Part shown: positions 1 through 36,531 of the stretch, one piece after another | How the letters are laid out: every line of letters begins with the position of its first letter | Numbering within the stretch: position 1 is the first letter of the stretch | Source of the DNA: Fidelibacterota bacterium | GTDB taxonomy: Bacteria; Fidelibacterota; UBA2242; JAOZSR01 | Length of the DNA: 36,531 bases | Assembly (NCBI GenBank): GCA_029939575.1 | Contig: JAOZSR010000028.1 | Coordinates: 1 to 36,531, forward strand | Direction: 5' to 3' | The notes under the pieces: model-generated | What the model was told of the DNA's origin: nothing | The model's database searches: none | The model's input: the letters and a program-made list of their open reading frames with translations, nothing else | Made by a program: the position numbers and the translations under genes

Positions 1-1210
1 TTGGTTCAACTCTTAATACTGCTTCTTTTTCATCAATCATACCTTCTTCAAGCATCTCAATGGCAATATTTACCATAGCAGCGCCGGTTCGTTTTCCATT
101 ACGAGTCTGTAGTAACCAAAGTCTTCCGTCCTGAATAGTAAACTCAAGATCCTGCATATCTTTATAATGATTTTCCAGTTTTGTTTCAATATCCATTAAT
201 TCTTTGAACATTTTTGGCATTTGTTCTTCCAATGATGGATATTTTGAGGCTCTGACCGCTTCATCTACACTTGCCAGTTTAGCCCATCTTTTTGATCCCT
301 GAAGAGTAATTTCCTGAGGAGTACGAACACCGGCAACAACATCTTCACCCTGAGCATTAATTAAATATTCACCATTAAAAAGATTTTCACCGGTTCCGGC
401 ATCACGTGTAAAAGCAACTCCGGTTCCTGAGTTTTGACCCATATTTCCATAAACCATTGCCTGCACATTTACGGCTGTTCCCCAATCGTCAGAAATACGA
501 TTTAGTCTTCTATAAACAACAGCGCGTTCATTATCCCAACTTCCAAAAACAGCACCAATAGCACCCCATAACTGTTCCCACGGATCTGCAGGAAAATCAT
601 GTCCGGTTACTTTTTTTACAGCTGCTTTAAAGTCAACAACGAGTTGTTTTAAATCATCAACAGTAAGTTCAGTATCGTTTTCAACACCTTTTGCTTCTTT
701 GGTTTTTTCAATAATTTCTTCGAAAGGATCGATATCTTCTTTGCTTTCTGGTTTCATACCTAAAACAACATCACCGTACATTTGAACGAAACGTCGATAT
801 GAATCCCAGGCAAAACGTGGATTATTTGATTTTGCCGCTAAACCTTCAACAGCGTCATCATTTAAACCAAGGTTCAAAACTGTATCCATCATACCAGGCA
901 TAGAAACACGTGCACCGGAACGAACAGAAACTAAAAGAGGATTTTCACGATCACCAAACTTTGCTCCCATAATATCTTCAACATATGCAATACCATGTTC
1001 AACCTCTGCTTTAATTGCTGCAAAAGTTTTTTCTCTACCATTTTTTGTAAAATTAATACATGTTTCGGTAGTAATTGTGAAACCGGCAGGAACCGGTACA
1101 CCGATTAAATTCATTTCAGCAAGATTAGCGCCTTTTCCACCAAGCAGATTTTTATCTGTGGCTTTTCCTTCGGCTTTACCTGCACCAAACGTATAAACAG
1201 ATTTACTCAT
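1..1210 (-). CDS. ppdK: Pyruvate, phosphate dikinase, N-terminal part (cut by window edge)
   Basis: Pyruvate phosphate dikinase interconverts pyruvate + ATP + Pi and PEP + AMP + PPi in the cytoplasm, linking glycolysis and gluconeogenesis. About 403 codons are present; the gene runs off the left edge, so the phosphohistidine and PEP-binding domains are missing. What is visible is the ATP-grasp nucleotide-binding domain: [10 protein letters not shown] near residues 24-33, the [17 protein letters not shown] stretch near 95-111, and the late segment ending in [13 protein letters not shown]. Sequence and length fit the long bacterial PPDK rather than PEP synthase. The ATG at 1210 is preceded by AAGGTG at good spacing, and a TTGATA/TAAACT promoter lies further upstream. 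It is transcribed away from the nuclease gene at 1520. Confidence 0.95.
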
Positions 1211-1519
1211 AATTCACCTTCTTTTTTATTTTTGGTTATCACATTTTTCATTTTTAATATAGCCTTAAAGTTTAACTTATTTCTAATCATTTATCAAGCT
1301 CCCATGTCTTTTTTTTTCAATTAATTTTATATAAATTCACATATTTCATTCATTAATAGCCGAAAAAGCCCAAAAGATTTAAACTATCTTAATATTTTTA
1401 TGTTTTTTGTAATTTTATTTTATTTATTTAACAGAATGAAAAATATTTTATTGTCTCCCATGTTACTTTCATTTTTACTATATTTAGGACTAACTTTAGT
1501 TTTTTAAAAAGGATTTAAA
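1211..1519. other. Divergent intergenic region between ppdK and the nuclease gene
   Basis: This AT-rich stretch of 309 bases separates two divergent genes. It holds the predicted ppdK promoter on the minus strand. I see no convincing plus-strand promoter. The strong ribosome binding site AAAAAGGA at 1506-1513 serves the nuclease start at 1520. A 23-codon hydrophobic ORF (1436-1507) lies just upstream but lacks a Shine-Dalgarno. No RNA gene or repeat is evident. Confidence 0.5.
1269..1297 (-). promoter_or_regulatory. Predicted sigma70-type promoter of ppdK
   Basis: On the minus strand TTGATA (1292-1297) and TAAACT (1269-1274) are separated by exactly 17 bases. They lie about 60 bases upstream of the ppdK start codon. 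The -35 matches consensus at 5 of 6 bases, the -10 at 4 of 6. Prediction from sequence only. Confidence 0.45.
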
Positions 1520-4336
1520 ATGATGAATAAACAGTACAAACTATTTTGTTTTATTATAATATTAGGCCTACAAATATTAATGGCCCAGATTCCTGATGGT
1601 TATTATTCCAATGCTGAGGGATTATCCGGCAATGCGCTCAGGAATGCTCTCCATAATATTATAGACGATCATTCGGAATATTCCTATGATGCTTTACGAG
1701 ATTATATTTTAAAAAACTCTGATGAAGATCCAAATAATTCTAACAATATCATTCTGTTATATACTGGTCGTTCTCAACCGAAATCATCTTTTGGTGCAGG
1801 TTCGAATGACTGGAACCGAGAGCATGTATGGGCAAAATCCCATGGTGATTTTGGAAACAATCCTCCCTGTGGAACAGATGCACACCATTTACGTCCGACT
1901 GATTCATCAGTAAATTCAAGCCGTGGAAATAAAGATTTTGACAATGGCGGTACACCGCATAGTGAAGCAACCGGTTGTAACACAGACACTGATTCATGGG
2001 AGCCCAGAGACGAAGTAAAGGGTGACGTCGCCAGGATGATTTTGTATATGGATGTACGATATGAAGGTGATAATGGAGAACCCGATCTGGTTGCTGTTGA
2101 TTATGTTAATTCTTCACCAAATAAAGAACCCAGACATGGCAAACTTTCTACTCTTTTGGAATGGCATCTTGAAGATCCGCCTGATAATTTTGAAATTCAC
2201 AGAAATGATGTTGTATATAGCTATCAAAATAACCGGAATCCATTCATTGATCACCCTGAATACGTAGGAATGATATGGGGAGATGGTCCCCAAATGCCAT
2301 CAAACATCCAATTTTCAAACCTGACTCAAAACTCAGTAACCCTTGCCTGGAATGACAACTCAAATAACGAATCTGGTTTTAATTTGTATCAAAACTCTGA
2401 TCTGATTCAAACTTTAAATCCAAATACAACCTCGATCCAAATAGACAACCTGGAACCGAATACAAAATATTTATTTGGATTGTCAGCTTTTAATAATGAC
2501 GGTGAATCTGCAAAAATTACTATTGAAATAACAACTTTGCCCGCTCCTCCGTTAACATATACAATTATGAGTTATAATATCCAAAATTATGGTGAAGAAC
2601 CATCGGAAGATACTGATCGAAAAGATGATTTGAGAAATATCATCAATTCAGTTGATCCGGATATTTTAATTGTCGAAGAAATCTGGGGAAATTCCGGGAA
2701 TCAGGATTTTTTGGATAATATTCTCAACTACGAAGAGACTCTTTATAATTCTGCATTTATTGATCAATTTTGTTGGCAAGACATTGGACTTTACTATAAG
2801 ACTGAGCATCTGACAGTTAATTCTATTCAGACTATAGATATTGCTACAGATTATCTGCGCGATGCCCTGAAAGTAAATTTCACCGAAGACGAGCACAGCA
2901 CCAGTTTCAATGTATATAGTCTTCATCTAAAAGCCAATACTTCCGACAATATCCAGGATGACATTGATACCCGGGCAAGTCAGACTGCAGCTTTAAGAAA
3001 CTATCTGAATACACTGGATGAAGACTCCTATTTCCTGGTTGTTGGAGATTTCAACATTCTAAATGCTTCTGAATCGGGATGGCAAAATCTAACCAATTCG
3101 GAAAATGAAAATACAGGCAGAGTTTTTGATCCTATTAATCAGGTTGGAGAATGGAACAGCAATCAAAACTTTGCTCCCTATCATACTCACAGCACAAGAT
3201 ATTCTTCCAGTTATCCAAACTCCAGCGGTTTAAGAACCAGGCTGGATTTTATTCTTACATCTGAACAGGTTCTTTTGCCGGGAGGAATGGAATTTATTGA
3301 GGATTCTTATATAACCTATGGAAATGATGGTAACCACTTTGGCGATGCTGTAAATTATCAAACAAATTCTGCTGTTTCGTCAGAAATCGCAGATGCCCTT
3401 TATAATGCTTCAGACCATTTGCCGGTTTATGCAGATTTCCGTTTCACCAGAACACTGGAAAATGCAGAAAACCTTTTCTTTTCCGAATATATTGAAGGTT
3501 CAGTTTATAACAAGGCACTGGAAATATATAATGGTAGTCAACAGGATGTTTGTTTAGACGGATATCAGATTATTAGTAATTTTAATGGTAATTCCTGGAA
3601 TGAAGAAAACTATTCCTTTCCTGCCGGGCAAATTCTCGGGCAAGAAAATGTCTGGGTGGTTGCTAATTCCCAGGCTGAAACCGAAATACTAAATAATGCA
3701 GATGATATTCTGCCTAATAACCAGGCCGGGTATGTTGTTGGATTTAACGGAAATGATGTAAGAGCGCTTGTCAAAATAGATGGAATTGACACAACCTTTC
3801 TTGATTTTATTGGAAATTTTAATGGAATTGATCCGGGTGACGGCTGGTCTGTAGCCGGGATAGAAGATGCCACAAAAGACCACACCCTGATTAAAAAAAC
3901 CGGAGTTTTACGGGGAAACACGGACTGGCTGGTTTCAGCCGGAGATTCGGAAGAAAATTCAGAATGGTTGGTTTTTGAAAAAGATTATTTTAGTAACCTT
4001 GGATTTCATAATAATGACGTAGATATTATACCGGAATCCCACAATGAAATTTTGGAAGGATTTAAACTTCTTTCAAATTTCCCCAATCCCTTTAATCCGG
4101 AAACTAATATTGAGTTCTCAATCCAAAAACCTGCCAATATTAAAATTTCTGTTTTTAATATTAAAGGTCAGCATATAAAAACTCTGATCAATAAAAATTT
4201 TCAGTCTGGTTTGCATAGAATTACATGGAATGGAACAAATAGCAGTAATTGCAGAGTTGTCAGTGGTATCTATTTCTACCAAATGGCAACAGAGGATGGC
4301 TTTTCTCAAACTAAAAAAATGATATTATTGCAATAA
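1520..4336 (+). CDS. Secreted multidomain nuclease: endonuclease I + endonuclease/exonuclease/phosphatase domains with C-terminal sorting-type module
   Basis: Likely an extracellular DNase/RNase that degrades environmental nucleic acid. Domain order over 938 residues: signal peptide (about 1-22, ending LQILMA); endonuclease I domain (about 25-255) with the NREHVWAKSHG and DAHHLRP motifs expected of the EndA/NucM family; fibronectin type III (about 263-343); endonuclease/exonuclease/phosphatase domain (about 350-660) with MSYNIQNYG, IVEEIWG, VVGDFNI and SDHLPVYADF; a lamin-tail-like domain (about 665-835) beginning FFSEYIEGS and containing KALEIYN; and a C-terminal beta-sandwich (about 850-938) with NFPNPFNPET and SGIYFYQM. 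The last module is the FlgD-like/T9SS type A class, implying secretion and surface attachment. The start is chosen for the AAAAAGGA site 6 bases upstream; a second ATG follows directly. The gene stands alone, convergent with the PLP enzyme gene 18 bases downstream. Confidence 0.9.
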   Translation: MMNKQYKLFCFIIILGLQILMAQIPDGYYSNAEGLSGNALRNALHNIIDDHSEYSYDALRDYILKNSDEDPNNSNNIILLYTGRSQPKSSFGAGSNDWNREHVWAKSHGDFGNNPPCGTDAHHLRPTDSSVNSSRGNKDFDNGGTPHSEATGCNTDTDSWEPRDEVKGDVARMILYMDVRYEGDNGEPDLVAVDYVNSSPNKEPRHGKLSTLLEWHLEDPPDNFEIHRNDVVYSYQNNRNPFIDHPEYVGMIWGDGPQMPSNIQFSNLTQNSVTLAWNDNSNNESGFNLYQNSDLIQTLNPNTTSIQIDNLEPNTKYLFGLSAFNNDGESAKITIEITTLPAPPLTYTIMSYNIQNYGEEPSEDTDRKDDLRNIINSVDPDILIVEEIWGNSGNQDFLDNILNYEETLYNSAFIDQFCWQDIGLYYKTEHLTVNSIQTIDIATDYLRDALKVNFTEDEHSTSFNVYSLHLKANTSDNIQDDIDTRASQTAALRNYLNTLDEDSYFLVVGDFNILNASESGWQNLTNSENENTGRVFDPINQVGEWNSNQNFAPYHTHSTRYSSSYPNSSGLRTRLDFILTSEQVLLPGGMEFIEDSYITYGNDGNHFGDAVNYQTNSAVSSEIADALYNASDHLPVYADFRFTRTLENAENLFFSEYIEGSVYNKALEIYNGSQQDVCLDGYQIISNFNGNSWNEENYSFPAGQILGQENVWVVANSQAETEILNNADDILPNNQAGYVVGFNGNDVRALVKIDGIDTTFLDFIGNFNGIDPGDGWSVAGIEDATKDHTLIKKTGVLRGNTDWLVSAGDSEENSEWLVFEKDYFSNLGFHNNDVDIIPESHNEILEGFKLLSNFPNPFNPETNIEFSIQKPANIKISVFNIKGQHIKTLINKNFQSGLHRITWNGTNSSNCRVVSGIYFYQMATEDGFSQTKKMILLQ

Positions 4337-4354
4337 CAGGAAACACATTTTTCC

Positions 4355-5818
4355 TTAAAGTAATCCCACCATATCATTGAATTCTCTGGTAACATTATCG
4401 ATTGCCGGGGCCATAGCCTGAATTTTTCCCCAATAATCTTCATAATCATACCATTGGGCGTTAAGTTCATCCAGGGAACTTCCCTGTTGTTCGATCCATG
4501 TAAAATATTTCAGATTATGAATCCGTTTTTTATCATAGTATGAAAGTTCCATGACGTTATCAATTTTCTGTCCCATTAAATGCTGAGCAAAAGTTCTTTC
4601 AGCGTCACTGGTTTGAAAACGGCCATATTTATCATCATATTCTTTAAGACGAGATTGATATAATTCCATTGAATCCGTAAAAATTGTAAATACAATATCA
4701 TTTTCATCAAGCTCGTAATATTTAGCAAATTTTATTGCAGCAAGCACATTACCAATACTTGAAATTCCAAGTAAATCTAATTGGTCACATGTTTCTTTAT
4801 CAATGCCTGTTTTTTGGAGAAAATCACGTCCTTCCGGTTTGTTAAAAAGTGGAATCAGGTTCATACAATCATTATCATCAACGGCGATAACCATATCAGT
4901 ATTACGAGTATTATGAATCCAGGGTACATGTTTGTCACCAATACCTTCTATACGATGACCACCATAACCATTATACATCAAAGTTGGACATTGAAGCGCT
5001 TCACTGGCAACGATTTTAACATTTGGATATAGTTTTTTTAAATAATCGCCACTCGCGATTGTACCACCTGATCCGGTGGCCGAGACCAATCCGGCTACCC
5101 GATCTTTTGGCCCTGCAATTTTATTAACGACTTCTTCAAAAGCCTTGCCCGTAACTTCATAATGCCATAAATGATTTCCAAATTCATCAAACTGGTTAAA
5201 AATCATTACATCGTCGCGGGTTTTTCTTAACTCCCAACATTTATCGTAAATCTCTTTTACATTACTTTCACAACCCGGGGTTGCAATCACTTCCCCCGCA
5301 ACATTTTTGAGCCATTCAAAACGCTCTTTACTCATCTCTTCCGGTAAAATCGCGATAGATTCACAGGCTAAAAGCGCTGAATTATATGCACCACCCCGAC
5401 AATAATTTCCCGTTGACGGCCAAACAGCCTTATGAACGGTAGGATCAAATTGCCCGGTTACAAGTCGCGGAACCAGGCAGCCATAAGCTGCACCCACCTT
5501 GTGTGCACCGGTAGGGAACCATTTACCCACCAGCCCAATGACCCGGGCCTTTACCCCGGTTAATTCTGAAGGCAGTTCCAGAAAATTGACATCTCCATAC
5601 AAACCACCACTTTCTTTCGGTTCATTTTTCCAGGTAATCCGAAAGAGATTTTCCGGTGTAATATCCCACAAACCTTTATTTTTAAGTTTAGATTTTATTT
5701 TCCCATCTATTTTTTCAGGATTTACCTGTTCTTCAAAAGTAGGGATAATAATATTTCTTTCGCGACAGCGTTTTACAGTACGTTTTAATTGTTCCGGGTA
5801 TTTTTTTAAATCAATCAT
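4355..5818 (-). CDS. TrpB-like fold-type II PLP-dependent enzyme, substrate unknown
   Basis: A 487-residue cytoplasmic pyridoxal-phosphate enzyme of the tryptophan-synthase-beta/cysteine-synthase fold. The Schiff-base lysine is probably in TGAHKVGAAYG, which resembles TGAHKVN of TrpB. A glycine-rich phosphate loop follows later (SATGSGGTIASG). It is longer than cysteine synthase (about 310) and TrpB (about 400) and carries extra N- and C-terminal segments, so it belongs to a separate subfamily. I do not recognise a named reaction. It is the last gene of the operon with the molybdenum hydroxylase subunits, 15 bases after the large-subunit stop, with AGGAA before its ATG. This suggests it acts in the same catabolic route, for example eliminating or cleaving an amino-acid-like intermediate. 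That role is inference. Confidence 0.75.
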   Translation of the reverse strand: MIDLKKYPEQLKRTVKRCRERNIIIPTFEEQVNPEKIDGKIKSKLKNKGLWDITPENLFRITWKNEPKESGGLYGDVNFLELPSELTGVKARVIGLVGKWFPTGAHKVGAAYGCLVPRLVTGQFDPTVHKAVWPSTGNYCRGGAYNSALLACESIAILPEEMSKERFEWLKNVAGEVIATPGCESNVKEIYDKCWELRKTRDDVMIFNQFDEFGNHLWHYEVTGKAFEEVVNKIAGPKDRVAGLVSATGSGGTIASGDYLKKLYPNVKIVASEALQCPTLMYNGYGGHRIEGIGDKHVPWIHNTRNTDMVIAVDDNDCMNLIPLFNKPEGRDFLQKTGIDKETCDQLDLLGISSIGNVLAAIKFAKYYELDENDIVFTIFTDSMELYQSRLKEYDDKYGRFQTSDAERTFAQHLMGQKIDNVMELSYYDKKRIHNLKYFTWIEQQGSSLDELNAQWYDYEDYWGKIQAMAPAIDNVTREFNDMVGLL

Positions 5819-5833
5819 GAAAATTCCTAACTT

Positions 5834-8137
5834 TTATTTTTGTTTTAATTTTTCATATATTTTTTCTGCTGTTAATGGTAATGAATGAATCCTAATGCCA
5901 ACCGCATCATAAATTGCATTGGCAATCGCCGGACCAGGTCCGTTAATTGCAATTTCACTAACAGATTTTGCACCATAAGGCCCGGAAGGTTCGTAAGTCG
6001 GAACTAAAATAGTTTTTAGATCCGGCAAATCAGCAGCGGTAAATATTTTGTATCTGCCAAAATCAGCATTGACCATTTTACCATTTTCATTAAACTTATA
6101 TTCTTCTGTTAAAGCCCAGCAAAGCCCATTTACTACCGCACCTTCGACCTGCCCCTCCGCTAATTTTGGATTAATCGCTGTTCCACAATCTACAGCTGCC
6201 ACATATTTAACAATAGAAAATTCTCCGGTGGCAGTATCAACTTCGACCTCTGCAAAATGTGCAGAAAAAGGTGGTGGTGACACATCAGCAATATTTGAAG
6301 CAGTAGCCTGTATCTGCAGCTGGTTATTAGTATAAAGTGCATAAATACAAATATCTTTAAAATCTAATTTCCCACCAGTCCATATAACCTGTTTATTTTT
6401 TAATTCCAATTTTTCGATGGGAATATTCGCCATTTCCGAAGCAACTTTAAAAATCTCTTCTTTAATTTTCAATGCACATTTTCTAACAGCTTCACCGGAA
6501 ATAAAAGTGGTAGAAGAAGCATAGGCACCAACATCAAAAGGTGTCTGGTCAGTATCCGAGGACAATACAATAATGTCTTCAATGTCAACACCTAAAGTTT
6601 CAGCTGCAATCTGCCCCAGAATAGTATCCGATCCGGTTCCAATATCAGTAGCTCCGATATCTAAATTGAAAGAGCCGTCTTCGTTCATTTTCATATAAGC
6701 GGCACCCATATCAATTCTTGGAATTCCAGAGCCCTGCATCAAACAAACCATACCCACTCCGCGCGCTCTGGTTCCATTTATTATTCTTTTATTGCGTTTG
6801 CTGTTCCAGCCAATCTCTTTAGCGCCCAGATCAATACACTCTTCAAGGCCACAGGAATCGACTATCATTTTAACTCCCTCTTTCCCCTCTCCAAGTTTTT
6901 CAAAAATCGGAGAGGATTCGCCGACTTTGATTGTATTTTGCTTATAAAAATCCAACACATCCAGATCAATCTTCCTGGCCATCATATCCATAACCTGACC
7001 AACAGCAAAATATGACTGAGTAGCTCCATATCCACGATATGCTCCGCCAACCGGCAAATTTGTATATACTGTAGTTCCGGCAAATCTCTGGTGAGGGACT
7101 TTGTTTGTCAGAGGCAGGACTTTTGATCCGCCATTGGAAAGAACCGTTAGGGCATGTGAACCATAAGCTCCGGTATTCATAAGAGCTTCAATACCCAGGG
7201 CGTGAATTTGTCCATTTTTATTTAAGCCCGATCTGATAGTAACCCGCATTGGATGTCGGGTTCTGGAAGACTGAAAAACCTCTGCTCTGGTATAAACAAT
7301 TTTAGCAGGTCGCCCTGTTCTCAAGGTAAACAAACCGGCCACATATTCTAAAAAAACCTCCTGTTTTCCACCAAAACCACCCCCGATTCGCGGTTTTATA
7401 ACCCGAATTTTTTTTATTGGAATCTGCAAAACCATAGCACAGATTCTTCTAACATGAAATGGAACCTGGGTAGCGGTGATAATTACCAGACGATTATTCT
7501 CATCTAAATATGTTACTACACCATGAGGTTCCAGCATTGCATGAGCACCATAATGAGTATAAAAGGTTTCTTCGAATCTATAATCACTCTCTACAATACC
7601 TTGTTCCAGATTTCCAATATCAATATTAACTTCTGCTGCAATATTTTTTTCAGGGTAATAAGGGATTGGAATGGGATATTTTTTATCCTTTTCGGAATGG
7701 AGAACGGTTGTTCCCTTATCCATTGATTTTTCATAATCAAAGACAGCTTCAAGAATTTCATATTCTACCTTAATCCTGGAAATTGCTTCAATAGCAATCG
7801 CCGGAGTTTCCGCCAGAACAGCAGCAACCCGATCTCCTACAAAACGCATAATATTATCAAACATCACAGCATCATAGGGCGATGGCTCGGGAAATCCCTG
7901 TCCGGCTGTTGTATGTAAAATCCGGGGAACATTTTTAAAATGTAAAATATCAATAACACCATCAATTTTCTCAGCCTGAGATGTATCGATTGACAATATT
8001 TTCGCATGAGCATGGGGTGAAAAAAGCATTTTTATATATGCTTCATCAGGAAATGAATAGTCATCATAAAACTTCATCCGGCCGGTACTTAGAGACAAAC
8101 TGTCAATTTTCTTTACTGATTTTCCAACTGTTTTCAT
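5834..8137 (-). CDS. Xanthine-dehydrogenase-family molybdopterin-binding (large) subunit
   Basis: Catalytic subunit of a three-subunit molybdenum hydroxylase (xanthine dehydrogenase/CO dehydrogenase CoxL family), about 767 residues. Such enzymes hydroxylate aromatic heterocycles or aldehydes with water. Visible motifs: GGGFGGKQE and GGAYRGYGATQ near the cofactor, GTGSDTILGQIAAETLG in the second half, and C-terminal SVSEIAINGPGPAIANAI, whose Glu fits the active-site Glu of the family (AVGEPP in xanthine dehydrogenase). I cannot assign the substrate. The nicotinate/purine hydroxylase branch looks closer than CO dehydrogenase, because no AYRCSFR-type loop is present. The open frame extends to a TTG at 8149, but I prefer ATG at 8137, which has GGTGG six bases upstream. 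Third gene of the operon. Confidence 0.88.
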   Translation of the reverse strand: MKTVGKSVKKIDSLSLSTGRMKFYDDYSFPDEAYIKMLFSPHAHAKILSIDTSQAEKIDGVIDILHFKNVPRILHTTAGQGFPEPSPYDAVMFDNIMRFVGDRVAAVLAETPAIAIEAISRIKVEYEILEAVFDYEKSMDKGTTVLHSEKDKKYPIPIPYYPEKNIAAEVNIDIGNLEQGIVESDYRFEETFYTHYGAHAMLEPHGVVTYLDENNRLVIITATQVPFHVRRICAMVLQIPIKKIRVIKPRIGGGFGGKQEVFLEYVAGLFTLRTGRPAKIVYTRAEVFQSSRTRHPMRVTIRSGLNKNGQIHALGIEALMNTGAYGSHALTVLSNGGSKVLPLTNKVPHQRFAGTTVYTNLPVGGAYRGYGATQSYFAVGQVMDMMARKIDLDVLDFYKQNTIKVGESSPIFEKLGEGKEGVKMIVDSCGLEECIDLGAKEIGWNSKRNKRIINGTRARGVGMVCLMQGSGIPRIDMGAAYMKMNEDGSFNLDIGATDIGTGSDTILGQIAAETLGVDIEDIIVLSSDTDQTPFDVGAYASSTTFISGEAVRKCALKIKEEIFKVASEMANIPIEKLELKNKQVIWTGGKLDFKDICIYALYTNNQLQIQATASNIADVSPPPFSAHFAEVEVDTATGEFSIVKYVAAVDCGTAINPKLAEGQVEGAVVNGLCWALTEEYKFNENGKMVNADFGRYKIFTAADLPDLKTILVPTYEPSGPYGAKSVSEIAINGPGPAIANAIYDAVGIRIHSLPLTAEKIYEKLKQK

Positions 8138-8187
8138 TATTGCCACCAATTTGAAATAGTTATTTTAATTAACGGGAAAATTATTAT

Positions 8188-8661
8188 TCATTTTGCAGAC
8201 ATTCTTTTTACGGCATTTTTTATTCCATCAAGAATTTTAACATACCCGGTACACCTGCATAGATTTCCATCTAAGGCTGCTTTAATTTCATCATCAGTGG
8301 GATTCTGATTTTTTTTCAATAATGTATAAGCAGAAATAACAATTCCCGGGGTACAATATCCACATTGAACAGCGCCTGCTTTTACTAATTCTTCCTGAAT
8401 GAGATGAGGCTTGTCCATACTGCCAATGCCTTCGATTGTGGTAACTGATTCTCCATCAATAGATGCCGTTAAAACCTGGCAGGAATTAACAGCGTCTTCG
8501 TTTAATATAACCAAGCAGGCTCCACAATCTCCGGTTCCACAACCACATTTCACTCCTTTAAAATTATTATTTCGCAAAGTTTCCAATAAAGTTTCACCGG
8601 GATGAATTTCTAATAATTTATCATGATTATTAATATTTAATTTGACTTTCAAATCAACCAC
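8188..8661 (-). CDS. 2Fe-2S subunit of molybdenum hydroxylase (XdhC/CoxS type)
   Basis: Small iron-sulfur subunit of the molybdenum hydroxylase, 157 residues, a normal length for the family. It passes electrons from the molybdenum site to FAD. The N-terminal ferredoxin-type cluster is seen as CGCGTGDCGACLV plus a later Cys in NSCQVL. The C-terminal helical domain carries the second cluster as QCGYCTPG and LCRCTGY. All eight expected cysteines are present. The gene starts 6 bases after the FAD-subunit stop and ends about 50 bases before the large-subunit start, so all three are co-transcribed. Confidence 0.93.
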   Translation of the reverse strand: MVDLKVKLNINNHDKLLEIHPGETLLETLRNNNFKGVKCGCGTGDCGACLVILNEDAVNSCQVLTASIDGESVTTIEGIGSMDKPHLIQEELVKAGAVQCGYCTPGIVISAYTLLKKNQNPTDDEIKAALDGNLCRCTGYVKILDGIKNAVKRMSAK

Positions 8662-8667
8662 CTGTTA

Positions 8668-9501
8668 TTATTGATTTTTTTCCTGTTGGAATTTCTCTTC
8701 AATTTCCTTAATTGCTCTGTTTATGTGGACATGAATTATATTTTTCCAATACTCGCTAAGTTTTGAACTCGTTTTTGTCGGAAAAATATTATGCTTTTGA
8801 AAATATTCAACAAGTTGTATTTCGCCCGTTGTTTTCCCAACAAGATAATCTTCAACATTGTGAAGTCTTTTGGCTTTGGGAAAAATATTACCTATCACAA
8901 TCCTGGCTTTTCCTATTAAATCGTCTTTGATTTCCAGATAGACCCCAATATCCAGATCAGAATAATCAAACCTGGTTTTTCCAAATCGATAATATACACC
9001 GTTACCGGGCACCAAGGGTATAAAAACCCTGTGAATTAATGATGTTCCATCCAGAGGTTTTTGTCTGATATAATCTTCAATTTCATAAGTGCCGGCAACT
9101 GTTCCCAATATCTCCACTTTTGCATCAAGTGCTAATAGAGGTGTAACAATATTTGACCAGGCCGGCATCATTGCCAGTGATCCTCCAATTGTAATGAGAT
9201 TTCTTAAAGGTGTTGATGCTGCCTGTTTGATAGCATCTCTTAAAATCACCCTTCCGTCTGTACACTGGCACTTACCAATGTCACTGAATTTTCTGCCTGC
9301 CCCTATATAAACACCGGAATCTGTTTGTTCAACAAAATTCAACTTTAATCCACGCATATCTATAAAAGCACTGGCTTTGACTGTTTTGCCATGTAAAAAA
9401 CCCGTTCCTCCCAAATAGGGAATAACCTCTCCTTTTTTCATTAAAGAAAGGGCTTCATCAATAGTGTGCGGGCGATACCATTTTTTTATATTTGTAAGCA
9501 T
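8668..9501 (-). CDS. FAD-binding subunit of molybdenum hydroxylase (XdhB/CoxM type)
   Basis: Medium subunit that carries FAD and hands electrons to NAD+ or another acceptor. The 277 residues fit the CoxM/XdhB size. The FAD-binding motifs appear as YLGGTGFLHG near residue 30 and NLITIGGSLA near residue 100, matching the family pattern AGGTDL...TIGGNLA with small changes. AAGGA lies at good spacing before the ATG at 9501. It is the first gene of the four-gene operon (FAD, 2Fe-2S, molybdopterin, PLP enzyme). The 93-base gap to the upstream transporter on the same strand leaves room for its own promoter, but I see no clear one. Confidence 0.88.
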   Translation of the reverse strand: MLTNIKKWYRPHTIDEALSLMKKGEVIPYLGGTGFLHGKTVKASAFIDMRGLKLNFVEQTDSGVYIGAGRKFSDIGKCQCTDGRVILRDAIKQAASTPLRNLITIGGSLAMMPAWSNIVTPLLALDAKVEILGTVAGTYEIEDYIRQKPLDGTSLIHRVFIPLVPGNGVYYRFGKTRFDYSDLDIGVYLEIKDDLIGKARIVIGNIFPKAKRLHNVEDYLVGKTTGEIQLVEYFQKHNIFPTKTSSKLSEYWKNIIHVHINRAIKEIEEKFQQEKNQ

Positions 9502-9594
9502 TTTTTTCCTTACTTTGATAATTTTATAAACAGTAAAATTATATATTTTTACAAGAGTGACTGTTTTTAAACTACAATGATCATTGAAACATCG

Positions 9595-11799
9595 TCAGGC
9601 AAGAATATTTTCATTGCCTGAATCTTTGACAAAAATACATGAATAATTTGATAATTCCATTAATTGATTCATACTAAAACCACTTGCTCTTTCAGTCATT
9701 CCAAAAATATTCAGGTCTGCAACAGGACAGTTGGCTAAAACTTCCTGAAAATCACCGACTAATACAGAAATTTCTGTTCCATGTGGCATCCGGGCTTTAT
9801 CATCAATCTTATTTAAAAAACGATTAGCCTGATCTCGATCTTCTTCTCTGTTAATAACCAGGATAAGCCGAATTAATCCCTGCCAGTTCTTCTTTAATTG
9901 AATAGCAATCAACAGTGCAAGATTTCTGTTTGGACTCCCCTGGCGCAACCAGACATTAATTATTTTACGATTACCAAGGGCGGATACCGGGTGCTGAGCA
10001 TAAATACAGATTCCAAGGTGTTCTTTGTGGGCAATCTGGATAATCTTATTAAGCCTCTCATCTTTTGCCCGGTCTTTACTTATTGTAAGAAACATTGTGT
10101 TCGGTGGAAAAAACATACCCTTGGTGGTCTGAGTAATTACACTCAAACCGTTTATCAAATCATCACATTCAATGGCGGTCTCAGCCGTAAATATACCTTC
10201 GTCTTTTAGGGGTTTAACAAATTCTTTCAGGCGCTCATCCAATATTTCCGATGAATCTTGACGACCTTCAATTCCCCGGGAAGATTTATCTTTGATTAAT
10301 GGAATATTTTCAAAAATTTTATTTTGACTTTTCACATTAATTGAAAAAAATCGCACAGTACCACTTGGATAAATAATATCCCGAATCAAAGATCCTATAG
10401 TTCTCCAGCGACGCGGATCTTCAATGGGGATCAGCAAATTTGGTTTCCATGTTTTTTCGTTCACAGGCAATCTTGTTGAAGTTTTGGCTGCCCATTCAGC
10501 AATTGCATTAAACAATCCACCGCGAACATCACTCCATGGTACTGTTAAACCGCGCTTAATCTGAATAATATAAAATCCGGCGATAAAAACAAGGGCAACT
10601 CCTGCAAACAGCGGATTAATTAAAAACATCACAATAAAACACCATATACCACCAAGAATAGGAATTATGGTGGGTACATTCAAACTAGGTCTGAAAGATG
10701 GAATGCCAATTCCTTTTTCAATGGCAACCGCAAAATTTAATATCCCATAGGTGATTAGGAAAAACATTGTTAATAAAGGGGCCAGAGAATTAAGATCACC
10801 AAGCAGCAAACAAATTTCAACAAAAACAACTGTCAAAAACAGGGAAAACCGTGGCTCACCGTTTTTACTGAGTTTTGCAAAGTATTTTGAAAATGGGATA
10901 ACCTTGTCCTGCCCTAATGCCAATAAAGTACGAGGGCTACCCATTATACTTCCAAGTGCAGATGATAAAGTAGCGCCCAGGATTCCACCCAAAATAAGAA
11001 CCGGCCAGCGGGATAACTTTAAAATTATTGTATAGTTATTTACCAATTCATCTGAATTAGCCTGATAATCATACCAAAACGCCACTGCAATATAAACGAC
11101 CATTGTAATAAGTACACCGGATACTATTCCAAAGGGCATACTTTTCCTGGAATTCCTCAAATCACCTGACATAGCAGCGCCAGCAGCAATTCCGGTCACT
11201 GCCGGAAAAAATATTGCAAAAATCTTCCAAAAATCTGCTTTTTGAAAATCGCCCCAGATAACAATCTCTCTTGCAATAGGACTTTGCCCTGCAAAAAACG
11301 AAAAAAGTGACAATACAATGAGAGATAAAATAATAAATTGTATTTTCATGGCGATTTTAGCACCGATAAATGAAACCAGAAACAGTACTAACAAAACCAA
11401 TGAAGACACAAGTAGTGCATTATGTTCCGGAAAAATCGATAACCAACCCTCACTAAAACCAACAATGTATAAAGCAGCACTAAGTGCCTGTGATAAATAT
11501 AAAGGTATGCCAATAGCACTGCCAATTTCAGGGCCAAGTGAACGTGAGATCAGGGCATACAACCCACCTGCTCCAATCTTTATATTCGAAGCAATAGCTG
11601 CGATAGAAAGCCCGGTAATAATCGTAACAATATTGGCCATCAAAATTATTAACAGTGCGCCGCCAAGTCCCGCATTACCAACAACCCAGCCCAAACGCAA
11701 GTATAAAATAACACCTAAAATAGTTAAAACAGTTGGTGTAAATACACCCTCGAAGGTTCCAAATTTTTTATTCATCTTTATATTTTTATTCATATTCAT
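9595..11799 (-). CDS. SLC12-like (cation-chloride cotransporter/APC superfamily) membrane transporter
   Basis: A 734-residue inner-membrane secondary transporter. The N-terminal half (about 15-430) has some twelve hydrophobic segments, opening with GVFTPTVLTILGVILYLRLG, a region conserved in eukaryotic Na-K-Cl cotransporters and their prokaryotic relatives. The C-terminal 280 residues are soluble and resemble the SLC12 cytosolic domain, including WRTIGSLIRDI and a late ending with LMELSNYSCIFVKDSG. Transport of Na+/K+/Cl- is possible, but amino-acid or polyamine transport is not excluded. No strong Shine-Dalgarno precedes the ATG at 11799; an internal Met at 11775 is an alternative start. Same strand as the molybdenum hydroxylase operon downstream; a functional link is not shown. 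Confidence 0.82.
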   Translation of the reverse strand: MNMNKNIKMNKKFGTFEGVFTPTVLTILGVILYLRLGWVVGNAGLGGALLIILMANIVTIITGLSIAAIASNIKIGAGGLYALISRSLGPEIGSAIGIPLYLSQALSAALYIVGFSEGWLSIFPEHNALLVSSLVLLVLFLVSFIGAKIAMKIQFIILSLIVLSLFSFFAGQSPIAREIVIWGDFQKADFWKIFAIFFPAVTGIAAGAAMSGDLRNSRKSMPFGIVSGVLITMVVYIAVAFWYDYQANSDELVNNYTIILKLSRWPVLILGGILGATLSSALGSIMGSPRTLLALGQDKVIPFSKYFAKLSKNGEPRFSLFLTVVFVEICLLLGDLNSLAPLLTMFFLITYGILNFAVAIEKGIGIPSFRPSLNVPTIIPILGGIWCFIVMFLINPLFAGVALVFIAGFYIIQIKRGLTVPWSDVRGGLFNAIAEWAAKTSTRLPVNEKTWKPNLLIPIEDPRRWRTIGSLIRDIIYPSGTVRFFSINVKSQNKIFENIPLIKDKSSRGIEGRQDSSEILDERLKEFVKPLKDEGIFTAETAIECDDLINGLSVITQTTKGMFFPPNTMFLTISKDRAKDERLNKIIQIAHKEHLGICIYAQHPVSALGNRKIINVWLRQGSPNRNLALLIAIQLKKNWQGLIRLILVINREEDRDQANRFLNKIDDKARMPHGTEISVLVGDFQEVLANCPVADLNIFGMTERASGFSMNQLMELSNYSCIFVKDSGNENILA

Positions 11800-11908
11800 C
11801 TAACAATCAATCATAATTTAGGGATTATTCTTACAATGGAAAATATAAATAATTGATTTTAAAAGTCAAATCTATAGTTGTAAATTTATTGGAAAAAACA
11901 GGAAAGCC

Positions 11909-12643
11909 ATGAAATTTTTAACTATTGTACTAAACTTTATTTTAATTATTACCATGAATACAAATAAAATATATTGTCAGCAAACCAGGAGAGATTTACC
12001 TTTTCAGCCGGGAGAGGTCCTGAAATACTCTGTATATATGAATTTTATCAAAGCGGGTGAAGCTGATATGAGAGTATTATCCCTTGATACAACAAATTCA
12101 GTTCCGGTATTTCGTATCAGTTCAAAAACTCTGACCAGACCATTTTTTGATAAAATTTACAAAATCAGGGATATACTGGAAACCCGGGTTGATGCTAATC
12201 AACTCCATTCCCTGGCATTTAAAAAGGACATTTCGGAACGAAAATACACAAAACAGTATAATGTGAAGTTTAATTATTTTGACTCCCTCGCTGTTTCAAA
12301 TGAGAAAACCACAAAAATTAACGGACCGGTTTTTGACAGTGTTGCCATGTTTTATTATATCAGAGCGGAAAGCCTGTTTACCGGAAAACATATTGCCTTT
12401 GATAGTTTTGACAATGATAAATTAATTCCCTTCGAAGTTGTTGTACGCAAGCCAAAAAGCATCAAAGTTCCGGCTGGTAAATTTTCCTGTTATCAATTGG
12501 AACCTATAAAAATATCTGCAAAAACATTTAAATATAAAAATAGAATTTCTATATATATTAGTAATGACAACAGAAAACTTCCTGTCAAAATCATCAACCA
12601 CACTTCAATTGGGTCAATGGTTTTAAAGTTGGTATCCTATTAA
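11909..12643 (+). CDS. Secreted DUF3108-family protein
   Basis: A 244-residue protein with an N-terminal signal peptide (hydrophobic stretch about residues 3-17, ending before QQTRRDLPF). The body matches the DUF3108 pattern: FQPGEVLKYSVYMNFIKAGEA near the start of the mature chain, a central RDILETRVD strand, and VPAGKFSCYQLEP followed by a final beta-strand pair. Members of this family are periplasmic or outer-membrane-associated beta-rich proteins; their biochemical role is not established. The ATG has AGGAAA seven bases upstream. The gene is single, divergent from the SLC12-like transporter, and followed by REP-like hairpins. Confidence 0.78.
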   Translation: MKFLTIVLNFILIITMNTNKIYCQQTRRDLPFQPGEVLKYSVYMNFIKAGEADMRVLSLDTTNSVPVFRISSKTLTRPFFDKIYKIRDILETRVDANQLHSLAFKKDISERKYTKQYNVKFNYFDSLAVSNEKTTKINGPVFDSVAMFYYIRAESLFTGKHIAFDSFDNDKLIPFEVVVRKPKSIKVPAGKFSCYQLEPIKISAKTFKYKNRISIYISNDNRKLPVKIINHTSIGSMVLKLVSY

Positions 12644-12699
12644 AGTAAGAAATTATAAATAAAAAAATACCAAAATAAACTCATTCATCACACAAAATA

Positions 12700-12730
12700 T
12701 TAACCTTCGGCTTTAGCCGATGGCTAAGAA
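12700..12730. repeat. REP-like hairpin (CGGCTTTAGCCG)
   Basis: A short palindromic element with stem TCGGCT/AGCCGA at 12707-12712 and 12715-12720, followed by a second partial copy GGCTAAG. Similar GGCTTTAGCC repeats occur dispersed in many bacterial genomes. It lies 60 bases after the DUF3108 gene and is not followed by a T-run, so it is not a clear terminator. Confidence 0.5.
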
Positions 12731-12750
12731 TGAAAAAATACTTTTAAATT

Positions 12751-12830
12751 CATCCCCTCTCAATATATTATCAAAAATCTATAGTTTATCAGCACTCCCC
12801 TTCTCTTACAAGAGAAGGGGTAGGGGGATG
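12751..12830. repeat. Nested inverted repeat with 11-bp GC-rich hairpin
   Basis: An 11-bp perfect stem, CCCCTTCTCTT at 12797-12807 with AAGAGAAGGGG at 12810-12820, leaves an effectively 4-base loop. Outside it, CATCCCC (12751-12757) pairs with GGGGATG (12824-12830), giving a nested structure. The C/G-rich composition contrasts with the AT-rich surroundings. It resembles dispersed REP/MITE-like intergenic elements. It sits between two convergent genes and may stop transcription, but lacks a T-run. Confidence 0.6.
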
Positions 12831-12898
12831 AGTTTTGAAAAACACCAAACTCAATTTCACTAAACGAATAGAGCCAATTGAGTTTCGGATATATAATA

Positions 12899-15439
12899 TT
12901 ATAATAAATGTTTTGGGATCTTCGGATAATTGTATACCATGGGAAAAGTAATTTGAAATTTTGCACCATTATCGTTACTAATTTTCAGTTTCCCATGTAA
13001 TTGTCGAGTCAAAGTTTGGATTAATTCCATTCCCAAAGTTTTACTATTTTCCATGTTTTTATCATTTGGTAAGCCAATTCCGTTATCTCTAATTTCCAAC
13101 CTAACATTCTCGTCCTTTAGTTTCTTCATATTTACCCAAATGTTACCTGCTTGGTTATTTGGAAAGGCATACTTCATGCTGTTGGTAATTATTTCATCGA
13201 TAATTAGCCCACAGGGAATTGCTTTATTAATATCAAGTGAAATTGATTTGATATCAATTTGATATTGAATATGTTGGGCCATACCATGAAAGGATGTAAA
13301 AACATGATGTAGCAGGTTTTTAACATAATCCAAAAAATCTATATGACTAAGGTCATCGGAGCGGTATAAGCTCTCGTGAATCAGCGCCATGGCCCGTACC
13401 CTGTTCTGAGTATCTCTAAAAAGTGATATATCTGCTTCATTTTTAACATGTCGTATTTGCAGATTAATCAGACTTGTTACAAGTTGAAGGTTATTTTTCA
13501 CCCTGTGGTGGATTTCTTTCAACATAACTTCTTTTTCTGCAAGGGCACGCTGTATTTTTTTCTCTTTTTGAATACGATTTGTAATATCATGGACAATACA
13601 GATAATATTTTCCCGTGTTGAGGTTTCGTAAAGTACCAGGGCTATTGAAATCCTTCCACAAAAATGGCTTTCGTCTTTCCCGATAAAATCAATTTCTCTA
13701 ATAATTATTTCATTTTCTTTGAGTTTGCTATGAAATATTGCCCTAATTTCTATGAAATGTTCTTCGGGAATATATTCAAAAAAATTATGATCCAGCATCT
13801 CATCTAATTCATATTTAAAAAGATTGGCAAGTTGTTGATTATAAAAAATCGGATTACCCTCAACATCAAGTAAAGCGATTCCGTCAGGAGATGTTTCAAC
13901 CAAAGTTTTATAAAGTGTCTCGCCGACTTTTACCTTCTCTTTGGAAATATATTCTTCTGTAATATCTTCCACAGTACCTTCATAATAAAGTATCTTGCCT
14001 TCAGAATCCCGGATTGCATTGGCACTTTCCCGCATATATTTAATATCACCAGCCGGGGTAAACCATTTTGCCACTTCCCCCTGCAAACCATCCTTGTTCT
14101 CTACCATTTTCTTAAATTCTTCTCTTGAATATTCAGGGGCAAAACCTTCCTCCTCAAGATTTATTTTAGCAAGTTCTTTAAAACTGCTATAGTCAAGCAT
14201 TTTTACCAGGGCAGGATTAGCGAGTAATATTTGCCCATCAGGTGTTGTTCGGTAAAGCCCGAGAGTTGCATTTTCATACAGACTTCTAAATTGTTTTTCA
14301 CTTTTCCTAAGTTGACCCATTGTTTTTTTCAAACTGTCATTTGTTTTCTGTAAAGCAAGTTCACGTTGAGATCGCTGAATGCAAAAACCGATGACCTGGG
14401 CAGCTTCCATAATAGTATCAATTTCAGGCAAAGTCCAATATTTGATATAATCACGATGTTCAAAAATCAAAACTCCCCAGAAATCATATTCTAAGAAAAT
14501 TGGAGCCAGTATCCACGATTTAATATCATACTTTAAAAAGAATTCTTTTATTTCCTGACTCTCACTTTTTATATTTGTTTCGAAATGTAATCCGGATTTC
14601 AATGTTTTTATCAAATGATCATAAGTGTCTTTGTCAATAGGGAATTTATTAATTTCAGGACTTTCTTTAATAGGCGGAGAGTTTTTATTAACCCATTCGT
14701 GGGTTTGTGAAATTATCAGGTGTTTTTTCTCATTATTTAATTTTTGTACAACCAACAACCTACTGGTATCAGTGGCTTTACCCATGATTTCAATCGCATC
14801 TGACAAGGCTTTTTTATAGTCTGTATTTTTTAAAAGTAACTCTGATATCTTACGAAGCGCTTTAAGTAGATTGTTTTTTTTCATTATAACATTTTCCAGA
14901 TGATAATGTTCTTCCTGAAGAGACAGAGCGTTACAAAGTGTTTTTAGAATATTGATGTCTGTTTTAGTATATTTTCTGGGCTTTGGGTTAACTACACATA
15001 AAGAACCAACAGTCTTATTTTCCCGGAAAATTTTCCCTCCGATATAAGATTGCATTTTACACTTTACAATGTTTTTATCGCCTTTTTCCCGTTTTAAGTT
15101 TTTTATATCCTCTAGTACAAAAATATTATCATTTCCTTTAATTACCGACTCATAGCAAATATGGCCTGCCGGATTAACCTGTTTTACCATATCCCTAGAA
15201 ACATTCTGTCCGGTCCAAGCCACCAGATAATTCTTTTTGTTTTCCAGGCGATTATAAACAGCACAGGTTCCACCTAATAATTGTCCGGCATACTTGACAA
15301 TAATATCTATATTTCGGGTTGCATTTACACCAAGAGAACCAAATATTTCACTCAAAGTTTCCAGTCTGTTTTGATTTTTTTTCCTGAGACTCTTTGCTTC
15401 ATTCATTGATTCGGATAAAGATATTTTTGATTTTACCAT
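12899..15439 (-). CDS. Soluble multi-sensor histidine kinase (GAF-GAF-PAS-PAS-HisKA_2-HATPase)
   Basis: An 846-residue signalling kinase without membrane segments, so a cytoplasmic sensor. Apparent layout: GAF-like domain about 20-175; second GAF-like domain about 195-360 (ILAPIFLEYDFWGVLIFEH); PAS about 385-500, ending in GTVEDITEEY; PAS about 510-630, ending in CIVHDITNRIQ; HisKA_2-type dimerisation domain with the phosphorylated His in MLKEIHHRVKNNLQL; and a C-terminal HATPase with IDEIITNSMKYAF and DNGIGLP. The EIHHRVKNNLQ motif places it in the HWE/HisKA_2 class, common in light, redox or stress sensing. No response regulator is encoded nearby, so its partner is unknown. Ligands of the GAF/PAS domains cannot be read from sequence. 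Confidence 0.9.
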   Translation of the reverse strand: MVKSKISLSESMNEAKSLRKKNQNRLETLSEIFGSLGVNATRNIDIIVKYAGQLLGGTCAVYNRLENKKNYLVAWTGQNVSRDMVKQVNPAGHICYESVIKGNDNIFVLEDIKNLKREKGDKNIVKCKMQSYIGGKIFRENKTVGSLCVVNPKPRKYTKTDINILKTLCNALSLQEEHYHLENVIMKKNNLLKALRKISELLLKNTDYKKALSDAIEIMGKATDTSRLLVVQKLNNEKKHLIISQTHEWVNKNSPPIKESPEINKFPIDKDTYDHLIKTLKSGLHFETNIKSESQEIKEFFLKYDIKSWILAPIFLEYDFWGVLIFEHRDYIKYWTLPEIDTIMEAAQVIGFCIQRSQRELALQKTNDSLKKTMGQLRKSEKQFRSLYENATLGLYRTTPDGQILLANPALVKMLDYSSFKELAKINLEEEGFAPEYSREEFKKMVENKDGLQGEVAKWFTPAGDIKYMRESANAIRDSEGKILYYEGTVEDITEEYISKEKVKVGETLYKTLVETSPDGIALLDVEGNPIFYNQQLANLFKYELDEMLDHNFFEYIPEEHFIEIRAIFHSKLKENEIIIREIDFIGKDESHFCGRISIALVLYETSTRENIICIVHDITNRIQKEKKIQRALAEKEVMLKEIHHRVKNNLQLVTSLINLQIRHVKNEADISLFRDTQNRVRAMALIHESLYRSDDLSHIDFLDYVKNLLHHVFTSFHGMAQHIQYQIDIKSISLDINKAIPCGLIIDEIITNSMKYAFPNNQAGNIWVNMKKLKDENVRLEIRDNGIGLPNDKNMENSKTLGMELIQTLTRQLHGKLKISNDNGAKFQITFPMVYNYPKIPKHLL

Positions 15440-15704
15440 AATTTCTCAAATGAATTACATTTTACATTATCATGACTTTTGTAATTACACCAACCACTCT
15501 TGTTTATTATTTATTTCACAATGTCTATATGGAAAAATAAGACAAGGAATGGAATAATACAACCAAATTATTGCAATTTAGGAAAGTAATATCCTGTATT
15601 TTCTTTGATATACGGCAATTTAAATTGTCGCTCTCAGATATTTCTTTTAATACAGACTACAAAATTAATAAATACCAATATGTATTTTTATTGAGATATT
15701 TTAT

Positions 15705-16445
15705 TCAAAATTTACCAGATTGAAAGAAATCAACGATTTCCGGAATGTTTGATTTCTTGGCTTCAGCCAGAGAGCCATGGAACAGTTTTTTTCCTTTTTC
15801 CAGAAAAATTATTTTATCTGCAATCCTGTGAATTGAGGCTAATTCATGAGTAACTACAACAATTGTCATATTTAGTTGTTCTTTTAATTTTAGTATTAAC
15901 TCATCTAATTTCACACTGGTAATCGGATCGAGTCCGGCTGATGGCTCATCACAAAAAAGAATCTGCGGATCAAGAGCGATTGATCTGGCAAGTGCAGCTC
16001 TTTTTTTCATTCCCCCTGATAATTCTGAGGGAAGCAAATTAGTCGCTTTTTCTAATTGAACAAGATGAAGTTTGACTTTGATTATTTTTTCAATTATTTG
16101 AGCCGGAAGTTTTGTATGTTGTTCCAAAGGAATGGCAATATTATCAAAAACACTAATAGAATTCAGCAAGGCCCCATTTTGAAATAACATTCCAATGTTT
16201 TTCAGCACCGGTTCCAAACTTTCCTGTGACAGACCCATGGTTTCTTTGCCGAAAATTTTAATAGAGCCCTGAATTGGTTGGTAAAGACGCAAAATATTTT
16301 TGATCAGGGTTGTTTTGCCGCAACCACTGCCACCGAGAATAATTGTTACTTCACCGGGATAAATGTCAACATCAATGTTATCTAAAACAAGTGTTTCATC
16401 ATATTTTGCAATTAAATTTTTTACTTCTATTATCGGTTTTTTCAT
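15705..16445 (-). CDS. mlaF: ABC transporter ATP-binding protein of MCE/Mla lipid transport system
   Basis: The 246-residue ATPase of an Mla-type lipid transporter at the inner membrane. Walker A GGSGCGKTT, signature LSGGMKKRAALARS and Walker B ILFCDEPSAGLDP are all intact. The SGGMKKR signature and the C-terminal part ending in EIVDFFQSGKF are typical of MlaF rather than of import ABC ATPases. It is the last of four genes and begins one base after the mlaE stop. With MlaE and the MCE protein it should drive phospholipid movement between the two membranes. Confidence 0.93.
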   Translation of the reverse strand: MKKPIIEVKNLIAKYDETLVLDNIDVDIYPGEVTIILGGSGCGKTTLIKNILRLYQPIQGSIKIFGKETMGLSQESLEPVLKNIGMLFQNGALLNSISVFDNIAIPLEQHTKLPAQIIEKIIKVKLHLVQLEKATNLLPSELSGGMKKRAALARSIALDPQILFCDEPSAGLDPITSVKLDELILKLKEQLNMTIVVVTHELASIHRIADKIIFLEKGKKLFHGSLAEAKKSNIPEIVDFFQSGKF

Positions 16446-16446
16446 A

Positions 16447-17520
16447 TTAAAGCATATAGATTAAACTAAAAATCGCATCCAGAACAATCACGGCAAAAAT
16501 TGAAGCAACTACCGAGCGGGTTGTTGCTTTGCCGACTCCTTCAGAGCCGCCCGTGACATTAAATCCATAGTAAGCACCTATTATTACTATTACCCAGGCA
16601 AAAAAGAGACTTTTACTAAGCCCGACAATAAGATCTTTAGTCGTTAAAACACTGAATAATTCAGTAAAATATGCCATTATAGTGAGATCAAGATAAAAAA
16701 TTCCAACCAGCAGGCCGCCAATAACCCCAACAACAATTGAAATAATAACAAGCAAAGGCATACATATTGTCATTGCGTTGAATTTGGGTGCTACAATATA
16801 GCGCAAGGGATTAATGGCCATAACTTTGAGTGCATCAATTTCTTCGGCAACCTGCATAGTTGCGATTTCAGAAGCTATCGCTGATCCACTTCTACCGGCT
16901 ACTATTATAGCCGTCATCATGGGCCCCATTTCTCTTACCATGGAAATTGCAATCAGATCGGCAACAAAAATATTGGCTCCAAATTGTCTTAACTGAGCTG
17001 CTGATTGAAGAGCCAGAATAAGCCCGAGGATTAAAGAAAGCAAGCTGATGATCCCTACGGCATCCGCGCCGATTAACAGACATTGCTGAGTAATAACTCC
17101 TTTTTTTTGACTTTTCCTGTTAAAAACGGCAACCACTGACCAAAATATAATATCAGATGTTAAAAAAAGGCCTTGGACTGTTTCTGTTTTAAAATTTATT
17201 AAAGCCGTGCCTATTCTCTCAAAAAAACCAGGTTCTTGCCTTGGAGAAGAGTTAGGGATTTTTAGAGAAGAAAAAGTATTGATCGCCTTTAGGACGCTCT
17301 CATTGGCCCTTGTAATTTCAGGAGACAAAGTTTTGGAACTTTGCATTAATTCATCTAAAAAAGCAACTCCGGCACTGTCTATTTTGTTAACATTATCCAG
17401 ATCAATTTCCCGAATTTCCGATTTGGGCAACTTTTTAAGTTCTTTAAATAGCTGTGGTACACTGAACCTGGTAAGTTCGCCACTCAAAATTAATGTTTTG
17501 TCTTTTAAATTCATGGACAT
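16447..17520 (-). CDS. mlaE: MlaE-type permease with N-terminal STAS (MlaB-like) domain
   Basis: A 357-residue inner-membrane permease. The first about 85 residues form a STAS domain (LILSGELTRFSVPQL, then IREIDLDNVNKIDSAGVAFL), equivalent to separate MlaB in E. coli. After a linker comes the MlaE domain, with DAVGIISLLSLILGLILALQ, ISMVREMGPMMTAIIVAGRSG and ALKVMAINPLRYIVAPK, and about five membrane helices. The MlaE family folds as a dimer that holds the MCE ring and MlaF. It starts 16 bases after the lipoprotein gene stop. A second ATG two codons downstream is an equally possible start; neither has a strong Shine-Dalgarno. Confidence 0.92.
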   Translation of the reverse strand: MSMNLKDKTLILSGELTRFSVPQLFKELKKLPKSEIREIDLDNVNKIDSAGVAFLDELMQSSKTLSPEITRANESVLKAINTFSSLKIPNSSPRQEPGFFERIGTALINFKTETVQGLFLTSDIIFWSVVAVFNRKSQKKGVITQQCLLIGADAVGIISLLSLILGLILALQSAAQLRQFGANIFVADLIAISMVREMGPMMTAIIVAGRSGSAIASEIATMQVAEEIDALKVMAINPLRYIVAPKFNAMTICMPLLVIISIVVGVIGGLLVGIFYLDLTIMAYFTELFSVLTTKDLIVGLSKSLFFAWVIVIIGAYYGFNVTGGSEGVGKATTRSVVASIFAVIVLDAIFSLIYML

Positions 17521-17536
17521 TTTAAAATACCAAAAA

Positions 17537-19651
17537 TTACTTGAAAAAATAAGTTAAGCGTAAAAACAAACTATGCTTATCCAAAATATATTCTTTCTGA
17601 TTTTCATTCTGAATATTACGTAATTTTATTTTATAATCAATTGAAATGTATTTGAAAAGTCTGAGATTGAAAACATTTTCCCAATCTACCGATGGACTTT
17701 TTGCTTTATCAAAAGGAAAAAGCACATCCGCATTCGTACTGTATGTTAAATTAAGCGGCAATTGAAAATTACCAATTATTGAGAGCTCTGTTCCTTGCTC
17801 TGAAACAGATTCTATCTCCCTATATATCTTCGTATTTGTGGAATCAATTGTATCAAAAAAATATACTCCATTGTTATACTCCTGTCGAAGACCAAATCCA
17901 GTACGTAGGTTAAGGGTAGAACGTTGGGAATTTAATACCCGATAATTTATCCCGATACCTTCTTTCAAAATTAAGGGAAAGAGACTATTTTGCAGGGTAA
18001 TTTCATTGACATTATTTCCGCTTTCCACCAGTTTTTTATTAAAATCATATTTCTTAAAATCAAACTCTGATTCTTCCCGGACAAATCCCGGAAACAGGTG
18101 TGAATTTGCATCAAAACGGGTATATAACCCGAGTTTTTTTATCAGGAATACAATAAAGGTATTTTTCAAATCAATATCGTCAGCTGAGATCGCAAAATCA
18201 GTATTGGTATGTTTGGTGATGCCGAATTCTGACAGGCTTTTCATAGTGAAATGAAAGGGGAAATTTTCATAAATAATTCTATTGTCATATTGGGTATTCA
18301 CAGTTATAGAAGTTTCCGGATTATTCCTGTCTTTTTCATTATCGCGATTCATATTAAAGTTTCCATGAAGCGCACTAAAGCCCTTCCACTTGTCCTTAGA
18401 TGCAAAATCCTCAACATCTTCCAGAATACCGGCACCAACCAGGTTCGTGGGATTTCCTTCATCGTCGATATTTACTACTATAGTGAGTTTTTGAACTTTC
18501 CCTTTTTTTAATTCAACGGTAGTAAAATCCCGATAAGTATTAAAGGGCTCGCTGTTAATAGTTATTTTGTATAAACCCGGATCTAATACCCATATTTTTT
18601 GCTGCTCACCAAGTTCTTTTTCTACTGTCAGTTCTGTACCAAAACTATTACCATTATCTGAATCAAAAATTTCATATCGCACCTGGGCAAAATTTCGTCT
18701 TTCATCAATTATATCAACTATCAGACATGACCAATCCGGCTCTATAATTGTTTTATACATCGGACGAATTTTAACATTTTTTTTAGTTAATAACTGATTT
18801 TCACTACCAGAGCCAAAAGAAATATTATATGAGCCGGCCAAAAGTGGGATGGCCTTCCCCATAACTCCTTCGGCATGCTCACCTTTTTCATTAAAAATTT
18901 TGTAATGTGGCTCATAATCTGTTCTGCTTAACGCAGGCAATAGAAGCAGACCACGACCTTTCATTTCCGGAACGTCAAAATCAAAAAGACTGGGGGGGCC
19001 ATTTGTTTCCACACTGACAGTATCGGCAATCTCAGTTTTGTTGGAAAAAAACTGATTTACTTTCACAATAAATCTATCTGTTTCTTCAAGAATAATTTCA
19101 TTTATTTGTTGCACAAAAGTTTCGATCTGGTCATCTAAAACAACTTCCTCTCTATTAATTGAATGGGATGTGATAATCATATTATCAGAATTACGCTTTA
19201 ATAAAAAATCCATATTTAAATGGGCTTCTTTCAGAAATTCCGAGTCGTATAATTCAATATTATTAATTTTAGTGATTAATTCCAGGTCTGGTCTTTTATC
19301 CAGGAGTTCTGACTGGGTTTGAGTAAATATATTATAACGGATGATCCTTTTTTTAATTAATTGAGAAATAATATCATTTAAGCGATCTCCCCAAAGATCA
19401 TTTTCCAAATAACTGATTTTTGGGCCAAAATGTCTGAGTACAATCTGCCGTTTGTCATAGGTTGTCGGAATCTGTGTATCTCTTACAAATAGTGAATAAT
19501 TATAAGGTGTTTCTCTGATTAAATTTTTATTTTCAGTATGGTTAAAATATTCAAGAATGTAATAATTGCGTATGCTTGGTGCTCTGGAAGCACACCCTGT
19601 CATCAGAAAAACAAATAAAAGGAATCCGGCATATAATATGTTTCTTTTCAT
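17537..19651 (-). CDS. Fusion lipoprotein: ABC-transport auxiliary (PqiC-like) domain + predicted C-terminal outer-membrane barrel
   Basis: A 704-residue protein in the MCE operon. Residues 1-20 are a lipoprotein signal (FLMTGC, Cys20 lipidated). Residues about 28-205 resemble the ABC-transport auxiliary lipoprotein family (PqiC type), with NYYILEYF and PTTYDKRQIVLRHFGPKISY. About 225-405 holds two beta-rich PEGA-like units, including LDPGLYKITI. The last about 270 residues read as alternating beta-strands and end in SLFLRLTYFFK, a C-terminal aromatic typical of outer-membrane barrels. The closest pattern I can name is DUF481-like. PqiC-type proteins normally stop near 190 residues, so the extra barrel is unusual. 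Position between the MCE protein (5 bases before) and mlaE (16 bases after) implies it is the outer-membrane end of this transporter. Family calls are by eye. Confidence 0.68.
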   Translation of the reverse strand: MKRNILYAGFLLFVFLMTGCASRAPSIRNYYILEYFNHTENKNLIRETPYNYSLFVRDTQIPTTYDKRQIVLRHFGPKISYLENDLWGDRLNDIISQLIKKRIIRYNIFTQTQSELLDKRPDLELITKINNIELYDSEFLKEAHLNMDFLLKRNSDNMIITSHSINREEVVLDDQIETFVQQINEIILEETDRFIVKVNQFFSNKTEIADTVSVETNGPPSLFDFDVPEMKGRGLLLLPALSRTDYEPHYKIFNEKGEHAEGVMGKAIPLLAGSYNISFGSGSENQLLTKKNVKIRPMYKTIIEPDWSCLIVDIIDERRNFAQVRYEIFDSDNGNSFGTELTVEKELGEQQKIWVLDPGLYKITINSEPFNTYRDFTTVELKKGKVQKLTIVVNIDDEGNPTNLVGAGILEDVEDFASKDKWKGFSALHGNFNMNRDNEKDRNNPETSITVNTQYDNRIIYENFPFHFTMKSLSEFGITKHTNTDFAISADDIDLKNTFIVFLIKKLGLYTRFDANSHLFPGFVREESEFDFKKYDFNKKLVESGNNVNEITLQNSLFPLILKEGIGINYRVLNSQRSTLNLRTGFGLRQEYNNGVYFFDTIDSTNTKIYREIESVSEQGTELSIIGNFQLPLNLTYSTNADVLFPFDKAKSPSVDWENVFNLRLFKYISIDYKIKLRNIQNENQKEYILDKHSLFLRLTYFFK

Positions 19652-19656
19652 AATTT

Positions 19657-20724
19657 TTAGTCCCTTGCCTTAGATCTGATCAAATAAGAAGGATCGTCAC
19701 TTATTTGACGTGAAAATTCATTTAAGTACTCAATAGTTTCTTTTAATATCTTGATAGATTCCAACACATCACGCCTGCCTTGCAAAACGGTTGCATCAAC
19801 ATGCTTAAATGAGTTGTCGGCTATTTCAACCAGCCTTTGAATGTCGGCTATTAAATTACCAATATCCTTCTCAAGAAATTCTTTTAGTTCCAATGCACCG
19901 AGTGTGTCTGAAAATTGAGAAAAATTTGTTAATGTGTTTTTAATTTCTTTTGATTGGACTATCATATCAATATTTGTTATAGTTGTTTGCACCATATCAA
20001 CAGATTTATCAAGTTTCCTTGATACAGACTCCAGGTTTTTAAATGTAGCGGCAATTTCGGATCGGTTTTCCACAAGTATTAAATTAGCATTGGATAACAA
20101 TTCTTCCACATCTGATTTTGAGGTAATTAACAATGTATCAATATTGGTCAGAATTGAATTGATATTTTCACGATTATCAACCAGAATGAAATTAAGATTG
20201 GCCAGAATATCTGATAGTTGAGCCCTGTGTTGTTGATCTGTAATAGCAGAAATATTATTTAAAACACTTTCGATTTTTTCGGTTATAATTTCTGCTTTTC
20301 CGGTAATATCATCTAACATTGAAGAACCGGGTGGTATTATTGAAGGTGGTTCCATTAAATCGGCCTGATTGGTTCCTCCTGTTAGTTCAATTTGTTTTAA
20401 ACCCGTAATACCAACAGCCACCAGAGTAGCAGTAACATCCTGTTTAATAGGTGTTCCATCCTTTATACTTAATTTTACAACAACCTTGCTAATATCCTCC
20501 GGATCAAAAGTAATGTCATCAACCCGTCCAATATTTATACCATAATATTTTACAGAGCTTCCAATTTGCAAACCATTGACCGAAGTATTTTCATATTTAA
20601 CGTAGTATGTGTCCCGTTTTTCCAGAAATTGCTTTCCGGCAACTATTACAAAAAATACAATTAGTAATAAAGTGGCAAGGGTTAAAAAAATTCCCAATCT
20701 TATCTTTTGTGCTTTACTAACCAT
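19657..20724 (-). CDS. mlaD: MCE-domain lipid-binding protein (MlaD family)
   Basis: A 355-residue periplasmic substrate-binding component anchored by one N-terminal helix (about 10-30, LGIFLTLATLLLIVFFVIVA). The MCE domain follows (about 35-115): YYVKYENTSVNGLQIGSSVKYYGINIGRV and ATLVAVGITGLKQIELTGG; MCE domains form hexameric rings that pass lipids. The rest is a long helical, probably coiled-coil region with repeated spacing of NLNFILVDNREN and NANLILVENRSE, ending in DDPSYLIRSK, as in many MCE proteins. This tail could form a channel-like tube towards the outer membrane. First gene of the operon; the 225 bases upstream contain a palindrome. Confidence 0.93.
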   Translation of the reverse strand: MVSKAQKIRLGIFLTLATLLLIVFFVIVAGKQFLEKRDTYYVKYENTSVNGLQIGSSVKYYGINIGRVDDITFDPEDISKVVVKLSIKDGTPIKQDVTATLVAVGITGLKQIELTGGTNQADLMEPPSIIPPGSSMLDDITGKAEIITEKIESVLNNISAITDQQHRAQLSDILANLNFILVDNRENINSILTNIDTLLITSKSDVEELLSNANLILVENRSEIAATFKNLESVSRKLDKSVDMVQTTITNIDMIVQSKEIKNTLTNFSQFSDTLGALELKEFLEKDIGNLIADIQRLVEIADNSFKHVDATVLQGRRDVLESIKILKETIEYLNEFSRQISDDPSYLIRSKARD

Positions 20725-20850
20725 TTAAAATCTCCTGATTACTAACATTAAAGATAAAACAATAGAAGCAAAATGTACAGGTCTAATTTTCCTGCAAATT
20801 GAGTTTCTATTTTATAAAAAATTCACATAATTAAACTACCTTAAGCCAGG

Positions 20851-20880
20851 TTTATCCAAATTGGTACCAGTTTGATAAAT
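20851..20880. promoter_or_regulatory. Palindrome upstream of the MCE operon, possible operator
   Basis: The 16-base core AAATTGGTACCAGTTT (20858-20873) is symmetric at 14 of 16 positions. It is flanked by TTTATC (20851-20856) and GATAAA (20874-20879), which are complementary with one base of offset. It lies about 135 bases upstream of the mlaD start and has no T-run, so a protein-binding operator fits better than a terminator. The binding factor is unknown. Confidence 0.4.
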
Positions 20881-20949
20881 AAGTATTCTCGTTATGAACC
20901 TAATTAAAGATTTACAGCCTATAATGACATTGCTGTATTAGAGGAAATA

Positions 20950-22086
20950 TTATTTTCTAAAGAAATCCTGGTTCCAATTAAGAGCATTGGCTTTGAAACT
21001 CCATAATCCCATAAGGACAACATAGGGTATTTGTAAAATAAACCAGCCCGGGAATATTTTACTGAGAAGTTTTTTGTCCCAAAGCTTTGTGGCTTTTTTC
21101 ATAAAAAGATATTCCCCTAAAAATTTCAGCCCGATAATAGTCGAAAACGTCAACAAAACCGATTGTCCAAATAATAATAAAACGAAATAAAAAATTGGAG
21201 CGAGATTTGTAAAAAATGTTGCTAAAATTACAATATAGAAAATTAGATTGAATTTATACATATAATTAGCATCACCTGCCCATCTGGCTCTTTGTTGTAA
21301 CAAAGCTTTCCAGGAGTCCAGAGGTTTTGTTTTGGCCCAACAATTTTTATTGGGATTAAAGACAATTTTAGGAAATCGACTGTTTTTTTTCAAAATCTGC
21401 ATAAAAATCGAATCATCTCCACCCGGCAGAGATTTAATTTTACTATATCCATCAACTTGCTCAAAAGCATCTTTTCTAAATGCAATATTACTCGCTGCAC
21501 AGCCCCAGTACAACCCAAGGTTAATTGCACCACGGGCAGCTGTCATCAACATAAGATAATCCAGAGACTGTAATTTTGACAAGATAATATTATTTTGTTG
21601 TATTTCTGTAAAGCCCACAACCATACCAACTTTTTCGGCAAAACACTCCATTACTCCGGAAATCCAACCAGGTTTGATCAGGCTATCTGCGTCAGATGTT
21701 AAAATTATTTCTCCCCTGGCTTCTTTAATTCCAATATTCAGAGCAGCTTTTTTATATTTATATTGAGATTTAGTCCCAACTGTGCTGAATGTTCTCAGGT
21801 TTGGAATCTGGCCAACTTTTTCGTTTATAATTTTTAACGTATTATCAGTTGACTCGTTATCAACTATAATTATCTCATACATATCTTGAGGATAATCCTG
21901 TTTGCACAGATTTTCTAATAACGACAGAATATTTTCTTGCTCATTTTTAGCGGCAATTACAACACTGGCAAAGGATTTGGACTTGGAAATTGTTAATTTG
22001 TTTCTGAACAATCCAAGCCAATAAAGAAATAACGAAAGCAGGTAAATAAACATTGAAATAGCAAAAACCCATAAAATAAAATCCAT
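20950..22086 (-). CDS. Family 2 glycosyltransferase, membrane-anchored
   Basis: A 378-residue inner-membrane GT2 enzyme transferring a sugar from a nucleotide donor to a lipid or glycan acceptor. An N-terminal helix (about 1-24) precedes the GT-A domain: SFASVVIAAKNEQENI at the start, YEIIIVDNESTDNT, the metal-binding TSDADSL, PGGDDSIFM, and the QQRARWAGD motif of processive-type GT2 enzymes. Three or four hydrophobic segments follow after residue 280. The substrate cannot be told. It begins 3 bases after mgtE stops and is the last gene of a five-gene operon; AGGTAA is its ribosome site. Confidence 0.88.
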   Translation of the reverse strand: MDFILWVFAISMFIYLLSLFLYWLGLFRNKLTISKSKSFASVVIAAKNEQENILSLLENLCKQDYPQDMYEIIIVDNESTDNTLKIINEKVGQIPNLRTFSTVGTKSQYKYKKAALNIGIKEARGEIILTSDADSLIKPGWISGVMECFAEKVGMVVGFTEIQQNNIILSKLQSLDYLMLMTAARGAINLGLYWGCAASNIAFRKDAFEQVDGYSKIKSLPGGDDSIFMQILKKNSRFPKIVFNPNKNCWAKTKPLDSWKALLQQRARWAGDANYMYKFNLIFYIVILATFFTNLAPIFYFVLLLFGQSVLLTFSTIIGLKFLGEYLFMKKATKLWDKKLLSKIFPGWFILQIPYVVLMGLWSFKANALNWNQDFFRK

Positions 22087-22089
22087 TAT

Positions 22090-23451
22090 TTACCTAAGTA
22101 ATAAAATAGCAGTATAATAATAAACCGTCACACCAAAAATATCGTTAATAGTTGAGACAATTGGACCAGTAGCAACAGCCGGATCAATATGAATACGTTC
22201 TAACAGGATTGGTACTAATGTCCCTGTTGCAGCTGCAATAATCATTGCCAGGGTTAAAGACACACCAATTGAAAAGTTTAATTTGATAATATCTGTTTGC
22301 TGGTGATACATAAAAAATGAAAATAATGTCAATAACAATCCATAAACAAGTCCCAGAATTATACCTATTCTAAATTGCCCGAGAAAAACTTTCCCGATTT
22401 GTTTTACGTTTATTCTTCCGGTAGCAATTCCTCGTACTACAATTGTCGATGATTGAGCACCAAGATTCCCGCCCATACCAGCGACAACCGGCATAAAGGC
22501 TGCCAAAATAATAAATTCATTGATTAAATTTTCAAACTTCATAACTATAAGAGAAACAATAAAACCACCAAAAAAAGTTGCAAATAACCAGGGAAAACGA
22601 ATTTTGGCTGCTTCAAAACTTGGTTTCAATAAAATCTCTCTATCTTTGCCAACACCTGCCATTTGCAGAAAATCTTCTGTAGCCTCTTCCCTGATAACAT
22701 CGATAATATCATCAACAGTAACAATACCTAATAATTTATTATCCCGATCCACAACCGGTAAAGCAAGAAAATCATAACGACTTGCCATACGTGCTACTTC
22801 TTCCTGGTCAGTTTCCGGAAATACTGTTATTACTTTTGTGGACATAACATCTTTTAAATAACTATCAGGCGCCACTGACAATAATTGTCGAACAGATAAA
22901 ACTCCGGAAAGGACTTCGTTTTTATCGACGACATAAATATAAAAAACCATTTCAAGATCTCTGTTTTCCTGAATAACTTTAATTGCATCCTGCACAGAAT
23001 CATCTTCATACATTTTAAATGGTAATGGCACCATGATCCCACCGGCTGATTCCGGTGCATGCATCATGAGTTCTTCCAGGTTTTCAGATTCAGATTTGTT
23101 CATCAAATCCAAAACAGCCTGTTCGAGATCATCCGGCAATTCAGCCACTATATCAGCTTTATCATCCTGCGCCATACATTTTAAAATATCAACAATATTT
23201 TCAGGTGATTGGTTTTTTAACAAATCCACCATTATTGATACATCAAGTTCGGATAATAATTCTGCTTTATATTCATTGTCAGTAAGCAGATCGAATATGT
23301 TTTCCCGTTCCAGATCACTGAAGTTTCTAAAAAGAGCAGCCAGATCTGCTGAATGTGTTTTATTAATTATTTTTATCAAACTGGATTTTGCATTACGCCG
23401 CATAAGTCTTCTAAAAGCATCAAGCAAGACCATAAATTCATTATTTAACAT
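22090..23451 (-). CDS. mgtE: Magnesium transporter MgtE
   Basis: A 453-residue Mg2+ channel/transporter of normal family length. An N-terminal superhelical MgtE_N domain (about 25-130) contains LSELDVSIMVDLL and DIVAELPDDLEQAVL. Two CBS domains (about 135-260) sense cytosolic Mg2+, with GGIMVPLPFKMYEDDSV and VVDRDNKLLGIVTVDDIIDVIREE. The C-terminal pore region of five helices (about 285-453) includes AAFMPVVAGMGGNLGAQSST, the best-conserved stretch of the family. AGGAGGT lies before the ATG. It sits inside a tight operon after a CPBP protease gene; no Mg2+-responsive leader is evident in the 20-base gap. Confidence 0.95.
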   Translation of the reverse strand: MLNNEFMVLLDAFRRLMRRNAKSSLIKIINKTHSADLAALFRNFSDLERENIFDLLTDNEYKAELLSELDVSIMVDLLKNQSPENIVDILKCMAQDDKADIVAELPDDLEQAVLDLMNKSESENLEELMMHAPESAGGIMVPLPFKMYEDDSVQDAIKVIQENRDLEMVFYIYVVDKNEVLSGVLSVRQLLSVAPDSYLKDVMSTKVITVFPETDQEEVARMASRYDFLALPVVDRDNKLLGIVTVDDIIDVIREEATEDFLQMAGVGKDREILLKPSFEAAKIRFPWLFATFFGGFIVSLIVMKFENLINEFIILAAFMPVVAGMGGNLGAQSSTIVVRGIATGRINVKQIGKVFLGQFRIGIILGLVYGLLLTLFSFFMYHQQTDIIKLNFSIGVSLTLAMIIAAATGTLVPILLERIHIDPAVATGPIVSTINDIFGVTVYYYTAILLLR

Positions 23452-23471
23452 AATACTAACCTCCTATATAT

Positions 23472-24323
23472 TTATTCAGAATCTGATTTTTCAATAATTT
23501 CTTTTTTTTCATCTAATACCACCATTATATCTTTTTCTTTGATTGGTGTTATATTAATAAAATACTTTAATCCAAAAATAGTCAGTAAAGTTGCAAAAAT
23601 TAAAATATACGGATTAACATGACCATTAAATTCGTACCACCCCAAACTTTCCTCCGGCTGATGGGCAAGCCATACAGCAATTCCATTATTCATAGCATGT
23701 AATACAAAGGAAATCCATACAGAATTTGTCCGCCAGGCAATATATCCCAGGAAAAATCCAACTATCAAAATCTGAATCATCCACCAGGGATTAAAATGAA
23801 TTATAGCAAATACTAATGCTGAGTAACATACTGCCTTGGTGGCATCTTTTAAACGGTACTCAAGGATTCTTTGAAAAAAACCACGAACTAGTATTTCTTC
23901 GATTAAAGGAGCAATAAAAACCATTAATCCAATCACCATTATCCCGGATAACCAGTCTGTTATCCTTAATATCTCAGGGAGAATAGCAAAACTGGGGGGC
24001 AACGGAAAAACCATCTGGATAATCCGGTCTAACTCGTCGAGCAATATTATAAGTCCTAACCCAAATGGAATGATAGCAAGAGTAGAATTTAATCTAACAG
24101 GATTTAGTCTAAAGGCAGATACCAAATCTATTTTTCGGCCAATGATCCAGGATAATGCAGGAACAAGGAATAAGATTTCTCCCACAAGCATAAATAGACA
24201 AGAGCTGACAACAAGATTGTTTCCGGAAAAAATTAATAAACCAACTGAAGAAATCAGCACTCCTAACAACACACCAAGTGCTAATAAACTGATAGCCAAC
24301 CCGATTCTTGGAATTATTTTCAT
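23472..24323 (-). CDS. CPBP-family intramembrane glutamic endopeptidase
   Basis: A 283-residue polytopic membrane protein of the CPBP (CaaX protease/bacteriocin-processing) family. The catalytic motif EEILVRG (EExxxR type) follows VFIAPLI near residue 140. The two later conserved His motifs are seen as FAIIHFNPWW and FVLHAMNN. About eight hydrophobic segments are present. Family members cleave membrane proteins or process peptides; the substrate here is unknown. A GGAGAG site precedes the ATG. Gaps of about 20 bases on both sides place it in the trmH-mgtE operon. Confidence 0.88.
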   Translation of the reverse strand: MKIIPRIGLAISLLALGVLLGVLISSVGLLIFSGNNLVVSSCLFMLVGEILFLVPALSWIIGRKIDLVSAFRLNPVRLNSTLAIIPFGLGLIILLDELDRIIQMVFPLPPSFAILPEILRITDWLSGIMVIGLMVFIAPLIEEILVRGFFQRILEYRLKDATKAVCYSALVFAIIHFNPWWMIQILIVGFFLGYIAWRTNSVWISFVLHAMNNGIAVWLAHQPEESLGWYEFNGHVNPYILIFATLLTIFGLKYFINITPIKEKDIMVVLDEKKEIIEKSDSE

Positions 24324-24341
24324 TGCAGAACTCTCTCCAAA

Positions 24342-24914
24342 TTACCCATTGCCTTCGCCTGCTTCTTCAACTTGTGGATATTTTTCCGGAAATAAAGCCC
24401 GAATATGCTTTTCAATAATCTTTTCATCGCCTTCGTGAAATCCTTTTTTAAAAAAAGTCACTATACCCTCTGCATTAATAATAACAAACGCTGGCGTCAC
24501 ACTTGCATTAAATTTTTTAGCAACCATACCCCATCTATCCAGACAAACAGGTAAAGTAAAGTTCATTTTTTTCACATATTTATCGACAAGTTTCGGGTCA
24601 TCCCCAACATTAAACAGATAAAAATCAACATCCGGATATTTTTCCTGCAAATCAATAATATGTGGTATCTCCTTGCGGCAAGGTATACAAGATGTGGTAA
24701 AAAAACTAAAGGCTACTGGCCCTTTTTTACCCGCCCTGGCTCTTGCCCCAACTTTTCGGCTCAGAAAAAACTCACCACCATTTAAAATATTTGCAAAAAA
24801 TTTAGGTGCTTCCTGACCAGGTAATAATACCTGTTCCTCTTTGTCAACAGAATCACCTGTCATTGGCATTGATAATAACAACAAAATTGATAAAATTGTA
24901 GAAAACAATTCCAT
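24342..24914 (-). CDS. TlpA-like thiol-disulfide redoxin, exported
   Basis: A 190-residue thioredoxin-fold protein with an N-terminal hydrophobic export signal (about 3-18). The active site is TTSCIPCRKEI (CxxC), followed by the cis-Pro loop SVTPAFVIIN. This is the TlpA/ResA pattern, implying periplasmic reduction of disulfides, for example in cytochrome c maturation. The start is ambiguous: the full Shine-Dalgarno AAGGAGG (24916-24922) ends one base before the ATG at 24914, too close for good initiation, whereas a TTG at 24906-24908 is spaced seven bases away. The SD overlaps the trmH stop codon, so the two genes are translationally coupled. Confidence 0.87.
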   Translation of the reverse strand: MELFSTILSILLLLSMPMTGDSVDKEEQVLLPGQEAPKFFANILNGGEFFLSRKVGARARAGKKGPVAFSFFTTSCIPCRKEIPHIIDLQEKYPDVDFYLFNVGDDPKLVDKYVKKMNFTLPVCLDRWGMVAKKFNASVTPAFVIINAEGIVTFFKKGFHEGDEKIIEKHIRALFPEKYPQVEEAGEGNG

Positions 24915-24920
24915 ACCTCC

Positions 24921-25775
24921 TTATTTTGTTAACTCACTCAATAATATTCCAACTGAAACCCCCAGGTTCAGAGATTCTCCATAGCCTTTTTTGGGAATTT
25001 TTATTATTGAATCATTTTCCATTTTTATTTCACGGGGAACACCCCGGGCTTCATTTCCAAATACTAATATCCAATTATTATTTGGGTATGCAGAGACAAT
25101 CTCACCATCCATATCTGCACAAAACAATTGCGCTTTAACTTTACCTGCATATTCTCTAAGCTGATTAATTTGAACCTTCTCAAAAATATTGAGCCGAAAA
25201 ATCGCACCCATTGATCCGCGAACTACTTTAGGAGAAAAACAATCAACCGATCCCGGAGATATTATTATTGTATTAACACCAAACCAGGAGGCTGTTCGAA
25301 ATATCGTTCCCAAATTCCCGGGGTCATTGATTTCCCATAAATATAAAGCGGGCAGCAAAGCTTTTTCCAATGATTTGTCAGGAAGTTCGGCAAGTTTACC
25401 AATCGCCACGATTCCTTCCGGATTTTTTAAAGAACTAATATACCGGATATCGCTATCTTTAATAATATGGTAATTTTGCTCCTTCTGATATGCAATATCA
25501 ATAATTTCATGAAACATCCCGTTCTTTAGTAAATCATCTGAAATAAAAATATTTTCTATCGGAAATCCGGCGATAAGCGCCTCATAAACCAATTTATATC
25601 CTTCTATTAAAAAGCGTCCTGTTTGATTCCGCTCTTTTTTATTTTTCAGCAATCTAAAAAGTTTTTTTTCACTATTGGATAATCTTTCCACCTTAAATTT
25701 ATCTCTATTGGAAAATTTAACTTTTCTTTCGTCAATAGAAATTTTATTAGGCTTCTGTAATATCCGGTTTTTCAT
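24921..25775 (-). CDS. TrmH/SpoU-family RNA 2'-O-methyltransferase
   Basis: A 284-residue cytoplasmic SAM-dependent enzyme that 2'-O-methylates rRNA or tRNA ribose. The N-terminal substrate-binding domain (about 40-120) includes RFLIEGYKLVYEAL. The knotted SPOUT domain (about 130-284) shows all three motifs: NDPGNLGTIFRTASWFGV, LVFGNEARGVP, and IKIPKKGYGESLNLGVSVGI. Which nucleotide is modified cannot be told; it is closer to the general RlmB/TsnR-like group than to TrmL. No clear Shine-Dalgarno precedes the ATG at 25775. It is the first gene of the five-gene operon trmH-redoxin-CPBP-mgtE-glycosyltransferase. Confidence 0.88.
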   Translation of the reverse strand: MKNRILQKPNKISIDERKVKFSNRDKFKVERLSNSEKKLFRLLKNKKERNQTGRFLIEGYKLVYEALIAGFPIENIFISDDLLKNGMFHEIIDIAYQKEQNYHIIKDSDIRYISSLKNPEGIVAIGKLAELPDKSLEKALLPALYLWEINDPGNLGTIFRTASWFGVNTIIISPGSVDCFSPKVVRGSMGAIFRLNIFEKVQINQLREYAGKVKAQLFCADMDGEIVSAYPNNNWILVFGNEARGVPREIKMENDSIIKIPKKGYGESLNLGVSVGILLSELTK

Positions 25776-25972
25776 AAAATTATTAATTTGTTTATATCAA
25801 GTTTATAATTGATTTTTTTCTCAACCCTGAGAAGTTACCACGAACAGGTAATTGAAACAAGAGAGTAATTAAATTAGAAGCATGAAATCTTTTAATTGAT
25901 GGAATTTATCAATAAAACTATAGAATCCGGAGATTTTCCTCGAATAAAATCAATCCCCTTTTCTCTGCCTAT

Positions 25973-26012
25973 AAAAAAATCCTTCCATATAAACATCATA
26001 CAGAAGGATTTT
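25973..26012 (-). terminator. Rho-independent terminator after the Kbl-type gene
   Basis: On the minus strand AAAATCCTTC (26012-26003) pairs with GAAGGATTTT (25985-25976) across a 17-base loop and runs directly into further Ts. It lies 18 bases after the stop of the second Kbl-type gene and closes the acpS-kbl-acsA-acp-kbl cluster, separating it from trmH. Confidence 0.75.
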
Positions 26013-26029
26013 GATATTTTTGATTCTTT

Positions 26030-27277
26030 TTATAATCCGTACATCTCAATGATTTCTTTTTTGGATTTGCCAAGAATATTATATTTTTTACCAATCCTGG
26101 TAAAAGCTGCCAGGGCTTTATCAAGGTGATGAATTTCATGTCCGGCAGAAATCTGGGTGCGAATTCTGGCCTGACCTTTTGCAACAACCGGGAAGAAAAA
26201 CCCAATTGCATAAATTCCCTCTGCAAAAAGGTCACGAGAAAAATCCTGGGATAGTTTTGCATTAAATAACATAACCGGAACAATTGGAGTGTCTCCCTCT
26301 TTCAAAACAAATCCGGCTTCCTGCAAACCCTTTCTCCAGTAATCAGAATTTGTCTCAAGTTTGTCTCTGCGTTCTGTGCTGCCTGACAAAATATCCAAAA
26401 CTTTTAAGACGCCAGCCACAATTACCGGCGCCATAGTATTTGAAAACAGGTAAGGACGAGCTTTTTGTCGACACATATCCACAATCTCTTTTCTACCCGA
26501 GACACAACCACCGGAAGCGCCACCAAGTGCCTTGCCAAAGGTGGTCGTAATAATATCAATTTTACCAAACACACCACATTTTTCATGAGTACCACGACCG
26601 GTTTTCCCAATAAAACCTGTTGAATGGGAATCATCAACAAACAACATAGCGTCGTATTTTTCACATAATTCTACCATTTCATCCAGCTTTGCAGTATCTC
26701 CATCCATAGAAAAAACACCATCTGTAATCACTACTTTTAATCGTTTATCAGAATGGAGTTGCAACTTTTTCTCCAGATGTTTCATATTAGAATGTTTAAA
26801 AGTGTCATGCATTGCTGCGCATAACCGCATTCCATCAACAATAGAGGCATGAACCAGGCGATCAGAGATCATGACATCCTCAGCCGTTAGAATTGCTTCA
26901 AAAACTCCGGCGTTAGCATCCATACATGACGGAAATAAAATAGTATCTTCAGTGCCCAAAAATTCACTTACCTTTTTTTCCAGTTTGTCATGAATATCCT
27001 GGGTACCACAAATAAATCTTACGGAAGACATTCCATAACCACGGGTATCCAATCCTTCGTGAGCTGCTTTTATCACATCCGGATGGCTGGACAGACCCAG
27101 ATAATTATTAGCACACATATTGATTACTTTTTCCAATTTTGAGCCAATCGGATATTCCACTTCAATATCCGCAGCCTGGGAAGAATGGATAAAGCGTTCC
27201 TCTTTATAAATTCCACCATTTATAATTTCTTCTAACTGTTCCTGATAAATATTTCTTACTTTGGAGCTAAAACCCAT
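26030..27277 (-). CDS. Alpha-oxoamine synthase, diverged Kbl-like paralogue
   Basis: A 415-residue PLP enzyme of the glycine C-acetyltransferase (Kbl)/AONS family, which condenses an amino acid with an acyl thioester with loss of CO2 or CoA. The PLP lysine is Lys249 in TTTFGKALGGASGG, and the cofactor-binding VDDSHSTGF is intact. Compared with E. coli Kbl and the paralogue at 29488, the active-site region differs: LVHASIVDGMRLCAAMHDTF replaces LNHASIIDGVRLCKAKR, and FPSCMDANAG replaces YSSCFDANGG. This suggests a different acyl donor or acceptor. It has a strong AGGAGGT site and follows the acyl carrier protein gene by 66 bases. Candidate roles are glycine C-acetyltransferase or a carrier-protein-dependent synthase; I cannot choose from sequence alone. 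Confidence 0.85.
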   Translation of the reverse strand: MGFSSKVRNIYQEQLEEIINGGIYKEERFIHSSQAADIEVEYPIGSKLEKVINMCANNYLGLSSHPDVIKAAHEGLDTRGYGMSSVRFICGTQDIHDKLEKKVSEFLGTEDTILFPSCMDANAGVFEAILTAEDVMISDRLVHASIVDGMRLCAAMHDTFKHSNMKHLEKKLQLHSDKRLKVVITDGVFSMDGDTAKLDEMVELCEKYDAMLFVDDSHSTGFIGKTGRGTHEKCGVFGKIDIITTTFGKALGGASGGCVSGRKEIVDMCRQKARPYLFSNTMAPVIVAGVLKVLDILSGSTERRDKLETNSDYWRKGLQEAGFVLKEGDTPIVPVMLFNAKLSQDFSRDLFAEGIYAIGFFFPVVAKGQARIRTQISAGHEIHHLDKALAAFTRIGKKYNILGKSKKEIIEMYGL

Positions 27278-27343
27278 TGTTACCTCCTGATTTTAATTCA
27301 ATTATTATCCTGAAAAATCTTTGTCGCTAAAGTATAAATTGAA

Positions 27344-27589
27344 TTATGCTGTAAATTCATTTACCAGTGCAACAATTTTATTGACATTATCAAAAGCTTC
27401 GGGAGTTGCTTTATCATCAGGAATAGAAATCTTGTATTTATTTTCCAAAAACCGTTTCAGAGATACCATCGAGAAAGAATCCACAATACCACCTGAAATC
27501 AAAGGTGTATCATATGTTAGTTCCTCATCCTCATCTTCAAGATATTCCTCAATCACATATTCTAAAATAATGTCTTTCATTTCTTCCAT
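27344..27589 (-). CDS. Stand-alone acyl carrier protein
   Basis: An 81-residue acidic four-helix carrier protein. The phosphopantetheine serine is Ser38 in GGIVDSFSMVSL, a DSF-type site where fatty-acid ACPs usually have DSL. The sequence therefore looks like a specialised carrier rather than the housekeeping AcpP. Helix III contains EAFDNVNKIVALVNEF. It has a near-consensus AAGGAG site before the ATG. It lies between an AcsA-like adenylating enzyme (59 bases before) and a Kbl-like condensing enzyme (66 bases after), with acpS in the same cluster, so it probably carries the acyl group or product between them. Confidence 0.88.
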   Translation of the reverse strand: MEEMKDIILEYVIEEYLEDEDEELTYDTPLISGGIVDSFSMVSLKRFLENKYKISIPDDKATPEAFDNVNKIVALVNEFTA

Positions 27590-27648
27590 TTTGTCTCCTT
27601 TTACATTTTTTAATGATACAATTTTTATCTCTTCTAATAAAATCTCAA

Positions 27649-29355
27649 TTAGTCATCATCTTCAAGAGTCGAAGTATCTCCGATTTCTTCGCCCCACTCT
27701 TTAGCGTGCAGGAGTCTACGCATAATTTTCCCACTTCGGGTTTTCGGTAGATTTTGGACAAACTCAATTTCCTGAGGCATTGCCAGTGGTGATAATTTTT
27801 TACGGATAAAATTCATAATCTTTAGCTCGATATCCGGATTAGCCTCTATCCCGGGTGTTAAAGTCACAAAAGCCTTCACAACTTCCATATTCACTTCATC
27901 TGGCTTGGCAACAACTGCAGATTCTGCAACCATTTCATGTTCCAATAACGCAGATTCCACTTCAAAGGGACTTACCAGATGTCCACCGGTATTTATCACA
28001 TCATCGTCACGCCCGACAAACCAAAAATATCCATCTTTATCGATGCTGGAACGATCACCTGGCAAATACCATCCGTTTTTGAACTTGCTCTTATAAGTTT
28101 CTTCATTATTCCAGTAAGTCCTCATCATTGACGGCCAGCCCGGTTTAAAAGCTATCAGCCCTATTTTACCAGGTTCTTTAATTGGCTCAAATGTTTTATT
28201 ATCAACTACCGTGGCAGTTATTCCCGGAAAGGGTTTTCCCATTGATCCCGGTTTAATTTTCATATCGGGAAAATTAGTCAACATCATAGAGCCGGTTTCA
28301 GTTTGCCAGTAAGTATCAAGAAAAGCATGACCAAACACTTTTTCAGACCAGATAACCGCCTCGCTATTTAGTGGTTCACCAACACTTGCCAAATGACGTA
28401 AAGTAGACAGATCATATTCCTTTACCAAATCATCTCCGGCTTTCATCAATGAACGGATAGCTGTTGGCGCAGAATACCAGACAGTGACTTTATGTTTATT
28501 AATAAATTCATACCAGGAGCGTGCTGAAAATCCTGTATCGAGAACACACTGTGTAATACCCAAACTCCAGGGGCCAATAATTCCATAAGATGTTCCTGTT
28601 ACCCAGCCCGGATCAGCAGTACACCAGTAAACATCATTTTCCTGTAAATCCAGAACCCATTTGGTAGTCAAATATTGCGAGATAAGGGAATAATGAACAT
28701 GTTGTACACCTTTTGGCTGTCCTGTAGTACCGGAGGTATAATGAAGTACAGATGGGCTTTCTGCTTTGGAAGGAAAAATATCCAAATTTTCAACCGGATT
28801 GGCAGTTTCAAGAGAAAATGCTATTTCTCTTTCCCTTAGAGGTTTTTTGCCTTGATCATCAACAATAATAATATCCTTGAGAAAGTTTGATTTTTCAAGA
28901 ATACGTCGAACTTTCCCAACATGTTTTCTCTGAGTAATAATTGCTTTGGTTTGAGCATTTTCAAGACGAACAAATAGAGATTCTTCCCCAAAAGCAGAAA
29001 ACAACGGTTGAACAATCGCCCCGATTTTCAAACCACCTAAAAAGCTAAAATAAAGTTCCGGAATTTTGTCCATAAATAAACAAACCCGGTCCCCGTCCGC
29101 AATACCTAAAAATTTCAAAAAGGCACCAATTGTATTACTTGCCAAACGGACATCGTTAAAAGTGTATTGCTTTTCTTTTCCTCCTAAACCTTCCCAGATC
29201 AATGCAGTTTTATCAGCCTTACCCATTTCACAAATCCGATCAGAACAGTACCAGCCAATATTAATATTATCACCATCTTTGTAACCAAGTTCTTTCTCAG
29301 AAATTGACCAATCAAAATTTTTCACACGATCATTATAAGAACCAATGTTTGACAT
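27649..29355 (-). CDS. AcsA-like acyl-CoA synthetase (AMP-forming, ANL family)
   Basis: A 568-residue adenylating enzyme closely resembling Bacillus AcsA acetyl-CoA synthetase. ANL motifs are visible: LHYTSGTTGQPKGVQHVH (P-loop), WCTADPGWVTGTSYG, TYWQTETGSMM, GWYLPGDRSSIDKDGYFWF and the C-terminal KTRSGKIMRR with the acetylatable lysine. The chain starts with an AcsA-type region (YNDRVKNFDWS). The frame opens further upstream at 29418, but ATG at 29355 has GGGGAG five bases upstream, so I take that. Acetate or a short acid is the likely substrate. In this cluster it could load the acyl group on CoA or directly on the neighbouring carrier protein; the second option is inference. Confidence 0.87.
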   Translation of the reverse strand: MSNIGSYNDRVKNFDWSISEKELGYKDGDNINIGWYCSDRICEMGKADKTALIWEGLGGKEKQYTFNDVRLASNTIGAFLKFLGIADGDRVCLFMDKIPELYFSFLGGLKIGAIVQPLFSAFGEESLFVRLENAQTKAIITQRKHVGKVRRILEKSNFLKDIIIVDDQGKKPLREREIAFSLETANPVENLDIFPSKAESPSVLHYTSGTTGQPKGVQHVHYSLISQYLTTKWVLDLQENDVYWCTADPGWVTGTSYGIIGPWSLGITQCVLDTGFSARSWYEFINKHKVTVWYSAPTAIRSLMKAGDDLVKEYDLSTLRHLASVGEPLNSEAVIWSEKVFGHAFLDTYWQTETGSMMLTNFPDMKIKPGSMGKPFPGITATVVDNKTFEPIKEPGKIGLIAFKPGWPSMMRTYWNNEETYKSKFKNGWYLPGDRSSIDKDGYFWFVGRDDDVINTGGHLVSPFEVESALLEHEMVAESAVVAKPDEVNMEVVKAFVTLTPGIEANPDIELKIMNFIRKKLSPLAMPQEIEFVQNLPKTRSGKIMRRLLHAKEWGEEIGDTSTLEDDD

Positions 29356-29487
29356 AAAATCTCCCCGATGTTTGCAGACAGAAGTAACAGATCCGATAAC
29401 TATTTCTTCTAATATCATTGTCGAATTGTTATTTTCATCCTGCCCATGTTCATTTTTTCATAAAGTTATTAATAATACATTTTTACC

Positions 29488-30711
29488 TTATGCACACATT
29501 GAAAGTATCTCTTTCCTGGATTTTCCCAGGATATTTAATTTCTTACCAACTTTTTTAAATGCTTTCAAAGCCCTGTCCAGATCCTCCCGGCTGTGAGCGG
29601 CTGACAACTGAACTCTGATTCTGGCCTTGCCAATCGGAACTACCGGATAGGCAAAACCAACTACATAAACACCTTCATCCATTAACATATCGGCCATTTT
29701 CAGAGCCAGCGGTTCATCATGAATCATAACCGGAACAATTGCAGTTTCACCGGGAACAATATGAAAACCGGCGGCTTCAATTCCCTTGCGAAAATACAGA
29801 GCATTTTCCATAACCCTATTTCGCAAATCCTGTGATTCTTCCAACATTTTTATAACATGTAGTGTAGTTCCGGCAATTACAGGTGCTAAGGTATTGGAAA
29901 ACAAATAAGGACGTGAGCGCTGACGCAACATCTCAATTATCTCTTTTTTGCCTGAAGTGCATCCTCCCGATGCTCCTCCCAAAGCTTTCCCAAAAGTGGT
30001 TGTAATAATATCCACCTGGTCGATCACTTTAAAATACTCATGAGTTCCCCGGCCATTTTTTCCAATATAACCGGTAGAATGGGAATCATCAACCATAACA
30101 AGAGCGTTATATTTTTCTGCAAGATAACAGATCATATCCAATTTTGCAATATCACCATCCATGGAAAAAACACCATCAGTTACAATCAGGCGGTATTTAC
30201 AGGAAGCAGATTCTTTTAAACATCTTTTCAAATCCGCCATATCAGAATGGGCATAACGAAATCTCTTGGCTTTACACAACCGAACTCCATCAATAATAGA
30301 AGCATGATTTAATTCATCGGAGATAATCGCACATTCATCATCCAGTAATGGCTCAAAAATTCCGCCATTTGCATCAAAACAGGCTGCATATAAGATTGTG
30401 TCTTCTGTTCCCAGAAATTTTGAAACCTCTGCTTCCAGTTCTTTGTGTATATCCTGGGTTCCACAAATAAATCTGACCGACGAAAGTCCATATCCCCATT
30501 TTTTCATAGCCTCATGTGCTGCATTTATAACATCAGGATGATTTGCCAGACCAAGATAATTATTTGAACAAAAATTCAATACCTGACTCCCATCTTTTAC
30601 TCTAATTGTGGCTCCCTGGGGAGTAGAAATTATCCGCTCTTCTTTATATAATCCCTTTTCTTTAATAGTCTCAATTTTATTCCTGATATCTTTTTTCATT
30701 TCTCTGAACAT
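29488..30711 (-). CDS. kbl: Glycine C-acetyltransferase (2-amino-3-ketobutyrate CoA ligase) or close relative
   Basis: A 407-residue PLP enzyme very similar to E. coli Kbl, which joins glycine and acetyl-CoA or runs in reverse in threonine breakdown. Conserved stretches: NFCSNNYLGLANHPDVI, SSVRFICGTQDIHKELE, LNHASIIDGVRLCKAKR, MVDDSHSTGYIG and Lys242 in TTFGKALGGASGG. Threonine dehydrogenase (tdh), the usual neighbour, is absent. Instead the gene follows acpS by 12 bases and precedes an AcsA-like gene and an ACP gene. This argues for a role in an acyl-carrier pathway, or for a local acetyl-CoA to aminoketone route. Of the two paralogues in the window it keeps the canonical active-site residues. 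Confidence 0.87.
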   Translation of the reverse strand: MFREMKKDIRNKIETIKEKGLYKEERIISTPQGATIRVKDGSQVLNFCSNNYLGLANHPDVINAAHEAMKKWGYGLSSVRFICGTQDIHKELEAEVSKFLGTEDTILYAACFDANGGIFEPLLDDECAIISDELNHASIIDGVRLCKAKRFRYAHSDMADLKRCLKESASCKYRLIVTDGVFSMDGDIAKLDMICYLAEKYNALVMVDDSHSTGYIGKNGRGTHEYFKVIDQVDIITTTFGKALGGASGGCTSGKKEIIEMLRQRSRPYLFSNTLAPVIAGTTLHVIKMLEESQDLRNRVMENALYFRKGIEAAGFHIVPGETAIVPVMIHDEPLALKMADMLMDEGVYVVGFAYPVVPIGKARIRVQLSAAHSREDLDRALKAFKKVGKKLNILGKSRKEILSMCA

Positions 30712-30723
30712 ATTTCTTTACCT

Positions 30724-31098
30724 TTATTTTTCCAATGTAACATTTGCACAGGCATATTCTTTAATATGAGATATAGAAAGGTGAACTTTTATCAGGTTAT
30801 GTTTTTTATAAACCTCGGCAGTTTTGCCGGATAGCGTCATTGCCGGTTTACCCAGATCATCATTAGTGATTTCAATATCCCGAAATCCCATTCCATCGCG
30901 CATTCCGGTGCCAAGTGCTTTGAAAAATGCCTCCTTGGCAGCAAACCGGCCGGCATAATTCTGAGCCTTGCTCCTTTTTGGTTCACAATAAGCTATTTCA
31001 GCCGAAGTAAATATTTTTTCTTTAAATTTATTCCTACCTGAAATCTGCTTATTTATCCGCTCAACTTCAATAATATCTATTCCAACCCCAAAAATCAT
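30724..31098 (-). CDS. acpS: Holo-[acyl-carrier-protein] synthase
   Basis: A 124-residue phosphopantetheinyl transferase of normal AcpS length. It moves 4'-phosphopantetheine from CoA to the serine of an acyl carrier protein. The GVGIDIIEVERI motif at the N-terminus and AGRFAAKEAFFKALGTG in the centre hold the Mg2+ and CoA-binding residues (Asp8, Glu near 57). An AAAGG site precedes the ATG. It is the first gene of the kbl-acsA-acp-kbl cluster, and the ACP at 27344 is the obvious local target. It may also be the only AcpS of the genome, which cannot be judged here. Confidence 0.94.
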   Translation of the reverse strand: MIFGVGIDIIEVERINKQISGRNKFKEKIFTSAEIAYCEPKRSKAQNYAGRFAAKEAFFKALGTGMRDGMGFRDIEITNDDLGKPAMTLSGKTAEVYKKHNLIKVHLSISHIKEYACANVTLEK

Positions 31099-31309
31099 AT
31101 AAACCTTTTATTATTTAAAAGACCTTTTTTCTCATAATTTTTTTTGTTTTTTCTAAATTTTGAGAAAAAAATAACAAATACTTCAATCTGCTTTCTCTAT
31201 AATCTATCAAAACAAAATGGAAAAGCAAATAATAAGCCATAGATATAATTTGTTTAATATCTGCCTATAAAATCAATTTTCAGGATATTGTTCTTTAAAT
31301 CAAAAGAAA

Positions 31310-32285
31310 TTAACTTGCTGTTCTTTTTCCTGCTTTTCTGTCGGTATATTGCTTTTTGATCCATTGACATGTTGGTTTCATACCTTCGAAAATAGTCATT
31401 GTTGGTTCCCAGCCAAGAAGTTTTTTTATATAAGTATTATCACTGTTTCTACCAGCAACACCTTTGGGTTTATCAAGATTATATTCACGCTTGATTTTTA
31501 CACCAAGAATATCTTCGGCAATATCAGCCAGTTTATTAATTGAAATCATTTCGCCGGAGCCAAGATTGAGAGGAGTGGCAATTGTGTCACGGCAATGCAT
31601 AATCCGAAAAATTTCCTCTGTACATTCGTCAATATACATAAAACTTCTGGTCTGATTTCCATCTCTTTTTCCAGGAATACTTCCTCACATTTTTGCTCAC
31701 CAATTAATTTTTCCCATCCATATCCTCTCTCTGCATCTGCAGGGTAAGCATCGCTTTCTTTCAGAGCAGTAACATCGTGAACCTGTTGTAATGTAGTATT
31801 ATAAGCACAGGCTGACGAAGAAAAGAAATATCTTGTGACACCACTTTTTGATGCTGCTGTTACCATATTATCATTGATTCTGCTACTATTTATCAGGCAA
31901 TCAACTCTAGGAGTTTCAATAAATCCCATTCCACCCATATCAGCAGCAAGATTATATACTTTAACAGCACTTTCACATATTCTTTCACAATTGTCATAAT
32001 CTTTTAGGTCAAAAGACTCAGGTTAGTGACACCCGGTGTGGTCTGATACCATTCATACAAAGGCTTTATATCAACAGCTAAAATATTGGCAAAACCTTTA
32101 TTTTTTAAAAATTTTACTAATCCACCAGCTCCAGTTATTACTATGCGGTTATTGGGATTCAATTTTTCACCATATTCGGTATCAATCATTTCAGATTCCG
32201 GCACAGGATCAGCAGCATTAAAATATTCCGGTTCTCAACCATTGGCTAATTTTTTTTTCAACATCTTTTCTTGTTGCATGTGACA
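31310..32285 (-). pseudogene. Decayed GDP-mannose 3,5-epimerase-like gene (SDR epimerase)
   Basis: Fragments in several frames together match GDP-mannose 3,5-epimerase, which would turn GDP-mannose into GDP-L-galactose/L-gulose. The ATG at 32285 opens MSHATRKDVEKKI, then a frameshift leads to NNRIVITGAGGLVKFLKNKGF, where about five residues of the GxxGFIG Rossmann loop are missing. A further shift near 32020 leads to VYNLAADMGGMGFIETPRV, FSSSACAY and KESDAYPADAERGYGWEKL (the YxxxK-type site reads YGWEK). A junction near 31663 loses about 45-50 residues of the substrate domain and changes frame again. The C-terminal part (NQTRSFMYIDEC, NLGSGEMISINKLADI, GVAGRNSDNTYIKKLLGWEP) ends at 31310. At least three disruptions rule out a working enzyme. 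An assembly error is possible but would need several independent indels. Confidence 0.85.
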
Positions 32286-32348
32286 TAACTATCTCCTAAT
32301 CTTTTAAAACCGGATTATCTGATGTACAGAAAATATTTAATGCTATAC

Positions 32349-33410
32349 TTATGTTAATTTTTCTTTACCTTGTTTATGTAATTCCTGGATTATCTGGCTT
32401 ACTTTTTCTGCTTCAGATTTTTTTGCAATTAAAATTGCGCCTTTGTCTTCCACAACAATCAAATCTTCCAACCCGATAGCCACAATTTGTTTGTCTTTTG
32501 AATAGAAATAATTATTCTTCGAACCAATATTAATTAATTCCCCCTTAACCACATTGCCATTTTCATCTTTTTCGCTGATATCATACACAGAATTCCAGGC
32601 TCCAACATCATTCCAATCAAATGTGGCCTTGAGAACACTTACTTTATCCGCCTTTTCCATAACAGCATAATCAATTGAATCTGCCGGTATTTTTTCCCAC
32701 TCCTGCTTTAGGATGCGTGAATAATCCTTCGTACCAATTACCTGTTTAATCTGTTGTAATGGGTTATAAAGGTCAGGTACATTGGTTTTGATTTCTGCTA
32801 AAATCGTATCAACTTTCCAGATGAACATCCCGCTATTCCAAAGAAAATTACCCTGAGCGAGAAAATCTCTGGCTATCTTTTCATTTGGTTTTTCACGAAA
32901 TTGTTTCACTCCATAGATTTCATTTTCTGCGCCTGATTCATCAAATTCAATATATCCAAATCCGGTTGAAGGTCTGGTTGGTTGAATACCAAAAGTAACC
33001 AGGTTTTTGCTTTTCCTGGCGAATTCCCCGCCTTTTAACACAAGCTGTTTAAATTTTTCAGTATCCTTAATTAAATGATCAGAGGGGAATACACTCATAA
33101 TAGCGTTGGGATCTTTTGACTCTATTTGAATCGCAGCCAGGCCAATGCAGGGAGCAGTGTTTTTCCCACTGGGCTCCACGATCATATTTTCAGACGGCAT
33201 TTCAGGTAATTCCTGTTTGATAGAATCTTCCAGGTGAGGACCTGCAACAACATATATTTTATCAGGTGTAGTGATTTGCTTCATCCTGTCAAAGGTTAAG
33301 CGTAACATAGTTTCATCAGAAACAATGTCGAGTAATTGTTTTGGAGTATTTTTTCGGCTTCTGGGCCAAAATCTTTTTCCACTTCCACCAGCCATTATTA
33401 CTATATGCAT
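32349..33410 (-). CDS. manC: Mannose-1-phosphate guanylyltransferase
   Basis: A 353-residue cytoplasmic nucleotidyltransferase making GDP-mannose from mannose-1-phosphate and GTP. The signature AGGSGKRFWPRSR with the following Lys in TPKQLLDI, the FPSDHLI motif and REKPNEKIARDFL are all intact. The length fits the monofunctional enzyme without the phosphomannose isomerase domain of bifunctional ManC/AlgA. AAGGAG precedes the ATG. Its stop is 63 bases before the start of the decayed epimerase gene, so both once formed an operon for a GDP-sugar of a surface glycan. The enzyme itself looks functional and may serve other GDP-mannose uses. Confidence 0.94.
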   Translation of the reverse strand: MHIVIMAGGSGKRFWPRSRKNTPKQLLDIVSDETMLRLTFDRMKQITTPDKIYVVAGPHLEDSIKQELPEMPSENMIVEPSGKNTAPCIGLAAIQIESKDPNAIMSVFPSDHLIKDTEKFKQLVLKGGEFARKSKNLVTFGIQPTRPSTGFGYIEFDESGAENEIYGVKQFREKPNEKIARDFLAQGNFLWNSGMFIWKVDTILAEIKTNVPDLYNPLQQIKQVIGTKDYSRILKQEWEKIPADSIDYAVMEKADKVSVLKATFDWNDVGAWNSVYDISEKDENGNVVKGELINIGSKNNYFYSKDKQIVAIGLEDLIVVEDKGAILIAKKSEAEKVSQIIQELHKQGKEKLT

Positions 33411-33509
33411 TTTTCTATCTCCTTAAATACTTTTAGGGTTTGTAGATAACTGAGAAGCACAGACCAAAAACCTATCTATATATTAACTTTCTCGTTTACT
33501 TTCACGTGT

Positions 33510-33538
33510 AAGATAAAAAACCAAATCCTGCCTATCAA
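33510..33538 (-). promoter_or_regulatory. manC: Predicted sigma70-type promoter of manC
   Basis: On the minus strand TTGATA (33533-33538) and TATCTT (33510-33515) are 17 bases apart, about 100 bases upstream of the manC ATG. The -35 matches 5 of 6 consensus bases and the -10 matches 4 of 6. Confidence 0.45.
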
Positions 33539-33644
33539 GTTATTTTTTTAATTATCATAGATTAAACCAAATATACTACTTTAAAATAATATTGGATTTC
33601 AGTTTTCAAGAAATACTGTTCGGGGAGAATCCCCAAAAACCAAC

Positions 33645-33673
33645 TTGACTAAAGCAAATGTATTCTGTAATCT
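33645..33673 (+). promoter_or_regulatory. Possible promoter of the flavin reductase-like gene
   Basis: TTGACT (33645-33650) is followed after 17 bases by a weak -10, TAATCT (33668-33673). If real, transcription starts near 33680, which supports the ATG at 33742 over the earlier in-frame ATG at 33658 that lies inside the promoter. Confidence 0.35.
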
Positions 33674-33741
33674 ATGTAAGATCCACTGCTTATCTTAGAA
33701 GAATAATTTACATAATTTCAAAATCAGGGAGAAAAAAACAA

Positions 33742-34617
33742 ATGGGTAATATTTTTTTTGACATTGAAAATGATATAAATCTTATGATGAATTACAGATA
33801 TGTTCAACCCCCTCAGATTGCATATTTTGTAACAACTATGGATGAATTTGGAAATGTCAACAGTACTCCTGCAACCCTGGGAACCTGTAACAGCGCCAAT
33901 CAACCGAGAGATGGGAAACCGGCCGAGTATTTTCTGACCTTTTCCCTGGTCAGAAAACTGCTAAAAGATGATGGAAATTATTTACCGGCACGTGATGGAT
34001 TTGTTAATTTGCAACACAGTGACGAAGCGGTCATAAGTTATATTCCTGTAAATTTAATGCAGGAAAGTATAGTTGCAAACTTACCCTTTCCAAGAGGCAT
34101 TAGTGAACTTGAAGTGGCTGGTCTTCATACTTTCAGATCCAGGAATATTGAAGTCCCGTCAATTGAAGAGTGTCCGATTAATATCGAATGTAAAATTATC
34201 AATCAAATGGATTTGGGCGAAACCTATATGCTTTATGTTGCCAAAGTTGTTGGTGTAAGTGTCAATCAATCACTTGTAGATATTGATAATAAGGGTTTGG
34301 GAGTTTTTCTGATTGACCCTTTGTTTGAAATTAATATTACACGTACAAAAAATGGTAATTCCAGGCTGAATTACGGACAACTTGATAGGAATAAAATATC
34401 AATTCCCGGAGATAATTTCGGTTCAACCGGTGATTGGGTTGGCACTTTTGAGAACTTTATTAAAAGTGAAGTCGGAAGAGGTAAAATTACAAAATCTGAA
34501 CATAATCAAATTTTAGACCTGAAAAATCAATTTGTCAAAGACAGAAGCAATCGAGACGTAAAGAATAAACTTACCCAATTACTCAAAAAAGCGGTATATG
34601 GGGAGAAATTTCAATAA
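33742..34617 (+). CDS. Flavin reductase-like domain protein (FMN-binding split barrel)
   Basis: A 291-residue probable flavoprotein of the flavin-reductase-like (DIM6/NTAB) group. The pattern PPQIAYFVTTMDEFGNVNST near the N-terminus, NLMQESIVANLPFPRG and ISELEVAGLHTFRSRN in the middle, and CKIINQMDLGETYMLYVAKV later follow the family order, where FMN is bound between subunits. The C-terminal 70 residues are charged, helical and not typical, with no clear homology. Function could be flavin reduction for an oxygenase, or nitroreductase-like chemistry. The frame is open from 33658, but I choose ATG 33742 for the AGGGAG site ten bases upstream and the promoter position. It is a single gene. Confidence 0.75.
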   Translation: MGNIFFDIENDINLMMNYRYVQPPQIAYFVTTMDEFGNVNSTPATLGTCNSANQPRDGKPAEYFLTFSLVRKLLKDDGNYLPARDGFVNLQHSDEAVISYIPVNLMQESIVANLPFPRGISELEVAGLHTFRSRNIEVPSIEECPINIECKIINQMDLGETYMLYVAKVVGVSVNQSLVDIDNKGLGVFLIDPLFEINITRTKNGNSRLNYGQLDRNKISIPGDNFGSTGDWVGTFENFIKSEVGRGKITKSEHNQILDLKNQFVKDRSNRDVKNKLTQLLKKAVYGEKFQ

Positions 34618-34702
34618 GTTTCAAAGGTATTATTAGAGAAGATTTTACAATTATTCACTTTGGCTGTATTAGATATGCATGATTAAAGATGTGTAGTGGC
34701 AA

Positions 34703-34735
34703 GCATCGGTGATGCCGATGCAAATCCGATTTTTT
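34703..34735 (+). terminator. Probable terminator of the flavin reductase-like gene
   Basis: A 7-bp stem GCATCGG (34703-34709)/CCGATGC (34715-34721) with loop TGATG is followed after eight bases by a T-run (34730-34735). An alternative pairing ATCGG/CCGAT (34726-34730) directly abuts the T-run. It lies between the convergent reductase and antitoxin genes, and the T-run overlaps the antitoxin stop codon. Confidence 0.5.
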
Positions 34736-35021
34736 ATTTTATGTGAGTCGAATTTCGTTCAATTAATTTACCAGATAAATATTTATGTAGTATGCTTGTA
34801 ACCATTGTTTGATATGGTAAGCCCTCTTCAACTGATTTTGATTTTAATTTTATCAAATCTCTTTCAGATATTCTTATATTTATTCGTTTATTTTTTAGAA
34901 TTGTATTTCTGGCTATTAGACTGTATTTCTTTTTATCACTTTCAATATTAGGTGAAGAAATCCACTCATCATTTTCAAAAGATTTAATAATATCTTCTTC
35001 GTATTCTGTATATTTATTCAT
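34734..35021 (-). CDS. BrnA/CopG-type antitoxin
   Basis: A 95-residue DNA-binding antitoxin. The ribbon-helix-helix part is the C-terminal half: KNKRINIRISERDLIKLK forms the beta-strand and first helix, and GLPYQTMVTSILHKYLSGKL the second helix, as in BrnA/CopG-antitoxin proteins. The acidic N-terminal half (YEEDIIKSFENDEW) probably binds the toxin. Its start overlaps the toxin stop by eight bases, so translation is coupled and, as in other BrnTA loci, the toxin gene comes first. The antitoxin probably represses the shared promoter at 35305-35333. Confidence 0.83.
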   Translation of the reverse strand: MNKYTEYEEDIIKSFENDEWISSPNIESDKKKYSLIARNTILKNKRINIRISERDLIKLKSKSVEEGLPYQTMVTSILHKYLSGKLIERNSTHIK

Positions 35022-35298
35022 TTATATTTCTCCTCAAATATTTCTTTGTTGCATTACGACTGGGAATAATCGTTTTTAGAAAAACTTTCTTATCATCTTC
35101 AACAAAAGGAATTAAATAAACATAGTTTTCATGTTCAATAATAAAAATAGATTGATTTGGATATTTTTGCTTATTCGGATTATCAATTTTATCTAAAAAT
35201 TTTTCTTCGTGTAAATAATTTACAATTTCTTCAAAAGAAATATTTCTTTCTCTTTTTAATTTTTGATTTTTTTCTTCATTCCAATCAAAATATTTCAT
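35014..35298 (-). CDS. BrnT-family toxin (RelE-like ribonuclease)
   Basis: A 94-residue BrnT-type (DUF497) toxin, expected to cut RNA and stop growth unless bound by its antitoxin. Family features: KYFDWNEEKNQKLKRERNISFEEIV at the N-terminus (the WDxxKxxxNxxKHGVSFEEA pattern), a central beta-strand region, and C-terminal KTIIPSRNATKKYL (the RxISARxATxxE pattern). The ATG lies only six bases after the -10 box, so the transcript is probably leaderless or nearly so; no Shine-Dalgarno is present. The pair sits immediately beside an integron attC site, a common place for toxin-antitoxin cassettes. Confidence 0.82.
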   Translation of the reverse strand: MKYFDWNEEKNQKLKRERNISFEEIVNYLHEEKFLDKIDNPNKQKYPNQSIFIIEHENYVYLIPFVEDDKKVFLKTIIPSRNATKKYLRRNINE

Positions 35299-35304
35299 GC
35301 CTAT

Positions 35305-35333
35305 ATTTTAATTTATTGTATGCCTATTGTCAA
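35305..35333 (-). promoter_or_regulatory. Strong promoter of the toxin-antitoxin pair
   Basis: On the minus strand a perfect -35 TTGACA (35328-35333) is followed after 17 bases by TAAAAT (35305-35310), a -10 with 5 of 6 consensus bases. The toxin ATG begins six bases downstream, so the first transcribed base should fall at or next to the start codon. Confidence 0.75.
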
Positions 35334-35358
35334 TACTTATTAGTTTTTATTTTTTCTG

Positions 35359-35497
35359 GTATAACAAACAAGCGTGAGCGACGCCGAACGCCGAATCGTC
35401 ATTAGCCAGACGCTTTAACGCAAAATCATCGAAACGAGCCTTGTGCCACAAGTTTAGCGCAACAGTTAAAGGCGTTCGATCCACGCAGATGTTAGAC
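35359..35497 (-). other. attC: Integron attC recombination site (139 bases)
   Basis: Read on the minus strand, the site opens with GTCTAAC (RYYYAAC consensus, rc of 35491-35497) ten bases after the HEPN gene stop, and closes with GTTATAC (near GTTRRRY, rc of 35359-35365). Between them imperfect inverted repeats pair GCGTG with CACGC, CGAACGCC with GGCGTTCG, and TTTAAC with GTTAAA, leaving a central loop with a small CTTGT/ACAAG hairpin. This is the R''-L''/L'-R' layout of attC sites that fold as single strands for the integrase. Its richer GC content contrasts with the flanks. Length is near that of Vibrio-type repeats. Confidence 0.82.
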
Positions 35498-36484
35498 ATT
35501 TATAGTTTATTCCTTGATATCTAGGCAGTTAGTGTTGTTTGCAATAATTTGAACGATTTTTGTGACTAAAGGATATAAATGCATCCATAAAATATTTTCT
35601 GAAATATTCTGACCTCTATGAAATAATTTATGTCTCTCCTCTATAATATTTTTTATATTTTTTTCTTCTAATTGAACCTCTTTTCCAAAAAAAACATAAT
35701 TTTCCAAGCCGATTTTTTTTAATAAATTCATTAATTTTATAACTCTAGATTCCTTTGTTCTGTTTAACAAATTTCTTATTGTACCTTTCTTTATATCATC
35801 CTCGAATTGATTTGATAATTGAGTTATTATTTTTTGTTCATTATTATCAAAAAGTTTATTAGAGTTGAACATGTTTTTATATAAATTAGATTCTTCTAAA
35901 TATTCAATGATCAAAAATAAATGAAAATATTTAGATTTTATATTCTCTGCTTTTATAGCATCATAATAAAAATTTAATATTTCGAAATAATGAGCATTAA
36001 TTATCTCATTAGCATCAATTTCAACATTTCTTTTGCAAGAAATAGAAATACTATCGCTTACTGTTATTGTATCTGAAAAAGTTATTTCATGTTCATTTTG
36101 AGAATAATTATCATGATTTTCTTTAATTATTAAATTTGGCCAATCGATTTCGATAAAACTTGTACCATAATGTGGACTGTGTTCCTTTTTATTTATTAAA
36201 AATGTTATGTATTGGGAAAACTCTTTAATTAGTTGGATTATTTCAGATTCTGTGAAAGGTTTTAATGTATTGATTTTCAATTTATATATACTTTTATCAA
36301 CTAACTCAATTTGAAATATTGTATTATCAATTTTAAATGGATTTTCTATTTCTAGCTGCGAATTTATATTTATAATGTTTCCCGCTTGATATCCAATTTG
36401 TGTTATTTTGTTTGAACATTTTATTACGAAATTAACTTCAATAATTTTTTTCATATATCAATCTCAATTTGGTTTATTGTCTAA
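35365..36484 (-). mobile_element. Integron gene cassette carrying a HEPN-domain gene
   Basis: The cassette runs on the minus strand from the core site GTTAGAC (rc of 36479-36485), through one gene with a 25-base leader, to the end of the attC site at 35359-35497. One gene, a short leader and a 3' attC is the normal cassette form. Boundaries follow the cut between G and TT in each core site. Confidence 0.68.
35507..36454 (-). CDS. HEPN-domain protein of unknown role (integron cassette)
   Basis: A 315-residue protein that I do not recognise as a named family. The N-terminal about 150 residues are beta-rich and without clear homology. The C-terminal about 150 residues are helical and end with IIEERHKLFHRGQNI, containing Arg274-x4-His279, the RxxxxH motif of HEPN ribonucleases. 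The overall layout (beta-rich N-terminus, C-terminal HEPN) resembles ApeA-like proteins that act in phage defence by cutting RNA. Being a cassette next to a toxin-antitoxin pair fits a defence or toxin role, which is inference. It is very AT-rich, with many Asn, Ile and Lys. The gene has no strong Shine-Dalgarno. Confidence 0.6.
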   Translation of the reverse strand: MKKIIEVNFVIKCSNKITQIGYQAGNIININSQLEIENPFKIDNTIFQIELVDKSIYKLKINTLKPFTESEIIQLIKEFSQYITFLINKKEHSPHYGTSFIEIDWPNLIIKENHDNYSQNEHEITFSDTITVSDSISISCKRNVEIDANEIINAHYFEILNFYYDAIKAENIKSKYFHLFLIIEYLEESNLYKNMFNSNKLFDNNEQKIITQLSNQFEDDIKKGTIRNLLNRTKESRVIKLMNLLKKIGLENYVFFGKEVQLEEKNIKNIIEERHKLFHRGQNISENILWMHLYPLVTKIVQIIANNTNCLDIKE

Positions 36485-36531
36485 CATATTATTAACCAAC
36501 TAAAATCCTTCAAAAAAAGTTTTCCCCAATA
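36479..36531 (-). other. Second integron core site (attI or attC, cut by window edge)
   Basis: GTCTAAC at 36479-36485 is GTTAGAC on the minus strand, the GTTRRRY core consensus and identical to the outer core site of the attC at 35497. The following 46 bases to the window end are AT-rich and show no L-box like the GCGTG and CGAACGCC of the first attC. This fits an attI site better than an attC. On the minus strand TTGAAG, 16 bases, TAATAT precedes the core and could be a cassette promoter. Confidence 0.45.

Follow-up and report, generated by a model that had tools for sequence, protein, structure and literature searches.

How does a lipid-transport bridge built on an MCE protein end at the outer membrane (OM), and is a β-barrel part of that end? 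This question is raised by a 704-residue protein encoded in a 36,531-nucleotide stretch of bacterial DNA (the window, which here always means that whole stretch). The first-pass annotation read the protein as an OM barrel fused to the small lipoprotein that accompanies some MCE systems. But is such a chain real, and what could it do? The reading frame lies at the positions given in the annotation, but on the minus strand (Table 1), and both claimed ends can be read directly: a lipoprotein signal whose lipobox, LMTGC, ends at Cys20, and a terminal Phe-Phe-Lys (the chain reads ...TYFFK). The gene also sits between those for an MCE protein and a permease, as claimed, in a tight single-strand operon ordered MCE, fusion, STAS-MlaE and MlaF, the fusion gene lying 5 bp from the MCE gene and 16 bp from the permease gene.

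Table 1. The operon of the window and the parts of its fused protein
Feature	Position in window	Strand	Basis
MCE protein of 355 aa; hydrophobic (TM) segment at the N-terminus, a single MCE domain at 39-117 and a long helical-looking region	19657..20724	minus	PF02470 6e-15, single stretch
Focal gene: 704-aa lipoprotein / β-domain / OM barrel fusion	17537..19651	minus	Sequence, Pfam, models, homologs
Signal peptide and lipobox, residues 1-20 (Cys20 lipidation putative)	19592..19651	minus	Sequence; Cys invariant in 98 aligned N-domains
PqiC/ABC_trans_aux-type domain, residues 28-205	19037..19570	minus	PF03886 match and fold
β-rich middle, residues 232-400 (PEGA-like weakly)	18452..18958	minus	DSSP of model, conservation
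Predicted 14-strand OM β-barrel, residues 418-704	17540..18400	minus	Model, Tsx alignment, amphipathic strands, DUF481
MlaE permease with N-terminal STAS domain	16447..17520	minus	PF02405 1.2e-75, STAS_2 1.4e-5
MlaF-type ABC ATPase	15705..16445	minus	PF00005 4.4e-31, synteny

Is the N-terminal part a PqiC-type domain? The Pfam family PF03886 (ABC_trans_aux) covers residues 53–187 with E=1.7e-8 and a score of 34.7 bits (cut-off 26), and at E<=0.1 it is found in 26 of the 27 homologs compared. The model of residues 28–202 superposes on Escherichia coli PqiC (8q2c_A) with a Z of 14.8 and an rmsd of 2.8 over 147 residues, and comparable scores are obtained with 6osx (Z 15.0) and 2iqi (Z 14.6), so the claimed PqiC-like domain holds. 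A sequence-only search of solved structures returned 8q2c at E 0.3 together with two chance-level matches and nothing else; the case for a PqiC fold thus comes from fold comparison. The putatively lipidated cysteine is kept in all 98 aligned N-domains. The protein as a whole, at 704 aa, is far larger than stand-alone PF03886 lipoproteins, which typically have ~190–220 aa. Does the domain also form a ring, as PqiC does? In an alignment of the N-domains, the residues lining the pore of E. coli PqiC are partly conserved, W47, D55 and D84 being among several that are not. We considered this conservation as evidence for a PqiC-type ring and set it aside, as the result is mixed; with several pore-lining residues different, the ring is a putative one.

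The C-terminal half was claimed to be a barrel from residue 430 onwards, and structure prediction agrees, moving the boundary to residue 418. Folded alone, residues 405–704 give a model (m8caf8bbb72a7; pLDDT 85.9, pTM 0.77) with 14 long strands, and its Foldseek matches are OM barrels, FadL/TodX-type ones included; its structural matches are OmpG/Tsx-like. Tsx (1tlw) aligns from the first strand to the last (model residues 12–297; Z 15.2, rmsd 3.8, 209 residues), and from the strand count and the alignments we infer that the predicted barrel closes. The odd–even hydrophobicity difference along the barrel strands is 2.57, compared with 1.10 (sd 0.22) after shuffling, and exceeds all 5000 within-strand shuffles; strands of the middle region alternate too (1.88), which makes the alternation of the barrel strands supportive only. 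Pfam places DUF481 at residues 565–683 of the focal protein, just above its cut-off, and DUF3078 below cut-off; at E<=0.1 the two families match 25 and 23 of the 27 homologs, respectively. Proteins of these families thus share sequence similarity with the barrel half of the fusion, and a DUF3078 relative in the window's phylum (locus L011) is a stand-alone protein of 279 aa, unlike the fused barrel. The last residue is F or Y in 56 of 106 barrel proteins, like in canonical OM proteins. Searching the barrel half against plasmid records gave zero matches. And what lies between the two domains? The annotation had seen PEGA-like units in the middle. The region is indeed rich in β-strands, but its identity as PEGA (PF08308) is weakly supported, with matches in three of the 27 homologs and a best E of 0.035. 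Residues 304–400 form the most conserved segment of the whole protein (2.49 bits), which argues that the middle is more than a spacer. The whole-chain AlphaFold2 model, built with 27 sequences, has a mean pLDDT of 74.7 and a pTM of 0.44, so that the domains are good while their relative arrangement is uncertain.

The operon contains the set of canonical E. coli-type Mla (MlaE, MlaF and a single-MCE protein) and also that of the Mpc type, in which MlaE/F, a single-MCE needle and a PqiC-type lipoprotein share one operon, the needle and its helical character being read from the sequence. It is not of the Pqi type, which has PqiA and the multi-MCE PqiB: the partners are MlaE and MlaF, and there is one MCE domain. 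Nor does the MCE protein resemble Veillonella-type MlaD, as its charged, helical-looking tail has no match to a barrel family. The C-terminal tip of the MCE protein, its last ~45 residues (window 19660–19794), is conserved above the mid-needle (2.5–3.1 versus 1.6–2.1 bits), as expected for a contact, and the middle varies in length, giving proteins of about 280–520 aa. Is the tip carrying a docking signal? It has the motif P-S-x-L-[LI]-R, and proteobacterial MCE proteins encoded beside PqiC genes end similarly. We discarded the motif as a mark of PqiC docking: an NPxxxL-like ending (NPKKYL) is also found in MCE proteins of Marinimicrobia genomes with no PF03886 match, so it is not specific. 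The window's genome (G000) has a single MCE match. The fusion gene is preceded by a tandem pair of MCE genes, for proteins of 243 and 354 aa, at two other loci (L038:5090-6963 and L102:4304-6177), and a hetero-oligomeric needle is possible there.

Who else could handle lipids in these envelopes? Profile searches for MlaC (PF05494) and MlaA (PF04333), positive in the E. coli control, found each in none of 18 genomes carrying the system. LpxC is present in 17 of the 18, from which it seems that the cells probably make lipid A, and TamB is present in eight of 15 genomes, that of the window included. Two observations concern secretion. A protein of ~1,980 aa encoded immediately upstream of the MCE gene at L030:1-5979 matches SprA_N, from the family of giant translocons of type IX secretion, and a protein of this size takes the same place in L028, L029, L040, L043, L044, L049–L051 and L053 (all Cloacimonadota; the family was tested on the L030 copy). 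Elsewhere in the window (1520–4333, plus strand) a gene encodes a protein that joins Endonuclease I, exo/endo-phosphatase, fn3 and lamin-tail domains and carries a sorting tail of type IX, giving two predicted nuclease modules in one chain that is probably secreted.

How widespread is the fusion? The genome survey that the annotation had proposed finds it across two phyla, both of them little studied. In Cloacimonadota, 111 of 124 genomes matched and 110 are credible, as one (G278) is a weak barrel-only match and was set aside. In the window's own phylum (Marinimicrobia, by the names of relatives), 16 of 245 genomes match the fusion profile, and full-length homologs are 45–55% identical. A single-sequence scan of GTDB genome contigs gave no matches; a motif-based profile scan of GTDB genomes, which depends on two short motifs and may miss more distant phyla, found 27 loci, all Cloacimonadota or Marinimicrobia in name or by kinship (two are named Armatimonadota and both stand among Cloacimonadota genomes in the phylum listing). 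Every PF03886 match in the window's phylum (15, one of them a contig-end fragment) belongs to a fusion frame, and the same is true of 15 out of 15 matches in 15 Cloacimonadota genomes. Where contigs allow (about 110 loci read), the order MCE, PqiC-type/middle/barrel, MlaE, MlaF is near-constant. In one exception (L117, 2287–2895; a split form) the order is FtsK, LolA, PqiC-like, barrel, MlaE and MlaF, with LolA in the MCE position; in the other (L126, 2584–8000) barrel, MlaE and MlaF follow a 4-alpha-glucanotransferase gene, and the MCE and PqiC parts are absent from the locus. The tree set holds 84 fused full-length members from the two phyla, all lacking internal stops. The fused lipoprotein–barrel architecture is thus confirmed as real and not a one-off.

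Other MCE loci have different arrangements. In L089, L090 and L091, from other Marinimicrobia, MlaE, MlaF and MCE genes are followed by one for a PorV/FadL-like OM protein, possibly another OM partner, and the genome has no PF03886 match. The MCE genes in L088, L092, L093, L096 and L099 have no MlaE or MlaF match nearby, an orphan context; where tested, they adjoin a sugar nucleotidyltransferase gene, and in L088 also one for HPr kinase.

Nature also offers the two halves apart. In 14 loci of one Cloacimonadota clade they are adjacent separate genes, for a lipoprotein of ~200–217 aa and for a middle-plus-barrel protein of ~515–540 aa, and this adjacency suggests that the halves are functionally tied. 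Most of the 16 split barrel frames examined begin with a signal peptide and one with a lipobox-like sequence, so the split barrel is predicted to be exported by Sec. In an unrooted FastTree tree the split forms occupy one part, with the fused L128 inside it, and the fused form is on every other branch. The simplest reading is an ancient fusion followed by one or two fissions, or by fission and re-fusion. The members from Marinimicrobia are placed next to a single Cloacimonadota branch; this position and the patchy occurrence suggest a transfer between phyla, with low branch support (18) in a tree that is unrooted.

What, then, is the fusion doing? Taking these computational results together (the domains of the protein, its PqiC fold and predicted barrel, the operon, the conservation, the naturally split form, and MlaA and MlaC undetected), we consider it likely that the protein is the OM terminus of an MCE lipid-transport bridge independent of MlaA and MlaC, with the PqiC-like domain docking the needle and the barrel embedded in the membrane. 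The MlaE(STAS)–MlaF ABC transporter would sit beneath the MCE ring, and the long helical needle of the MCE protein would span the periplasm. Its tip would be taken up by the PqiC-like domain, lipid-anchored at the OM. The operon has the same parts as Brucella Mpc, and this domain is therefore the one most likely to receive the needle, probably as a ring, like E. coli PqiC. The conserved β-rich middle would join it to the 14-strand barrel which, once inserted by BAM, would act as a second, integral anchor of the receiver. The barrel may also aid entry of lipids into the membrane or their exit from it, depending on the direction of transport, perhaps with passage through the barrel itself. Since each PqiC-like subunit brings one 14-strand barrel, a ring of subunits at the needle tip would carry several barrels, set like a crown in the OM, with lipids entering or leaving the needle at or between them. 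We put this arrangement forward tentatively, as a doubtful but possible one; if true, the crown would be an OM lipid port unlike LptD, MlaA–porin or FadL.

Could the barrel be a gate rather than an anchor? The PqiC-like domain might sit under its own barrel or plug it, as in LptDE or PelBC, in a monomer or small oligomer through which lipids pass, instead of the barrels surrounding a ring. PelC and PelBC are among the structural matches, LptE and PelC, of the same fold class as the PqiC-like domain, are listed as PqiC structural homologs in the PqiC paper (PMC10897342), and the strong conservation of the middle would also fit. However, a 14-strand barrel with OmpG/Tsx-like matches is far smaller than LptD, the split clade makes the two parts as separate chains, and the full-length model, with its low pTM, shows no confident plug, so a translocon of this kind looks unlikely. 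Is the barrel then a FadL-like entry channel for nutrients or hydrophobic compounds, and not for membrane lipid maintenance? FadL/TodX-type barrels do appear among the Foldseek matches, and some type I MCE operons serve γ-HCH uptake or toluene resistance (PMC5561183), but near-universal presence in Cloacimonadota is a better fit to housekeeping, no catabolic genes were noticed in the neighbourhoods scanned and the sequence relatives of the barrel are DUF481/DUF3078 proteins, not FadL; we give an importer little credence. That the fusion is an artefact (a chimeric assembly, a frameshift readthrough or two neighbouring genes taken as one, as the split clade might hint) has a negligible probability, chance and misassembly being ruled out by over 80 intact full-length homologs, independent of one another, in two phyla, the nearer ones 45–55% identical to the window protein.

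How does a bridge terminus of this type compare with known systems? No description of a DUF330/PqiC domain fused to a barrel was found in the open-access papers searched, which are only part of the literature, and we therefore take the fusion as a previously undescribed variant of the MCE bridge. It supplies an OM end for the Mla-type systems of phyla where MlaA and MlaC are undetected, and suggests how a lipid-transport tube is fixed in the OM of cells that have no usual partner proteins. It is kept across about 90% of Cloacimonadota, the natural split form offers a comparison, and a single polypeptide is well suited to expression and structure solution. The phyla carrying it are ones we take to belong to the FCB group. 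The novelty claimed against known Mla, Pqi and Mce systems is nevertheless narrower than the annotation had it: barrels on MCE proteins are known from Veillonella, occur in about 10% of MlaD proteins and are absent from the FCB group according to that study (PMC10665443), and DUF330 domains, reported chiefly in Proteobacteria, are sometimes fused to MCE (PMC5561183).

A close relative in composition is Mpc of Brucella abortus, where the PqiC-like lipoprotein MpcA co-purifies with MpcEFD, an MlaEF-type transporter with a needle MCE protein (PMC12436622). Both systems have an ABC permease, an ATPase, a single-MCE needle and a PqiC-type lipoprotein and no MlaC, and this set recurs in Pseudomonas, Azospirillum, Sinorhizobium, Sphingobium and Ruegeria plasmid operons. 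The Mpc-type lipoprotein is small and separate (197–220 aa in the plasmid examples), has no barrel described and comes last in the operon, whereas the fusion carries the middle and the barrel and is placed between MCE and permease. With E. coli PqiABC, whose PqiC octamer tethers PqiAB to a membrane (PMC10897342; 8q2c), the fusion shares the fold, the lipobox, a gene adjoining that of the MCE protein and the proposed needle-tethering role; its operon differs in that PqiA is missing, the MCE protein has a single MCE domain where E. coli has three, MlaE/MlaF are driven by ATP, several pore-lining residues are different and the barrel is added. The trans-envelope MlaD of Veillonella parvula (PMC10665443) likewise belongs to an MlaEFD system with no MlaA or MlaC and ends the bridge in an OM barrel, but there a 10-strand barrel is carried by the MCE protein, and here a 14-strand barrel by a PqiC-type lipoprotein. 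The Veillonella solution, a barrel on MlaD, and the E. coli Pqi solution, a lipoprotein ring, would thus be united in one chain.

Follow-up and report, generated by a model that had tools for sequence, protein, structure and literature searches.

The operon and its five proteins

The window (the whole stretch of DNA analyzed, 36,531 nt) carries five genes on the minus strand, separated, from acpS to the gene of Kbl2, by gaps of 12, 69, 59, and 66 bp. The first one, acpS (30724..31098, minus strand), codes for a 4'-phosphopantetheinyl transferase (120 bits against TIGR00516, cut-off 59.8). It is followed by Kbl1 (29488..30711, minus strand), a glycine C-acetyltransferase, and by an AMP-forming, AcsA-like acetate ligase (27649..29418, minus strand) that scores 744 bits against the acetate-CoA ligase model PRK04319 (cut-off 729) and is a predicted acetyl-ACP ligase. 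Then come a dedicated ACP (27344..27589, minus strand), with Ser38 in the motif GGIVDSFSMVSLKRF, and Kbl2 (26030..27277, minus strand), a Kbl-type alpha-oxoamine synthase. Both synthases are above the cut-off (493 bits) of the glycine C-acetyltransferase model TIGR01822, Kbl1 with 647 and Kbl2 with 566 bits; sequence similarity to the solved Kbl structures is already high. For the ligase, 29355 is a better start (GGGGAGA ribosome-binding site, relatives of ca. 568 aa) and, judging from these features, likely the true one. The operon ends at an intrinsic terminator (25975..26020, minus strand) with a 17-bp A+U-rich stem and then a U run. A G+C-based consensus scan did not list it, but RNA folding of 25975-26020 (-18.1 kcal/mol, z -3.7) supports the hairpin and the U run; with all the open reading frames found in place, the original prediction of five co-directional genes closed by a terminator holds.

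The carrier has a pI of 4.05, and its closest solved structures are carrier proteins. At the level of sequence it possesses the serine expected to receive 4'-phosphopantetheine, which is invariant in all 88 relatives aligned, with near-invariant surroundings. It matches the carrier models weakly; the best one, NF052616, gives 64 bits for a cut-off of 130, so that it cannot be taken as an ornithine-lipid OlsHI ACP. There are two PF01648 matches in the host genome, the acpS of the operon being one of them; its product is expected to make holo-ACP, and acpS is present in 55 of 81 related loci. Other identities for Kbl2 were discarded: serine palmitoyltransferase (SPT) models gave 228–314 bits (cut-offs 500–670), the CAI-1/LAI-1 alpha-hydroxyketone autoinducer synthase model NF005526 gave 197 (cut-off 428), and the BioF and ALAS models also scored under their cut-offs. 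Upstream of acpS there is a short-chain dehydrogenase/reductase (SDR) remnant (31310-31938) that reads like a nucleotide-sugar epimerase; it was considered as a decayed threonine dehydrogenase (TDH) and rejected, its best match being GDP-fucose synthase-like.

Conservation of the module and association with threonine dehydrogenase

A search for the same gene order recovered it in dozens of genomes from several phyla, and the arrangement is therefore far beyond chance. The conserved module is ligase-ACP-Kbl2, usually together with acpS and often with a second Kbl. Relatives of the ACP were found in at least 297 GTDB species genomes and span Bacteroidales, Delongbacteria, Aminicenantes, Zixibacteria and others. 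Identity across phyla (71–91% for the ACP, mostly 72–82% for the ligase and 74–87% for Kbl2) is unusually high. The proposed association of a private ACP with an adenylating enzyme and a synthase of Kbl type is supported. Among 247 Bacteroidales-order genomes, Kbl2-type and ACP genes occur together in 20 and each one alone in a single genome (Fisher p ~3e-27). The module genomes examined are phylogenetically related, and most of them are incomplete MAGs. The two apparent exceptions have an explanation: the ACP-only genome has an ACP of 46% identity in a different gene context, and the Kbl2-only genome, without ACP or ligase, carries a Kbl2-like mosaic that keeps a CoA stretch (CKAQRLIY). The ACP is, therefore, a near-obligate partner of Kbl2.

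The absence of tdh noted in the original prediction is true only of the window. In the host genome a zinc-type tdh is located elsewhere (G000:C26:5966-6979; 489 bits, curated cut-off 458), and TDH is found in 39 of 41 module genomes, i.e., the gene order does not exclude it. All 20 module genomes of the Bacteroidales-order sample have TDH, compared to 160 of the 227 others (p 0.0013), and in 9 of 21 it lies within about 9 kb of the module. TDH is common in these orders anyway (73% of this sample), which counts against reading the module as an ACP-dependent form of the TDH-Kbl pathway. In L111-L114, from the host's own order, TDHsdr-AcpS-(Kbl1)-LIG-ACP forms one operon with TDH as the first gene and Kbl2 as the last, except in L114, where the locus ends at a contig end. 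In L015, L020, L030, L031, and L047, too, TDH lies immediately upstream in the same orientation, and it adjoins the module in several phyla besides the host's order. The overall interpretation put forward originally is thus partly supported: the private ACP linked to the ligase and a Kbl-type synthase, the short-chain substrate and the SPT-like layout have support, the separation from threonine dehydrogenase has none.

Active sites of the synthases and the ligase

The two synthases, predicted to be different, are both Kbl by TIGR01822 but they are not equivalent. Kbl1 is 59% identical to E. coli Kbl and 54% to Kbl2, and it keeps the basic CoA stretch (CKAKRFRY), from which CoA dependence is predicted. 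Kbl2 has preserved the catalytic residues (equivalents of K244, H136, D210, H213, S185, N50, and R368) in 78 of 78 proteins, and the V79 equivalent is Kbl-like in all. The basic CoA stretch has been lost in the same 78 and in 20 of 20 further loci, i.e., 98 proteins, all of them ACP-partnered. The equivalents of E. coli K147, R150, and R152, basic residues for the CoA nucleotide, are gone in nearly all, replaced mostly by S/A/P, H, and T, respectively; the Y151 position is an invariant D, and the R144 equivalent is retained. In ALAS2, Arg293 and Lys299 sit at the CoA adenine/3'-phosphoadenosine (PMC7272653). Counted from the active-site His, they occupy the same positions as the basic stretch of Kbl, and one of these two contacts (Arg293, R151 in Kbl2) is retained in all Kbl2 proteins, which counts against the ACP reading. 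On balance, we predict that Kbl2 uses acetyl-ACP. Two Kbl2-specific changes beside PLP, F112 to M and N135 to V (E. coli numbering, 78/78), mean that Kbl2 could accept another amino acid or acyl substrate than Kbl does.

In the ligase, the acetate pocket (V273, T274, V346, W371) is conserved in 69–72 of 72 relatives; its counterparts in Acs are V310, T311, V386, and W414. All 72 carry Leu in place of the A8 Arg (E. coli R526). The equivalents of R194 and R584 are kept in the same comparison, so CoA could still be the acceptor and the trio R194/R526/R584 is ambiguous as a discriminator between CoA and ACP; the acceptor we predict is holo-ACP. The recurrent neighbors of the module are the acetate transporter SatP (31 of 81 loci), ActP/DUF485 (an ActP-type symporter in 5 of 81), an ADP-forming acetyl-CoA ligase (near 15 of 81) and TDH. 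Pocket and adjacent acetate transporters agree with the short-chain, probably acetyl, substrate that had been anticipated. Among related loci the module is not accompanied by any recurring tailoring genes, and with such neighbors a lipid or secondary-metabolite cluster was rejected; the suggestion of a lipid or cofactor precursor is weakened as well, because nearly all genomes with the module also have TDH.

The putative pathway and related systems

We consider it fairly probable, on these comparisons of sequence and gene context, that the genes of this locus serve an ACP-dependent form of the TDH-Kbl pathway, in which acetate is joined to glycine/threonine through acetyl-ACP. AcpS would arm the private ACP, and the AcsA-like ligase would catalyze acetate + ATP + holo-ACP <-> acetyl-ACP + AMP + PPi. 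Kbl2 would then interconvert acetyl-ACP + glycine and 2-amino-3-ketobutyrate + holo-ACP, and TDH (at a distant locus in the host, in the same operon in relatives) would interconvert 2-amino-3-ketobutyrate and threonine. Kbl1, with its CoA-type surface, could convert 2-amino-3-ketobutyrate to acetyl-CoA. The private carrier would hold an acetyl pool apart from acetyl-CoA; that the whole acetate/glycine/threonine interconversion by TDH, Kbl2, and the acetyl-ACP ligase runs on it independently of the acetyl-CoA pool, we regard as an even question. We slightly favor acetate activation, since AcsA enzymes usually work in this direction and the module has transporters for acetate uptake as neighbors.

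The same enzymes and intermediates could operate in reverse, and the catabolic alternative differs in direction only: TDH would oxidize threonine, Kbl2 would release glycine and acetyl-ACP, and the ligase would turn acetyl-ACP + AMP + PPi into acetate + ATP and so conserve energy, with acetate leaving through SatP. The operons that include TDH and the nearby ADP-forming acetyl-CoA ligases fit this direction, and there is a precedent in Syntrophus aciditrophicus, where an AMP-forming acetyl-CoA synthetase works toward ATP, consuming acetyl-CoA, AMP, and PPi (PMC4992975). However, the adjoining transporters are annotated for acetate uptake and ActP-type neighbors normally serve acetate scavenging, and we hold catabolism as a tentative second reading. 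It seems unlikely that Kbl2 works with a different amino acid or acyl group and makes some other aminoketone from the ACP-bound acyl chain, destined for a lipid, signal or cofactor. The substitutions beside PLP would allow it, and known ACP-using alpha-oxoamine synthases yield sphingolipid and sulfonolipid precursors (PMC9386255, PMC9304779), but the Kbl-like catalytic residues (V79 equivalent included), the low scores with models of other synthases, the lack of recurring tailoring genes and the TDH in the operon of relatives all point away from it.

Two more explanations appear to us quite improbable. In one, Kbl2 and Kbl1, possibly as a heterodimer, would pass acetate activated on ACP to CoA, Kbl2 forming 2-amino-3-ketobutyrate from acetyl-ACP and glycine and Kbl1 splitting it with CoA into acetyl-CoA and glycine. 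Roughly half of the loci do have a CoA-type Kbl, which immediately follows Kbl2 in 8 Delongbacteria-type ones, and Kbl1 is inside the operon in the host, L111, and L114 (in the latter two an orthologue of 72% identity in the same place). Yet only one Kbl is seen in many loci, the same result would need no more than an ordinary acetyl-CoA synthetase, and TDH in the operon is left unexplained. In the other one the ACP is incidental, a carrier protein with another role that happens to lie beside an acetyl-CoA synthetase and a glycine C-acetyltransferase of the usual CoA-dependent kind. The ligase and both synthases do pass curated cut-offs for CoA enzymes, and the ligase keeps R194 and R584, but this sits poorly with the near-perfect coupling of ACP and Kbl2 in the 247 genomes, the fact that only ACP-linked Kbl have lost the CoA stretch, and the near-invariance of the ACP around its serine.

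Within the open-licence papers searched in full text, we found none on an ACP-linked Kbl or an acetyl-ACP ligase. To our knowledge, every Kbl-type enzyme carries an annotation as a CoA enzyme; judging by its sequences, this clade seems to have replaced CoA by a private carrier protein that a dedicated enzyme loads with acetate. It occurs in some hundreds of bacterial species or more, from several phyla, little studied and in most cases uncultured, and there is perhaps an equal chance either way that the module is a widespread undescribed node of central metabolism, be it a route from acetate to threonine or an ATP-yielding threonine fermentation. If the proposal is true, reconstructions of threonine, glycine, and acetate metabolism in these bacteria would change, and carrier-protein chemistry would extend to small-molecule primary metabolism. 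The proteins of the module look soluble and are few, making a direct in vitro test possible.

The putative ACP-dependent pathway resembles several known systems in part. With the TDH-KBL pathway (E. coli tdh-kbl; C. necator, PMC9814548) it shares a Kbl-type synthase with all the catalytic residues, a co-occurring TDH and, presumably, the intermediate 2-amino-3-ketobutyrate; the operon described here adds the dedicated ACP, AcpS, and the acetate ligase, and its Kbl2 is without the basic CoA-nucleotide stretch. The overall layout had been likened to SPT loci, and the AcpR/AasR/SPT system of Rhodobacteria does consist of the same set of parts, i.e., a private ACP, an alpha-oxoamine synthase and an acyl-ACP synthetase of its own that, like our ligase, belongs to the adenylating superfamily (PMC9386255). 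In our case, however, a Kbl-type synthase takes the place of SPT, the ligase is of the AcsA type and has an acetate pocket, and the associated gene is TDH rather than sphingolipid genes. SulA, the cysteate acyl-ACP transferase of Alistipes, prefers acyl-ACP over acyl-CoA (PMC9304779) and is a precedent for the ACP preference predicted for Kbl2, but it uses cysteate and long-chain acyl-ACP from fatty acid synthesis and has no acetate ligase partner. Finally, the ligase shares with AcsA (PRK04319; PDB 9g79) its overall sequence, adenylation motifs and acetate pocket, and differs in the replacement of the A8 Arg by Leu, in the adjoining ACP gene and in the acceptor, predicted to be holo-ACP.

The operon and the spread of its core

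The locus consists of five minus-strand genes, acpS (30724-31098, holo-ACP synthase), kbl1 (29488-30711, glycine C-acetyltransferase), an AcsA-like ligase (27649-29418, acetate-CoA ligase PRK04319), a private carrier protein (ACP, 27344-27589) and kbl2 (26030-27277, glycine C-acetyltransferase), separated in this order by 12, 69, 59 and 66 bp. All were assigned by curated models, the ACP by a weak match. For the ligase, 29355 is the most probable start: it is preceded by GGGGAGA, and the resulting length of 568 aa equals the median of the ligase's relatives. Directly behind kbl2 there is a hairpin with a 17-bp A+U-rich stem followed by a U run (fold -18.1 kcal/mol, z -3.7), so that the five same-strand genes and closing terminator of the original prediction stand. 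The consensus terminator scan of the window did not list this hairpin because it requires G+C pairs.

Immediately upstream of acpS lies a broken nucleotide-sugar epimerase gene (31310-32290, minus strand, several frames) that reads like a GDP-mannose 3,5-epimerase, with a gene for mannose-1-phosphate guanylyltransferase (32349-33410) upstream of it. Beyond, the plus strand (33658-34617) codes for a 319-aa protein whose one match is a flavin-reductase-like domain (PF01613, 33 bits). Two small overlapping minus-strand genes occupy 34734-35298; the first is similar to BrnT-type toxins (PF04365, 31 bits, slightly below the cut-off) and the second may be its antitoxin.

Using the 81-aa ACP as query against one genome per GTDB species, we found at least 297 relatives. 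The best 80 of these were 71-91% identical across nearly the full length, and came from Bacteroidales and other Bacteroidetes, Delongbacteria, Aminicenantes/Acidobacteria, Zixibacteria and a few MAGs labelled Chloroflexi or Proteobacteria. The stretch at the carrier serine, PLISGGIVDSFSMVSLKRFLE, was almost invariant (Ser38 in 88/88). The same-strand order ligase-ACP-Kbl2 recurred in nearly all related loci, where identity was mostly 72-82% for the ligase and 74-87% for Kbl2. AcpS was clearly less conserved at the same loci, mostly 45-60%, as was the second Kbl, at about 56-63%. One locus, L044, carries two ACP copies flanking the ligase (3616-3861 and 5705-5977; 70% and 79% identical to the window ACP). 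Within the window's phylum the module is patchy, since only seven of 199 sampled genomes, all from one order, have this ACP (plus two weak matches). This patchiness, together with the high identity across phyla, suggests that the module may have been transferred as a block. The window's genome contains a second, divergent AcpS-type phosphopantetheinyl transferase (contig C137, 1414-1779), and thus the operon AcpS might be dedicated to the private ACP.

Kbl2 and its carrier protein

Among 247 genomes of one order (that of G214, a Bacteroidales MAG), the ACP and a Kbl2-type protein were each found in 21 and both together in 20 (Fisher p about 3e-27). The exceptions were G356, whose ACP is only 46% identical and has a different gene context, and G279, with a Kbl2-like protein without adjoining ACP or ligase. 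None of the Kbl catalytic residues is lost in any of 78 Kbl2. By contrast, Kbl2 has lost a basic stretch: E. coli Kbl reads CKAKRYRY there, and Kbl1 and the other CoA-type Kbl at these loci are likewise basic, but Kbl2 has CSAMHDTF or similar, with an invariant Asp at the Tyr position. The stretch is also lost in 20 further ACP-linked Kbl2 (some genomes overlap with the first set). The partnerless G279 protein retains CKAQRLIY. That protein (L148, contig C450, 4367-5656), from a genome that lacks the ACP, is a natural mosaic with Kbl2-like ends and a Kbl1-like centre containing the CoA stretch, i.e., a ready-made control enzyme.

Human ALAS2 belongs to the same enzyme family, and its Arg293 and Lys299 are located at the binding site of the CoA adenine and 3'-phosphoadenosine (PMC7272653). 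With the active-site His as common reference (ALAS2 His285, Kbl2 His143), the equivalent Kbl2 residues are R151, conserved in 78/78, and H157, an Arg in E. coli Kbl; therefore, one of the two contact positions is retained. Taken together, the sequences make a good case, short of proof, for a loss of the CoA preference in Kbl2. The Kbl2 proteins group in a single clade (support 0.96), nested in a larger one with the Delongbacteria CoA-type second copy and the mosaic. As Kbl2 passes the curated Kbl model yet fails the CoA-surface feature, "ACP-linked Kbl subfamily" is its most fitting name.

Threonine dehydrogenase, acetate and direction

The supposed absence of threonine dehydrogenase (TDH) is true within the window, but a zinc-type TDH scored above cut-off on another contig of the genome. 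Nor does the recurring gene order exclude tdh: TDH was present in 39 of 41 module genomes, 30 with the SDR type and nine with the zinc type (the window's genome and eight Delongbacteria-type). Of the other two, one has a weak match and one is 72% complete, its contig ending just past acpS. The SDR type matches solved L-threonine 3-dehydrogenases (2yy7, 1.1e-126); its background in the window's phylum is 41/199. Among relatives from the window's order, L111 has the operon TDH-AcpS-Kbl1-LIG-ACP-Kbl2 (LIG, the ligase), L114 has the same operon, cut at the contig end, and L112 and L113 have TDH-AcpS-LIG-ACP-Kbl2. Five other loci, L015, L020, L030, L031 and L047, also have a same-strand TDH immediately upstream. 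Because many genomes of the Bacteroidales-order sample have TDH anyway (180/247; 20/20 with the module vs. 160/227 others, p 0.0013), presence alone is modest evidence. Proximity, within about 9 kb in 9/21 cases of that order, is strong evidence.

The acetate pocket known from acetyl-CoA synthetase (Acs) served as reference for the ligase. Conservation of its four residues in 69-72 of 72 relatives makes acetate the likely substrate, in line with the short-chain acyl group originally expected. Leu replaces the A8-motif Arg (E. coli R526) in 72/72, S523 is Gly or Ala, and the R194 and R584 equivalents are retained, a combination that appears compatible with either CoA or ACP as acceptor. A search of the window's genome found no second close AcsA homologue.

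We infer ACP loading, the acceptor and the direction of the pathway as follows. The ligase would convert acetate, ATP and holo-ACP to acetyl-ACP, AMP and PPi; Kbl2 would join acetyl-ACP and glycine into 2-amino-3-ketobutyrate, freeing holo-ACP; TDH would reduce this with NADH to threonine, and Kbl1 would exchange 2-amino-3-ketobutyrate with acetyl-CoA. Energy-yielding threonine breakdown with the ligase in reverse is also possible, given that such reversal of an AMP-forming acetyl-CoA synthetase is proven in Syntrophus (PMC4992975). However, acetate activation is slightly favored because acetate uptake genes adjoin the module: a transporter of the SatP acetate-uptake type (NF038013, 273 bits, cut-off 50) occurs in 31 of 81 loci, usually behind Kbl2. 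Also nearby were ADP-forming acetyl-CoA ligase (15 loci), SSS/ActP-type symporter (five) and DUF485 (four). The remaining recurrent Bacteroidales neighbors look incidental, and no recurrent tailoring enzymes were found beside the module among the related loci examined.

Comparison with known systems

The module is real and widespread and, as far as could be searched, undescribed; the open-licence literature yielded no description of an ACP-linked Kbl module. The predicted echo of serine palmitoyltransferase (SPT) loci has a proven parallel in the AcpR/AasR/SPT system of Rhodobacteria, where a specialised synthetase loads acyl chains onto its own ACP alone and the acyl-ACP then serves SPT (PMC9386255), matching the layout of ligase, private ACP and synthase. 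Membership in that system was rejected, as the SPT models fail. SulA prefers acyl-ACP (PMC9304779), as proposed here for Kbl2. The locus works like a cross of the TDH-KBL pathway (PMC9814548) and the AcpR/AasR/SPT system.

Follow-up and report, generated by a model that had tools for sequence, protein, structure and literature searches.

The window analysed here, 36,531 bases, is an entire contig (C132) of a MAG from an uncultured member of the Neomarinimicrobiota (Marinisomatota, FCB). The assembly comprises 3.79 Mb in 190 contigs and is 94.9% complete. Judged by a 734-aa transporter, its nearest named relatives are for the most part Candidatus Neomarinimicrobiota MAGs, and T9SS sorting tails fit an FCB lineage. 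Read on the minus strand, the right-hand part of the window presents a 315-aa ORF (35507..36454), a 139-bp attC recombination site (35359..35497), a brnT-like toxin gene (35014..35298) and a small partner ORF (34734..35021), in that order. The contig ends at position 36531, at the start of the first of these cassettes, within the 3′ end of an attI-like repeat (36479..36531, minus strand) that continues into contig C147 and is referred to below as a pad.

The 315-aa ORF is of unknown function, with no Pfam or NCBIfam family match and no relatives among the searched genome contigs. Its TAA stop codon (35507-35509) lies nine bases from the R'' end of the attC; an earlier note on this DNA had likewise placed the element just after a stop codon. 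The brnT-like gene, in the next cassette, matches PF04365 with an E-value of 2.3e-7, just below the curated cut-off, and is preceded by a promoter-like TTGACA-N17-TAAAAT (35305..35333, minus strand) read directly from the sequence. It is overlapped by the small ORF, which has no family match in Pfam or NCBIfam and is presumed, from its position only, to be the brnA antitoxin. The two modules said to flank the element are real ORFs, the BrnT-like gene with its small partner on one side and the 315-aa ORF on the other. Elsewhere in the window, a terminator-like GC-rich hairpin near a T-run follows the small ORF (34696-34735), and a gene for an NAD-dependent epimerase is seemingly split into two overlapping ORFs, possibly by a frameshift (31310-31938).

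Sequence and structure of the attC site

On the minus strand the element reads GTCTAAC (R''), ATCT, GCGTGGAT..., ...CTCACGC, TTGTTT and GTTATAC (R'), an R''-L''-variable part-L'-R' layout. The R'' core (35491..35497) fits RYYYAAC exactly, and the R' core (35359..35365) has one mismatch against GTTRRRY, an identical R' being present in the arrays of genomes G215 and G235. The L'' box (35479..35486), with one extrahelical base (35482), pairs with the L' box (35372..35378) in our alignment A4. The element lies at the coordinates given in the earlier note, and the core sites and paired L boxes named there, together with the paired R boxes and an inner stem, satisfy the features by which attC membership is judged. 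The site has a GC content of 49%, occurs once in its own genome by BLAST, and is the top-scoring match of the window in a simple core-and-stem scan (18.9 versus 12.9 for the next, unrelated match). It shares with the attCs of Vibrio and other sedentary chromosomal integrons the R'' and R' cores, L boxes with an extrahelical base, an imperfect palindrome and a position after a stop codon, the 130-139 bp length of the present family lying near their upper range.

Single-strand DNA folding, proposed earlier as a check, gave limited support: the site folds only moderately better than shuffled versions, 12 of 200 shuffles folding equally well for the minus strand (z-score −1.7) and 1 of 200 for the plus strand. 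Comparison with relatives was more informative. An R/L/bulge/inner-stem structure is common to the window attC and three attCs in an array on contig C103 of genome G217; 90.8% of the cells in their alignment are paired, against 25-44% in slid versions, and the covariation score was equalled by 2 of 500 shuffles. The low minus-strand z-score would fit a chance palindrome, a terminator or an unrelated RNA element, an origin that is hardly credible in view of the covariance-model score reported below, the homologous array attCs, the location after a stop codon and the lack of any Rfam family for the site. BLAST gave no match in plasmids, and in phages only matches at chance level.

A plus-strand orientation, in which the AAC-to-GAC spacing fits classic attCs, was rejected because the sense genes of the G217 and G221 arrays settle the question for the minus strand, the one named originally. 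Judged by sequence, the element is a genuine cassette attC of an integron, read on the minus strand.

An order-specific attC family and a linked integrase in a relative

Searching 245 genomes of the phylum with the attC by BLAST led to two genomes of the same order, G202 and G217. The G217:C103 array contains three attCs of 130-133 bp with sense genes, each attC following a stop codon, and the window attC aligns with all three end to end on its minus strand. Two covariance models were applied: R1, a small generic attC model of our own built from 15 sequences (seven class 1/mobile attCs and eight same-phylum attCs), and R2, built from the three G217 attCs alone. Held-out classic attCs score 25-45 bits with R1, whereas the window attC reaches just 9.7 bits on the plus strand, at the wrong end, and 5.9 bits on the minus strand. 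With R2 it scores 39 bits (E 2.4e-6), the best match across its own 3.8-Mb genome. The covariance check suggested by the earlier note is failed with the generic model, whose score does not strictly define an attC, and clearly passed with the same-order one. Since the generic score is poor and the same-order score clear, the site is to be placed in an order-specific attC family, which differs from classic attCs in a sequence that a classic-attC model hardly recognises. R2 attCs are present in 16 of the 23 genomes of the order, with 1 to 34 in each (34 in G211 and 18 in G221), and at E ≤ 0.05 the family is absent from the other seven.

The same model finds two attCs (67.1 and 61.3 bits) directly behind an integron integrase gene on contig C17 of G221. 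This IntI has 325 aa, scores 456 bits against TIGR02249 (cut-off 265) and carries the IntI-specific insert; a G221 cassette also encodes a BrnT-like protein. Because R2 finds both the window site and these IntI-linked attCs, the window attC belongs to a family tied to a true IntI of the same order. The original proposal, that this is the attC of a chromosomal integron in a genome of the FCB group, is thus supported, resting on the R2 score and the structure shared with the G217 array. As a separate observation, half of this attC is present in degenerate form at the end of a contig in G202:C61 (L176 7120-7170), next to a Fic-like ORF and with 88% identity across 48 bases.

Further attCs, which the earlier note advised looking for, are likely at two places on other contigs, both of them weak: C83:697-793 (R1 27.1 bits, E 0.004), lying a dozen or so bases past the stop of a 368-aa ORF, and C137:87232-87361 (R2 25.7 bits, E 0.007). 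Weak R2 matches in C60, C147 and C150 were not accepted as attCs. An integrase gene, also to be looked for, was not found: no gene in this 94.9% complete assembly reaches the TIGR02249 cut-off, and the window contig stops at 36531. Three recombinases were rejected as IntI. That of C154 (94-930, minus strand), the best candidate, is a XerA-like tyrosine recombinase (NF040815, 247 bits) located at a contig end; it lacks the IntI insert and falls outside the IntI family yet close to it; those of C126 and C180 lack the insert or score below the cut-off. The criterion for a complete integron, an intI in the same genome, is accordingly not met in this assembly, nor is the CALIN criterion (two or more attCs within 4 kb and no intI) fulfilled in the window contig, where one attC is seen; contig C120 of G211 does fulfil it.

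The site could be a decayed, immobile attC remnant in a species without a functional integrase, as the R' one base off consensus, the low R1 score, the missing IntI and the degenerate relative in G202 would allow. Its L and inner stems are nevertheless intact, with compensatory changes, and its R' GTTATAC is found also in the IntI-bearing relatives G215 and G235. We consider this reading doubtful, though not to be dismissed.

Scattered attI-like pads

What the earlier note missed is an attI-like site that bounds the cassette on the side away from the attC. The pad preceding the window cassette has a GTTAGAC core (36479..36485, minus strand), the proposed insertion point and cassette start; the alternative that this GTTAGAC ends a preceding attC was rejected, as the repeat copies lack an R''/L palindrome and are attI-like instead. 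The first 55 bases of C147 are the last 55 of the window (36477-36531), and the repeat is also copied in C47, C51, C83, C96, C113, C137 and C187, the copies within the genome being 75-88% identical. They resemble two sites of relatives, the one next to IntI in G221 and the one before the first G217 cassette, with GTTTCTnnATnnAGAAAC units followed by ...TATGTTA. In G221 the order is intI, a 112-aa ORF without a family match, the pad site and the first cassette, which is the position expected of attI. In G217, where no intI was found, a remnant of the 112-aa ORF precedes the pad.

A sequence model of the pad site (R3) was trained on the sites of the window's genome, G221 and G217 together, so that matches there are partly circular. 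With palindromic duplicates removed, at least 8 distinct R3 sites were found in the window's own genome, 9 in G211, 9 in G221 (one of them the IntI-adjacent site) and 6 in G219, and one or more occur in 14 of the order's 23 genomes. An HMM made from the own-genome repeats only still recovered the pads of G221 (E 0.002) and G217 (E 7e-5, the match stopping at the core), with no matches on reversed sequence; these E-values are modest, and the palindromic units blur the strand of the pads. Across 19 aligned pads, conservation amounts to 1.2 bits per column immediately ahead of the core and 1.7 at GTT, and falls to about background after GTTA. A cassette junction should show such a profile, but a transcription start could account for it as well. 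A TTGACA-N17-TAAAAT promoter is clear in the pads of many relatives but not in those of the window's own genome, and RNAalifold gave no supporting covariation for a structured leader RNA.

Several genomes contain dispersed C-terminal stubs of the 112-aa ORF, and because some pad copies start inside this ORF, dispersal by duplication of an intI-proximal segment is suggested. ORFs of about 112 aa, without Pfam or NCBIfam matches, lie near intI in G221:C17 (L038 9083-9421, minus strand), G211:C153, G205:C269 and G202:C21; in G221 the last codons overlap the TTGACA-N17-TAAAAT promoter. The IntI genes of G219 (C86, L036 end) and G215 (C237, L039) have downstream attI-side repeats of GGATAAA type, unlike the scattered pads, and because of this difference the pads and the local integrase of these genomes may come from different integron lineages.

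When R1, R2 and R3 were run over the same stretches to pair pads with attCs, nine pads had an attC on the same strand 0.5-1.6 kb downstream: those of the window, G217:C103, G221:C17, G211:C120, C143 and C78, and G219:C88, C26 and C29. An opposite-strand attC at this distance was found at none of the pads. The G211 and G219 loci were selected by pads, not by attCs, and among their pads five with a downstream R2 attC were observed against 0.085 expected (P ~3e-8). On G211:C120, four R2 attCs come after the pad in alternation with genes. IntI is missing near eight of the nine attC-bearing pads, only that of G221:C17 adjoining it. The criteria for attI (a position at intI, a GTT crossover and variable cassettes after it) fit at G221:C17, and the remaining pads lie away from intI, the attI function of the window pad being an inference only. 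Among the pads with sufficient downstream sequence, more than half show no attC; the genomes are all MAGs and fragmented, and several pads of the window's own genome are at contig ends.

This fragmentation matters for a conventional account, in which the site is an ordinary attC, either of a CALIN or of a normal chromosomal integron that MAG assembly has broken up, and the repeats are pieces of a single array's attI region. The window contig does stop at the repeat, with its 55-base overlap with C147, no IntI is present in the assembly, and CALINs are inflated by draft assemblies according to the IntegronFinder 2.0 paper (PMC9024848). Pieces of one region would not be expected in separate long contigs with different neighbours, as on G217:C103, a 77-kb contig with the pad at 30 kb, and on G219:C88, a 53-kb contig in which the pad, at 47.4 kb, comes right after core genes (KDO transferase, FtsY-like, radical-SAM); nor do own-genome copies that differ at 75-88% identity look like one collapsed copy. 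We judge this account rather unlikely.

The attC may instead be real and the pads a dispersed promoter-bearing repeat, MITE-like or the promoters of one regulon, GTTA then marking a transcription start and not a crossover. Most pads are indeed just upstream of genes, the TTGACA-N17-TAAAAT stands at a fixed place in many pads of relatives, many pads have no attC, and two short pad copies precede genes in C137 of the window's own genome. Such a repeat would leave unexplained that the IntI-adjacent site carries the same sequence, that same-strand attCs are enriched downstream of pads, and that the G217 pad retains the terminal part of the gene located after intI in G221. It is an unlikely explanation, if one that deserves to be kept in mind.

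Proposed cassette loading at dispersed sites

An integron integrase binds the folded strand of an attC and joins the cassette to attI. We favour the reading, to which we assign a probability of roughly 0.7, that the window holds the attC of a captured cassette (the 315-aa ORF with its attC) at a scattered attI-like pad, loaded in trans by an IntI encoded elsewhere. The cassette sits between the pad, running on into C147, and the brnT-type toxin-antitoxin cassette; one IntI is proposed to recombine the folded attC with the GTTA of a pad, and in relatives an upstream promoter within the pad would express the cassettes. Recombination at the pads, service in trans and expression are all inferred, as is the supposition that the integrase gene of this genome is merely missing from the MAG, or has been lost.

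More generally, a single-locus integrase may load cassettes in trans onto many dispersed promoter-bearing attI pads, forming a distributed integron in which several cassettes would each be first in line and expressed simultaneously. This extension is tentative, and we hold it at somewhat less than even odds. Expression is usually limited to the first few cassettes of one array, a rule that would fail if the pads are dispersed, promoter-bearing and loaded in trans; CALINs would also gain a concrete source in this lineage.

The window attC itself is a known kind of site, and the scattered pads are what would be new. The short arrays described here are like CALINs in having attCs and cassettes without a neighbouring intI, and unlike them in beginning at a recognisable attI-like pad, the window contig showing one attC. 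Off-target insertion, intI loss and rearrangement have been proposed as CALIN origins, which are debated (PMC8618304). An integron typically has a single attI, located near its intI (PMC9024848). The pads resemble an attI with its promoter Pc in their GTTRRRY core point, the position taken in G221, after intI and ahead of the first cassette, and the upstream promoter in relatives, and differ in the many scattered copies per genome, an intI directed at the array and the intervening 112-aa ORF, whose family is unknown. In class 1 and class 2 integrons, Delta-attI-type cassettes likewise carry recombining attI pieces away from intI, but these are mostly 14-18 nt long, inside mobile arrays and downstream of an ORF (PMC12901181), whereas the present pads are long, upstream of cassettes and at separate chromosomal loci. 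In the literature searched, which excluded subscription literature, no paper was found that combines integrons with Marinimicrobia (plus attI), Marinisomatota or Neomarinimicrobiota, and the distributed-integron reading, its recombination step being inferred, seems new.

A chromosomal integron of the same phylum was also noted on G235:C24 (L047 9700-17866), with intI directed at at least four attC cassettes, which include a toxin-antitoxin-like pair and a transposase-like insertion.
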